From the NCBI GenBank assembly GCA_947846985.1, contig CANTUZ010000025.1:17172100-17236099 (forward strand): DNA of 64,000 nt, in the 5' to 3' direction. Positions 1 to 64,000 of this stretch are shown here, piece after piece. The stretch comes from Fratercula arctica. Its lineage: Eukaryota > Chordata > Aves > Charadriiformes > Alcidae. Position numbers and translations under genes: made by a program. Below the pieces are notes generated by a model that saw nothing but the letters and a program-made list of their open reading frames with translations, did not search any database and was not told the DNA's origin. Within the stretch, counting starts at the first letter, position 1, and every line of letters begins with the position of its first letter.

Positions 1-88
1 ATAAAAAGTTAATTAGAGACAAGGCTTTATTTATCCTTTGGCAGATGTCTTGTCCCTGAATTGCCACATATTTGAATATGAAACTTAC

Positions 89-225
89 CTCATGGTTTGA
101 AACAAGTTTAGTGAGCACCCAGGATACATTAGGGGGTGGCCCTCCAGTAGTATCACAGTACAATGTGATGCTCTTTCCTTCCACCACGGTGATGTTGTAA
201 TTGCTTAAGTTTGCTGAGGGCAAGT
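89..225 (-). CDS. NTRK2: NTRK2 exon, start of first Ig-like C2 domain
   Basis: This 137-bp exon encodes the beginning of the first Ig-like domain of the neurotrophin receptor TrkB, which lies outside the cell and follows the leucine-rich repeats. On the minus strand it opens after a CATAG acceptor (230-226) and closes with GAG before a GTAAGT donor (88-83). Two bases finish a codon begun in the previous exon, then 45 complete codons follow. Recognisable pieces are LPSANLSNYNITVVEGKSIT, the Ig cysteine in LYCDT, and GGPPPNVSWV with the core tryptophan. The match to avian TrkB is recalled from knowledge of the family. The split codon joins to Asn where I recall Asp in chicken. The Ig domain is completed by the next exon, left of the window. 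The short region 1-88 is intron. Confidence 0.93.
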
Positions 226-1443
226 CTATGATATAGGCAAAAAAAAAACCAACACAAAAAAACACACCCCAAAAAACCACCACATGGATATTTATGTTTG
301 CCAGAAATAGATACTGCTCAATTTTATGGGAAATGTATAAATGCAATCAAAACCACTGCTTGCTTGCTTAAAATTCACTATGGTCAGTTATTGTTCAGGA
401 AGGGAGTACAAACAGCATTGTTGGAGATATATAAATATAATCCTTAAACTGCTACATAAAATTTTTTGTGCCTCCTTCATTTCACATCAAAAGGAAACAT
501 TCTAGCACATGGAAATACATTAAGCTAATTATAGAGGGAAATGTTTCAGGTGGGCAAATAGTAGTTATCCTAACTTCAGGTTTTAACTTCCAAAAAAAAA
601 ATCCTTCAATTTTTTAACACAGGAAATTTAATCTATCTCTGTTGTAGCAGTTGCAATGAAATCTCTGTTTTCCAGGGACTAATTCACATTGTGGTATTCC
701 CACTATTCTCTACTACAGTTAACATGAAAATCCCATTACCTCATGGTATCATATAAGAGATTGAAGCCCTCCCTCTCATACAGAGAGCTCATAGACAGCA
801 GAGAAAAACCTAGATCTTCAAGTACAAAGCCCATAAGAGGCAACCAAAGCCCTGAACAGATCAAACCAGAGGAGAGAAAGAACAGAAGAGAGGATCAGCA
901 ACTGCGCAGAGCTGCTATCCAGGGTGCTTCAGCAGACTTAGCTATTGCCCTCAAAAAAGAGGGAAAGAAGAAAAGCTGCGAGATGGTACCATTCACCAAT
1001 AAGCCAGCCTAGCTTTTGCAAGAGCCAGGACTCATCCACCATCTCACAAAGCTATAAACCACTTCATATCTCATTTTTCTCATTCTTCAGTGCTCAAAGC
1101 AATGGGAACTTTTGAAAGAGTAACAGCACCAATATGCTGAGTGCTTCCAAAAACCCAACACGTTATAGATTACTTTGGAGCTAGCCCTCCTCAAAAATAT
1201 TGCCAGGAATGTCAAAAGACTTTAGGCATGCAAGACCTGACATCATATTTATTTGCATAGCAAATAATTACATAACATGCTGAATATTCCTTCAGCGATA
1301 CTGTACTATCATTTGGAGCTCCTACAAATTGTAAGAATACTTACCCTCAATTATGAGGCATTTCTCATCAACAATTCCAGGAAAGTTTGACTTGCAATTT
1401 ATCCTGTCAAATAACAGAACTTATTTGCTGTGCTGGATATGTA
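226..1443. other. NTRK2 intron, unique sequence
   Basis: AT-rich intron without a recognisable gene. A plus-strand 89-codon ORF at 743-1012 is lysine and glutamate rich and has no family signature, so I treat it as chance. Short A-runs occur near 240-275 and 591. Confidence 0.5.
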
Positions 1444-2126
1444 TGTATTAGGTTTATGTGGCAAGGTTTCGATAGTGGGGGACTGTAGGGGTGGCTTTTG
1501 TGAGAAGAAACCAGAAGCTGCCCCCATGTCAGACAGAGCCAGTTCCAGTTGGCTCCAAGATAGACCTGCCACTGGCCAAAGCTGAGCCAAGCAGTGACAA
1601 TGGTGATGCCTACGTGATAACATATTTAAGAAAAGGGTAAAAAATGCTGTGCAGCAGCTGTGAGAGAGAGGACTGAGAAAAAATGTGAGAGAAACAACTA
1701 TGCATACACCAAGGTCAGTGAAGAAGGAGGGGGAGGAGGTGCTCCAGGCACCAGAGCAGAGATTCCTCTGCAGCCCATGGTGAAGACCATGGTGATGCAG
1801 GTTGTCCTCTACCCCTCAGGGGGTAGAAGGTAGAAAAATTAGGAGTGAAGTTCAGCCTGGGAAGAAGGGAGGGATGTAGGGAAGGTGGTTTTAGTTTTGT
1901 TTCATTTCTCCCTATCCTACTCTGTTACAATTAATTGGCAATAAATTAAATTAATTTCCCCAAGTAGAGTCTGTTTTGCCCACGACGGTAACTGGTAAGT
2001 GATCTCCCTGTCCTTATCTCAACCCATGAGCATTTCATCATAAGTTCTTCCTGTCCTGTTTATGGAGGGGGAGTGACAGAGTAGCTTGGTGGGCACCTGA
2101 TGGCCAGCCAAGGTCAACCCACCCTA
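1444..2126 (+). mobile_element. solo LTR, avian ERV family A (683 bp, short form)
   Basis: Begins TGTATTAGG and ends near CCCACCCTA. The 5-bp duplication ATGTA flanks it (1439-1443 and 2127-2131), as expected for an ERVL-type insertion. A polyadenylation signal AATAAA lies at 1940-1945. The sequence is related to the elements at 34804-35844 (plus) and 13855-14508 (minus) but lacks most of the internal tandem units of the longer copy. No internal retroviral genes accompany it. Confidence 0.75.
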
Positions 2127-2170
2127 ATGTATTATCTTTTGATGACTTTTCCGGAAACAATGCTTCTCTT

Positions 2171-2214
2171 CCCCCCCCCCTAGCCCCCCCCCCCCCCCCG
2201 CCCCCCCCCCCCCC
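2171..2214. repeat. poly-C tract (poly-G on minus strand)
   Basis: Three C-runs of 10, 16 and 14 bases are separated only by TAG and one G, then a T-run follows. The minus strand is sense for NTRK2 and carries long G-runs. Exact length is likely unreliable in any assembly. Confidence 0.85.
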
Positions 2215-3481
2215 TTTCTTTTTTTTTAAATTAGAGTATAGTAGTTTCATCATCTACTTGCAGGTTTAGAAGTTTAACAAAGGGATTTTTTTTTTTTAAT
2301 GTAAAAAGTCCCATATGAACAATTAACCGTCTGATTAGTACAAATCGTAACATGTTAATATGTTTGCTAGTTCAATAAAAGCTATATATACTGGAAATCT
2401 CTCTTTAAGTTTAATTAGTTCAATAAATTGAAATAAGAGAAAGTAATATCCAAGAAAAGACAAATCATTTGCCATGCCATGCTTTCTTGCCTATAATAAG
2501 ATTTGAAAATTGGCACAAATACACAATAACTGCTTCAGCACTTCTAGTGCTTTAAGCAGTGCTGTAATGTGATTCCCAATATAGGTGTCACGGATTTCTT
2601 ATATTATGTTCACTTTATAAATCATATGTTGAACTTTATTAAGACAAAGCTGGATGGTTTGGAGGCCTTCATGCAGTAATCTTTTAGCAAAGGTAGCCAT
2701 CTGCTCTCACCTACTGTGAATTCAAATCTCATCAGAAATAAAACAAATCTTAGGGAACATTCGGCTGTTAATTATCCTGGTTAGGGAACAGGGAGAGAAG
2801 TAATGAGAACATTTGCTTTATAAAGTTACCCTTCCATATCACCTCTGAAAACTGTTCCAACTGCTCTTGCCAGACCAAAACTTAGAAAGAGATTAAGACT
2901 CCCCTCTTCTTCCTGGCACTACTACTTAGGACTAAGTCTGCTTGCTGTGCAAGTCTGGAGAGTTTCTGCTAATATTTTGGTGTTTTATCTCTGAGGGAAA
3001 CAACTATATTTTCTTGTATACTGCCAGAAAGTTATAAAATAATGACACTTATTATTCTATAGAGTTGTAAAGTTAGGTTAGAAACCGCAAGATCTTGCGG
3101 AAATTATTGCAGCAAAAAAGTAGAGATATAATAATAATCATCACATTATAGTGTGCGTTTTATTCCCTTTCCGAGTCATAAGAGGTGGGTAAGAAAGAAA
3201 CACATAAAATAATTGCTTTGGGATTCATTTCTCTGGTTGGATATTTTGTGTTGGTGAATGCAAGACCATTTTGGCTTCTATTTCACGTGGTACCCAGACC
3301 ACGCCACAGCAGAACGCACACTAATTAACCTCTGCTTGGAAAAAGAAGATATTAGGATAAGACATATCTAGAAAAGGTGATACACTGGACTTAGGTGTAA
3401 AGCAGTGAGACCAAGAAGCAAAACCTGTACTGACAAAAAATTGCATATAAAAAGCTCCCTTGTTCCCTAACAAAAACATAT
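2215..3481. other. NTRK2 intron, unique sequence
   Basis: AT-rich intron. No ORF, RNA gene or clear repeat family was recognised. Confidence 0.5.
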
Positions 3482-4631
3482 CACAGAATCACAGAATGGT
3501 AGGGTTGGAAGGGACCTCTGTAGATCATCTAGTCCAACCCCCCTGCCAGAGCAGGGTCACCTAGAGCAGGTTGCACAGGAACGCATCCAGGCAGGTTTTC
3601 AATGTCTCCAGAGAAGGAAACTCCATCATCTCTCTGGGCAGCCTGTTCCAGTGCTCTGCCATCCTCAAAGTAAAGAAGGTCCTTCTCATGCTGAGATGGA
3701 ACTTCCTATGCTCAAGTTTGTGCCCATTGCCTCTTGTCCTGTGGCCGGGCACCACTGAAAAGAGCCTGGCCCCATCCTCCTGATACCCACCCTTTAAGCA
3801 TTTATAAGCATTGATAAGATCCCCCCTCAGTCATCTTTTTTCCAGACTGAAGAGACCCAAGTCCCTCAGCCTTTCTTCATAAGAGAGGTGTTCCAGTCCC
3901 CTAGTCATCTTCGTAGCCCTTTGCTGTACCCTCTCCAGCAGTTCCCTGACCTTCTTGAACCGGGGAACCCAGAACTGGACACAGTACTCCAGATGCGGCC
4001 TCACCAGGGCAGAGTAGAGGGGGAGGATGACCTCCCTTGACCTGCTGGCCACACTCTTCTTGATGCACCCCAGGATGCCCTCGGCCTTCTTGGCCACAAG
4101 GGCACATTGCTGCCTCATGGTCATCCTGTTGTCCACCAGGACTCCCAGATCTCTTTCCACAGAGCTGCTCTCCAGCAGGTCAGCCCCCAACCTGTACTGG
4201 TGCATGGGGTTATTCCTCCCCAGGTGCAGCACCCTACACTTGCCCTTATTGAATTTCATAAGGTTTCTCTCTGCCCAGCTCTCCAGCCTGTCTAGGTCTC
4301 GCTGTATGGTGGCACAGCCTTCTGGTGTGTCAGCCACCCCTCCCAGCTTTGTGTCATCAGCAAACTTGCTGAGGGTGCACTCTATCCCTTCATCCAGGTC
4401 ATTGATGAATATATTCAATAGGACTGGACCCAGTACTGACCCCTGGGGATCACCACTTGTCACTGACCTCCAACTAGACTCTGTGCCCCTAATCATGACC
4501 CTCTGAGGTCTGTCTTCCAACCAGTTATCTATCCACTCCACTGTCCATTCATCTAACCCACACTTCCTAAGCTTCCCTATGAGAATGCTGTGGGAGACCG
4601 TGTCGAACACCTTGCTGAAGTCAAGGTAGTA
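3482..4631 (-). mobile_element. CR1 LINE, 5'-truncated, young subfamily
   Basis: The 3' end is at the left, with CACAGAATCACAGAATGGTA, the complement of the CR1 tail. The minus strand holds a 259-codon ORF2 remnant (3831-4610) with the RT motifs [11 protein letters not shown] and [10 protein letters not shown], where FADD is the CR1 catalytic motif. A stop in the C-terminal region (near 3831) separates it from the last 64 codons (3561-3755). The element is cut off at about 4631 inside the AFDTV block. It belongs to the same young subfamily as 31580-32828 and the nested copy at 41508-48083. Confidence 0.92.
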
Positions 4632-4670
4632 TGTTCACTGTAGTGTGAGACCATTTATATGAATTTGGGC

Positions 4671-4978
4671 GGGTGTCAGGAGGATGGGGCCAGGCTCTTT
4701 TCAGTGGTGCCCGGCCACAGGACAAGAGGTAACAGGCACAAACTTGAACATAGGAAGTTCCACCTAAACATGAGAAAGAACGTTTTTACTTTGAGGGTGG
4801 CAGAGCACTGGAACAGGCTGCCCAGAGAGGTGGTGGAGTCTCCGTCTCTGTAGATATTCAAAACCTGCCTGGATGCGTTCCTGTGCACCCTGCTCTAGGT
4901 GACCCTGCTCTGGCAGGGGGGTTGGACTAGATGATCTACAGAGGTCCCTTCCAACCCCTATCATTTCGTGATTCTGTA
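4671..4978 (+). mobile_element. CR1 LINE 3' fragment, inverted relative to its neighbour
   Basis: Plus-strand CR1 3' end, from the [16 protein letters not shown] block (64-codon ORF, 4659-4853) to the tail CGTGATTCTGTAA. It is the same subfamily as 3482-4631 but points the other way, only about 40 bp from it. The two 3' ends form imperfect inverted repeats of about 300 bp. Confidence 0.9.
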
Positions 4979-5179
4979 ATCAGTAGCATTTTGACACCTA
5001 CACAATTAAAAAGATTTCTAATCCAGCTGTATTTATTCATACCTTAATTTGTTTTCATACAGGCTTTTTAGATGACCACCACTGCCATTGATATGGATGC
5101 ACATTTTAAAGGACTTTGTACACAGGAATTGATAGAAGCAATCAGAGAATAGGTTTGCATACTTTTGTATACTGGCAGC

Positions 5180-5934
5180 TGTGGCAGTGTGCTCCCCCTT
5201 TCCAGGCACCAACCTGACCTTTATCTCCTGTAACTCTGCCTAAGCGATAACCACCCATGGTGGTCACAATGGGTGCATGTAGTCGTGATGGCTACACCAG
5301 GCTCAACGTGGTTTCGGTGAGACAGATAACACCACAATAGCCAAGGGCTAACTTGAGCAATGCTGGTACTGTGGTCACTATGTAAATATGACTATAGGTC
5401 AATCATCTTACCTCCATAAATAGTGAACAGCCCAAGAGCCCTTTGAGCTCTCCTGCATGGCAGCGGGCTGCACACCAGGATCTCCCCTTGAGTGGGGACA
5501 CTCACTTAAGGTTCTACTCCTCGAGGTTGAGAGATTCCTTGCCGCAACAGATTCTCGGTAAGTGACTAATAGCATGCTAAACTTAGCTAAGTGATATAAA
5601 GGACTGATTGCACATAAATAATCCTTTAGGCATAAACCGTTGACCAAGTCTGGGACTAGGACTGAATCCAGATGCCCCTAGACTCCTCTCTGAGAAGGAG
5701 TTTAGAAAGCACGGGGGTCCTTTCTGAACCTCGTGACTCAATGGGAGGGTCTCCCTGACAGCTCTGTCTGACCCTGTCCTCTGTGCAGTAAATAACCAAG
5801 TGTGCCTCGTCATCTCGAATCTTGTTAAAACACTGACGTATTTACCATCAAACTTTGTTAAATCCCTGTTTTATATCAATAAATGTATTGCTGTTTCTCT
5901 CTATGAGTTAAGTACATCGCTTCCATCCGTGACA
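5180..5934 (+). mobile_element. putative solo LTR, about 755 bp
   Basis: Starts TGTGGCAGTG and ends near CCGTGACA, with a polyadenylation signal AATAAA at 5878-5883 and a TATA-like CATAAATAG near 5417. Flanking bases GCAGC and CCAGC could be a decayed 5-bp duplication. No second copy is in this window, so the call rests on LTR-like ends and signals. Short ORFs inside look accidental. Confidence 0.55.
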
Positions 5935-6393
5935 CCAGCACAGTAAGTTTAGATGGTAGCATAAGAAGACCATGCAAGATAGCCATGACATAATTTTCAG
6001 ATTTCTGGGGCAATGATTTTCACAGGCATATTATCCAGGCTGCATGCAAAAGTATTTCTTTATATCAGTTCTGAAATTTGTCTATGTTTAAATTCATTGT
6101 TCATTCCCTGTTCTGCTAAGACAGGGAAAAGAAATTTTCTGAATGATCTTCTTAAGACCACTTAGTTTTATTTATTTTTCTCATGTCCCCTTTTTTTCTC
6201 AATAATCTATCCAAAGCTTTTCAATCTCTTCAAAAAAGGGAGGACAGAACTTGCTACTAAGAATTTTAAATTCTAACATAGAGAGTTATGCAGTTTAGTA
6301 AGTAGATGTATAACAAGTGTACACTAAAACCATTGTGTATAGGTGTATAATAGCTATGTTATCTCACTGCATAGAGAAAATCTGTTTTCATAT

Positions 6394-6949
6394 TATCCTG
6401 GTTTTGGATGGAATAGAGTTCATTTTCTTCACAGTAGCTTGTATTGTATTTATGATGAAAACAGTGTTAACACACTGATGGTTTAGCTATTGCTGAGCAG
6501 TGCTTATACAGCATCAAGGCCTCTTCTGCTTCTCACACTGTTCTGTCAGCAAGTAGGCTGGGAGTGCACAAGAAGTTGGAAGAGGACACAGCTAGGACAG
6601 CTGACCCCCAACTGACCAAAGGGATATCCCATACCATATGATGTCATGCTCAGCAATAAAAGCCATGAGGAGCAAGGAGGAAGGGGGGGACGTTTGGAGT
6701 TATGGCATTTGTCTTCCTAAGTAACCGTTACTCATGATAGGGCTCTGCTTTCCTGGAAATGGCTAAACACCTGCCTGCCGATGGGAAGAAATGAGTGAAT
6801 TCCTTATTTTGCTTTTGCTTTACCTATTAAACTGTTTTTATCTCAACCCATGAGTTTCCTCACTTTTACCCTTATGATTCTCTCCCCCATTCTACTGTGG
6901 GAGGAGTGAGCAAGTGGGGCTTAGCTGCCGGACAGATTTAACCATGACA
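6394..6949 (+). mobile_element. solo LTR, avian ERVL-type family B
   Basis: Starts TATCCTGGTTTTGG (a TG start changed to TA) and ends CCATGACA. The 5-bp duplication CATAT flanks it (6389-6393 and 6950-6954). It shares the order GATGGAATAGAGTT, ATGTCATGCTCAGCAATAAAA and ATCTCAACCCATGAG with the LTRs at 9984-10502, 26434-26819 and 27832-28395. Confidence 0.85.
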
Positions 6950-7229
6950 CATATTCAAATCAATAATGCTTTATTCCAGGAAACAGGCAGCTCTGGATCA
7001 GAATAAGCAGTCACTTCCATTCACTATAGCACAAATGGACACAACAAAAGGCAAGTGGGGGGGAACTTATTTACGTCAACTGAGTCTCTCTAAATATTAT
7101 GTTAGGCTTTAGAAGTAAAAAAATCTAAGTAGGTGGGCTATTTACTTTCACAGACCATCATTAGTGCAAACTGATGGCTGAGGACATATTACAGTTAAAC
7201 TGTCAAGCATTGCTAGGCAATGACTCATA

Positions 7230-9835
7230 TTTTCACCATGCACAGCTGGGTAACAAACAGGAGGAGCTGGAGGGGCAGGGGTTGCCCTCTGTAAAAAAAT
7301 GGATTAACCACACAGAACTGTCTTTGAAAAACAGCAATGAACAGGTCAAGAGCTTATGGGTAAAAATTAAGGAACACGTCAACAAAGGAAACCTCGTGGT
7401 TGGTGTTTAACTACAGGTTTCCCAATCAAGGGGAGCCTGTTGACAAAGCATTCTTACTTCAACTACAGGAAGCATCACACTTGCAGGCCCTGATCCTGTT
7501 GGGGGGCTTCAGTCACCCTGACATCTGCTGGAAAAGTAGCACAGCAAGCTGTAAGCAGTCCAGGAGACTCTTGGAGCGCATCGAGGATAATTTCTTAATC
7601 CAGGTGATAGACAGTCCAACCAGAGGAGAAACATTGCTGGACCTGTTGTTTACCAACACAGATTAACTAATTAGAGGGGTCAAGATTGGTGTAAGTCAGG
7701 GCTGCAGCAATCATGCCCTGGTGGAATTCACAATCTTGAGGGATATGGGCCAGGTGAAGAGTAGAGTCAAGACCCTGAATTTTAGGAGAGTGAGCTTTCA
7801 GTTGTTTAAGGAATTAGTGGATGGGACGCCCTGGGAAACTGCCCTCAGGGATAAAGGAGTAGAAGAGAGCTGTCAGCTCTTTAGGGACATTTTTCTTAGA
7901 GCGCAAGAGCTCTCGATTCTCACGTGTAAGAAGTCAGGCAAGGAAGGCAGGAGACCAGCATGGCTCAGTAAGGACCTCCTGCTCAGAGTACAGCGTAAGA
8001 GGGAAATGCACAGGCAGTGGAACCAGGGATGTGTATCCTGGGAAGAATATAGGGACACTGCCCAGATGTGTAGGGATGGGATCAGGAAAGCTAATGCACA
8101 GTTGGAGATTAATTTGGTGAGGGATATGAAGAATAATAAGAATAATAAGAATAGCTTCAACAGGTATGTTGGACAGAAAAGGAAGATTAAAGAAAATTTA
8201 AGGGGGGGTACATAAGACAGGAGAACTAGTGACAACTGATATGGAGAAGGCTGAGGTATGCAACAAATTTTTTGCCTCAGTTTTCATTGGTAATCTCCCA
8301 CATCTCTCAAGTCCCTGAACCTCAAGGCAGATACTGGGGGAATTCAGTTCCTTCCTTCATAGGAGTAGATCAGATTTGAGACCACCTGAGGAACCTGAAC
8401 ATACACAAGTCCATGGGACTCAACAACATGCATCCCAGGGTCCTGAGGAAATTGTGTGATGTAGTCGCTAAGCCACTTTCCATCATATTTGAAAAGTCAT
8501 GGCAGTCAGGCGAGGTCCCCAGCGACTGGAGAAAAGGGAAATATCCCACCCATTTCTAAAAAGGAGTACCCTAGGAACTACCAAGCAGTCATCCTCACTT
8601 CTGTTACTGGTAAGATCATGGAACAGATCCTCCTACAATGTGGGGACTGCATCAGTGGACAAGGGAAGAGATACGGATGTCATCTACCTGGACTTCTGTA
8701 AGACCTTTGATATAGTCCCCCCACAACATCCTTACCGCTAAATTGGAGAGATATGGGTTTGATAGATGGATTGTTAGATGGATAAGGAATTGGCTGGATG
8801 TCTGCGTCCAAAGAGTTACAGTCAATGGCTCAACGTCCAAGTGGAAACCAGTAGCAAGTGGTGTCCCTCTGGGGTCCATACTGGGACCAATACTATTTAA
8901 TATCTTCATCAACAACATAAACAGTGGGATTGAGTGCACCCTCAACAGGTTTATGGATCACACCAAGCTGAGTGGTACAGTTGATTCGCTTGAGGGAAGA
9001 GATGCCATCCAGAGGGACCCTGACAGGCTTGAGGGGTGGGCCCATGTGAACCTCATGAACAAGGCCAGCTGCAAGGTCCTGCACCTGGGTTGGGGCAATC
9101 CCCGCTATCAATACAGACTGGGGGATGAATGGATTGAGAGCAGCCCTACAGAGAAGGACCTGGGGATACTGTTGGATGAAAAATTGGACATGAGCTGGCA
9201 ATGTGAGCTTGCAGCCCAGAAAGCCAACAGCATCCTGGACTGCATAAAAAGAAGTATGGCTAGCAGGTCGAGGGAGGTGATTCTCCCCCTCTGCTCCGCT
9301 CTGGTGAGACCCCACCTGGAGTACTGCATCCTGAATCCATTTCTGGGGTCCCCAGTACAAGAAAGACGTGGACCTGTTGGAGCGAGTCCAGAGGAGGGCC
9401 ATGAAAATGATCAGAGGGCTGGAACACCTCTCCTATGAGGACAGGCTGAGAGAGTTGGGGTTCAGCCTGGAGAAGAGAAGGCTCCATGGAGACCTTACTG
9501 CAGTCTTTCAGTACTTAAAGGGGGCTTATAAGAAAGACAGAGAGACACTTTTTACCAGGGCCTGCAGAGACAGGACAAGGGGTAATAGTTTTAAACTGAA
9601 AGAGGGTAGATTTAGATTGGACATTTTTTATGACGCAGATGGTGAGACACTGGAACAGGTTGCCCAGAGAAGCTGTGGATTCCCCATCCCTGGAAGTGTT
9701 AAAGGCCTGGTTGGATGGGGCTTTAAGCAACCTGGTCTAGTGGGAGGTGTCCCTGGCCCTGGCAGGGGGGTCAGAACTGGATGATCTTTAAAGGTCTCTT
9801 CTGACCCAAACCATTCTGATTTTATGATTTCTACC
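7230..9835 (+). mobile_element. old CR1 LINE, ORF2 heavily broken
   Basis: Plus-strand CR1 of about 2.6 kb covering the endonuclease, RT and 3' end. LGNKQEELEGQG near 7255 matches the start of the endonuclease domain. The GGFSHPDICW block (7400-7666) corresponds to the endonuclease GDFN-P region with Asp changed (LGGFS). The RT region (8743-9438) reads SILGPILFNIF and then RFMDHTKLS where FADDTKL is expected, so the catalytic site is lost. At least four frame changes occur. The tail ends near 9835. It looks older than the other CR1s. Confidence 0.88.
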
Positions 9836-9983
9836 ATATAAACTGTAATTAAATTATCTTCCTAACTTTCACATGAATTATCTACAAAGCAGAGCGTTTT
9901 GACCAAGAAATCACTGTGGTCTCTTCCAACTTCAGAGGAAGAGATTCATTACAGAGGCATCCTATTATCAAGACTTTTACTAC

Positions 9984-10502
9984 TGTCCTAGTTTCAGCTG
10001 GGACAGAGTTGTTTTTTTTTCTAGTGGTTGCTGTGTTTCAGATTTAGTATGAAAGGAATGTCAATAATGCATATTGTTTTAGTTGTTGCCAGGTGTTGTT
10101 TATATTTTTCAAGGACTTTTTTCAGCTTCCCATAGAAGCTGAAAAGGAGCCTAGACAGAACAATGGAATGGCCAATGGAATATTCCGTACTATAGATGTC
10201 ATGCTCAGTATGTAAATGGAGGTTGTCCGGGGGGTGGGAATCCATGATCACTGCTCGGGATGGTGCCAATTCACCAGATGGTGAGAGTGACTTGTGTCAT
10301 TACTATTATTGTTATTATTGTTATTGTTCTTTTCGTTTTCTGTTACTGTTTCTATTAAAGTGTCTTTATCTCAGCCCACGAGTTTTTTTTCCTTTCTCTT
10401 TCCCCTCCTTTTCTCCTTCTACTCCTTGCCATTCTGGGGGAAGGGGAAGCGAACTGCGTGAGTGGCTGCATGGTCCTAGCTGCTGGCTGGGGTTAAACCA
10501 CA
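9984..10502 (+). mobile_element. solo LTR, avian ERVL-type family B
   Basis: Starts TGTCCTAGTTTCAGCTGGGA and ends TTAAACCACA. It shares ATGTCATGCTCAGTA and ATCTCAGCCCACGAG with the other family B LTRs. An ATT-rich microsatellite of about 40 bp lies inside at 10296-10332. A clean target duplication was not found. Confidence 0.78.
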
Positions 10503-12641
10503 ACTGTACAGGCTACTTACTACATTATGAAGTAATTAACATCTGCAAGAAAAACAAAAAAAGAATATGTTTGCTTAGTTCCTAAAAAAAAAAAGATTAA
10601 AAAATCAACAAACCAGACACGGGATGAACCATTTAATCAGTAGAGAAAATGAGAAAATGTTTCATTAACAAAATTCACAAAGGCCTGCATGCCTAAAATT
10701 TCTCCTGACATCCAAAGAAGCTAAAAGGCGCTTCTTCCTCTATTTCAGTTATACTTACTAGCCTCTCAGACGGTGCTAGACATTAAATAAACCAACTACA
10801 TCAGTGGGTTTTCTTGAAACTGTCTTGTGCTTTTAAACAAAGAAAAATATGTACAGAAATGCTGAAAGCAACAGCCATGCCAGCCATGCATCGGATCTTT
10901 TAGATATCTTCCAGAACACAAGCCATGCTCATGAAGATTGTCATTTGTTTTCACCAAGGATTTCCTATTCTGTCTCTAGGAAATGGCTGTGTTTTCATCT
11001 ACCTCTTCTAATTAAAAAGCTATGTCCTACATTGGTTCATACCAGAAAAGGTAAATTAAGGGGAAAAACTCACCAGAAGAGGCGGGGGGGGGGGGGAAGA
11101 AAAAGAGAGAGAAACAGAGTGCATAAATTCTAGTTATATTTGAATCCTGTAAATTAACATTAAACCAAATGTGGGAATAATTTGCAGGTCTGTGCTAAGA
11201 TTCACACAGTTCTTCAGCAAAAGGTGCATTTCTCATATGCAAAATTCAACATACTGATACTTTAGCCTGAATGTCATGTATGCTCACAGTCAAGGGCATC
11301 TTTCCTCCTCCTCTTCCCCCTCTAGTTTGAAGTGCCACCTTCCCTTCTCATGCCAAGTATTTTAATCAAGTATTTTAATATGTCCACAGGATGTGCACAT
11401 GTGTACATACATGCATCCACATAGCATCAAGAGGTCAGAAACAAGTCTGCTGGGGCTGCAGATTCTAAAGAATTCAAAAGAAAGAAATAATGTCTCACAC
11501 GTTTAATTCTGGTAATTTAACACTGAGAATTTTCAAAGGATAATCCTAGCTACCTAGTGGTTTCTAGACATGCTAGACAAGGACATTAAAAGAGGCAATG
11601 CTGTCACTCCCATTTTGTGTCGATTGATTTCAATCCACCAGGAGACCTTTCAACACCTGGCAGATGAATCTACCTTCTAGTCCATCCAGACAGAGCAGCT
11701 GGTCAGGTCAATTTAGCTCAACTCAATATCATCTCCCATTTCAGGTAAATCAGACCCTGCAGTACATAAGACCACCAAAACAGGTTATGCATTAGTGTCA
11801 TTAAACACAGCACACATTGGGTCTGCAGCAGGTCTCCTCCATGGCTCTAACCCATCAGCAGCTGCAATCAGAGAGTGTTGCACCCTCCGTATAGCCAGCG
11901 GAGAGAAGGGCGCTCAGTCAGCAATGATGGAAGGAAGAAAGGTATAATTTGTTTGTTCCTCCTGACATTCACCTTTGCTTACAGTTTTCCCAATCCAAAT
12001 CAGTTCTCCGTGAGGAAACTCTGCTCTTTTCTTCTTATCTGCCTGCTCCTGAGCACCCCATCCCACTAAGACAACTCCAGACTTCAATAGGCTTCACATC
12101 ACATCAGAAACATTCTCTTTTGCATAGCCTATGCAAAGAATTTTATTGGTGTGAAAAACAGATATTTAATTTTTTCTCTTTCAGTAGGCATGTTTTTTTT
12201 CTGAATTTCCTTCCTGTAGTCCTAGCTGTAGAGTCTGTATTTTTGAAGGAAAAGAAAGATTTCATTAACGTCGCATATCTGAAAAAAAATTCAAGGAAGC
12301 AAAATCTTGTGTCTGTTCAGCTTGGAAGCACTACTATTTTGTTCAATAAAGGCACATGCATCTTAGATAATTCTTGTCTGTTGTCTGTAATTGATGTTCT
12401 GTTTTCCTGCACTTGACTAACAGTATGTTTTTAAAGGTTCAAGGAAAAAAAAAGGCTTTATGTGAAGCTCAAAAAATTATTCCATGTGACATGAAAGACC
12501 AGGGAGTGGTTAATATTTCCCCCAAAAACCTTTTCCTTTAGCAGTACTGTTGTCATCTTGATAGGTATTTTGTCAAAAAGCATGTTTATTTTTCCTTTCT
12601 CACAATATCTTAGTAAGAACTTTATGTTAAAAGAGTATTAC
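10503..12641. other. NTRK2 intron, unique sequence
   Basis: About 2.1 kb of intron with a 13-base G-run at 11084-11096. Plus-strand ORFs of up to 155 codons (11949-12416) show no domain, and run antisense beside the exon at 12642, so I do not call a gene. Confidence 0.5.
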
Positions 12642-12796
12642 TGCAGTTTGGGACTTTCATATCCAGCAAGGCTGTCCTCTTGGTGTTGTCATCTATGCAA
12701 TATAAATCCCGAGTTTCTCTGTAGAACTTGATCTCTTGAAATTTCTTGATCCACATAATTTCACAGGAACACTTGAATGGATTGTCCAGCAATATC
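12642..12796 (-). CDS. NTRK2: NTRK2 exon, LRR C-terminal cysteine-rich cap
   Basis: This 155-bp exon encodes the cysteine-rich cap that closes the leucine-rich repeats of TrkB. It starts after a TGTAG acceptor (12801-12797) and ends before a GTAATA donor (12641-12636). The first base completes a Leu codon, 51 codons follow, and the last base opens the split codon completed by the exon at 89-225. Visible motifs are DNPFKCSCEIMWIKKFQE, then a stretch with YCIDD, and finally MKVPNC, giving the cap cysteines (C-x-C and two later ones) expected of an LRRCT. There is no stop or frameshift. It lies in unique sequence, with a partial LTR about 1.1 kb upstream in the gene's direction. Confidence 0.94.
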
Positions 12797-13854
12797 CTAC
12801 AGCAAAAATCAAACGATTTCTTAAAAACATATAATGCATATAGAAAAAAGTTTCAAAGCACTCATGTGGGTAAAACTAAAAGTTGAATTCTACTTTAACT
12901 GAAAGTTGAACTCCACTTTAAAAAGCTATGGATCAAAGAGCTCAATGCAGTGCAAACTGTAAGAAGATATGGTTTCTTTGTAGAAAATGAAGCCCTGTCT
13001 GCACCAACTAAGAATCCATCCTGCCACAGATCAGAGAGATCACACAGGGGACTCAATTCCTAACTCCAATTCACTGGCGTAAATCAGGAGTGCCTGGAGA
13101 ATTGGGCTTTCCACTAAGATCCATTTTATTTTATGGCAGCTAAACACATCAGAAATTCTTCCCTTGTATGATAGACTCTGCTCAGCTATCTCAGAAAGAC
13201 CACTCCAGAAAAGGTTTATTGCTGTTAAGTGGATAAATTCTTTATAGAGCCAAACAGTCATGTATTATAGGCAAATTCTAATTCTAATAATAAAAAAGGA
13301 TTTTTACACAACCTTAAAGATTCATCATGTATATCACTCTGGAAAAATCTCACAGTAAAAGCACTAAGTAATGTCATGAAGAAACACTAACTGAAAAAAT
13401 GGCCCTGAAACAGAAATGTATAATATAATCTAGCTATATAGTATGCTGTATGAAATTTAAATCACTGATTAGCAAATTTATCCAATTTTATTTTTAAAAT
13501 TTAATCAAATGTAATGCAATAAAGCCCAAGTGAAATATGAACAGAAACATCCCAAGATCTAGCTAACAAATGACTCAGTATCTCATTTTTTCTCCTAAAA
13601 GCATAGATGAAGTCCAATAAAGCCTGTGCGTGTGACTGCTTGAGGCATCTCATTATAAGAACAATTATTCTTACCAAAATTTCACAAATGTTTTTGATGT
13701 ACAGAAACTAAATTCAAGTTGCTCATAAAATCTGTACTCATAAATGCTTGGGGCTGCCTCCTGAGGATATGAGTGTGCAAATAATCATGAAATACTCAGC
13801 TTTTTAGAGATGCAACCTGTTCCCCTGATGGACTTTCACAGCACTACTGCATGG
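12797..13854. other. NTRK2 intron, unique sequence
   Basis: AT-rich intron directly upstream of the LRR-cap exon in the gene's direction. No repeat or gene was recognised. Confidence 0.5.
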
Positions 13855-14508
13855 ACAAGAACTTCTCTACCCACCCTGCGTCAAGTGTCACAGGGGGGAT
13901 AGGGAATGGGGGGGTTACAGTCAGTACATAACAGTTCCTCTCTGCCGCTCCTTCCTCCTCACACTTTTCCCCTGCTCCAGCATGGGTCCTTTCCATGGGC
14001 TGCATTCTTTCAGGAAAAAAACCTCTGCTCCAGCATGGCTTCTCCACAGGCTGCAAGTCCTTCAGGAAACATCCAGCTCCTGCAGTGGGGGGGGTCCTCC
14101 ATGGGCTGCAGTGTGAATAACTGCTCTGGCATGGTCTCTTCCATGGGCTGCAGGGAAATACCTGCTCCACTGTAGTCCTCTCCATGGACTGCAGGTGAAT
14201 ATCTGCTCCAGTGCCTGGAGCACCTTCTCCCCTTCCTTCTTCTCTGACCTTGGTGTTCACACTGCTGTTTCTCACTTTTTTTTTTTATTTTTCTCTCCTC
14301 TTCTGCCTCTCTGGCATTTTTGCCCTTTCTTAAATATGTTTTCACAGAGACACCACCAGCTTTGCTGATTGGCTCAGCTTTGGCCTACGGTGGGTTCGTT
14401 GCCAAGCCAGATGGAACTGGCTCTGTCAGGCAACAGAGGCAGCCACTGGCCTGATCTCAGAAAGGCCACCCCTGCAGCCCCCCTGCTACCAAAACCTTGC
14501 CATGTACA
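13855..14508 (-). mobile_element. partial LTR, avian ERV family A
   Basis: Minus-strand relative of the LTRs at 1444-2126 and 34804-35844. Its 5' end is at 14508 (complement of TGTACATGGCAAGG). It contains several imperfect units built around a CAGCCCATGG-type motif (seen as CCATGGGCTGCA on plus at 13994, 14100 and 14142). The 3' quarter is missing at about 13855, including the polyadenylation region. ORFs on both strands here come from the repeat units. Confidence 0.75.
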
Positions 14509-16815
14509 CCCAGTATAGCAAGACAGAATATGAACATTAGTATCCAGTAGGTCAAAACCTACAACAGGCGTTTTCCAAACAGCAAGATGTACTTTTGATT
14601 TTCTGTTTCATCAATAATTTCCCTTTAAAGGAGAAATCTCCCTTGAAATGTGTCTGAGCAATCCTTTTCTTCCATTGTTTTAAATTGTGTTAACCCCACC
14701 CGAGGAGCCAGGCACATCATAGGCAGGATGCTGGATAGAGCTATGATGGCCCTCCACATACTCTATTGTGAAAAAAAATCTGACTTAGTAGAAGGAAATT
14801 ACAGGACTTTATCTTGTTTGCTGTAATTTTACATCTGTAGCTGGTTTATCCTAAAAGAGGAAACCTTTCAAAGTGTCATCTCCTTCTCTGCAGTATCTGG
14901 AGAATTTTTCCTACCTCACCCTAGTCTGAACTTTTCATCCATTTTGCTTTAAAAGTGTGCTACCAACAAGACGCTTGTCAGATTTAGAACAAGCTCCTCA
15001 GAAGCTATTTATAGCATCATTCTCCTCTTAGATTCTCCCTCCAATACTCTTCCTTCCCTCCTCTTACCAACAGAATTGCTCAACTGATTCTGGTTTTATC
15101 CCTGCTTTTCCACCCTTCAGGCTCAACTCCGCCCCCCCCTTTCCCTTCCCCCACTTCTATTTATCCCACTTTATTGTAATCTTTGTTTGCATAACTTTCC
15201 TAACTTTCATGTGTTTTTTCATCTCTACTGTCCCACTCTTTCCCAAGCCCCTATCTCAGTTTTATATCCTCTCTCTCTCTTAACTTGGGCCCCATCACAT
15301 ATTGCCTCCATACCTCAATTATTAATCAGTTCAGTCTTCACAACATCCATTTTTCCATGCCTTGATCACTCCCAATAACCATTTCCTCTGCATCTACTCC
15401 CATGACACTGAATGTCCATTGTTAAATTCCGATATTAACAATATAAATGTATTTGCACCTACTCTGCATCGCCCAGATGTTTTGCCAATAAATACTATTT
15501 CCCTACCTCATCAAATTAATTCCCATGATTCCTGTCACATATTTACAATGTTTGATTCTGTCATTCTCTGTCCCAAGTCCTTTTTTCTTTCCTTCCGCCC
15601 AGGAGCAAACCAACCTCTTCAAAAAGATCAGCAATTTCTTACATCATCTCAGTGAATAGATATGTAGGGATTTGACTTTGTTCTCCTTCAAAAATCTAAT
15701 AAGCACCCACTTCACCCACAACCTAAAATAAACTGTTTGCCTGAGATGGAGAGGTTCAAGAACAGCCTGATCTGTACTTCAGACTAAATCTTTTAAAGGC
15801 AGCAGACTAATTTCAAGAAAACACCAACAGAACTAAGAGTAGAATATGCCTTTTAAAATGCTGTCACTTCCTTTTTTTACACATCTCCTGAGCTAGAGCA
15901 TATTCACTCTTATATTTCTGCAGTCCAGGGAGCAAATACAACTACAAACTATAGAAGTTACAGCCAAATACACAATCACATTTGCTTTTTGGCACAGACT
16001 GGATATGGCATATGAAGAAACTGGGACTTCAGAAGAAACAAACCCATGCAGGGCATATGGCAACAGGAGTGCTCTGCAACTAGCTAGTCTTTCCGTCAGA
16101 GTGCTCAGCAATCACCAAGTTACAAAAGAAAATTCCAGCAAACAATGTTTCCTAGGCTGCAAAGAAAATAATTATACCAACTTAATTATCAACAAAACAT
16201 ACCTAAGGGGCATAACCTTGTTTGCAGCACTGGGATTTGTTCACTTCATTTCTCACATGCTGAAATAACAACATACACCAGAAAAGGCTGAGGATTTCAA
16301 GGCTGGTGTTGCAATTCCTGGGCTGGTGCTTCAGGCTACTTCTGACCTGTCTCTGAGCTCTAGGAGAGCAGCCTGTTTGTCCCCCCACAATTCTGTCCCT
16401 CCTAAAGCTCTTGTGGGCTCTGTACAGTCCCACATATAAGCAAAGACTACACAAAACAACCATTTCTCTTACATTTTTAACACAGCAGTCCAATTCCAGG
16501 ACTTAGAAATTCTTCTGAGAGAAGTCAGCGTGAAGAACCACTAATCACAGCTTTATACAAAAGACAAAATCCGCCTGCCTTATTATCTGTGCTAATACCC
16601 CCAATCACAAAGTCATTCAAAAACTCTACCTTTTCTGTGAGCCCCAAATTTAATGAAACAAATAAGATGCAACAACATCTGCCATGCAGGCATGCTACAT
16701 CCTTTTTTCCCCTTTTTTACCCTTTAATTCTGTGATTTTGGAATGTATAGCAATATAGAAGTTCTGCTTGAAAAAGCACAGAATAAAAAAGTAATATTAA
16801 AACAATCAACAAATA
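14509..16815. other. NTRK2 intron, unique sequence
   Basis: About 2.3 kb with a pyrimidine-rich stretch near 15000-15600. Several ORFs of 60-97 codons have no recognisable domain. No repeat family was identified. Confidence 0.5.
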
Positions 16816-17517
16816 TATAGAATCATAGAATGTGTTGGGTTGGAAGGGACCTTTAAAGGTCATCTAGTCCAACCCCCCTGCAGTAAGCAGGGACATCTTC
16901 AACTAGATCAGGTTGCTCAGAGCCTCATCAAGCCTGGCCTTGAATGTCTCCAGGGATGGGGCCTCCACCACCTCTCTGGACAACCTGTTCCAGTGTCTCA
17001 CCACCCTCATTGTAAAGAACTTCTTCCTAATGTCTAATCTAAACCTACCCTGCTCTAGTTTAAAACCATTGCCCCTCATCCTATGGCTACATGCCCTTGC
17101 AAACAGCCCCTCCCCAGCTTTCTTGTAGGCCCCCTTCAGGAACTGAAAGGCCACTATAAGGTCTCCCCGGAGCCTTCTCTTCTCCAGGCTGAACAACCCC
17201 AACTCTCTCAGCCTGTCTTCATAGGAGAGGTGCCATTGACCACCACCCTCTGGATGCGACCATCCAGCCAGTTCTTCTTCCCGGGGTTCTCCTTTCTACC
17301 CTTTTTAAAAACGGGTGGGATATTTCCCTTTTCTCCAGTCACTGGGGACTTTGCCTGACTGCCATGACTTTTCAAATATCATGGAGAGTGGCTTGGCAAC
17401 TACATCAGCCAATTCCCTCAGGACTCTGGGATGCATCTCATGCGGTCCCATAGACCTGTGTATGTTCAGGTTCCTCAGGTGGTCACGAACCTTGTCTTCA
17501 CTTACAGTGGGAGGGAC
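16816..17517 (-). mobile_element. older CR1 LINE, left part of a split copy
   Basis: Minus-strand CR1 with its 3' end at the left (ATAGAATCATAGAATG). The C-terminal 99 codons (16903-17202) are open. An internal deletion near 17233 joins the C-terminal region to a short RT piece, and another near 17275 joins to the pre-RT region. It stops at about 17517, where the plus-strand CR1 begins. The pre-RT sequence resumes on the same strand at 22456. Confidence 0.85.
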
Positions 17518-17655
17518 TCAGTCACTTGCCAAGACAAACAGCTCCGGTGCTGGCACGTCAGCAGCGGAGCCAGGCGATCGTGGCAAAAAGGGGCTTTTCC
17601 CGAGTTTTTCTGAGGCTGGGACAAGCCCAGGGAGCATGCAGGGAGTGAAGTAGGG

Positions 17656-18240
17656 TTTGATATATTAAAGCTGTAAACTAATTGAAGTAGGAGCTTAATT
17701 TAGGAGACTAGGCACCTTAAGGCTGTACAAAGAGCAGATGCAACAGTTGTAGTACTAAATGTCAGAACTTATCTCCTATTTTTTAAGAAAGAATGCTTTA
17801 GGACAATATAACCTTGTAGTAGAAGCTTATCTCTCAAAACAAGGGGCCCAGGATTACTAAGGAATGCAGAGACTAGTCAAAGCTAACACTTTTGATGCGC
17901 CAGCAAGAATAAAGGAGTAGAGGCCTGCAGTTGACCCAGAAGTCACAATGATGAAGAGAAGTGGAGGAAGTAAATGACCACCAGATGTCTCTGAAGACCA
18001 CTGAGAGACTCTAGTGCACATGCAGGAGTGGGCAGTAACCTATAATAATGAGTTAATGAATAAGTAATCATTTCTCAGAAAACTAGTGAATATGCACACA
18101 TAGTATGTATTTAAACTGTACATCTAAATCAGTCGGCACGCACATTAAGTGGAGCAATCCCCTGTGTGCCCGGCGCTGCAATAAAGAATACCTGCTTAAT
18201 AGTCACCAAGGCTATTGAGTCTTAACTTCGTCATTTCACT
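17656..18240 (+). mobile_element. solo LTR inserted in the CR1 5' UTR
   Basis: AT-rich insert of about 585 bp inside GC-rich CR1 leader. It starts near TGAAGTAGGG and ends near TTTCACTGCATCA. A polyadenylation signal AATAAAG lies at 18180, followed by a U5-like stretch. The flanks carry repeats of the 11-mer GGGAGCATGCA on both sides, so the target duplication cannot be separated from a local tandem repeat. It differs from families A and B. Confidence 0.65.
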
Positions 18241-18371
18241 GCATCAGGAGCATGCAGGGAGCATGCAGCTTGCGCGAGAGCGGCTGACGAGGCAAGGACG
18301 GAGCCTGCAGCAGCAGCGGCCAGCTCCCATCCCCCTAAAAGGCGGCCCTAGGAAGCTCGAGCGATCAGGAG

Positions 18372-19565
18372 GTGGCATGTCAGACAGGGCGTGGCACGGG
18401 AGAAAGGCTCAGGAGAAGGGCGAGGAAAGCCCAGGAGGGAAGCTCAGCCATGGTCTCTTCCCAAAGGATGCAGCTTCCTGCATCTTCTGCACTTGCCAGA
18501 GCAGACGTAGCCATACAAACTGAGCTTCCATGGAAGCATGCAGCTACCCAGGTTGCCGGCTTCAGGGAGTGCCTTAAAGTCTCAGGGCTAGTGGATGGTA
18601 GAAGAGGGGACAGCTGCATGAGGTGCGACCAGGTGGATGATCTACTCAGCCTGGTAGCAGAGCTAAAAGAGGAAATAGAAAGGCTGCGGAGCATCAGGGA
18701 GAGTGAGAAAGAAATTGATTGGTGGACTCAGACTCTAACCTCCCTGAGTAAAAAACCAGAAGAGCCACCAAAAAAACCCTGAGCTGAAGGAGATCTGGTA
18801 CCTTCCCCCTGCCAGACTGAGGGCAGTGGGCAAAAGGAGGCTAGTGAATGGAGGCTAGTTCGTACTAGGGGAGGCAAGCAAACTCCCTCCTTGCCCATAT
18901 CCCCTAACCAGTATGCTTCCTCCCTGGGGCCCGGGTCAGGGATGTCACTCGAAAACTTCCCAAACTGGTTCGGCCCTCAGACTACTACCCACTGTTGCTC
19001 TTTCACGTGGGTGGTGATGAGGTGGCAACACATAGCCCAAGAACAATCAAGAGAGACTTCAGGGCCTTGGGAAGGTTAATAAGGGAGTCTGGAGCACAGG
19101 TTATCTTTTCTTCTGTTCTCCCAGTTATAGGCAGGGACACTGTAAGAAACATACGTGTGCAATCTCTCAACACGTGGCTCTGTGTCTGGTCACCGCCACA
19201 GTTTTGGGTTTTTCGACAATGGGATGATCTACACGGCACCAGGCTTGTTGGCATTGGGTGGGGCTCATCTTTCTGAAAGGGGGAAGAGGGTGTTTGCTCA
19301 TGAGCTAGCAGAGGTCATTGACCAGGCTTTAAACTGGGCTTGTTGGGGGAGGGGGATGCTACCCGGCTTGCTCGTGACAAGCCAAGGGACAATGCTCCAA
19401 GGTCTGAGGGGTGGGTCACTAGTGAAGGCCCTCAACCCATTGCTCCGAGATGTGCTGGGTACGCTGGCAGCACACTCGAAGTCTTATGGGGACGAGCCAG
19501 GGGCTCCTGAGGAGATCGGAAGCAGGGAGTCACAGACAAAACACCCCAGAGGAAGACCACCTTAA
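18372..19565 (+). pseudogene. CR1 ORF1 remnant
   Basis: CR1 ORF1 encodes an RNA-binding, self-associating protein that often includes an esterase-like domain. The first 136 codons (18372-18782) are open and include a cysteine pair (MRCDQ area) followed by a coiled-coil-like stretch LLSLVAELKEEIERLRS. After a stop at 18780-18782 the reading resumes in other frames: VRPSDYY-type residues near 18980, HVGGDEVATHSP near 19000, and GFFDNGMIYTAPGLL near 19210. The block that would carry the GDS nucleophile is deleted, by comparison with the copy at 28708. It cannot make a working ORF1 protein. Confidence 0.8.
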
Positions 19566-19644
19566 GAGCAGCATGAAGGAAAAGCAAATGCTCCAGCCAG
19601 TGAGACAGCTTCATTGGGGTCCCAGCTGAAATGCCTTTAGGCAA

Positions 19645-22107
19645 ATGCATGCAGCATGGGAAACAAGCAAGAGTTGGAGATGTGCGTATGCCTCCAGGGC
19701 TATGATCTCATTGGCATCACAGAGATGTGGTAGGATGGTTCTTATGATTGGAGTGTTGGAATGGATGGATACCGACTCTTCAGGAAGAAAGGCTGGGAAG
19801 ACGAGGAGGGGGTGTTGCCCTCTATGTCAATGAACAGCTGGAGTCCATGGAGCTCCACCTGGGGATGGATGAAGACCTAACGGAGAGCTTATGGGTCAAG
19901 ATTAAAGGGAATGCAGGGACAGGTGACATTACAGTAGGGGTCTGCTACAGGCCACCTGACCAGGACGACAGAGCGGACGAGGCCCTCCATAGACAGATAG
20001 GAGCGGCATCGCATTCACAGACCCTGGTCCTCGTGGGGGACTTCAACCAACCCGATATATCTGTTGGAAGGACAACACAGCGGGGCACAAGAAATCCAGG
20101 AAGTTCTTGGAATGTGTCAATGACAACTTCCTTCTTCAAATGGTAGAGGAGCCAACAAGGAGAGGAGCTATGCTGGACCTTGTCCTTACCAACAAGGAGG
20201 GGCTGGTGGTGAGTGTCAAGCTCAAGGGTAGCCTTGGCTGCAGTGATCATGAAATGGTAGAATTCAAGATCCTTCGGACAGTGAGGAGAGCACGCAGCAA
20301 GCTCACTACCCTGGACTTCAGGAGAGCACACTTTGGCCTCTTGAGGGACCTGCTTGGCAGGGTAACATGGGAAAAAGTACTGGAGGGGAGGGGGGCCCAA
20401 GAGAGCTGGTTAGTATTCAAATATCACCTCCTCCAAGCTCAGGAGCGGTGCATCCCAAGAAAGAAGAAGTCAGGCAAAAATGTCAGGAGGCCTGCATGGC
20501 CTTGGACAAGCTCAAAAGTAAAAAGTAGGCCTACAGAGGGTGGAAGCAAGGATGGGTAGACTAGGTGAGACAGAGAAACTGTCTGAGTGACCAGGAACCA
20601 CATTAGGCAAGCTAAAGCCCAGACAGAATTAAAACTGGCCAGGGACATCAAGGGCAACAAGACAAACTTCTATAAGTACGTCTGAGACAAAGGCAAGACT
20701 AGGGAAGATGTGGGCCCTCTCCAGAAGGAGACAGGAGACCTGGTCACCCAGGATATGGAGAAGGCTGAGGTGCTGAATGACTTTTTTGCCTTGGTCTTCA
20801 CCGGCAAGGGCTCTAACCACACTGCCCAAGTTGCAGAAGGCAAAGGCAGGGTCTATGAGAATGAAGAACCACCCACTGTAGGAGAAGATCAGGTTCGAGA
20901 CCATCTGAGGAACCAGAAGGTGCACAAGTCCATGGGACCTGATGAAATCCATCCACGGGTCCTGAGGGTGCTGGCAGATGAAGTCGCCAAGCCGCTTTCC
21001 ATCATATTTGAAAAGTCATGGCAGTCTGGTGAAGTTCCCACTGACTGGAAAAGGGGAAACATAACCCCCATTTTCAAAAAGGGAAGACCCAGGGAACTAC
21101 AGACCAGTCAGTCTCACCTCTGTGCCTGGCAAGATCATGGAGCAGATCCTCCTGGAATCTCTGCTAAGGCACATGGAAAATAAGGAGGTGATCGGTGATA
21201 GCCAACATGGCTTCACCAAGGGCAAATCATGCCTGACAAATTTGGTGGCCTTCTATGATGTTGCCACAGCATTGGTAGATAAGGGGAGAGCAACTGACGT
21301 CATCTACCTGGACTATGCAAAGTGTTTGACGCTGTCCTGCATGACATCCTTGTCTCTAAATTGGAAAGGCATGGATTTGATGGATGGACCACTTGGTACA
21401 TAAGGAACTGCCTAGATGGCTGCCCTCAAAGGGTTGCAGTCAATGGCTCAATGTCCACATGGAAACCAGTGATGAATGGCATTCCTCAGGGGTCAGTACT
21501 GGCACCAGTGCTGTTTAACATCTTTGTCGGTGACATGGACAGTGGGACTGAGTGCACCCTCAGCAAGTTTGCCGATGACACCAAGCTGTGTGGCATGGTC
21601 GACACACTGGAGGGAAGGGATGCCATCCAGAGGGACCAGGACAGCCTTGAGAGGTGGGCCTGTGCGAGTCTCATGAAGTTCAACCAGGCCAAGTGCAAGG
21701 TCCTGCACCTGGGTCATGGCAATCCCAGGCACAAATACAGGTTGGGTGGAGAATGGCTGGAGAGCAGCCCTGAGGAGAAGGACTTGGGGGTGCTGGTGGA
21801 CGAGAAGCTCAACATGAGCAGGCAATGCGCACTTGCAGCCCAGAAAGCCAACCGCATCGTGGACTGCATCAAAAGAAGCATGGCCAGCAGGTCGAGGGAG
21901 GCGATTCTGCCCCTCTACTCTGCTCTGGTGAGACCCCACCTGGAGTACTGCGTCCAGCTCTGGAGTCCTCACCACAAGAAGGACATGGACCTGTTGGAAC
22001 GGGTCCAGCGGAGGGCCACGAAGATGATCTGGGGATTGAAACAACTCCCCAATGAATACAGGCTGAGAGAGTTGGGGTTGTTCAGCCTGGAGAAGAGAAG
22101 GCTCTGA
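19645..22107 (+). pseudogene. CR1 ORF2 remnant (endonuclease and reverse transcriptase)
   Basis: ORF2 supplies the endonuclease that nicks the target and the reverse transcriptase that copies the element. The endonuclease starts near MGNKQELE (19660); a stop replaces the second Trp of the ETWW-type motif, and a frame change follows near 20110. VLVGDFNQPDI carries the Asp/Asn pair, and CSDHEMV the terminal Asp-His. RT blocks include [12 protein letters not shown] (21205), [11 protein letters not shown] and KFADDTKLC. The last long frame (21322-22107) ends at an early TGA at 22105-22107, inside the C-terminal region. The inverted copy at 30093-31133 has the same TGA. Confidence 0.85.
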
Positions 22108-22455
22108 GGAGACCTTATAGCAGCCTTCCAGTCCCTAAAGGGGGCCTACAGGAAGGATGGGGAGGGACTCTTTATCAGGGAGTGTAATGATAGGACATGG
22201 GGCAACGGCTTCAAACTGAAAGAGGATAGATTTAGATTGGATATCAGGAAGAAATTCTTTACTGTAAGGGTGGTGAGGCGCTGGAACAGGTTGCCCAGGG
22301 AAGTTGTGGATGCCCCATCCCTGGAAGTGTTCAAGACCAGGCTGGATGAGGCTTTCAGCAGCCTGGTCTAGTGGGAGGTGTCCCTGCCCATGGCCGGGGA
22401 GTTGGAACTAGATGATCTTTAAGGTCCCTTCCAACCCAAACCATTCTGTGATTCT

Positions 22456-22620
22456 GTGACTTTGTCCCGCAGGTCCCCGTCTTGCAGTCCTTTGACTTTG
22501 GAGGCATGAGGAGAGAGGCTGGCAGTGAAGACCGAGGCAAAAAAGTTACTGAGAACCTCAGTCTTCTCCTTGTCTGTTTACAAATTCTTCATTACTAAAT
22601 GAAGTATTACAATGAAGTTC
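22456..22620 (-). mobile_element. older CR1 LINE, right part of a split copy
   Basis: Minus-strand CR1 from just upstream of the RT: read on minus it contains the FFA-VFT-type stretch seen also at 20780 on plus. It continues the copy at 16816-17517 across the inserted plus-strand element. The boundary near 22620 is approximate. Confidence 0.65.
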
Positions 22621-22720
22621 AAAGAATTTGAGAAAACAAAAATATTGTTCAATAGCCAACCACAAGCATAGCAGCTGTGGAGCCAATATGATATAAGAAT
22701 ATGAGATAAAGACTTCATTT

Positions 22721-23815
22721 CAAAATGTTGCTAAAATGGAGAGACATGGATTTGATGGATGGACCACACTCAAAGAGCTGCGCTCAACGGCTCAGTGTCC
22801 AGGGGGAGACCAGTGATGAGTGGGGTCCCTCAGGGGTCTGTATCAGGACCAGTTGTTATTTAACGACTTTGTCAGGGACACGGACAGTGGGATTGAGTGC
22901 ACCCTCAGCAAGTTTGCCGACGACACCAAGCTGTGTGGCACGGTCGACACACTGGAGGGAAGGGATGCCATGCAGAAGGACCTGGAGAAGCTTGAGAGGT
23001 GGGCCCATGCGAACTTTATGAAGTTCAACCAGGCCAAGTACAAATACAGGCCCTGTTGAACTGGGGTTGCCTGCATCAGGGCAATCCCAAACAGAAATAC
23101 AGGCTGTGTGATGAGTGGATTGAGAGCAGCCCTGAGGAGGAGGACTTGGGGGTACTGGAGGATGAAAAACTGAATATGACCTAGCAATGTGTGCTCACAG
23201 CCCAGAAAGCCAACCGCATCGTGGACTGCATCAAAAGAAGCATGGCCAGCAGGTCGAGGGAGGTGATTCTGCCCCTCTACTCTGCTCTGGTGAGACCCCA
23301 CCTGGAGTACTGTGTCCAGCTCTGGAGCTCCCAGAATAAGAAAGACATGGACCTGCTTGAGCGGGTCCAGAGAAGGGCCACGAAGATGATCTGGGGATTG
23401 AAACAACTCCCCTATGAGGACAGGCTGAGAGAGTTGGGGTTGTTCAGCCTGGAGAAGAGAAGGCTCCAGGGAGACCTTATTGGGGCCTTCCAGTAGTTAA
23501 AAGGGGCCAACAGGAAAGATGGGGAGGGACTCTTTATCAGGGAGTATAGCAATAGGATGAAGGGTAACAGTTTTAAACTGAAAGAGGGTAGATTCAGATT
23601 AGATATCAGGAAGAAATTCTTTACTGTGAGGGTGGTGAGACACTGGAACAGGTTGCCCAGAGAAGCTGTGGCTGCCCCATCCCTGGAAGTGTTCAAGGCC
23701 AGGCTGGATGGGGCTTTGAATAACCTGATCTAGTGGGAGGCGTCCCTGCCCATGGCAGGGGGGTTGGAACTACATGATCTTTAAGCTCCCTTCCAACCCA
23801 AACCATTCTATGTTC
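22721..23815 (+). mobile_element. CR1 LINE, 5'-truncated
   Basis: Plus-strand CR1 starting in the RT ([11 protein letters not shown]) and ending [23 protein letters not shown] is intact, but a small insertion near 23040 and a stop at 23180 break the frame. The next 101 codons (23191-23496) are open. It is the same group as 17518-22460 but clearly diverged from it. It lies about 325 bp from the NTRK2 exon at 24141. Confidence 0.9.
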
Positions 23816-24140
23816 TGCAGATGGCTGTATTTTTTATTAGCTCAAATACAAGCACTAGTAGTTTTGCGTGAAATAATCTCATAAAAAGTATTTTAAAGTT
23901 GAAGGGAGAAGGCTATTTTGGTTTATAGATTTATGTTAAAACATACACAATCTTTTCTGAAGGCCTGGAAGTAAAATCTCTCTGCACTTATGTCACTGGC
24001 AACATATTTGCTGCCTTCTTCGGATCAGAATTTAATTTCTAATCTTTGATGGACCTGTAGGTTCAAAAGAACAAACTTCAAAGTCGTGTTCTTTCATTGC
24101 TAGCCACAAATAAAATTTATTTTAAAAAATGACAACTCAC

Positions 24141-24209
24141 AGATCAGACAAACCCAGATGGTGAAAAGGCTTCTTGGACAAAGTTGAGATCTTGTTTCTG
24201 GATAAATTG
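24141..24209 (-). CDS. NTRK2: NTRK2 exon, leucine-rich repeat
   Basis: This 69-bp exon encodes one leucine-rich repeat of TrkB. It begins after a CCCGTAG acceptor (24210 onward on the minus strand) and ends before a GTGAGT donor (24140-24135). One leading base completes an Ile codon and two trailing bases start a Leu codon, so the phase fits the exons on both sides. The codons read NLSRNKISTLSKKPFHHLGL and on through SD, an LRR pattern with leucines at regular spacing. It lies between the two perfect inverted CR1 arms at 21420-22460 and 30093-31133. Some residues, such as KPFHH, differ from the avian sequence I recall, so sequence confirmation matters. Confidence 0.93.
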
Positions 24210-26428
24210 CTACGGGAAAACAGAAAAATTGTATTAATTAGGGCTGCTTCTTCTTACACTCCCAATACAGGTTGCGTCTCTCAAAAAAAATGAAGTGCCC
24301 AAATCAGCTTTAAAAAGCTCTTATTCCTTTAACTTAAGTGGGAATGGAATAGTGCCCAGTCTCTTTTTACAGTTTTACAGTTTGATGGGTTTCAAGGATT
24401 TGAATCCAGCCTGTGCCTTTAAAATCAAACTCAACATGGAGTCAATATTTTCACTTAAAGCACATTCAGAAAAGTTCATTACAGAAAAGCAGCAGATTTA
24501 ATTGTGTTTCACAAGTATTATGTAAAGTCCAGGTGTTAATTATATGCTTAATTTATTCATAAGTGAAATGGTTGTATCCCTTCCTTTGATACTGCACCGA
24601 ACTCTGTACTCACATACTAGCACACATCCACATCAGAGACTTTTAGTTATTATGTTCAAATTACATGTGCAATATGCACCCACAGGAAAGATCAACAGCA
24701 AAAATGTAAAATGCCTATATTGGGCTTTTTTATGTCAGTTAAGCATTTACAGTTTCCAGTGGTAATTAAGTGAAAGGTCCTCTCCCATTATGCAGAGCAA
24801 ATGAATGCTCATCTGAATCAGAAATGCTTCCCTTCCTAGGCTTACAAAAATGCTTTCTCCAAACCCAAATAATGCTGATTTTCTATAGTCTTATCAGTAC
24901 ACAAATTAAAGATAGTGAGAGCAGTAAACTGTAAAACTGCCAGTAGTGTAGTGCAAATCAGCATTATGAGCCAAAATACCACGAGTTTTATGTGGTATTT
25001 TAGAGGTGCCACAGGGGCTCCATATTTTAAGTTGCATAGCATTTAAAACAGGGATTAAACCTCTGTACCCGCCCCCTGACTAAAAAACACAGTATTTACT
25101 CCCCCTACTTTTAGCCCTTGATCTCTGAGTACAAGACAATTTTCAGAGAAATTATGGGGATACAAGTTGCATCTTTTTATAAACATTTAGAATGGAATCT
25201 TTAAGAGATTTTATTTACTATACTTTTGTTGATTCCTTCTAGCAATGGTCTGAAGTTTGCAAGCTGACTGGTCCTAATGTGTGAGAACAAAATGGGTGAG
25301 CTACTCTTTCGTTACTCAGGTCAACTGAGCTGCCCTACAATAGATGCTGATGGAAATATCTCATGTGGATCATGATGGTCAAAATTAAAGCACAATTTGC
25401 ACGTAGGACAGAAGTTGTGGTTAAGTAAAAACCGGTCAATATGTTAACTAATATGATGTTTTTCCTAATATTCACAAACAATAGGTTGGGAGGTTGAAAG
25501 GAAGAAGTTAAATCCTCCTATGAAATTGGGCTCTTCTCTCCAGCACTGAGACAACATAAAACATGTCAAATCTTACCCCTCCACAGGTGATTCTCACTCA
25601 TCAAAAAAAGTCCATCCAGTCCTGACACTTCTGAGCAGTGCACACAGATGCATGGTATTCCCAAATGAGAGAAGTGCCTGCTTCTCTTACCTGCACAGTG
25701 ACTAAATCCCACCATCCCTGAAAGACAACCAGATATACAGTGGGTTCTACCTGCAGATAGGTACCCATGCCACTTACTAGTCTAGTGGGATGCCACTTAC
25801 TAGTATAGTGGAAGGCAACATATTTCAGGTCATGGTAAGACAAGATTTAAATCTTGGTTTCTGCACAGCAGAAGACCCTTCTCTTCCACACCAGGAGGAC
25901 TCCCTAACCATCAAATGATGGATCCCTCAGGGAAATCTCTGTCCAGCTGAAGCTGTTCCATTTCATGGGATCTTGCCTGACACCCTAAAAGGGAAAGCCT
26001 GGGCTCAAGCTCTGACTTCAGACCAAGACAAATAGAAGGGGCTTTGAAAATCACCCCTCTTCCACTTTCTAAATAACAGAGTATCACAATACAGATCTGA
26101 AAATGAGCCTTAAACATCTTACAGAAGAGCCCCAGATATCCTATGAGATCATATTTTTCTCTTTTTCTCTTAAGAAGATAAAAATGTAAAAATATATCTT
26201 TTAAGAAAATCTTAAAAAAAAAAAAAAAGACTAACTCCAGGAAAGGGTTTTTTGTTGGTAAGCTGGAGTGGACATAAGAGCCTAACTACTTCATGAGCGG
26301 AACTGAACAGGACTGAAGTCCCATTTTTCCTATGGATTTCCTCCTGGCTGGTTACATGCTTAATGGCTTAATGGCCATCTAATTCTCCATTTCTCTGTGA
26401 GGAGCTGATCTGCCTCATTCAGAGACAA
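24210..26428. other. NTRK2 intron, mostly unique
   Basis: AT-rich intron. A short tandem duplication of about 22-23 bp lies at 25768-25812 (TGCCACTTACTAG repeated). A SINE-like relic is listed separately at 25840-25915. No gene was seen. Confidence 0.5.
25840..25915 (-). repeat. possible ancient tRNA-derived SINE (MIR-like) relic
   Basis: The segment resembles the core of MIR-like SINEs, with GATTTAAATCTTGG, the complement of a decayed B-box region, followed by a CCAGGAGGACTCCCTAACCAT block. Recognition is by eye and weak. Confidence 0.35.
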
Positions 26429-26433
26429 GAGCT

Positions 26434-26819
26434 TGTCGTGGTTTAGCTTCAGCTGGCAACAAAGAACCACATGGACGCTCACTCACCCCCCAAAGCTGTC
26501 TGGGAGAATTGGAAGAAAAAGGCAAAATTCGTGGGTTGAGATAAAGGCAGTTTAATAGAACAGCAAAGAAAAGAGAAAAAACAACAACAATAACACTGAT
26601 AGAGGAATGTACAAAACACGATTAATGTACCACTGCTCACCAACCGGACCAAGGAACCCCCCAGCCTGCTCCCAAGCATGGACTTTCTGCTCCCTCCTCG
26701 GCCAGCTTCCTGGCCAGCTCCTCCACTATAGACTGGGCATGGCTCACATGGTATGGAATACCTGTGTCCCATGCCACATCCTTGTGAAAATTAACCCTAT
26801 CCCCACCAGAACCAGAACA
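26434..26819 (-). mobile_element. solo LTR, avian ERVL-type family B, shortened
   Basis: Minus-strand copy of 386 bp. On plus it begins TGTCGTGGTTTAGC and ends ACCAGAACA. The 5-bp duplication GAGCT flanks it exactly (26429-26433 and 26820-26824). TCGTGGGTTGAGATAAAGGC is the complement of the family's conserved block. It is shorter than the 520-560 bp relatives. Confidence 0.87.
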
Positions 26820-26824
26820 GAGCT

Positions 26825-27826
26825 CTACTGGACAGCAGACTGTTCAGTGTTGCCATAATTGTATTTTGTTGTCATTTAGCTTTAGGCCACTCATCACTTT
26901 TGGAGAATTATTGCAACCCCCTAGGCATAAGAATAGTCCTTACTTGATTTAAATTCATAAGCCAGACTTACTGTCCAAATATCAGTGAGTATGTTACTTT
27001 CTGAACACTTGATGCAGGTATAAATGACTGCATGAGCCAGTGAGGAACTGGAACTATTAATTCAAGCAAAATTATCAAAAGAATAAAGAATTATTATTTT
27101 TAACAAATCCAGTTGTGAAAAACCAAAAGTAACTCAATAAGTTTAATTGTCTTTTCAGATTTTTACCAGTTGTGTTTGCTATATACCAGACAAAGGTAGT
27201 AAGAAGCAGTAAAAACAGTAACAAAAAAATCCTGTTCCTATATTCTTGGTCATTGGTTGACACATTTAGTACTTTATGACTGTAACCTTTTCCTCCATGT
27301 AGTTTAGCACCTTAAGGTTTTTCAAGTTGGTGAGTAATTCAACAGAAATTTTTCAGACCACTGTTATTGATTTATTACCTTAAACTATACTTTGACATTA
27401 AATTTACTGTTATATATTTTTTTCATAAACTGAGCACTTTATATTGATTATAGAGATGCCTGCTATGGTCTCTTTAATCCATGTTAAGTGAAAAAACATG
27501 GACCAACTTATTACAGAGTAGGCAATGACCACTCATCCACTTCCATGGAAAGAGAATATAAATTAGTTCACGAATTCAATTACACACACACGCGTGCACA
27601 CGCATGCGTGTGCACACAGACACACACAAAGATTGTGGTGAGCAGCCCAAAGACGATTCAAAAGTACGACTGTATTTTACATACGAATATCAAGCCCACT
27701 TTAAAGTAGCTAGACCTAATACAGCTAAAAGCATACCTGTGGCAACATAGGGAATGCAAGAGTGGCCTAAGCAACTGCATAAACATTCACATAGCTAGCA
27801 ACACAGGTGCAGCTTTACATTGCAAT
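26825..27826. other. NTRK2 intron with an alternating purine-pyrimidine tract
   Basis: Unique AT-rich intron. The tract at 27581-27628 is the only structured element noticed. Confidence 0.5.
27581..27628. repeat. CA/CG alternating tract with a 22-bp perfect palindrome
   Basis: A CA-type microsatellite whose middle (27594-27615) is a perfect palindrome centred on GCATGC. The alternating purine-pyrimidine order favours Z-DNA or cruciform forms in principle. Confidence 0.85.
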
Positions 27827-27831
27827 GTCAC

Positions 27832-28395
27832 TGCACTGGGTCTGGCTAGGATGGAGTTAATTTTATTCATAGCAGCTGGTATGGCACTGTGTTTTAGATT
27901 TGTGACCAAAACACTGCTGATAACACACTAATGTTTTAGCTATTGTTGAACAGCGTTTGCACAGTGTCAAGGCCTTCTCTGTTTTTCACTCTGCCCCCCC
28001 AGTGAATAGATTGGGGGTGCACAAGAGGTTGGGAGGGGACACAATCAGGCAAATGACCTGAACTGACCAAAAAGCTGTTCCATGCCATATAACATCATGC
28101 TCAGCAATAAAACGGGAGAGGAGGGGTTTTAGGAATTTAGCCATCTTTTGCTCTGGAACTGTCTGGGCATCAGTCTATCCGAGAGGTGATGAGTGATTGC
28201 CTGTGCATCACTTGTTTTGTTTTCTGTCTTCTTCCACTTCTCCTTCACATATTAAACTATTTTTATCTCACCCACAAAGTTTTCTTGCTTTTACTTTTCC
28301 ATTCCTCTTCCCCCATCCCACTGAGGGGTGGGAGGTGGGGAAGTGAATGAGTGGCTGTGTGGTGCTTACCTGCCTACTGGGGTTAACCCACAACA
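27832..28395 (+). mobile_element. solo LTR, avian ERVL-type family B
   Basis: Starts TGCACTGGGTCTGG and ends CCCACAACA. The 5-bp duplication GTCAC flanks it exactly (27827-27831 and 28396-28400). It contains CATGCTCAGCAATAAAA and ATCTCACCCACAAAG, matching the copy at 6394-6949. Confidence 0.9.
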
Positions 28396-28707
28396 GTCAC
28401 TATGCCACTATACTGCCTACACTGCTCCTGGCAAGGAGAGGCAAGAAGGAATAGGAGGGAACAGATCTCAGGAGAATGGGAGGGAAGAGTTTAAGAAATG
28501 GTCATGGCCATTTTGCTATGCTCAGTCTCCTCTACAGGCTCTTGCTCTGCCTACGGTTTAGCCAGCCCTGTATTGCCTGTGCACGTGAGGGAAAATCTGC
28601 AGCTAGGTCTCAAATAGTTACATTTGGCTACTTATCCTAAACCAAATCAGCCTAGAGATATGAACGCATTCTAATACCTAGATCTGTAAGTATACAATGT
28701 ATCATCC

Positions 28708-29793
28708 ATGGCATCCATGAGCTCCGCACCCACCAGCTCTGATGCAGCTTCCCAGACGGAGCTCCTGTGGGAACGTGCTGCCACACAGACATCAGGCTGC
28801 AGGGTGTGCCCTGCTCTTATGCCGGTGTCGGATGGCAGTGGTGGGCACTGTGGGAGATGTGCCCAGGTAGAGGAGCTTCTCCACTTAGTGATGGAGCTCA
28901 GGGAGGAGGTAAGCATGTTGAGGGCCATCAAGGAATGCGAGAGGGAGATAGATGCTTGGAGTAGCACCCTGCCTCCCACGACAGAAACCAAGCAGGCAGA
29001 CAGAATCCCTGCTACAGAGAACTCCCTGTCCTCTCTCCGCCCGACTGAATGTGGTGACTTGGAGGACAGGGGGCAATGGCAAGAAGTTCCTGCCCGGCGC
29101 AACAGGTGCCACAGTTGTGACTGCCCAGCGACTACCCCACCTTCCCAGATACCATTGTGTAGCAGGTATAGTGCTCTGCAAGGGAACCTGTATGATGATG
29201 AGCACGATAATTCTCCTACCTTGGAGGTGTCAGCGAGGTCTAGTCAGACCACCCCCTGCACCAAAACCTCTGCAGTAAAGAAGAAAAGACGGGTCATTGT
29301 CATAGGTGACTCCCTACCGAAGGGAGCGGAAGGCCCAATATGCAGGCTGGACCTGATACATAGGGAGGTCTGCTGCCTCCCTGGGGCCCAGGCCAAGGAT
29401 GTGAAGAGGAAGCTTCCTTCCCTGGTACGGCCCTCAGACTATTACCCCCTTTTGATCTTTCAGGTAGGCAGCGACAAGGTAGCAAAAAGAAGTCTGAGGG
29501 CAATGAAGAGACATTTCAGGACCCTGGGATGACTGGTCAAAGGATCGGGAGCACAAGTTGTGTTCTCTATCCCTCCAGTTGTGGGGAATGATGAGGGGGT
29601 AAATAGGAAGAGCCAGCAGATCAATGCCTGGCTCCGAGCCTGGTGCTGCCGGCAGGACTTTGGGTTCTTTGATCATGGCCTGATTTACAAGACACCAGGC
29701 CTGCTGGTAACGGGTGGGAATAGCTTATCTTGCAGGGGGAAAAGGGTTCTAGGACAAGAGTTATCGGGGCTCACTGAGAGAGCTTTAAACTAG
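28708..29793 (+). pseudogene. CR1 ORF1, one stop from intact
   Basis: The ORF1 protein binds element RNA and has a C-terminal esterase-like fold in CR1. The first 274 codons are open (28708-29532), then a TGA at 29530-29532, then the same frame stays open to 29793. In order: an N-terminal Ser/Thr-rich start, a CGRCAQ cysteine pair, a coiled-coil-like LLHLVMELREEVSMLRA, a spacer, a basic KKKRR run, and VIVIGDSLPKG with the GDS nucleophile motif of GDSL esterases. Later blocks are VRPSDYYPLLIFQVGSD and DFGFFDHGLIY. It is the best preserved ORF1 here. Whether the stop is real needs read support. Confidence 0.85.
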
Positions 29794-30092
29794 ATTCGAA
29801 GTGGGGTGGGGATGCTACTGGGCTTACTGGTGAGGTGCCTGGGTGTAGTAGCTCAGCACTTGTGGGGGAGTGTGCCAGTATTTCTGAGAGCCAGAAGGCC
29901 TACCACATCTCAACGATGAAAACTACACACACAACTCCCTCTCTGAAATGCTTATACACCAATACACGCAGCATGGGGAATAAACAGGAAGAGCTGGAGA
30001 TCTGTGTGCGATCGCAGGGCCACGATCTCATTGCAATTACTGAGACATGGTGGGACAGCTCACATGACTGGAACCGTGTCATGGATGGCTAT

Positions 30093-31148
30093 GTCACAGA
30101 ATCACAGAATGGTTTGGGTTGGAAGGGACCTTAAAGATCATCTAGTTCCAACTCCCCGGCCATGGGCAGGGACACCTCCCACTAGACCAGGCTGCTGAAA
30201 GCCTCATCCAGCCTGGTCTTGAACACTTCCAGGGATGGGGCATCCACAACTTCCCTGGGCAACCTGTTCCAGCGCCTCACCACCCTTACAGTAAAGAATT
30301 TCTTCCTGATATCCAATCTAAATCTATCCTCTTTCAGTTTGAAGCCGTTGCCCCATGTCCTATCATTACACTCCCTGATAAAGAGTCCCTCCCCATCCTT
30401 CCTGTAGGCCCCCTTTAGGGACTGGAAGGCTGCTATAAGGTCTCCTCAGAGCCTTCTCTTCTCCAGGCTGAACAACCCCAACTCTCTCAGCCTGTATTCA
30501 TTGGGGAGTTGTTTCAATCCCCAGATCATCTTCGTGGCCCTCCGCTGGACCCGTTCCAACAGGTCCATGTCCTTCTTGTGGTGAGGACTCCAGAGCTGGA
30601 CGCAGTACTCCAGGTGGGGTCTCACCAGAGCAGAGTAGAGGGGCAGAATCGCCTCCCTCGACCTGCTGGCCATGCTTCTTTTGATGCAGTCCACGATGCG
30701 GTTGGCTTTCTGGGCTGCAAGTGCGCATTGCCTGCTCATGTTGAGCTTCTCGTCCACCAGCACCCCCAAGTCCTTCTCCTCAGGGCTGCTCTCCAGCCAT
30801 TCTCCACCCAACCTGTATTTGTGCCTGGGATTGCCATGACCCAGGTGCAGGACCTTGCACTTGGCCTGGTTGAACTTCATGAGACTCGCACAGGCCCACC
30901 TCTCAAGGCTGTCCTGGTCCCTCTGGATGGCATCCCTTCCCTCCAGTGTGTCGACCATGCCACACAGCTTGGTGTCATCGGCAAACTTGCTGAGGGTGCA
31001 CTCAGTCCCACTGTCCATGTCACCGACAAAGATGTTAAACAGCACTGGTGCCAGTACTGACCCCTGAGGAATGCCATTCATCACTGGTTTCCATGTGGAC
31101 ATTGAGCCATTGACTGCAACCCTTTGAGGGCAGTCATCTAGCCAGTCC
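30093..31148 (-). mobile_element. CR1 LINE inserted in the CR1 endonuclease; perfect inverted copy of 21420-22460
   Basis: Minus-strand 5'-truncated CR1 with its tail at the left (TCACAGAATCACAGAATGG). It interrupts the plus-strand CR1 after the endonuclease MDGY codons. From 30093 to 31133 each base pairs with 21420-22460 under position x to 52553 minus x, with no mismatch found in the stretches I compared and with every open frame on both strands identical. The first mismatch is at 31134. It includes the same TGA (30446-30448) as the partner. The 337-codon ORF from 31459 runs out of the insert into antisense host CR1, so its first third is not a real protein. Confidence 0.9.
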
Positions 31149-31168
31149 TTTACAGGAAAGACAGGCCA

Positions 31169-32749
31169 GTGAGGCGAGGTGGTGGAGTTGCACTTTATGT
31201 GAGAGAGCAACTGGAATGCATCGAGATCTCCCTGGGGGCGGATGAAGGGAGAGCTGTGAGCTTGTGGGTAAGGATTAAGGGGCAGGCAAATATGAGGGAC
31301 ACTGTTGTGGGTGTTTATTACAGGCTGCCTGATCAGGATGGGGAATCTGATGAGGCCTTCTACAGACAGCTGAAAGCAGCCCCGCAATCGCAGGTCTTGG
31401 TTCTCATGAGGGACTTCAATCACCCTGATATCTGCTGGGAAGGCTACACATCCAGGCACGCACAGCCCAGGAGGTTCCTCCAGTGTATTGATGATAACTT
31501 TTTGACACAGGTGGTGCAGGAGCCAACAAGGAGAGAAGTACTACTGGACCTAGTACTGACAAACACAGAGGGAAGTAGTCAACATGGATTCACCAAGGGG
31601 AAATCATGTCTGAGTAATCTGCTAGCCTTCTATGATGGAATGACTGGATGGAGAGATGAGGGGAGGGCAGTGGATGTTGTCTACCTTGACTTCAGCAAGG
31701 CGTTCGACACGGTCTCCCACAGCATCCTCATAGGGAAGCTTAGGAAGTGTGGGTTGGATGAATGGACAGTAAGGTGGATAGAAAACTGGTTGAAAGACAG
31801 ACCTCAGAGGGTCGTGATTAGGGGCACAGAGTCTAGTTGGAGGTCAGTGACAAGTGGTGATCCCCAGGGGTCAGTACTGGGTCCAGTCCTATTGAATATA
31901 TTCATCAATGACCTGGATGAGGGGATAGAGTGCACCCTCAGCAAGTTTGCTGATGACACAAAGCTGGGAGGGGTGGCTGACACACCAGAAGGCTGTGCCA
32001 CCATACAGCGAGACCTAGACAGGCTGGAGAGTTGGGCGGAGAGGAACCTTATGAAATTCAATAAGGGCAAGTGTAGGGTGCTGCACCTGGGGAGGAATAA
32101 CCCCATGCACCAGTACAGGTTGGGGGCTGACCTGCTGGAGAGCAGCTCTGTGGAAAGAGACCTGGAGGTCCTGGTGGACAACAGGATGACCATGAGCCAG
32201 CAATGTGCCCTTGTGGCCAAGAAGGCCGAGGACATCCTGGGGTGCATCAAGAAGAGTGTGGCCAGCAGGTCGAGGGAGGTCATCCTCCCCCTCTACTCTG
32301 CCCTGGTGAGGCCGCATCTGGAGTACTGTGTCCAGTTCTGGGCTCCCCAGTTCAAGAAGGACAGGGAATTGCTGGAGAGGGTACAGCAAAGGGCTACCAA
32401 GATGATTAGGGGACTGGAACACCTCTCTTATGAAGAAAGGCTGAGGGATTTGGGTCTCTTCAGTCTGGAAAGAAGACGACTGAGGGGGGATCTTATCAAT
32501 GCTTATAAATGCTTAAAGGGTGGGTGTGAGGATGATGGGGCCAGGCTCTTTTCAGTGGTGCCCGGCCACAGGACAAGAGGTAACGGGCACAAACTTGAGC
32601 ATAGGAAGTTCCATCTCAGCATGAGGAGGACCTTCTTTACTTTGAGGATGACAGAGCACTGGAACAGGCTGCCCAGAGAGATGGTGGAGTTTCCTTCTCT
32701 GGAGACATTGAAAACCCGCCTGGATGCGTTCCTGTGCAACCTGCTCTAG
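31169..32749 (+). pseudogene. CR1 ORF2 remnant: endonuclease piece fused to RT, 526 open codons
   Basis: The longest open frame in the window. It begins in the endonuclease ([15 protein letters not shown]), passes YYRLPDQDG and [14 protein letters not shown] (GDFN changed to RDFN), then [10 protein letters not shown], and jumps straight into RT at [15 protein letters not shown]. Compared with the CR1 at 52018-54937, roughly 320 codons between the endonuclease and RT are missing, yet the frame is kept. RT blocks [11 protein letters not shown] and [10 protein letters not shown] and the C-terminal region to the natural stop are complete. The endonuclease lacks its N-terminus (lost to the inserted CR1) and its terminal SDH block (in the deletion), so autonomous activity is not expected. 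Confidence 0.85.
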
Positions 32750-32828
32750 GTGACCCTGCTCTGGCAGGGGTATTGGACTAGATGATCTCCAGAGGTCCTT
32801 TCCAACCCTACCATTCTGTGATTCTGTG

Positions 32829-34323
32829 AAATTGAACAAATTTAGTAGGCCTTCTCAGCCTATCCTGAAATGATTTGCTTTACAAACGCCTTATAGCTCT
32901 GTTGTTGTTCTCAAATGTCTTTCTAGATGAGTAGGTCCGGTGCCCTAATCTGTATACAGTATTCAATGCCTTCCCAGCAGCTAAAGTAATGGGGAGAAGA
33001 TGCAAAAAAGTCTAATACAAAGTTACTTCTGATCAGAGACTGAATTTGCTTTGTTCTGCTGCATCATGCTGAGATTCTGTTTCAATATAGCCACTAAACA
33101 TTTCTCAGCAACTGTGCCACTTAGCCAATAAATTCGCATTGTGAATTTCCACAGTCATTGCATATGCACTTGACTTTATGGAATTTCATCTTATACAATC
33201 ATAATTCACTGGGAAATTGACACACAGGTAGACAACAGAAACTCATTCTGGAAGATACTTTCCTTATTCACCAACTGATTATAGTAAAAGCAATTTACTT
33301 TATTCAGGTATGTAAGTATGAAGTAACATGTAACCCTCATAGGCCAGCGAGAGTTCTAGATGGATAGACTTAAACACACACTTGAATACTTGGCTAAAAC
33401 AGTGAGCCCCACACATGATCTCAATGTTTTGTAGGACTGGAACCACAATTTTCCATATAAGTAGCAGGAATGAGTTACTCCGTCCCACTGTCATGATTTG
33501 GGCCAGACTGACCACTGACGAATGACAGATTCAGTGCCACTGAAAGGCACTCCAGTCTTTCAGGGATATGTATTTAAACTAAAAACCCACAAAATCTTTC
33601 TTTATAACTGATCATTTTTTCTCTGTACTTTGCTAAATCTAAACTAATCTAGAAAAACGCGGTCAAGAAGTTGCACAGGCATCAAATCTGTTTCCTGAAG
33701 TTCATGAACTGCAAAGTACAATTGGGTGGGAAAATAACCGCATTCTTATATTCTGCTTTGGGTGCATCAGCTCAGCTCAGAATTGAGCTGAAGTGAATCT
33801 TCTGATCATCTTCACTTACAAAACTTGAGTTGACAGGCATGGTAGAGTCTCAGGGAATGTAAACTAGTCAAACTACATTAGAAGATGTGCTCCATGCATG
33901 GACCAAATGCACTTCTAGCTGCTAAAACATGTTCAGCCCACTGAATCAGTCTAGTGCTAGTCCAAAGTCAAACCCATGTCACTGAGTGTGATGCACATAG
34001 TGTGGACATCATACTCTCACCACCAAACAACTCAGTAGAGAGATGCACTCCTTTGTGCTCCACTACTTACTAAAAGAGACACAGCCAGTGATCACTGTTA
34101 GAAACAGGATAATGAGCTGCATGGGTCTTTTTGCCATTCCACATTATGTTCTACCATTATGATCTTCCAATTCCTTATCATACATGTCCTATTTCATGCC
34201 CATTAATGACAGGAGGCCATTAGAAGTTAAAACATTTTATATTAAGGAAACAGGAAGAGAGAGAAGGGAGTTAACAAGGTTTGGACAATTTTAACTTATA
34301 AAACAGAAGCTATCCTTACTCAC
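32829..34323. other. NTRK2 intron, possibly with a very old CR1 relic
   Basis: About 1.5 kb. At 32840-33130 on the minus strand there is weak CR1-like order (CCTTCTCAGCCT, later a CTGTATACAGTATTCAATGCC stretch resembling the APELDTVFQ region), too decayed to call firmly. The rest is unique. Confidence 0.35.
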
Positions 34324-34395
34324 ATGTATTGTAGGTTGACGTTTTTCACAAATGCCTGATGGGACACAAACCTTAAGCCTGAATCCACCACAGTC
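34324..34395 (-). CDS. NTRK2: NTRK2 exon, leucine-rich repeat
   Basis: This 72-bp exon encodes a leucine-rich repeat of TrkB. It starts after a TTTCACAG acceptor (34396 is its last base) and ends before a GTGAGT donor (34323-34318). The first base completes the Leu codon left open by the exon at 34617-34691, 23 codons follow, and the final two bases (AT) open an Ile codon completed by the exon at 24141-24209. Codons read TVVDSGLRFVSHQAFVKNVN and then LQY. The intron to the upstream exon is only about 220 bp, matching the close spacing of small LRR exons in Trk genes. No defect is seen. Confidence 0.94.
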
Positions 34396-34616
34396 CTGTG
34401 AAAGTATATAAAACTTAGAATAGTTCATTTAAAAGAAATAAATTGAAAGAATAATGATAATGTTTAAAATAAGAATGTGGATGAAATATCAACTAGGTTG
34501 AACTGCAAGCTCTATAGCTGTCTTCTATAATGCAAAAAGTTAGCCCTACTCTCTCATGAGGTCTATAAATGCTTCTGCAAGAGAAATAAAGAAATATAAT
34601 TGTCCCATATACTCAC

Positions 34617-34691
34617 AGATTTTTAAGTCCAACATAAAATCCAACTTCATTGTCATTGATACTCTCTAATTTCTGCTGTTTTGAGATATAA
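34617..34691 (-). CDS. NTRK2: NTRK2 exon, first leucine-rich repeat segment
   Basis: This 75-bp exon is the most upstream NTRK2 exon found. It opens after a pyrimidine-rich tract and a CAACAG acceptor (34697-34692) and closes before a GTGAGT donor (34616-34611). One base completes an Ile codon, 24 codons follow and two bases open a Leu codon. Codons read YISKQQKLESINDNEVGFYV and then GLKN, the start of the TrkB leucine-rich repeats. An ERVL-type LTR begins about 110 bp upstream at 34804, close to where branch-point signals would sit. The exon carrying the signal peptide and N-terminal cap must lie further right and was not found in the window. Confidence 0.94.
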
Positions 34692-34803
34692 CTGTTGAAA
34701 AAGACAAAAAACAAAGTAAGAAAGTGGCTACTTCCACAGCTTTGATTGATCAGAAGTCAGCAATGAAGTCTGAAAGCTGACAGTGGTTGCTGACCTATTG
34801 CAC

Positions 34804-35844
34804 TGTATTTGGTTTTTGTGGCAAGGTTTTGGTAGCAGGAAGGGCTGCAGGGGTAGCTTCTGTGAGAAGATGCTAGAAACCGCCCCCATGTCAGACAGAG
34901 ACAGTTACAGGCTCCAAGACAGATCTGCCGCTGGCCAAAGCTGAGCCAATCAGTGACATTGGTAGCACCTCTGTGATAACATATTTACAGCAGCTGGGAG
35001 AGAGAAGTGAGAATATGTGAGAGAAACAACTATGCAGACACCAAGGTCAGTGAAGAAGGAGGGGGAGGAGGTGCTCCAAGTGCTGAAGAAGAGATTCCCC
35101 TGCAGCCCACAGTGAAGACCATAGTGAAGCAGGTTGTTCCCCCTGCAGCCCATGGAGGATCACAGTGGAGCAGATATCCACTCTGCAGCCCATTGAGGAC
35201 CCCATACCAGAGCAGGTGGATGTGCCCTGAAGGAAGCTGTGACCCCATGGAGAGCCCATGTAGGACTAGGTCTTCTGGCTGGACCTGTGACCCCGCAGGG
35301 CACCCATGTTGGAGCAGTCCTTTCCTAAAGGGCTGTACCCCATGGAAAGGGTCTGTGCTGGAGCAGTTCTTCAAGAACTGCAGCCTGTGGGAAGGGCCCA
35401 TGCTGGAGCAGTTCGTGAAGGACTGTATCCCATGGGAGGGTCACCATGCTGGAGCAGGGGAAGAGCATGAGGAGGAAGAAGCTGCAGAGATGAAGCATTA
35501 TGAAGTGACTGTAACCCCCGTTCCCCATCCCTGTGTGCCACTCAGGGGGAGGAGATAGAGAAGTGGGGAGTGAAGTTGAGCCTGGGAAGGGAGGGGTGGA
35601 GGGAAGGTGTATTTTAGATTTTTTTCTTATTTCTCATTATCCTACTCTGATATGACTGGTAATAAATTAAATTAATTTCCCCAAGTCGAGCCTGTTTGCC
35701 CATGATGGTAATTGCTGAGTGATCTCACTGTCCTTATCTTGACCCATGAGCTTTTTGTCATATTTTTTCCCCTTGTCCAGTTGAGGGGGAGTGATAGAGC
35801 AGCTTGGTGGGCACCTGGTGGTCAGCCAAAGTCAATTCACCACA
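34804..35844 (+). mobile_element. solo LTR, avian ERV family A, long form with internal tandem units
   Basis: Starts TGTATTTGGTTTTTGTGG and ends TCACCACA. Flanks TGCAC and TGCAG match at 4 of 5 bases. The middle (about 35095-35460) is a chain of imperfect units of roughly 50-60 bp built around ATGCTGGAGCAGTT and CCCATGGA, which keeps a 183-codon frame open (35007-35558) that I judge to be repeat-derived. AATAAA lies near 35660. The related LTR at 1444 is 683 bp because it lacks most units. The left edge lies about 110 bp from the NTRK2 exon at 34617-34691. Confidence 0.8.
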
Positions 35845-35849
35845 TGCAG

Positions 35850-38800
35850 TTAACACTGAGCTCTAGTTAAAGCAACTGTGCTCATTAAAATCTTCCCCAA
35901 CATTTATTATTGTGGCACGGGGTTGGAGGAGGAACAATTGAGTTTTGCACAGGGGAAATGAGTTCATCAAGGAAAGAAGTCCCCCTGAAGACACAATAAA
36001 TAAAAATACATTACAGTGTCACTGTATTCCAGGACACTGCTTCATGGGTTTTACAACAGGAAAAGGGCCAACTTCCATGGTAGTAACATAGTTGCTCCCA
36101 TTTACATTTGGGGGGACTGCCCTAGTCTTTTTTCCCTCATGTTGTTCTTAACTTAATCACTCATTAAATTAATTTTCTCCCTTTCCCAAAGTAGTTGCAA
36201 TTTTATTTTTTAAGTTGTGGTGATAGGAAAACAGAAGAAAGGGAGGCTACACTTCATTATATTGCATACAGAAGTGGAAATTAAGAGAAGAGAAACTGTC
36301 CTAATAGACCAAAGTACTGTCAGTCCTCTCACATACTGTGAGTTTCTGCTTGAACCCCAAAAAGGTGTGGGCATGCAAGCTGGTCTTTTGTATTATGAGA
36401 TCTATGAATGACCAGTGACATCCCACAGATCGGAAATTAAAATGTTGTACAGATAATACATGGAATGATACATAGCTTATCTCTTCTGCAGACAGAAAAA
36501 AGTTTCACAGTGCAAATCATGCTGTCCAGGAAGGAGGAATCAGAGGAAAGTGCAATTCAACTGACCTTATGAGCAGAAACATAAGTCTGATGTGGGAAAT
36601 CGCCCTGTCTAAGAGTCCATGCATTTCAAAAGATAACCCCAGTGACAGACAAATTGAAACTGAGATTCATTTGTATTTTCATAAGCATCCAGAATTAAGC
36701 AAAGCCACAATACAGTATGTTTTCATAAACAGAAGGAGTATTTATTTTGCTAGAATAAAACTTTAAGTGTTTCTTGTATTTAAAAAAACTCTGGTGAATT
36801 GGAGAAGAAAGTGTATCCTTTTCCCAAAGATGATAAAAATCTACTGTAATTGGTGTTTTAGAGAAATCTTTTGTGTGCCCACATCCCAACAGAAGCTTGA
36901 GAATCCCAAGAGGTGGGATGGGCTTCCCTCCAAGCTGCAAAGCTGACTTAGGCTATGGTCTTGCCAAGCGCCAGGAAAAGCAAAAAAAAAATCCCCTAAT
37001 TGGTTTCATTGTCTCTTGGCAAAAATAAAGGCAGACAAAAGACAACACATGATACTGGACAAAACACGTTACCACAGCATCATATGACATCAATGACTGC
37101 TCTGAAGGGCTTCTTAGACTAAGATTAACATGGTGCACCCATTGTAAGGTAAGTTTCCTATATATTTTGTGCCCTTTGTTGGATTTTTAAACGAATTTGA
37201 TTTGATCTCTTGTGGTTTATTAATCTATTTTTCATTTGTTGGTTTTGCCAAGTAAAAACAATGAAGTCATCTAGTAAAGGCTATCAGTCCTTCCATTTGA
37301 GAGTCCTGTAAGTGGATGATCCTACTGCCTCTGAATTTGCCCTGAAGAAGAGCAGGGGATTTAATTAAGCCTCATCTTATCTATCACTTAGACCTCATCT
37401 TGCTAAAATTAAGTTATGCAAGAAATATCAAAGGTATCTTCCTCACTCGGTTCTCAACATTCAACCAACGAGCACCCTGCAAGACCAGAAGGAAATGGGG
37501 CAAATGCAGAAGAGCAGGAATGAAGGAAAACAGACAGAGAAACACAGAGGGAGAAGGGACTCAGAAGAGTAAAAGAGAAGAAACTGAGCAACAATTCTCT
37601 GACAAGCACTACCATAACCCAGCTCCATCACTTAAACACATTTATCACAAATCCAGATCTGACATTGCAATTTTAATCATAAAAATTTAACCAGAACCTC
37701 CCACTATGAGAAGCTAAAAAACTGACATAACTTACAGTGTCACATAGAAATATATTAGTTTATTGCATTCTGTGGTAAATCTCAACCAGTGTAAAAGAGC
37801 TCAGCTCTACTGAAGTTAATGTAGCAACCACAATTTACACCAGATTAAGATCTGAGTATGAGCAGACCATCTATAAAAGGTAAAATATTAAAAAAATATC
37901 AGTATTGGTCCATTAGGGAACAAACCAAAGGGACAACATTTGGAATGATGAAGAAACATAAATTCATAATCTTTCCTCCCCTACCTTTCTCTTATTGCAT
38001 CCCTTAAAAAAAAAAAATAACAAAAAGAAAGTTCCACACTTTACTCTGAGCGGGTACTAGACTGCTTATGGTGAATGATTTCTGACTTTCCATTAATTGT
38101 ACTTCAAATAGGGACTCAGAAGAAATTTTGGCTAAGTGAAAAAAGTAAAGCAAAAAAAAGCAAAAAAAAAATTTGGCTAAGTGAAAAAAGTAAAGCAAAT
38201 TTTACACAGTTGGAAATCCCTGAAGAGTAGACAGATGTAAATTACCACAAGCAGGTCAGGTTTTCCTATGCTTCCTTACTTGCTTAACAGATCTTTTTTA
38301 AAGTTAAATCTTTGCAGCTATTTCACATCAGTGAGAAAGTAAGTACAATGACTGTGGCTGTACACTTCAAAGGGTAGCTGTTCTTTTGTTTAATTTAGAG
38401 AGGTTTGAAATAAAATCTCTTCTTGAAGTGAAGTCTATTTTTAACTTCTTCACAACTATTTTACCCTGATGTTATTTCTCATCAAACATTAATACTCTAA
38501 AAGCTCCAACTTGCAGTGGGTGATGCTGAGAAATGCAATTTGCCTGCCTGTCCTTAAGAATATCCAGCCTGTTCTTTAACTGAACATTTTTTATTGTAGC
38601 ACAGAAGAAAAACATCCTGACTCATGGCTGTCTGAAGTCACATGAGGAGCTTGGAAGCTCCCACTACACACCACAAAGCGTAGCACTGCTGAAATCTGTC
38701 AGGATATTACCCAATGGGATCACACTTATCAGCTCACAAATACCAATTATTGCCTCTAAACCAGACCCTCAGCTGTCTACAATACTATAGCTCTATACTA

Positions 38801-40502
38801 TGTCTCTCCTTCAATGAGTCATCAGTAAACTATTTTTTATACCTTTAATTTCATGTCCCCTTTGTAAACTACTGATTCATTCTCATAAAAGCATTCAGAA
38901 TCATACACCTACCAACTGCACATTGCAACCTACAATAACATGCTCATCTGAACACACTTCAACAACTTGACTACTGAATAATATCACATATTCATATTTC
39001 ACCACTTCTGCAACATTCCGGAAAGGATATTTTAAAAACCTATGGTAAAAAATTTAACTCTTTCAAATAACTTTTTTTTAAGAGAATGGTCTTCATTTTC
39101 ATGCATTACACATGTAAAAAACCTGTCTGTACAAAGTCAGTGAAGTGACTTTTGAATTATGAAAGCATGAAAAGAAATGGAAGCCATTTCTGTACTTTAA
39201 AACAGTTTAGATTCTTTTGTGCTTCGACAGCTCAAAAGAAGAATTCACTCTTAACTTTCAAATCTGACATGTCCATTTTCTTAAACTGAAAGCATTTGGT
39301 CAGCAGAACTATGTCTCCCTAACATATTTGATTTACTCTATTTTCTCTGGATTTACATACATTAAGGTATACTTCTCCACTTAGAAAACCAGCCACAAGC
39401 TAGTATCAATGACAGATATAAGCAAATAACACTGTAATTCAGCTCCAGAAATATTTCTGTTGCCAGAAAACTCCCTTTATGGGAAAAATATTTTCTTAAC
39501 ACTCAAAAAAAAAAAAATCAATTATATGTTTAGCCCTGATTCATAAAGCTAGGAAAAAACAGTTCTGAAAATTAATAAACATTCCCTGGTGAAATGTTTC
39601 CGAACCTTAGGAAATCTTTTTATTCTGAGATATTTTTTCACCAGATCTTTTGGGAAAAAGGCAGTACGCTCCAGACACTGAACTGTCAGTAGATGAATTG
39701 TCATTTAATGACAAGTCACATATGTCCCTAGTCTACACTACTGTGAGAGCTTTATGTAACATCCACAATTAAATACTGCAAAATTCCCTAGTGCTGTATT
39801 TTCTTACAAACTCAAATATCAAATGAAGTTCATCAAAAGATATGCTAAAGCATATGGACATTTGCAGCATACCTGGGCTGATTTATGGTTATGCATAAAA
39901 ATAATGAAAACCTTGTAGGCTGGACAAAATATTTGAACTTAGCAGATTCAAATGGGTTTCATTTGCAGTCCCGTTGAAACTGTTAGGAAAATCTCATTCC
40001 CTAACTATTGTACCAATTAGTCTTAATAGTATGAAATTGTATTAGCTTTTTAAGAGATATATATTTTACATTGTATAGTGCATAACCATGGTTAATTCAG
40101 CATAACTAAAGGGCCCCAGTTCACTGCAAGGAGGAGGACAGCCCCCACCTTGAAGATAAGGACCTTTGTTTCTTGAAATCTTAAAGTCATCCACAAAGAA
40201 GAAAAGATACCCCTGGACTACCAAGATCACGCCAGCATCCTAGCCACTCTAACACCTCTATGAAACCCTCCCATTATCTGTCATCATAAATAAGAAACTG
40301 GAGCAAGACCGATTCCAAGGATGTCTAGATTAAGAAAGAAGCAGATGGATGATGATGCCATAGAATTATAGTTGCTTTGCAAAACAGTAGTATGTGTGTG
40401 TTTAAGTAGGGATTGGTCAAAACATGTTGTATCTGAATGCTTGAAAGGTATAAGAACCCTGTGTAAAATCACATTCGGGGTGCCCCAATTTGAGTGGGAC
40501 AC
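35850..40502. other. large unique intron segment
   Basis: About 4.6 kb of AT-rich sequence without a recognised repeat family or exon. A 45-bp-period partial duplication lies at 38126-38200 (GGCTAAGTGAAAAAAGTAAA twice). ORFs of 60-96 codons lack domains. Confidence 0.5.
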
Positions 40503-40504
40503 CT

Positions 40505-41507
40505 CATAGAATCATAGAATCATTTAGGTTGGAAAAGACCCTTGGGATCATCGAGTCCAACCATCAACCCCACTCTACAAAGTTCTCCCCTACACCATAT
40601 CCCTTAACACCACATCTAAATGACTCTTAAACGCATTCAGGGATGGTGACTCCACCACCTCCCTGGGCAGTCTATTCCAGTGTCTGACCACTCTTTCTGT
40701 GAAGAATTTTTTCCTAATGTCCAGTCTAAACCTACTGTGTTGCAGCTTGAAGCCATTCCCTCTTGCTCTATCATGGCATGAATAAAGAATGACTTGTAAT
40801 TCTATACTTTGTATTCTAGCTTTGTTGCCCTTCTCTGGACCCGCTCCAGCACCTCAATGTCTTTCTTGTAGGGAGGGGCCCAAAACTGGACACAGTACTC
40901 CAGGTGGGGCCTCACCAGTGCCGAGTACGGGGGGACGATCACTTCCCTAGTCCCACTCACCACACTGATCCTGATACAGGCCCAGAATGCTGTTGGCCTT
41001 CTTGGCCACCTAGGCATGCTGCCGGCTCATGTTCAGCTGGCTGTCCACCAGCACCCCCAGGTCCTTTTCTGCCAGGCACATCTCCAGCCACTCTTCCCCA
41101 AGCCTGTAGTGCTGCATGGGGTTACTATGACCCAAGTGCAGGACCCAGCACTTGGCCTTGTTGAACCTCATACCATTGGCCTCGGCCCATCGATCCAGCC
41201 TGTCCAGATCCCTCTGCAACGCCTCTCTACCCTCAAGCAGGTCGACACTCCCACCTAACTTGGTGTCACCTGCAAACTTATTGAGGGTGCACTCAATCCC
41301 CTCATCTAGATCGTTGATAAAGATATTTAAGAGAACTGTCACCAATACTGAGTCGTGGGGAACACCACTTGTGACCGGCCACCAACTGGATTTAACTCCA
41401 TTTACCACCACTCTCTGGGCCCAGACATCCAGACAGTTTTTACCCAGTAAAGAGTACTCCCATCCAAGCCATGGGCAGCCGGTTTCTCCAGGAAGATGCT
41501 GTGAGAA
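40505..41507 (-). mobile_element. CR1 LINE 'A', outer element of a triple nest, 3' part
   Basis: Minus-strand CR1 with tail at the left (ATAGAATCATAGAATCATTT). It runs from the 3' end up through RT (41010-41519 on minus includes a decayed [10 protein letters not shown] in place of FADD). It stops at about 41507 inside the codons before AFDTV. The same element continues on the far side at 48084-48447. Confidence 0.9.
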
Positions 41508-41852
41508 CCACAGAATCACAGAATGGTAGGGGTTGGAAGGGACCTCTGGAGATCATCTAGTCCAACCCCCCTGCCAGAGCAGGGTCACCTAGAGCAGGTT
41601 ACACAGGAACGCATCCAGGCAGGTTTTCAATGTCTCCAGAGAAGGAAACTCCACCATCTCTCTGGGCAGCCTGTTCCAGTGCTCTGCCACCCTCAAAGTA
41701 AAGAAGGTCCTCCTCATGCTGAGATGGAACTTCCTATGCTCAAGTTTGTGCCCATTACCTCTTGTCCTGTGGCCAGGCACCACTGAAAAGAGCCTGGCCC
41801 CATCATCCTCACACCCACCCTTAAAGCATTTATAAGCATTGATAAGATCCCC
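41508..41852 (-). mobile_element. CR1 LINE 'B', middle element of the nest, 3' part
   Basis: Minus-strand CR1 3' end (CACAGAATCACAGAATGGTAG) of the young subfamily. Its C-terminal ORF2 codons (41589 upward) match those at 32503-32749. It is cut at GATAAGATCCCC (41841-41852) by the provirus and resumes at 47075 with the duplicated bases ATCCCC. Confidence 0.93.
41847..41852. repeat. provirus target-site duplication, left copy (ATCCCC)
   Basis: ATCCCC lies here and again at 47075-47080. The uninterrupted CR1 at 3822-3840 has this hexamer once (GATAAGATCCCCCCTCAG), which proves the insertion point. Six base pairs is the duplication size of alpha- and beta-type retroviruses. Confidence 0.92.
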
Positions 41853-42263
41853 TGCCGGGTCCAAACCGACTCTCAGTCGTGCGGGCACAGGGAAAGACGA
41901 ACGCACCAATACGATGCAAGTCAACTCCAACTTTATTCAGCTTAATCGTTACATTTATAGCATTATGCTATCTGTTCACGCGCTCTAACTCCTACTGATT
42001 GGCTGCATGCTATTTTCACGAGCTGTCCACGCACAGGCAGCATCCTGCTGATAGGTTGAAGGTCGATTGCCACACGCTTCTCAGTGTCTTCTAACTGGTC
42101 GTCTCTGACTGTTCACACGGAGCAGCAGCTTTGCTTTTCACATTCCTTTCCTTGCTGATATCTCCTGACGCTTGCTTATCTTTTCTCTCAAGGCGCCTCT
42201 CACGGGTACAGCTTTGTCTCATCAAGGCCAAACAGATTCCCTATGCTACTCTCTATCTCCACA
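41853..42263 (-). repeat. provirus 3' LTR (411 bp)
   Basis: Ends are TG and CA. On the minus strand U3 carries an AGCCAATCAG CCAAT box (42004-41995) and a TATA-type CTATAAATG (about 41960-41952), then AATAAAG for polyadenylation (41937-41931). The partner is 46664-47074. Confidence 0.94.
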
Positions 42264-42290
42264 ATTCCCCCTTTTTTATTTTTTCTACAA
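42264..42290 (-). other. provirus polypurine tract
   Basis: The minus strand reads an A-rich run, then AAAAAAGGGGGAAT, directly before the U3 start TGTGGAG. This is the position of the plus-strand primer of retroviruses. Confidence 0.85.
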
Positions 42291-42301
42291 CAAAACCTTG
42301 A

Positions 42302-42901
42302 TTAATCATTTTTTGCACTATTTTCTGTAAGCAGCCTAAAATACAGCACATGACAAGCATTGGATGACAAAGATGACATGTTTAGGAAATTTAAAACATA
42401 AGTTGCTTTATACAATTGCTCTTGAGGTGTCATACCCACAGGATTCCCCCTTTTTCGTTTATCAAGCATGGTTTTTAAGGTATGATGAATACATTTCAGA
42501 ATTGCTTGCCCAGTTGGGGAATGAGGAATACCGGTGACATGTTTGATACCCCTTGTCTGTAAAGAGGCCTGTATTTTAGCGGACACATAAGCTGGTCTGT
42601 TATCAGTTTTTACAGTTTTCGGTACTCCCATGACTGCAATGCATTGCAACTAATGTCGAATAACATCACGAGCCTTCTCTCCTTTAGGAGCAGTAGCCAG
42701 AACAAGGTGAGAAAACAAATCAACTGAAACACGTACATAGCGCAAACGTCCAAATTCCATAATGTGCATAACATCGGATTGCCAAAGCTCATCAGGTGTA
42801 AGCCCTCGCGGGTTAACCCCCGCAAATGATGGCAGAGGAGCCGGCTGCTGACAGCGCAAATGACCCTGTGAAATCAATCGTGCTAACATTTCAATCATCA
42901 T
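42302..42901 (-). pseudogene. pol: provirus pol fragment: integrase core
   Basis: Integrase joins viral DNA to the host chromosome. Two frames in the same phase (42650-42901 and 42302-42649) are split by one TAG at 42650-42652. The first holds the DELWQSDV block with the first catalytic Asp, the second holds VKTDN with the second. In the GQAILKCIH block, the position where the family has its catalytic Glu is Lys, so the active site is destroyed. The N-terminal zinc-binding part is mostly missing, and the C-terminal domain is not recognisable. The fragment lies directly upstream of the polypurine tract, downstream of env in element direction, which is out of normal order. Confidence 0.88.
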
Positions 42902-42941
42902 AGTTACTGTTTTTTGAAAAGGTATGTGGCAAAAATACTCA

Positions 42942-43074
42942 TTCTAATGCAGTCAGGCTCTTTGCGAGTGTATCATCCCACCGTCCTATCAGGGCGTAAG
43001 GTTGAAATTCTTGATGTATCATAAACAAATATACAATGTGCTGTAATGCCTTCTGAGCTGTTGGGGTTAATGAA
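42942..43074 (-). pseudogene. pol: provirus pol fragment: probable RT thumb/connection piece
   Basis: Read on minus this gives LTPTAQKALQHIV and then a WDDTLAK-type stretch, in the style of the RT thumb region of beta-type retroviruses. It is about 44 codons and ends at a stop before the integrase piece. RNase H is missing between the two. Assignment rests on a short motif. Confidence 0.5.
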
Positions 43075-43416
43075 TGTGGAACCTACAGGGGGGAGAGGGG
43101 GGCAGACACAGCGCTTCAGGGCGTCCCCTGTATCTTCAAAGTGCGCTCATGTCTCTCCCCCTCTCTCCGACCCAAGACAGCCCCCTTATATCCTGCACCG
43201 GATTGAGTGGAAAAGTACAGGCTAGAGTCGCTACATGCGTGGCCAGCGCATGCAGCGAGCCTCACCAGACTCATGATCCAGCTTTGCTAACCGCGGATGT
43301 CTGATACCTGACTACCTTGTACTCCCTCCTTGTTATCTTCTTCTTTGAAAGTTAGGTTCTCATGGATACAGATATAGTTTTTCAGCAACAGTACTGAGTC
43401 CCTTTTTCCCTACATG
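43075..43416 (-). repeat. LTR-like piece inside the provirus
   Basis: On minus it opens TGTAGGGAAAAAGGG and ends GGTTCCACA, with a TATA-like GGATATAAGGGGGC in the middle. It follows the env fragment, where a 3' LTR belongs, but is unlike the outer LTRs. No polyadenylation signal was seen. It may mark the end of a second, recombined retroviral template. Confidence 0.4.
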
Positions 43417-43456
43417 CATACTGGGTTTGGTTCAACTAGGAATTCTCCATCGTGTC

Positions 43457-44027
43457 TCACTTGAACCATCCTCTATTATCCCTTACACATGCCACCCCGT
43501 GGCCCATAGTTGGGACACGATGATATTCTACAACTCGTACAAGGGTATGATGCAAAGTGGCATCTACAACTGATCGTATAATGCTTATTAAACACGGCAA
43601 ACAGCATACTAAACATAACAGACAGATTCCTTCCACACAGGCAATGAGTATAATTTCCTTCAACCAACCCCACCCCCAAGTCCATCCAGCAAAGAGATTT
43701 CACCCAGTGGTCTCCACAAGTTGCTGGCTCAGTCGGTGCAGTTCTTACAACTGGGCATGGAGCGGTCACTTTAAAATCTTGACAACTGTGTCCGTGAGCT
43801 AAAAGCAAAAAATCAATAGCAGCTCTGTTTTGCAGCGTTGCATGTTGAATACTATCTACATCTAGCAATAACTCAGAAACAGCTGTACTAGTAGCATTAC
43901 TAAATTTATCCCTGGCAGCGAGAGAGTCCTTGTTATCAAGAATCCTTGGCAGCGAAAGAGTCCTTGTTAGCAAGAGCGCATGCGGACTCCCTGTTCTTGC
44001 TGGTACTGTGCTTTGATCTTCTTCCAC
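43457..44027 (-). pseudogene. env: provirus env fragment: transmembrane subunit
   Basis: The env transmembrane subunit drives membrane fusion. A 183-codon frame (43476-44027) contains the conserved [16 protein letters not shown] heptad/immunosuppressive-type region, of the alpharetrovirus style. Shortly after its cysteine the sequence changes, so part of the ectodomain appears deleted. A second frame (43457-43663) holds a hydrophobic span [16 protein letters not shown] followed by a cytoplasmic-tail-like end, so a frame change separates ectodomain and membrane anchor. A local repeat (AACAAGGACTCT twice, 43925-43975) lies at the front. No surface subunit was found. Confidence 0.85.
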
Positions 44028-44830
44028 AACAGGCCAAGATTCTCAGGCAGCTAGATAAGGTGTCCCTGAGTCCATTACAGACTTATGTCATCTAAGTGTT
44101 TTTCTTGCAAGCATCTGAGACTGAATAACAATTAGTGTGATAGATGTGTTTTCCAGCACCCAGGTGCGAGTCCCTTGAGCGTATTTACAATCCTCCTTGC
44201 TGATCTTCCATTGCTTTCCCATATTCCACCCCCCTGCTCAAGAGACCACTTCTGCTGGGGTTCATTTAGTCTCGCAGGGTATAACACAGAGTAATTTACA
44301 AAGGCGTGCAATAACATATATACATATAGGAAAAAAAACCCCAAAACATATCTCTATAGTACTGCTTGAATCAGGTGTCCTATTTCTCTTTTTCTGCCGC
44401 TTTCTCGTAGCATGTATGGCATACTTTTGTTCCCTTGGGTTTTTTTCTTTTTTTTTTCTTTTTTCTTTTTTTCTTTTCTTTTTTTTTCTCTTTCTCTTCC
44501 CCCCCCCCCATCACTTATGGCTGACATAAAAGTCTGCCTTGCAACAAGAGCTCACCCTTAAGTTTCTCATTTTCCTACAGAGCATCCTATAGATTTTAGC
44601 TTAACTCCTTTTCCCAATCAACCATGATCTTATAGGCAAACAACAAACAACCAGTCATACGCCCTGCATGGGTAAGCCGTTCCCGAGAGCGTAAGCATGT
44701 CAGCTGGTGAAAACTCCCCCAATATTTCAGGACTTCCATCGGTTCTACGGCCCATCATGGTCTATCTACCTGGGGTGCGCTCGCCTTACATCTAAACATT
44801 GTGTATATACAAACTTCTTCACTTGACAGT
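44028..44830 (-). other. provirus internal segment of unknown origin
   Basis: About 800 bp between the env fragment and the GC-rich piece. It includes a pyrimidine-rich run at 44430-44512 on plus. I recognise no gag, pol or env motif here in any frame. Confidence 0.4.
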
Positions 44831-45175
44831 GTGTCAGCCCTAGTCACGTACGAGAACAGTACCACACCGGGCAGAACACCTGCTCAAGCGGAGTCACCAA
44901 ACGACACTGCACACAGCAACAAACAAACAAACAGTAGCACAGATGCTGATCAGCAGATATAAATTGGCGCCCACACACACTTACACAGCAGACGTACAAA
45001 AACACCACTTCTATCGCAGGGAGATGGCTGGGGAGGGGCGGGGGGCGGGCGGGCGGCAGCAGGAGCGAAGCGGCTCTGGCTCCGTCCTTCTCCCCCGACA
45101 TTCTGACAATACACTGCAATACCCCGATTCCAGCTGCGCACACATAAGCAAAATTTGATTTTTAAAAAAGGAAAG
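44831..45175 (-). other. GC-rich non-viral-looking piece fused to gag
   Basis: About 345 bp, with a CpG-rich core at 45030-45095 (GGGGCGGGGGGCGGGCGGG on plus). The gag frame runs into it and stays open for 54 codons (45175-45014), ending ISLR. A second minus frame (44844-45143) is also open for 99 codons. It looks like a gene 5' end or CpG island rather than retroviral sequence. Its source is unknown to me. Confidence 0.45.
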
Positions 45176-46501
45176 TAATAAAGTCATCACGTATTTGTTG
45201 TCATACCCGTATTGCATTACTGTTCGTTGCAAATGACTTACAGTCTTCCAATCAAATGGCACCCATTCCCTACGACCCCCCTGTGTTAATACTGGGAAGG
45301 CCGAAAGAGATCCCGGTAGCATCTGGCCCTCTATCACTGCATGTTCTATAATACCTTTCCACCTTTGTCCTGTATCAAAAGTTGGATCTTTCCGCACCGA
45401 TCCCCCTCCGGGGCTAGATCCCCCCACAGCTCCTTTTTGTTCCATACCCTTTTCAACAGTTAACTCTGCCTCACTTGTTGCCCTTTCTTTTGCATTTTCC
45501 CATCTCCTTTCCTGCCCTCTTTTCCAAGCCGCCCGTTCTTCCTCCCCTACTCCAGTCCCAAATTTCTGAGTCAAATACTCATTTGCATCCTGTAAACCCA
45601 TCTCCCCATCGTTTAACAGTGTACAAATCCATCTCCTCACTTTCTGCTCTTTAACATTATCTCCCTTTTCTGATACATTATACTGTTGCGTATCCCCAGA
45701 CTCGTCCGCTGCTGTCTCAGACGGATCACCCGTTCCCGGACTCCCACACACCCTCTCCTCAACCGCCTGCAAACCCTCCTTGATAACCTCATGAGCCTTT
45801 TTATAAGCAGCCCGTATCGCGCCTGCTTTCGAACCCTTATCAAGTCTCTGCATTTCCGTGAGCAATTGCTGCATAGTGTTCTGTTGTTCGCGGAGAGCGT
45901 CACGGAGCTCCGCAGTATCTTTAGGTGGATAGATGGTTTTCGGACGAACGTCCTCGGAGGATGATGATGTTTCCATAGGCTGAGGAGAGTCGGGGGGAAC
46001 CTGTGTGGATGACTCCGGTAGACCGGAGTACGGTGGAGCGGTCGGTTGCGGAGGCGTGAGAGGTGGCGGCGGTGGCGGTGAAAATGTCCATCCATCAGAC
46101 GCCCCCCAGAACTCCTTTTCTGACTGCTTTATTACAGGAAATGCATTGGAGGACGAACTGTTTCCCTCTTCCCCAGCTGCATCTAACACCCTCTGGGCTG
46201 TGGCGGCAATAACAGCTGATCCATGCATGCCTGCAATCAGTCCCTTCACCTGTCAATAAGTGCCTGCCAGGTTCCAGGCTTCCTTATTCTCTGACTGCAC
46301 TGCTTCCCACATTTCCACTCCAATTCGAGTCCATGTTGAAAGGTCAAACAACTGAGTCGGATCTCTGAGCAATCCTCGTCGTCGGCACCAAGATAATAGT
46401 GCCAGTAAAGCACTCTCACTAAGGTTTTCCCTGGCACTTTTTGCCAGCTGCAGCAAACTTTGTACCGCTGATTTTTCCACGGCTGATACAGCTGAACCCA
46501 T
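45176..46501 (-). pseudogene. gag: provirus gag: matrix, PTAP-bearing spacer and N-terminal capsid
   Basis: Gag builds the virus particle. The frame opens MGSAVSAVEK at 46501, with Gly at position 2 suitable for myristoylation, and is open for 82 codons of matrix. One in-frame TGA at 46255-46253 interrupts it, after which the same phase stays open to 45011. The second part has a proline-rich stretch with a PTAP late-domain motif (residues 69-72 of that frame), a long charged region with PPKDTAELRDALREQQN, then the capsid start FPVLTQGGRREWVPFDWKTV, related to alpha/beta-type capsids. Capsid is cut after 41 residues at 45176. The rest of capsid and nucleocapsid are missing. Confidence 0.9.
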
Positions 46502-46643
46502 ACTACCGTTCCCACTCTAGGTGGCTCCCACTTCCCATGGGGTCGCGGATCCGCTCCTGCCTCTCTCGGGCAGCCCGGCCTACCTTGGCGCCGGCGGTAG
46601 TATCCCCGCGTTTCTTACTCCGGCCTTCGGTCCAACAACGCTC

Positions 46644-46661
46644 ATCACGTCGGGGTTACCA
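46644..46661 (-). other. provirus primer-binding site, tRNA-Trp type
   Basis: The minus strand reads TGGTAACCCCGACGTGAT, two bases after the 5' LTR end. From known PBS sequences this fits tRNA-Trp, the primer used by avian leukosis-type viruses, with one difference at the fifth base. Confidence 0.85.
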
Positions 46662-46663
46662 TT

Positions 46664-47074
46664 TGCTGGGTCCAAACCGACTCTCAGTCGTGCGGGCACA
46701 GGGAAAGACGAACGCACCAATACGATGCAAGTCAACTCCAACTTTATTCAGCTTAATCGTTACATTTATAGCATTATGCTATCTGTTCACGCGCTCTAAC
46801 TCCTACTGATTGGCTGCATGCTATTTTCACGAGCTGTCCACGCACAGGCAGCATCCTGCTGATAGGTTGAAGGTCGATTGCCACGCGCTTCTCAGTGTCT
46901 TCTAACTGGTCGTCTCTGACTGTTCACACGGAGCAGCAGCTTTGCTTTTCACATTCCTTTCCTTGCTGATATCTCCTGACGCTTGCTTAACTTTTCTCTC
47001 AAGGTGCCTCTCATGGGTACAGCTTTGATTCATCAAGGTCAAACAGATTCCCTACGCTACTCTCTATCTCCACA
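46664..47074 (-). repeat. provirus 5' LTR (411 bp)
   Basis: Same length as the left LTR, with 9 differences by eye. It carries the same CCAAT, TATA and AATAAA signals. It is followed on the plus side by the second ATCCCC (47075-47080). Confidence 0.94.
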
Positions 47075-48083
47075 ATCCCCCCTCAGTCGTCTTCTTTCCA
47101 GACTGAAGAGACCCAAATCCCTCGGCCTTTCTTCATAAGAGAGGTGTTCCAGTCCCCTAATCATCTTGGTAGTCCTTTGCTGTTACCCTCTCCAGCAGTT
47201 CCCTGTCCTTCTTGAACTGGGGAACCCAGAACTGGACACAGTACTCCAGATGCGGACTCACCAGGGCAGAGTAGAGGGGGAGGATGACCTCCCTTGACCT
47301 GCTGGCCACACTCTTCTTGATGCACCCCAGGATGTCCTCGGCCTTCTTGGCCACAAGGGCACATTGCTGGCTCATGGTCATCCTGTTGTCCACCAGGACC
47401 TCCAGGTCTCTTTCCACAGAGCTGCTCTCCAGCAGGTCAGCCCCCAACCTGTACTGGTGCATGGGGTTATTCCTCCCCAGGTGCAGCACCCTACACTTGC
47501 CCTTATTGAATTTCATAAGGTTCCTCTCCGCCCAACTCTCCAGCCTGTCTAGGTCTCGCTGTATGGTGGCACAGCCTTCTGGTGTGTCAGCCACCCCTCC
47601 CAGCTTTGTGTCATCAGCAAACTTGCTGAGGGTGCACTCTATCCCTTCATCCAGGTCATTGATGAATATATTCAATAGGACTGGACCCAGTACTGACCCC
47701 TGGGGATCACCACTTGTCACTGACCTCCAACTAGACTCTGTGCCCCTAATCACGACCCTCTGAGCTCTCTCTTTCAACCAGTTTTCAATCCACTCCACTG
47801 TCCATTCATCCAACCCACACTTCCTAAGCTTCCCTATGAGGATGCTGTGGGAGACCGTGTCGAACGCCTTGCTGAAGTCAAGGTAGACAACATCCACTGC
47901 CCTCCCCTCATCTCTCCATCCAGTCATTCCATCATAGAAGGCTAGCAGATTACTCAGACATGATTTCCCCTTGGTGAATCCATGTTGACTACTTCTGATA
48001 GCCTTTTTTTCCTCCACATGCCTTGAGATGATGCCCAGAATGAGCTGTTCCATCATCTTTCCAGGGATGGAGGTGAGGCTGAC
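47075..48083 (-). mobile_element. CR1 LINE 'B', middle element of the nest, 5' part
   Basis: Continues 41508-41852 after the provirus. It holds RT with [10 protein letters not shown] and [11 protein letters not shown], then [14 protein letters not shown], and is truncated at SLTSIPGK (48083). It joins element A in frame at the AFDTV codons. Confidence 0.93.
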
Positions 48084-48374
48084 GGTGTCAAAGGCTTTAC
48101 TAAAGTCCAGGTAGACAACATCCACAGCCTTTCCCTCATCCACTAAGCGGGTCACCTTATCATAGAAGGAGATCAGGTTTGTCAAGCAGGACCATGAGCA
48201 TTTCATGAATCCATACTGACTGGGCCTGATCGCCTGGTTGTCCTTCATGTGCCGCATGATGGCACTCAGAATCATCTGTTCCATAACCTTCCTAGGCACA
48301 GAGGTCAGACTGACAGGCCTGTAGTTCCCCAGATCCTCCTTCCGGCCCTTCTTGTGGATGGGCGTCACTCTCAT
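47157..48374 (-). pseudogene. chimeric CR1 frame spanning elements A and B (405 codons)
   Basis: The frame starts in element A pre-RT sequence ([20 protein letters not shown]), passes a first [13 protein letters not shown], then enters the 5' end of element B at SLTSIPGK. It continues through a second [13 protein letters not shown] and the B reverse transcriptase to a stop at 47157. The doubling of this RT block is a product of one CR1 inserting in frame into another, not a designed protein. The RT active site FADD is intact in the B part, but the C-terminal region is shifted out of frame. Confidence 0.85.
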
Positions 48375-48447
48375 TTGGTAACCTCCGGTCCACTGGGACC
48401 TCCCCAGTTAGCCAGGACTGCTGATAAATGATGGAAAGTGGCTTCCA
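48084..48447 (-). mobile_element. CR1 LINE 'A', outer element of the nest, 5' part
   Basis: Resumes at GGTGTCAAAGG, the codons directly before those lost at 41507. It extends through the pre-RT region and is truncated near 48447 at GATGGAAAGTGGCTTCC. Confidence 0.88.
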
Positions 48448-49974
48448 TCTAGAACAGTTCTAGAGTTGACAGAACTAACTCTTGGACCTTTCTTTGCAAC
48501 CACTGACACACACTTTTTTGAGTAAATTCTTCACTACGTATATCCCACATCCAGATAAGGTACTGTTCTGGAACAAAGGACAAGGTCACAGATTATAGTT
48601 AGCTTCAAGAACTCCCTATTCTTGATCTGTGGCTGTTTCAACTGCAAGGAGACACCAGGCATCATTCTGCTCCATACCAAGATGCTATGATTATCCAATT
48701 AGTAGCATGCAGATGCCATGGGGAATTGCTTCTCCAAAGCTGACATTCTGAACAATTAGCACCAATCCACCAGCTTAAAGCAGGAGAAAGCTAGCATTAA
48801 GCAGAGATCTCAGTCTTATTTTGAGACTGCAGGAGCAGATCCATACTCTTGCTTAAGTCTGCAACTCCCTGGGAAATGGAAAGCCCATGGTTTGCCAGCT
48901 AACCTTATTTCACTCCTTACAGCATGCAAACATTAAGGCAAAAGTAAAAATAAATTAATATGACCACAATGTAGAATTTAAGAAAACATTTACTATGTTT
49001 AGAAAATGGGAATATGAAATGTAATCCATCCTTGGGCTTACTTGTGTATCTGGTTTGGCTTGAAGGTGCTCTGTTCTTTTCACGTAGCAGTGTACCAAAT
49101 CAAGCTAACTCTCAAGACATTTCAGGCAGCTCTCCAGATTTGGGATTCATGTCCTTAAGCAACACCTTCAGAATTACTTTCCTCAGAATGAATGCAAAGC
49201 TTATTTGCCTGTTTTCTCCATTAGGTTCTCTATTCCTGTCACCTCCCCCCGAGCTCCATGAAGTTCATATGTTTGATATTTACCAAGATATCAATTTTTA
49301 ACACTTCTCCAGAGGACAGGTGATAGCTATAGCCTATCTTTTCCTTAGCAAATATTTTTGGGAAATGCTTATATCCCTTGATATAGTCAGTGTAGAATAA
49401 TTACTAAAATGATCAAAAATACAGCATTGTTCACACATTAAGGAAAGGTATAAAATCAAAAAGCTTCTAGGGTAGAATACAGCCGCAGCTGGTATGCAAA
49501 GAATCCACTACATCTGCAATTCCCTGTACAATATTGCTTGCAAAGCAACACGGGGGACAGAGTGGAATGGAGAGTCCACGGTCACTCCCTGTGATAATAC
49601 AGCAGATATGGGAACGAGATGGTCCTGTGGAACTGATAAGCTGCATACTTACTACCCTAAGCCAATGGTCTGTCAAATTTTGATGAAATGCTGTCCTTTG
49701 TGCGAACTTTGCTCATTATAATGTCATTATAATACCAAAACACACCTCCATCCCAAAGGCTACCTGCCTCCAAGGTACGACCACTCCTCCTTGAGTCTGC
49801 GCCCTGAATTTTTCGTGAACTATACCTTTAAATGTGAAGCGAATTTTACACCACTCATAATAAAGGTATTTATGACTAAAGTCACACAAACTCCACCTTG
49901 AAGGAAAAAAATAGTATAAAAATAGCCCAAGAAAGGGGGAATATCAGGGAAGACACCATCGTGAACAAGTCAAG
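48448..49974. other. large intron, unique sequence
   Basis: About 1.5 kb with no recognised repeat or exon. ORFs of 69-95 codons on both strands are without domains. Confidence 0.5.
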
Positions 49975-51112
49975 GAGGACTTTGACACTGTTCCCCATAG
50001 AATTTTCATGGAAAAAATGGCTGCTCATGTCCTGGATGAGCATACGATCTGCTGGATCAAGCACTGGCTGGATGGACAGTCCCAAAGAGTGGTGGTCAAT
50101 GGAGTTAAATCCAGCTGGCGGCCGGTCACAAGTGGTGTTCCTCGGGGCTTGGTGTTGGGACCATTTCTGTTTAACGTCTTTATTGATGATCTTGATAAGG
50201 GCATAGAGTGTATCATCAGTAAGTTTGCAGATGACACCAAGTTAAGCGGGAGTGTTGATCTGCATGAGGACAGGGAGGCTCTACAGAGAGACTTGGATAG
50301 ATTGGATCGATGGGCCAACGCTAACGGAATGAGCTTCAACAAGGCCAAGTGCCAGGTCCTGCACTTGGGCCACAACAACCCCATGCATCGCTACAGGCTT
50401 GGGGAAGTGTGACTGGAGAGCTGCCTGGCAGAAAAGGACCTGGGGATTCTAATTGACAAGCGGCTGAACATGAGCCAGCAGTGTGCCCAGGTGGCCAAGA
50501 AAGCCAATGGCATCCTGGCTTGTATTAGAAATAGTGTGACCAGCAGAAGGAGGGAGGTGATTGTCCCCTTGTACTCAGCACTGGTGAGGCCACACCTTGA
50601 GTATTGTGTCCAATTTTGGGCACCTCAATATGAGAGAGATATCGAGGTGCTGGAGTGAGTGCAGAGGGCAACGAAGCTGGTGAAGGGCCTGGAGAATAAA
50701 TCTTATGAGGAGCGATTGAAGGAGCTGGGACTGTTTAGTTTGAGGAAGAGGAGGCTGAGGGGAGACCTCATCACTCTCTACAACTACTTGAAAGGACATT
50801 GTAGAGAGGTTGGTGCTGGTCTCTTCTCACAGGTAATTAGCGATAGAACAAGAGGGAATGGGTTAAAGCTGCAACAGGGTAGGTTTAGACTGGACATTAG
50901 GAAAAAATTCTTCACAGAAAGAGTGGTCAGACACTGGAATAGACTGCCCAGGGAGGTGGTGGAGTCACCATCCCTGAATGCGTTTAAGAGTCATTTAGAT
51001 GTGGTGTTAAGGGATATGGTGTAGGGGAGAACTTTGTAGAGTGGGGTTGATGGTTGGACTCGATGATCCCAAGGGTCTTTTCCAACCTAAATGATTCTAT
51101 GATTCTATGACT
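49975..51112 (+). mobile_element. CR1 LINE, 5'-truncated
   Basis: Plus-strand CR1 starting in RT ([11 protein letters not shown]) and ending [29 protein letters not shown] is intact. Stops at 50410 and 50656 split the frame into 50008-50412, 50470-50658 and 50659-51024. It is the same subfamily as element A and 62645-63700. Confidence 0.92.
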
Positions 51113-52017
51113 CTACCACAGACTGCCTTTGACTTCTGGGACCAGTCGACGGACTGAGCCTTTCTTCCCCCCCATAGGGACGCCTTTGGGTAAGACTTAG
51201 ATTATACCGAGTGCTTCCTTGAGAAACTTAGAATCTCTCTAGAGAATCTCTATCCTACATTTATAGCCAGGCTGTATCATTTATAACTTTGTCGCGCGTT
51301 TTGTATAATTAACAATACTTTCATTTGCACGTGCTTTGCAGACAGTGTATTTATCACCGGCAATCCTAAGAACCTATATATCTGTTGTTTAAATAAACTG
51401 CACTGTTTAAGTAGCTAGTCGTTTCGGTTCCTCATTGAACGCGACCAAAGACTCGAGAGTGGCCGTGCTAGTTCATGAGCACGACTAGACTGAAGGTGCA
51501 GTCCACTATTAGTGTATCTGGAATCGTAACAGTTTAATATATTAGACGCGACTGGATTGATAGTGCTGAATTGGGCATCACTCAGAATTTAAACCCAGCC
51601 GCACCTAGCCTCCCACCTCGGTGAGGAGTGTTAGAACGCAAGGGGGTTTATTTTCTGCCAAAAATACTTTGCCCCTTAACGCAACAGTCAGAAAGAAGTA
51701 TCAGCTGTCCAGACGACAAAGAATTTCTTTATAAAGGCATATCTTAAATGCTGGATTTATACTTTTCTACAAAACATATTTCCCTCCATGGTGTATAAAA
51801 TAATCTCTGCAGATTGACAGGAAGGGGCTTAAATTGGACCCTTTATAATATATAGACAAAAAATCACACATTAAATAAACATACAAAAGGAGAGCAATGA
51901 ATGTGGCTGTTTATTAGTTCTTGACAGAGAGCAGACATAAGAGTTAAAAAATTTTCTTTTAAATTTGACTTCCTAGGAAGAAAGGACATCTTCATGGAAT
52001 GAATAAATACAAAGAAA
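51113..52017. other. intron segment, perhaps an unrecognised LTR
   Basis: Around 51120-51640 there are LTR-like hints: AATAAA at 51392, then a U5-like GTTTCGGTTCCTCATTGAACG stretch. I could not find matching ends or a second copy, so I leave it open. The rest is AT-rich. Confidence 0.35.
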
Positions 52018-52113
52018 TATAGAATCATAGAATCTTCATGGTTGGAAAGGACCTTTGAGATCATCGAATCCAACCATACACACACAAAAAAAAGCCCCCT
52101 ACAATCTCTGCCA

Positions 52114-52884
52114 CTAGAGCATGCCCCAAAGTGCCAAATCTACACGTTTCTTAAATACCTCTAGGGATGGTGACTCAACCACCTCCCTGGGCAGGCTCTT
52201 CCAGTGCCTGACCACTCTTTCAGTAAAGTAATTCTTCCTAATATCTAATCTAAACCTCCCCTGCTGCAACCTCAGACCATTTCCTCTGGTCCTGTCATTA
52301 TTCACTTGGGAGAAGAGGCCAACACCCACCTCTCTATAACCTCCTTTCAGGTAGTTGTAGAGGGCAATGAGGTCTCCCCTCAGCCTCCTCTTCTCCAAAC
52401 TAAACATGCCCAGTTCCCTCAGCCTCTCCTCATATGGCTTGGTCTCCAGACCCCTCACCAACTTGGTAGCTCTCCTCTGGACATGCTCCAGCACTTCAAT
52501 GTCCCTCTTGTACAGAGGGGCCCAGAACCGAACACAGTACTCGAGGTGAGGCCTCACCAGTGCCGAGTACAGAGGCATGATCACTTCCCTACTCCTGCTG
52601 GCCATGCTATTCCTGATACAAGCCAGAATGCTGTTGGCCTTCTTGGCCACCTGGGCACACTGCTGGCTCATGTTAAGCTGGCTGTCCACCAGCACCCCCA
52701 GGTCCTTTTCTGCCAGGCAGCTTTCTAGCCACTCTTCCCCAAGCCTGTAGCGTTGCTTGGGGTTGTTGTGACCGAAATGCAGGACCCGGCACTTGGCCTT
52801 ATTAAACCTCATACAATTGGCCTTGGCCCATTGATCCAGCCTGTCCAGGTGCCTTCCTACCCTCAAGCAGATCAACACTCCCAC
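52114..52884 (-). pseudogene. CR1 ORF2, C-terminal part
   Basis: A 256-codon frame from just after the RT active site to the natural stop. It includes [20 protein letters not shown], the [20 protein letters not shown] block, and the usual [14 protein letters not shown] end. It lies in a different phase from 52802-53848, with the frame change near 52850. Confidence 0.85.
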
Positions 52885-53848
52885 CTAGTTGGGTGTCGTC
52901 TGCAAACTTACTGAGGGTGCACTCAATCCCCTCATCCAGATCATTGCTAAAGATATTAAACAAAACTGGCCCCAAAACTGAGCCCTGAGGGACACCACTG
53001 GTGACCGGCTGCCAAGAGGATTTCACCCCATTAATCACAACTCCCTGGGCACGGCCATCCAGCCAGTTTTTAACCCAGCAAAGAGTACACTTGTCTATGC
53101 CATGATTGGCCAGCTTCTCCAGGAGAATGCTGCGGGGGACGGTGTCAAAGGCCTTACCAAAGTCCAGATAGACAACGTCCACAGCCTTCCCCACATCCAG
53201 AAGGTGGGTCACATGGTCATAGAAAGAGATCAGGTTGGTTAAGCAGGACCTCCCTTTCCTAAACCCATGCTGGCTGGCCCTGATCCCTTGGCTGCCCTGC
53301 ACTTGCCGTGAGAGCTCACTCAAGATGATCCTCTCCATGATCTTTCCTGGTACCGAGGTCAGGCTGACAGGCCTGTAGTTCCCCGGATCCTCCTTCCGAC
53401 CCTTCTTGTAGATGGGCGTCACATTAGCCACCCTCCAGTCATCTGGTACCTCCCCTGTTGACCAGGATTGTTGATAAATGATGGAGAGAGGCTTGGTGAG
53501 CTCTCCCGCCAGCTCCCTGAGGACTCTTGGGTGAATCCCATCTGGCCCCCTAGACTTATGTGCATCTAGGTGCAGAAGCAGATCATTGACTACTTCCTCC
53601 TGGGTTATGGGTGGGTTGTTCTGCTCTCCATCCTTATCTTCCAGCTCAGGAGGCTGAACCCCCTGGGGATAGCTGGTCTGACTATTGAAGACGGAGGCAA
53701 AGAAGGCATTAAGTATCTCAGCCTTCTCCTCGTCCTCGGTTGCAACTTTCCCCCCTGCATCCAGTAAGGGATGGAGATTCTCCCTGGCTCTCTTTTTGTT
53801 GATGTATTTATAAAACCTTTTTTTGTTGTCCTTTATGTTAGTGGCCAA
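52802..53848 (-). pseudogene. CR1 ORF2, reverse transcriptase part
   Basis: A 348-codon frame that follows the endonuclease frame in the same phase after one stop. It has [79 protein letters not shown] and [11 protein letters not shown]. The FADD catalytic motif is present. It runs out of frame after LLEGRKAP near 52850, probably through a small deletion. Confidence 0.88.
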
Positions 53849-53866
53849 GTTGAGCTCCAGCTGGCC

Positions 53867-54901
53867 TTATGCCTTCCTAATTTTCTCTCTGTATAACCTA
53901 GTGAGATCTCTGTACTCCTCCTGAGTTGCCTGTCCCTTCTTCCAAAGGTGGTAAACCCTCCTTTTATTCCCAAGTCCCATCAGAAGTTCCTTATTCATCC
54001 GGACTGGCCATTTTCCCCGCCCTTGATTCTTGTGACACTTGGGGACAGCCTGCTCCTGGGCCTTTAAGATTTCCTTCTTGAAGAGCGTACAGCCTTCCTG
54101 GACCCCTTTGCCCTTCAGGACTCTCTCCCAAGGGACTCTCTCAACCCGTGTTCTGAACAGGCCAAAGTCCATCCTCTGGAAGTCCAAGGTGGAGGTTTTG
54201 CTAAACCCCCTCCTTACATCACTACGAATTGAAAGCTTGACCATTTCATGATCACTAAACCCAAGACGGCCTCCAACCACCACATCTCCCACTAGTCCTT
54301 CTCTGTTTGTGAACAGTAGGTCTAGCAAGGCACCTCCCCTGGTAGGCTCACCTACCAGTTGTGTCAGGAAGTTATCTTCCATGCACTCGAGGAACCTCCT
54401 AGCCTGCCTGCTCTCTGCTGTGTTATATTTCCAGCAGATACCCGGCAGGTTGAAGTCCCCAACCAGAACAAGGGCTGGTGATTGCGAGACTTCGGCCAGC
54501 CGCTTCCAGAATACTTCATCTGTCTCCTCATCCTGGTTGGGTGGTCTATAGCATACTCCCAGCACAAGGTCTCCCTTATTTGCCTTCCCCTTCATCCTTA
54601 CCCATAAACACTCAACTTTATCATCCCTGGAATCTAGCTCTATATAATCAAAACATTCCCTAATGTACAGAGCCACACCCCCGCCTCTCCTTCCTTGCCT
54701 ATCCCTTCTGAAGAGCTTATAGCCATTCATCGCAGCATTCCAGTCATGACAGTCATCCCACCACGTTTCCATGATGGTGACTACGTCATAGTTGTTCTGC
54801 TGCACAATGGCTTCCAGCTCATCCCATTTGTTGCCCATGCTACGTGCATTCGTGTAGATGTACTTGAGCTGGGCTACCGATTTCACGCCCATATATTTCA
54901 T
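53867..54901 (-). pseudogene. CR1 ORF2, endonuclease part (344 open codons)
   Basis: Apurinic-type endonuclease of CR1, which nicks the target DNA. All key blocks are visible: TNARSMGNK (Asn 18), METWWDD (Glu 45), the VCYRPPNQD loop, LVLVGDFNLPGICW with the Asp/Asn pair, LLDLLFTNREG, and GFSDHEMV with the final Asp-His. The frame ends at a TAA (53869-53867), just before [10 protein letters not shown] in the same phase. With this single change the frame would join the RT part. It is the best preserved endonuclease in the window. Confidence 0.9.
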
Positions 54902-54937
54902 ATATGTGACAATTCTTTCTCCTACAGAGTCACCTAG

Positions 54938-57900
54938 TGCGATGACTTTTCAGAGACTAGTAACACAATCTCTTTTTCAACACTTGCATATACCACCTCT
55001 GTAGCTGTCACTGGCCTTGATGCAAATGAGACTGACAAAACATCAGTTCCATAATAGTGCAATAAGATTGATCCTAACCATCCTTTAGACACATCTTTTC
55101 AGATCTTTCAGTGAATCAAAGCGTTAAAGCATCTTGTTTGATGTCAAAACCTTTGAATTCTTTTTTTCACAGGCACTCATGTTCAGGAAGTGACTTTGTA
55201 GAAGGGATGTCTTAAGAGTTAGATAAGCACTTGCTGACATAATTCAGTGAGCTTTACAACATTTAAGTCCTCTTCCTATCTTCAAGTTTTGATACATTCA
55301 GTATTCCCTGACTATTTGATTCAACAGAAGAAATTCCTTCAGAAATTCCCTCTGAAGCTAGTCTTCCTCCCATGTATAGTATTTCCAATGTAGCTTTGTT
55401 CAGTTAAAAATTACTATAGCTTGTAATGTTAAATACTCTGTTCAGTCTTTTCTAATATTCACTGCATCATCAAGACATATGTCCATACCTGCTACACTTT
55501 CCATTGTCTCATTCATTGCATGCAATATACTTCAAGCCAAACAGATCAAAAGGTAGTACTTCCAAATGATGGAATGAAACTGCAAAGCTTAAAGCCATCT
55601 ATCCAGGAAAATCCATCTATATCCTGTTAATGCATTAAATTTGCTGAATAATTTGACTCCTGACATCTCAAACAACATTCTCCTTTCCATAAGCCAGAAA
55701 AAGTGTTCCTTTTTCTGTTTTTATTCGTCTGAAGAGTCTACATATGGTCATAGTCTCCATTCTTTTTTTCTCTGCAATTATTAAATAGAGACCTCAATTT
55801 GTAGATTTTTTTTTTTCTTCAAATGATACCATCTGCTGCCTTAGTTCACAATTCACTAGCCTCTTTCTCAAGACTTCTGAAACATTCTGTGTAGCCCTGA
55901 CCACAGATCTGTGTCATCTCCAAGCCATATCTTGTCTCTTAATGGAAGATATTTAATCTTCATATTGTGTTACTAAAACATTCCAAAAGGAATATAGGTT
56001 GTCTTTCTGAATTTCCATGATATTAACTCTCTTGATGCTTACCTCAGCTTTCAAGACCCAGAACAGGTTTTCACCTTCTGCATATCAACACCTCTTTTAC
56101 CATTTATATTTAACTGATACATTATTGGAGAACATTTCAACAGCATTAAAATTGCTCCTCTGTTAAAGCATTTCAGAGGCACTCTTTATTCTTCCACATT
56201 TCTGTGCTCTTTACAGTTTCCTATTTCACTTTCTGTTATCATATTTATTTCCATTCCATTCTCTGTCCTGTATAGTCCATTTCTGCTCATTTTAATTGGC
56301 CAATCTTTTTAATTGATAGCTTCTTCCACTAGTATTCCTAAAAACAGCACTTCACCTTCACTTGAGGAATCCCATTCTTCAATACATACAAGCAGTTTCT
56401 TGCTTGCATTGCATATTTTAGCATAATGATGTGTTTATCATACTTTCTGCACATTTGTCACTAACAGAGCATTTCTGACTCATGCTGACTGACATATTGC
56501 TGTCACTGTTTCCATAGCTTTTCATATTCCTCTACTCAGTCAATTTAATTTCTGGGAAATTCTCCCTTGCAGTGGCACACACAGTAAAATGTTCTGTGTC
56601 TTTCATCCAGGTTTTTATTTGTATTTCTGTTTGTTTTGCTGCTTGGTATATACATATTACCTTTTCTACAGCAGGATCAAATTGACTTTGTTGTTATACT
56701 TCATGAAAATGAACTCTTTTGTAAGTGTTTCCATTTTGACATCATGTTAAGTCTTTGACCATCTTCTCTATTGGTTTCCCTTCAAATTTTATTTTCATCC
56801 TGCATGTACCTCTTTCATAAGGTATTATTTGGTACAATGGTCTTCAAACTTTTTCACTATTTCTGCAAAAGCTGCCTTCTCCTTACCCACCACAATTTTC
56901 ATGACGTTCTTCATTTACCTTTACAGTTTTTGTCTCTGCCGCTGCTTAAGAGCAGACTAATATTTTTCTCATCCTCCAGCCTATTTATCTTTATGGTTTT
57001 CCTAATTATGCAACACTGTTGCACACACCTTCCAGCATTACCTCAACCCTCAGGATGAGTAGTTTTCACCTGCAATTACATCAGATCGAGCTGCCAGTTC
57101 AATGATAACTACAGCTCTTTAGAGTTGTCATCTCCTAAACCTTTCACTTTAGATACCAATTACTTCAAGATAAACTTTCATTAAAAATCATAACAAGATG
57201 CAAAGTGCTGTACAGCAGGCAAAAACTGCACATACAAGCATACTGAAGAGGAGGGAATGACTGCCCTGTCTCCATGCAGACATGAATGCCATGGAGAGTT
57301 GCAAGAAATGTTCGGGCAGGGAAGATCAAAACGATCTTTCTTCCACCCCCTCCCACCTCCAGGACAAGTGGTAACTATTTCTGTAGCTGTGCCACCTAGG
57401 TCCATGTCCTCCAAAAAGTATGGGCTTTGGGTAACAAGACAGCTACTGCACACACAGTCCAGAATCTGCAGTGATGTCTAGCGCTGAAAAAAAACCAAAA
57501 GTTCTATCCAGCACTAATTTTCCCTCTTTGGTATCTTTATGCCACATATGGATTTGTGCCAATTCAAAATGTTTGTAAAACTATTTGAACCTAACGTGAA
57601 AAGTTCAAACTTTTGTGTACACATATAAATACATGAGGCATATACAGTATTCAAAATATACTTACATTGCTACTACTCTAAACTTGAAAATACTTTGGCA
57701 TATGCTTGAGTACACTGCATAGTTAGACACATCATAGAAGTTAACAGAACTACTCCTAGTAGGAGAGTTTAATATATGTGTTTACAAGCCAAGGATCACT
57801 GCATGCATATTGTATTCCAAAAGTAATTTTAAAAAAATTACGGAGAGACAAGACTTGAGGGGGAAGTAAGAAATGAAAAAGCAACAGATTATTCACCTCT

Positions 57901-58059
57901 CTATCCAGAAAAGGTATTTTAGCTTCCTTAAACAGACCCATATTCACCGAATAGGTTCAGCTGGAAAAAAAAAAAAGATAAAAAAATAAATAGAAAAAGA
58001 CATGTCTATGTATGTCTATGTGAGGTAGAAGACCACAGATTTGGAGGAAATACTAGAAA
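54938..58059. other. large T-rich intron segment
   Basis: About 3.1 kb, pyrimidine-rich on plus around 55700-57050. No repeat family, exon or RNA gene was seen. ORFs up to 95 codons have no domain. Confidence 0.5.
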
Positions 58060-58170
58060 TAATGTTCAACTATTATCCAGGAATACCAGGTTCAATTCTT
58101 CCCTCTTCCTGAGGGACTGTAATCCCAGTCTCCCAGAAGATACCATACCATAAAGCAATCAGAGAGGGCA
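58060..58170 (+). repeat. possible ancient SINE relic (MIR-like)
   Basis: ACCAGGTTCAATTCTTCCCTC resembles a decayed tRNA B-box region, followed by a GGGACTGTAATCCCAGTCTCCC block in the order known from old amniote SINEs. Weak, by eye. Confidence 0.35.
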
Positions 58171-58394
58171 GTCTCAGCCTTACCTGTTCATGCTGTTATA
58201 ATTTTTGTCATAATTGAACATTCAGTGGAGCAGGAACACGATTCAGCTGTCTCACTACACAACTAAGTACCACAGTCACTTAGCTAAACAGACAGTTCTG
58301 CTCTCTGACCCAAAAGCATATTTAAGTATTCCACATTAATTTAGTCAACTCTGACAGGAAGAATAAAGACAAATCCACATCTGTATACTATATA

Positions 58395-58475
58395 GGATGG
58401 TAGTTAAGATGCTGACATGCAAGATCTTGATTCAAACCCATGCTCTGAATCAAGCAGAGCAAACCTGCACAATAC
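58395..58475 (+). repeat. possible ancient SINE relic (MIR-like)
   Basis: GATGGTAGTTAAGATGCTGAC then GATCTTGATTCAAACCCATG resemble decayed A- and B-box spacing of a tRNA-derived SINE. It lies close to the relic at 58060 and runs up to a CR1. Confidence 0.35.
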
Positions 58476-58519
58476 TCTGCTGAAATGGTTTGTTTTGGAT
58501 CACACAAACAGCTTACTCC

Positions 58520-59173
58520 ACAGCATGAGTTGTCAGTGTGCACTAGCAGCCCAGAAAGCCAATCCTATCCTGGGCTGCATCAGGAGAAGCATGGCCAGCA
58601 GGTCAAGGGAGGTGATTCTCCTCCTCTACTCCACTCTCGTGAGACCCCACCTGGAGTACTGCATCCAATTCTGGAGCCCCTACTACAAGAGAGATATGGA
58701 CGTGCTGGAACGTGTCCAGAGAAGGGCCACGAGGATGATGAGAGGGCTGGAGCACCTCTCCTATGAGGACAGGCTGAGAGAGTTGGGGTTGTTCAGTCTG
58801 GAGAAGAGAAGGCTCCAAGGAGACCTTATAGTGGCCTACCAGTATCTTAAGGGGGCCTACAAGAAAGCTGGGGAGGGACTTTTTAGGATGTCAGGTAATG
58901 GTAGGACTAGAGGGAATGGATCAAAACTAGAGATGGGACGATTCAGACTGGACGTTAGGAAGAAGTTCTTCACCATGAGGGTGGTGAGACACTGGAACAG
59001 GTTGCCCAGAGAGGTGGTGGAAGCCCCATCCCTGGAAGTTTTTAAGGCCAGGCTGGACGGGTCTCTGAGCAACCTGATCTAGTGGGAGATGTCCCTGCCC
59101 ATGGCAGGGGGGTTGGAACTAGATGATCTTTAAGGTCCCTTCCAACCCTAACAATTCTATGATTCTATGATGC
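58520..59173 (+). mobile_element. CR1 LINE, 5'-truncated after the RT
   Basis: Plus-strand CR1 holding only the C-terminal ORF2 and tail. A 221-codon frame (58417-59082) starts in non-CR1 flank and then reads [20 protein letters not shown] to the natural stop, so the first 30 or so codons are not CR1. The C-terminal region is fully open. The tail is ATTCTATGATTCTATGA. Confidence 0.92.
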
Positions 59174-62100
59174 TGTTTGCTAGAAGGGAGATCTTGCTTT
59201 TCCCACTCAGTGAACTAAGTTCCCAAAGTTTTCTTATAGTCAGTGGAGAGAGGATGACGCTTACATCAGATAAGTAAGTAGATTTGCAGTAAGAATCTAA
59301 TTTAGGCCTTCTGAATCTCTTCCTGGAAGAGGCGGACTCTCCATTGTTGGCAGGAGAGTAGCCAGCTGAGTTAAGTGCCTTTGCTACACAGTTCATAGAG
59401 ACTTGCCAGATTTTAAATGCTGAGGTCTGGGACAGTCCCAGACATGCTTAGCAAGTCCAGCATATGACACTAATGGCATATGCTGTGAAAAGTCCTCCAT
59501 GCGTGCCCAATAAGTCTGACATGCCCAGTATGGACACGTGATTTATCTGCATATGCTTACTGTGCAGTCTGGCATTTAGAAAATCAGACAGTTGTTGCAG
59601 AAGTATGGGGAAAAGTCACGTCCTATATGCTCTTCATACTGAATACAGCATCTGACTATGTAATATAGGATATCCATGTTACAGAGGATATCTGCTTAAT
59701 ATGGCCCTAATTATTTTTATATGTATGGTTCAGAAATTAAAAAGATAAAAAATATTTTGTTTACATCTAAACCCAAAAGATTTCTGTTGTCTTAACTGAC
59801 AAACCAAGATGAAAAATAAACAAATAATTTGCCCAGCCCCAATTAGAGTTCTATCAACAGATTCTCCCATAAGAAGCTTAGAAGCGTTACCATTTCACTG
59901 TTTCTGTTTCGGCAATGGACTAACTTTAATTAATTGCTTGTCCTTCTTTTATTTATACATTGGACAAATGTATATAGTGAACTTGTGAATCTAGTACAAG
60001 CTTCTGTAGCAATTGCAACTGCCATTGTTCTGCACATGGAACTACTGTGCAGGTTCATTTAAATATGGAATTATTTGAAACTTTGTAAAACACCCCTCTA
60101 AAATGCTCAATCTCAACTTCCTCTTGCCTCAACATATTTAGTCTTCACACAATGGGAAAACATTTGGGATCCAAGAAAAGCCCCAAGCCAAAAATAAATC
60201 ACGATGGATTAATAGGCCTCAAGAATATCCCTTCTCTTCCAAATTTATTTTAAAAAAAAGCAAGAAAATGCTTGAATCAAAGTTATTTTCATCCGTAGCA
60301 TATGTCCTCTAAACTACTCTACATTGATGAAATACTAATTCCATTGACGTTTTGCCACCAATTTTAACAAGGCCAGAATCTGAGCCCTTAAAATAAAAGG
60401 CACCTAAGTATCTTGCTGGATCAGGACCAGTAGGGTTAGCAAAAGGCTGGTTCAAGTAACACCATTTAGAGAGTATGATCTTTTAAACTGTTTTTACAAA
60501 TGTCTTGGGTCTTGTGTCTGCTTTGTTCTACTTTCTCTTAGTTCTGTAAAAAAATTTTGTTTCTTCAGGCCCTGTTTTGAACTAAGGAATATTGTCATGA
60601 ATTCTGTCATGAATTCAAGAATGTCAGAAACGAGTAGCTGATCTGGTATTAAATATATTTAATCATTTCAGCTATAACTGCTGTTGATAATCATCAGTCA
60701 ATACTGATTTTTATGCTTCATTACCTACTACACTCATCCAGCTTGGGCAAAGAAATTCTACGAGCCACCTTTATTGACATGTTAGATATTGCTGCAGTGA
60801 AAGGTGACAAACACTGGAGAGAGAGAACTGCAACCAAAAAGTACATTATTTTTTCCCCCTCTTACTTTAAAACTAATTCAAAATGGAGAAATAAAACCTT
60901 TATTTAGTTATGGAAATTTTTGGGGTTTAGAGTGATTCGAGATCTAGAATCTCAATAGGCTGCTTTCTCTCTTATACTTTCAGCATAACAATAATAAAGG
61001 AAAAATAGAATCTGAAAAATCTGGTAAATGACATTCTAAAGATATTGGAAGCTGGACTCCTAGGCCTTCTGTTTTCTCATTAGTATGGAAAGAAGTGGAA
61101 GTTTCATGAAAACAACATACTCTAGACCAAAGTCTCAAATTCATACAAATTACCTTAATTTTAGTATATAAATCCCAAACCTCTCTTAAAATTCTTGAGT
61201 GACTAAAGACACAGAACTACAGGTAGTGTCTTGCCAGCCCAATCCTGCACAACACTGAACACCTGAAGAATGCTGCCCTCCTCTAGCAAGAGCCAGCTTG
61301 CCCTGTCTCAACATGCCGGAGACAACCCTAGATAAATTCCCAGGGAGCCCCATGAGTCCTCATTGACTGGAAGAACAAGGATTAAAACAAGGGATGCAAA
61401 AGGTTAGCTGAGAGCAAAAAGAAACCAGAATATATAAAACCCTATGGTTTGTGATATTTGGGGTATTTTTAGAGCCTGGAAATTACAAAACTGATTTTCA
61501 TAATGCTTACTTTCAACTCACCATAAGCAACTAAGATCTTTAAAGGAAGATGAAAAAAAATGGACAGATTCCTAAAAGGAGCTATTGTATCACAACTGTC
61601 CAAACTCCCTTTAATAATTTGCAGCTCGATGCCATGTATTTTACTATATCATACAAAACACCAGAAATAAACATTAAATCCAGACAAGCTGTGCCATCCT
61701 GCACAGCCAAAAGTGTTTTCAGGAGGAAGGGGATGGGGGTTGAGAAGCCCTGTTGACAGTTTTATAATATATTTAATCTACAACAGAGTCTAAAATTCTA
61801 AAATGAGACCCCCCCAAAATACACAACAGCACTGAGCTTCATATGAATTTAAACATGCTTTTTTTTTAGCACAGGCTCATATGACTTGTTAAATAATTTA
61901 CTCTGTAAATTACTTATCCTGTCTTATTTATTAACAATTCTAGAGTGCTTTATATATCTGCAGTAGAAATTTACTTTGTGGTTTTGAAATGTATACACTA
62001 CACAAGCGCCTCTCTCTTTTACAGGGGAAGAGCTAAAGTCACCTACTATTTTGTTGAGAAGTAGTTCTTCCTGAGATACAACAAATAATTTCAAACCTCA

Positions 62101-62644
62101 TTCACCTAAATAATCATAAGATAACGTATTAATGACTTGCTACTAGACCTGCTAAACTAGGCCAGGAATATACTTGCATTGCAAGAAGATACTTTGATAG
62201 CAAGGACTATGAAGAGTCATATACACTGAGATATACTAACAGTACATTTCACTTAAAGAGAAAATATTAGATCAGGCTTTTTACAAAAAATGCTTAAAAC
62301 TTTTAAAGTGACTCATTTACTGTCATATTAATATCTTTGCTCAAGTGATCTTGCTAAGAATTATTCATGTGTCATTGTACCTATAGTGTATGGATTTAAC
62401 AATATTTGTATATTAATTTTACTCTCACCATTCTTGCTCCTTAGATCTTAGTTTGAGCTTCAGTGGCTGATTTCATTATTTCAATTCATGCTTCACTTTG
62501 GAGTTCAGTTTATCTCTAATAACATCAATACTACAAAACAATTATTATGATTAAGCTGTGTTATGATAAACGATTTTAGCATGGGCACATGCATTCCAGA
62601 CTGAGACCAGCACATGTCAGCAACCTAAGCAAAAGGACAAAAAT
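59174..62644. other. large intron, unique sequence
   Basis: About 3.5 kb, AT-rich. Small inverted repeats lie at 59425-59443 (GTCTGGGAC arms) and 59459-59484 (AGCATATG arms). No gene or recognised repeat. Confidence 0.5.
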
Positions 62645-63700
62645 CTAATCTTATTGGTTGCTCATGGCTTGGATGGGTGTACTGTTCGGTGGGTAAAAAA
62701 CTGACTGGATGGCCAGGCCCAAAGGGTGGTGGTGAACGGAGTTCAATCCAGTTAGCGGCCGGTCATGAGTGGTGTTCCCCAGAGCTCAGTACTGGGGCCG
62801 GTTTTGTTTAATATCTTTATCAATGATCTGGATGAGGGGATTGAGTGCATCCTCAGCAAGTTTGCAAACAAGACCAAGTTGGGCAGGAGTGTTGATCTGC
62901 TTGAGGGTAGGAAGGCTCTACAGAGGGATGAGGACAGGCTGGATCGATGGGCCAATGCTAACGGAATGAGCTTCAACAAGGCCAAGTGCCAGGTCCTGCA
63001 CTTGGGTCATAACAACCCCATACAACACTACAGGCTTGGGGAAGAGTGGCTGGAAAGCTGCCCGGCAGAAAAGGACCTGGGAGTGCTGGTCGACTGAATA
63101 TGAGCCAGCAGTGTGCCCAGGTGGCCAAGAAGGCCAACAGCATCCTGGCTTGTATCAGAAATAGTGTGGTCAGCGGGACTAGGGAAGTGATTGTCCCTTT
63201 GTACTTGGTACTGGTGAGACTGCACCTCAAATACTGTGTCCAGTTTTGGGCGCCTCGCTACAAGAAAGACATTGAGGTTCTGGAGCACATCCAAAGAAGA
63301 GCAACGAAATTGGTGAAGAGTCTAGAGCACAAGTCTTATGAGGAGCGGCTGAGGGAGCTGGGGTTGTTTAGCCTGGAGAAAAGGAGGCTGAGGGGAGACC
63401 TTATTGCTCTCTACAACTACCTGAAAGGAGGTTGTAGCAAGGTGGGTGTCAGTCTCTTCTCCCAAGTAAAACAACCTCAAGTTGTGCCAGGGGAGGTTTA
63501 GATTGGATATTAGGAAAAATTTCTTCACTGAAAGGGTTATCAAGCACTGGAACAGGCTGCCCAGGGAAGTGGTTGAGTCACCATCCCTGTAGATGTGGCA
63601 CTTAGGGACATAGTTTAGTGGTGGACTTAGCAGTGTTAGGTTTACAGTTGGACTCGATGATCTTAAGGGTCTTTTCAAACCTAAATGATTCTATGATTCT
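62645..63700 (+). mobile_element. CR1 LINE, 5'-truncated
   Basis: Plus-strand CR1 from RT to tail (ATTCTATGATTCTATTAG). [11 protein letters not shown] is present, but the active site reads KFANKTKLG in place of FADDTKL, so RT would be dead. Frame changes near 63095 and 63480. The 5' boundary near 62645 is approximate. The region 63701-64000 is unique intron. Confidence 0.9.
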
Positions 63701-64000
63701 ATTAGAGGCACAGGATTTTGGAAACCTGTCTTTTATCCATCCGAAGAGAAAACTGTGCAAAAACAACTAGGAAGGGGAAGAGCGAGGAAGATAACTAAGA
63801 AAAGCACCAGGCAGAAGTACTCCTATGTCCTTCCATACCAAGTTTCATCAGCTGAGTCTCACAGGGATGATGCAAAAGTGCTCTGGAGGTCTTTCCGCTG
63901 ATTTCAGTGAATTTGGATGGCAATCCAACTAGGAATAAAGTAATACCTGGACTGGAAAGAGAGCTCTAAAGAGCTATTTATCTATGGGCCAAAATAGAGC

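Follow-up and report, generated by a model that had tools for sequence, protein, structure and literature searches.

Two inverted CR1 arms in the stretch of Fratercula arctica DNA that we analysed (a window of 64,000 nucleotides, C25:17172100-17236099) are identical over 1041 bp, and we consider it likely that they are separate old insertions of one subfamily, one of which was recently overwritten by ectopic gene conversion. We favour conversion because the tails adjoining the identical tract differ, no third near-identical copy was found among those scored, the arms lie close together and mosaic pairs occur elsewhere on C25. The identity, the private mutations common to both arms, the differing tail, the mosaic pairs and an effect of distance among the sampled copies are observed directly. 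The Trk gene of the window, a nerve-growth receptor gene that we take to be NTRK2, has a second copy (a gametolog) on the 84-Mb C26, and C25 is for this reason very probably the W chromosome, which only females carry. The C26 intron that matches the one containing the left arm is without the arm.

Structure of the two arms

The initial annotation, made from the letters of the window, had described mirror-image arms of 1041 bp with no indel and had proposed a base-level alignment that might reveal several mismatches. We aligned the left arm (L, 21420-22460, plus strand) with the right arm (R, 30093-31133, minus strand) over their full 1041 bp and found 0 mismatches and no indel, so the description was borne out. 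A repeat search of the window delimits the arms as 21401-22460 and 30093-31152. Past 21419 the alignment continues for 19 bp with 4 mismatches; judging from the reading frame of the element that hosts R, about 8 of these 19 bp would be target sequence resembling CR1, and the remaining CR1 tail is 11 bp long (21409-21419, equivalent to 31134-31144 on the minus strand at the 5' end of R), with 2 mismatches between L and R. On the 3' side the identity ends at the CR1 3' terminus, and the pair has no divergent 3' edge. The outer flanks of the arms are unrelated on both sides. The identity exceeds chance, since the next-longest identical run among the 94 self-matches of at least 250 bp within the window measures 350 bp and other copies of the subfamily differ from one another by a median of 8.8% (703 pairs among 38 copies), or about 91 differences per 1041 bp.

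L is the 3' 1041 bp of a long CR1 and comprises the C-terminal part of the RT and the 3' UTR; the inactivating TGA that had been attributed to both arms is real and lies in frame at 22105. Using tblastn with full-length CR1 proteins and ORF segments, we placed the endonuclease and the N-terminal RT region of this element at 19596-21419 (plus strand), a part that R does not have. The left CR1 starts at or before 19596 and carries frameshifts near 19787, 20061, 21080 and 21313 (approximate positions), and R is a 5'-truncated CR1. An RVT_1 domain match, similar proteins from birds and turtles and a common 3' end identify a CR1-type EN-RT ORF2; we take the name CR1 and the CR1 3' signature to apply to these elements.

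Private mutations inside the tract and different tails outside it

As a reference we took 38 further copies of the subfamily from the genome (L009-L046), selected by similarity to L and not at random, each of which differs by 3.9-6.3% from their joint consensus. L and R deviate from the subfamily consensus at the same 45 of 1036 bases, and 16 of these deviations, among them those at 21503, 22133 and 22395, are absent from all 38 copies. None of the 38 other matches to L scored above 93%, with 40 of 13,384 candidates from the bird's own assembly (1.21 Gb) being scored. Because R has every one of the private deviations of L (16/16) and no third scored copy exceeds 93%, the interiors of the two arms, as read from their sequence, are of one recent origin. 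Base 21414, which at first seemed private to L and R, was discarded, being the subfamily's own base in 27/37 genome copies.

The tails differ. At position 21411, R has the subfamily base (35/37 copies) and the base of L is found in 0/37, while at 21419 it is L that has the subfamily base (34/37 copies) and the base of R is found in 2/37. With each copy decayed by 4-5%, the 11-bp tail should hold about one difference and the 1041-bp tract about ninety; the observed numbers are two and zero, and the mismatch rates of the tail (2/11) and of the tract (0/1041) differ accordingly (Fisher p 1e-4). Inside the tract all copy-specific mutations are common to both arms, and neither of the 2 tail changes is, so that the interiors look like a single sequence, whereas the tails look as if they came from two old insertions that took place independently. 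The L-R tract is bounded by divergent homologous sequence on one side only. The tail itself is only 11 bp long and lies at the end joined to the target, where insertion can leave errors.

A rival reading derives both arms, as recent copies, from an active and nearly identical master element located elsewhere; CR1 is active in some birds according to part of PMC8665684. We regard this as extremely improbable, given that no third copy above 93% appeared among the 40 scored of 13,384 and that L carries frameshifts. The changes private to L with respect to both of its closest copies in the window also look neutral (18 nonsynonymous to 7 synonymous, with 72% expected), which argues weakly in the same direction. 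Against each of these two copies alone the counts are 23:16 and 33:22, and the private 18:7 does not differ significantly from the 35:31 on the shared branch (Fisher p 0.15).

The element that hosts the right arm

A third CR1, which we call H, hosts R antisense within its endonuclease region. The part of H beyond R (31145-32832, plus strand) comprises endonuclease, an internally deleted RT and the 3' end, with an open frame at 31142-32746, and deviates from the family majority at 48/1258 bases, or 3.8%. Its probable 5' part, interrupted by R, spans 28801-30092 (plus strand) and comprises an upstream open frame and the start of the endonuclease, with open frames at 28801-29529 and 29778-30092; the former probably belongs to H, to judge from its position. 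The frame of H reads ...WNRVMDGY before the insertion of R and resumes after it with 14 residues [14 protein letters not shown]. In the 10 of 240 proteins with the uninterrupted motif, one residue separates GY from the next motif, and because of this spacing the sequence fits an H that was whole before R arrived. The 3' edge of R is the CR1 3' terminus, and at its 5' edge R and the host are joined at a few bases that are similar by chance.

H resembles the members of its own family more closely the nearer they lie. Within the window, E47 (47075-47995, minus strand; 15 kb away, inverted) differs from H by 1.4% and E4 (3478-4629, minus strand; 27 kb away, inverted) by 3.65%; the divergence is 3.8% for L048 (46 kb), 5.1% for L049 (180 kb) and 5.3-6.4% for five copies more than 0.9 Mb away. 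Deviations in common with H number 23 in E47, 26 in E4, 20 in L048, 12 in L049 and 3-6 in the far copies; the family majority was built from those five far copies, which lowers their counts and leaves the pairwise divergences unaffected. The comparison set consisted of 7 of the 39 other long genome matches together with E47 and E4, E47 lying outside the scored matches. Since the five far copies are among the best genome-wide matches, the contrast between near and far copies of H is conservative. The remark in the initial annotation that other CR1s here differ by several percent stood for copies that are several percent or much more apart; it did not extend to the closest pair, H and E47, which at 1.4% may have been homogenised too. 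H had at one stage been considered very young, given its open frame and 98.5% likeness to E47, and thus a means of dating R; this was dropped when the genome search put H 3.8% from its family consensus. With a host that is itself about 3.8% from consensus, R need not be young.

These observations bear on the two readings offered in the initial annotation, gene conversion between the arms and a very recent copy of a defective element in trans. On the latter, RNA from the defective L would have been retrotransposed to a site 7.6 kb away, and the tail mismatches would come from the 5' joint or have arisen later. R does have what target-primed insertion gives, namely a precise CR1 3' end, a 5' truncation and short similarity at the joint, and it carries the private changes of L together with its stop codon. 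A trans copy, however, requires that two changes fell in the 11-bp tail and none in the 1041-bp tract, the improbable distribution noted above, that L has changed since the event, given that R has the subfamily base at 21411, and that out of 1.2 Gb of genome the copy landed less than 10 kb away; it also leaves unexplained the mosaic cores of other neighbouring pairs and the fall of similarity with distance. We therefore judge it very unlikely. Gene conversion fits, and a fresh copy in trans is not supported, the 5' tail of R not being L's sequence and its host being 3.8% from consensus.

Other close CR1 pairs and the effect of distance

We compared 39 subfamily copies pairwise (741 pairs, R left out). 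Two inverted pairs on C25 have the structure of a mosaic. L029 and L033 lie 89 kb apart and align over 2346 bp, of which 1473 bp form a perfect run while the ends diverge (8 mismatches in the first 239 bp and 18 in the last 411 bp), and L020 and L021, 37 kb apart, share a 574-bp perfect run and have one mismatch in 860 bp, with 10 in 135 bp and 21 in 354 bp at the ends. In both, the identical tract has divergent sequence on either side; retrotransposition does not produce tracts that begin and end within the two elements. The five longest identical runs of the 741 pairs all join copies on the same contig 37-334 kb apart, four of them on C25 (37, 58, 89 and 225 kb) and one on C26 (334 kb); in that order of distance (37, 58, 89, 225 and 334 kb), 0, 4, 0, 3 and 15 of 2000 shuffles reached the observed run. 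The shuffle test is lenient, returning low values for distant pairs too, for example 0/2000 for L014 and L016, 15 Mb apart, and 3/2000 for L017 and L032, 88 Mb apart, with runs of 131 bp.

Divergence rises with distance in two CR1 families, the subfamily of L and the host family of H. For the former, the median is 2.1% below 100 kb (only 3 pairs), 6.0% at 100-400 kb (5 pairs, 2 of which are outside the 12 closest pairs), 8.2% at 0.4-2 Mb (36 pairs), 8.3% farther apart on the same contig (231 pairs) and 9.0% between contigs (466 pairs), and 0 of 5000 permutations reached the mean divergence observed below 400 kb. In both families the trend describes copies picked for their resemblance to L or H rather than at random. 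Among the sampled pairs closer than 400 kb none is autosomal, and the effect is also seen in one pair on C26, so the sample gives no contrast between the W and the rest of the genome. Homogenisation has not reached the CR1 that lies nearest to L (22769-23817): it is 85% identical to L, and its longest identical run measures 66 bp. Its divergence from L may be too great.

Repeats of more than 1 kb are a classic place for assembly errors, and the identity of L and R might be an effect of assembly or polishing, the two arms differing in the animal and reads from one having been used for both. The divergent edges and identical cores of L029-L033 and L020-L021 can be read as edge-anchored collapse, in which the assembly resolved only the edges of the repeats. 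The L-R pair, in contrast, has no divergent 3' edge, and bases of L that are absent from 11 other window copies are present in R close to both limits of the tract, 39-61 bp in from the 5' end and 60-65 bp in from the 3' end, the outermost bases absent from all 38 genome copies lying 83 bp (5') and 65 bp (3') inside the tract. The assembly moreover kept distinct the copies that are 1.4-3.8% apart at 15-46 kb, and collapse is not expected to depend on genomic distance. All this makes an assembly effect unlikely.

Nor do L and R have the structure of a segmental duplication or palindrome. Palindromes of the W are known in birds, as described in part of PMC7787181; the arms of a sex-chromosome palindrome reach beyond a single repeat into duplicated flanks, whereas neither flank of L resembles its counterpart beside R, and R is nested in another CR1. 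The 3' flanks of four other close pairs, including L029-L033 and L020-L021 (about 60 bp compared), are also unrelated, and we give this reading next to no chance.

Conversion between the arms, the reading we prefer, would have proceeded as follows. L, a long, decayed CR1, and R, a 5'-truncated one lying antisense in another CR1, would go back to two separate and old insertions of the same subfamily into the W chromosome. In a recent ectopic (non-allelic) event, presumably within one chromatid or between sister chromatids, 1041 bp of one arm would have been replaced by the sequence of the other, a stretch that reaches the end of homology on the 3' side and stops 11 bp short of the 5' end of R; the event would be one instance of a distance-dependent homogenisation among neighbouring CR1s on C25. 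Greater decay of L upstream of the arm would fit R as the donor. Deviations from consensus number 59/1006 upstream and 45/1036 in the arm, and indel sites 5 and 1 (a further site at the extreme end left out). This is a weak difference, and a second count, of changes private to L against E8, shows none (27/367 upstream and 66/950 in the arm).

The window holds a possible second case. Copy A (50842-51110, plus strand) and copy B (40504-40772, minus strand) are identical over a 232-bp core and differ by 5 changes in a 37-bp 5' tail of copy B, two of which are also present in L062 (5/37 against 0/232, Fisher 4e-5). They share 6/6 core deviations from the majority of six other copies, only one of which is absent from all six, and the family is common, the 39 matches besides copy A among the 40 scored all being 97-98% identical. 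On these sequence comparisons the pair offers a faint hint of a further conversion.

The Trk exon between the arms

The exon that had been placed between the arms does lie there. It is a 69-bp Trk leucine-rich-repeat exon (24141-24209, minus strand), with a gametolog exon on C26. Outside the arms and on the same strand are a match containing the next Trk exon, LRRCT (12595-12798; C25:17184694-17184897), and one containing a Trk Ig-domain exon (89-226; C25:17172188-17172325), and by its motif we presume a further Trk exon near 34.3 kb. In the assembly, the exon between the arms keeps the strand and order of the Trk exons near 34.3, 12.7 and 0.2 kb, and the haplotype of the assembly is therefore not inverted. 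Recombination between the arms could in principle invert the exon; this is not implied, because in the human Y palindrome P6 conversions far outnumber inversions (56 against 3, as given in part of PMC3723533).

Relation to known systems and implications

Conversion between dispersed repeats, its dependence on distance and its excess on sex chromosomes are already known from primate Alu elements, for which part of PMC6598467 describes non-allelic conversion governed by distance and identity, its rates being higher at less than 10 kb and in hotspots, above all on the sex chromosomes. The copies described here are likewise mosaics with a dependence on distance; unlike the Alu case, they are CR1 LINEs in a bird, the identical tract exceeds 1 kb, and the pairs are clear at distances of up to 89 kb, with a weaker one at 334 kb. 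With the arm-to-arm conversion of P6 (PMC3723533, in part) they have in common inverted arms, a sex-limited chromosome and kilobase-sized tracts; the arms of P6, however, are duplicated blocks, while L and R are individual dispersed repeats whose flanks have nothing in common. Repeat-built palindromes are also known already, on the duck W, where part of PMC7787181 describes TE palindromes of 15.2-345.5 kb; these too are inverted structures made of repeats on a bird W, whereas L and R are two separate insertions of one element. HINTW, an ampliconic gene, undergoes gene conversion within the avian W (cited in PMC4468903), and the present case would resemble it in being intrachromosomal conversion on an avian W and differs in involving retrotransposons rather than an ampliconic gene. 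Judged by title and abstract opening, we found no report of CR1-to-CR1 conversion on a bird W among the best literature matches, a search that left most subscription journals out of reach. New here is the instance itself, in CR1s of what is very probably the W of a bird, its tracts clear and its distance trend obtained from one assembly.

Conversion here would mean that DNA is exchanged inside a chromosome for the most part closed to recombination with its partner, and it would leave countable tracts, each with a length, a distance and an orientation, on a chromosome thought to be non-recombining over most of its length; such tracts would make the rate of intrachromosomal recombination on the W measurable from one assembly. 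If the process is general, the similarity of neighbouring repeats on the W reflects conversion and not age, and dating on sex-limited chromosomes needs correction. A broader picture, to which we give somewhat less than an even chance, is that most CR1s on the W are mosaics of their neighbours, that continuous conversion among densely packed CR1s knits the chromosome together and systematically makes its repeats appear too young, and that recombination borne by transposable elements could invert segments such as the one that holds this exon.

Repeats and insertions in the window

The CR1 element interrupted by the right arm of the identical inverted CR1 pair keeps 535 codons open (31142-32746), despite lying 3.8% from the majority sequence of its family. 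In comparison with other CR1s, it seems to carry an internal deletion that removes the N-terminal part of the RT, with its junction at 31571/31572 and the reading frame preserved across it. Another CR1 of this family, on the minus strand and apparently in two pieces (41509-41852 and 47075-48444), seems to have been split by an inserted LTR element. Between the pieces we found two direct, plus-strand LTR-like repeats of 420 bp (41853-42272 and 46664-47083), which are 97.6% identical, have TG...CA ends and are flanked by an apparent 6-bp target duplication, ATCCCC. Comparison of the window with itself also showed a further repeat family, with direct copies at 1444-2123 and 34804-35841 (~79-80% identity).

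The Trk intron separating the LRR and LRRCT exons measures 11.4 kb on C25 (within C25:17184694-17196307), very probably the W, vs ~1.3 kb on C26 (within C26:43759681-43761188), the putative Z. The left arm is among the C25 insertions in this intron.

Possible CR1 homogenisation on C26

Two further copies of the arms' subfamily, L024 (C26:71997121) and L031 (C26:72331603), are inverted relative to each other and 334 kb apart, and their divergence is 3.1%, against a median of 8.8% among pairs. This is a weaker case than that on C25; since this inverted pair shows it, the apparent homogenisation of neighbouring CR1s is not limited to C25.
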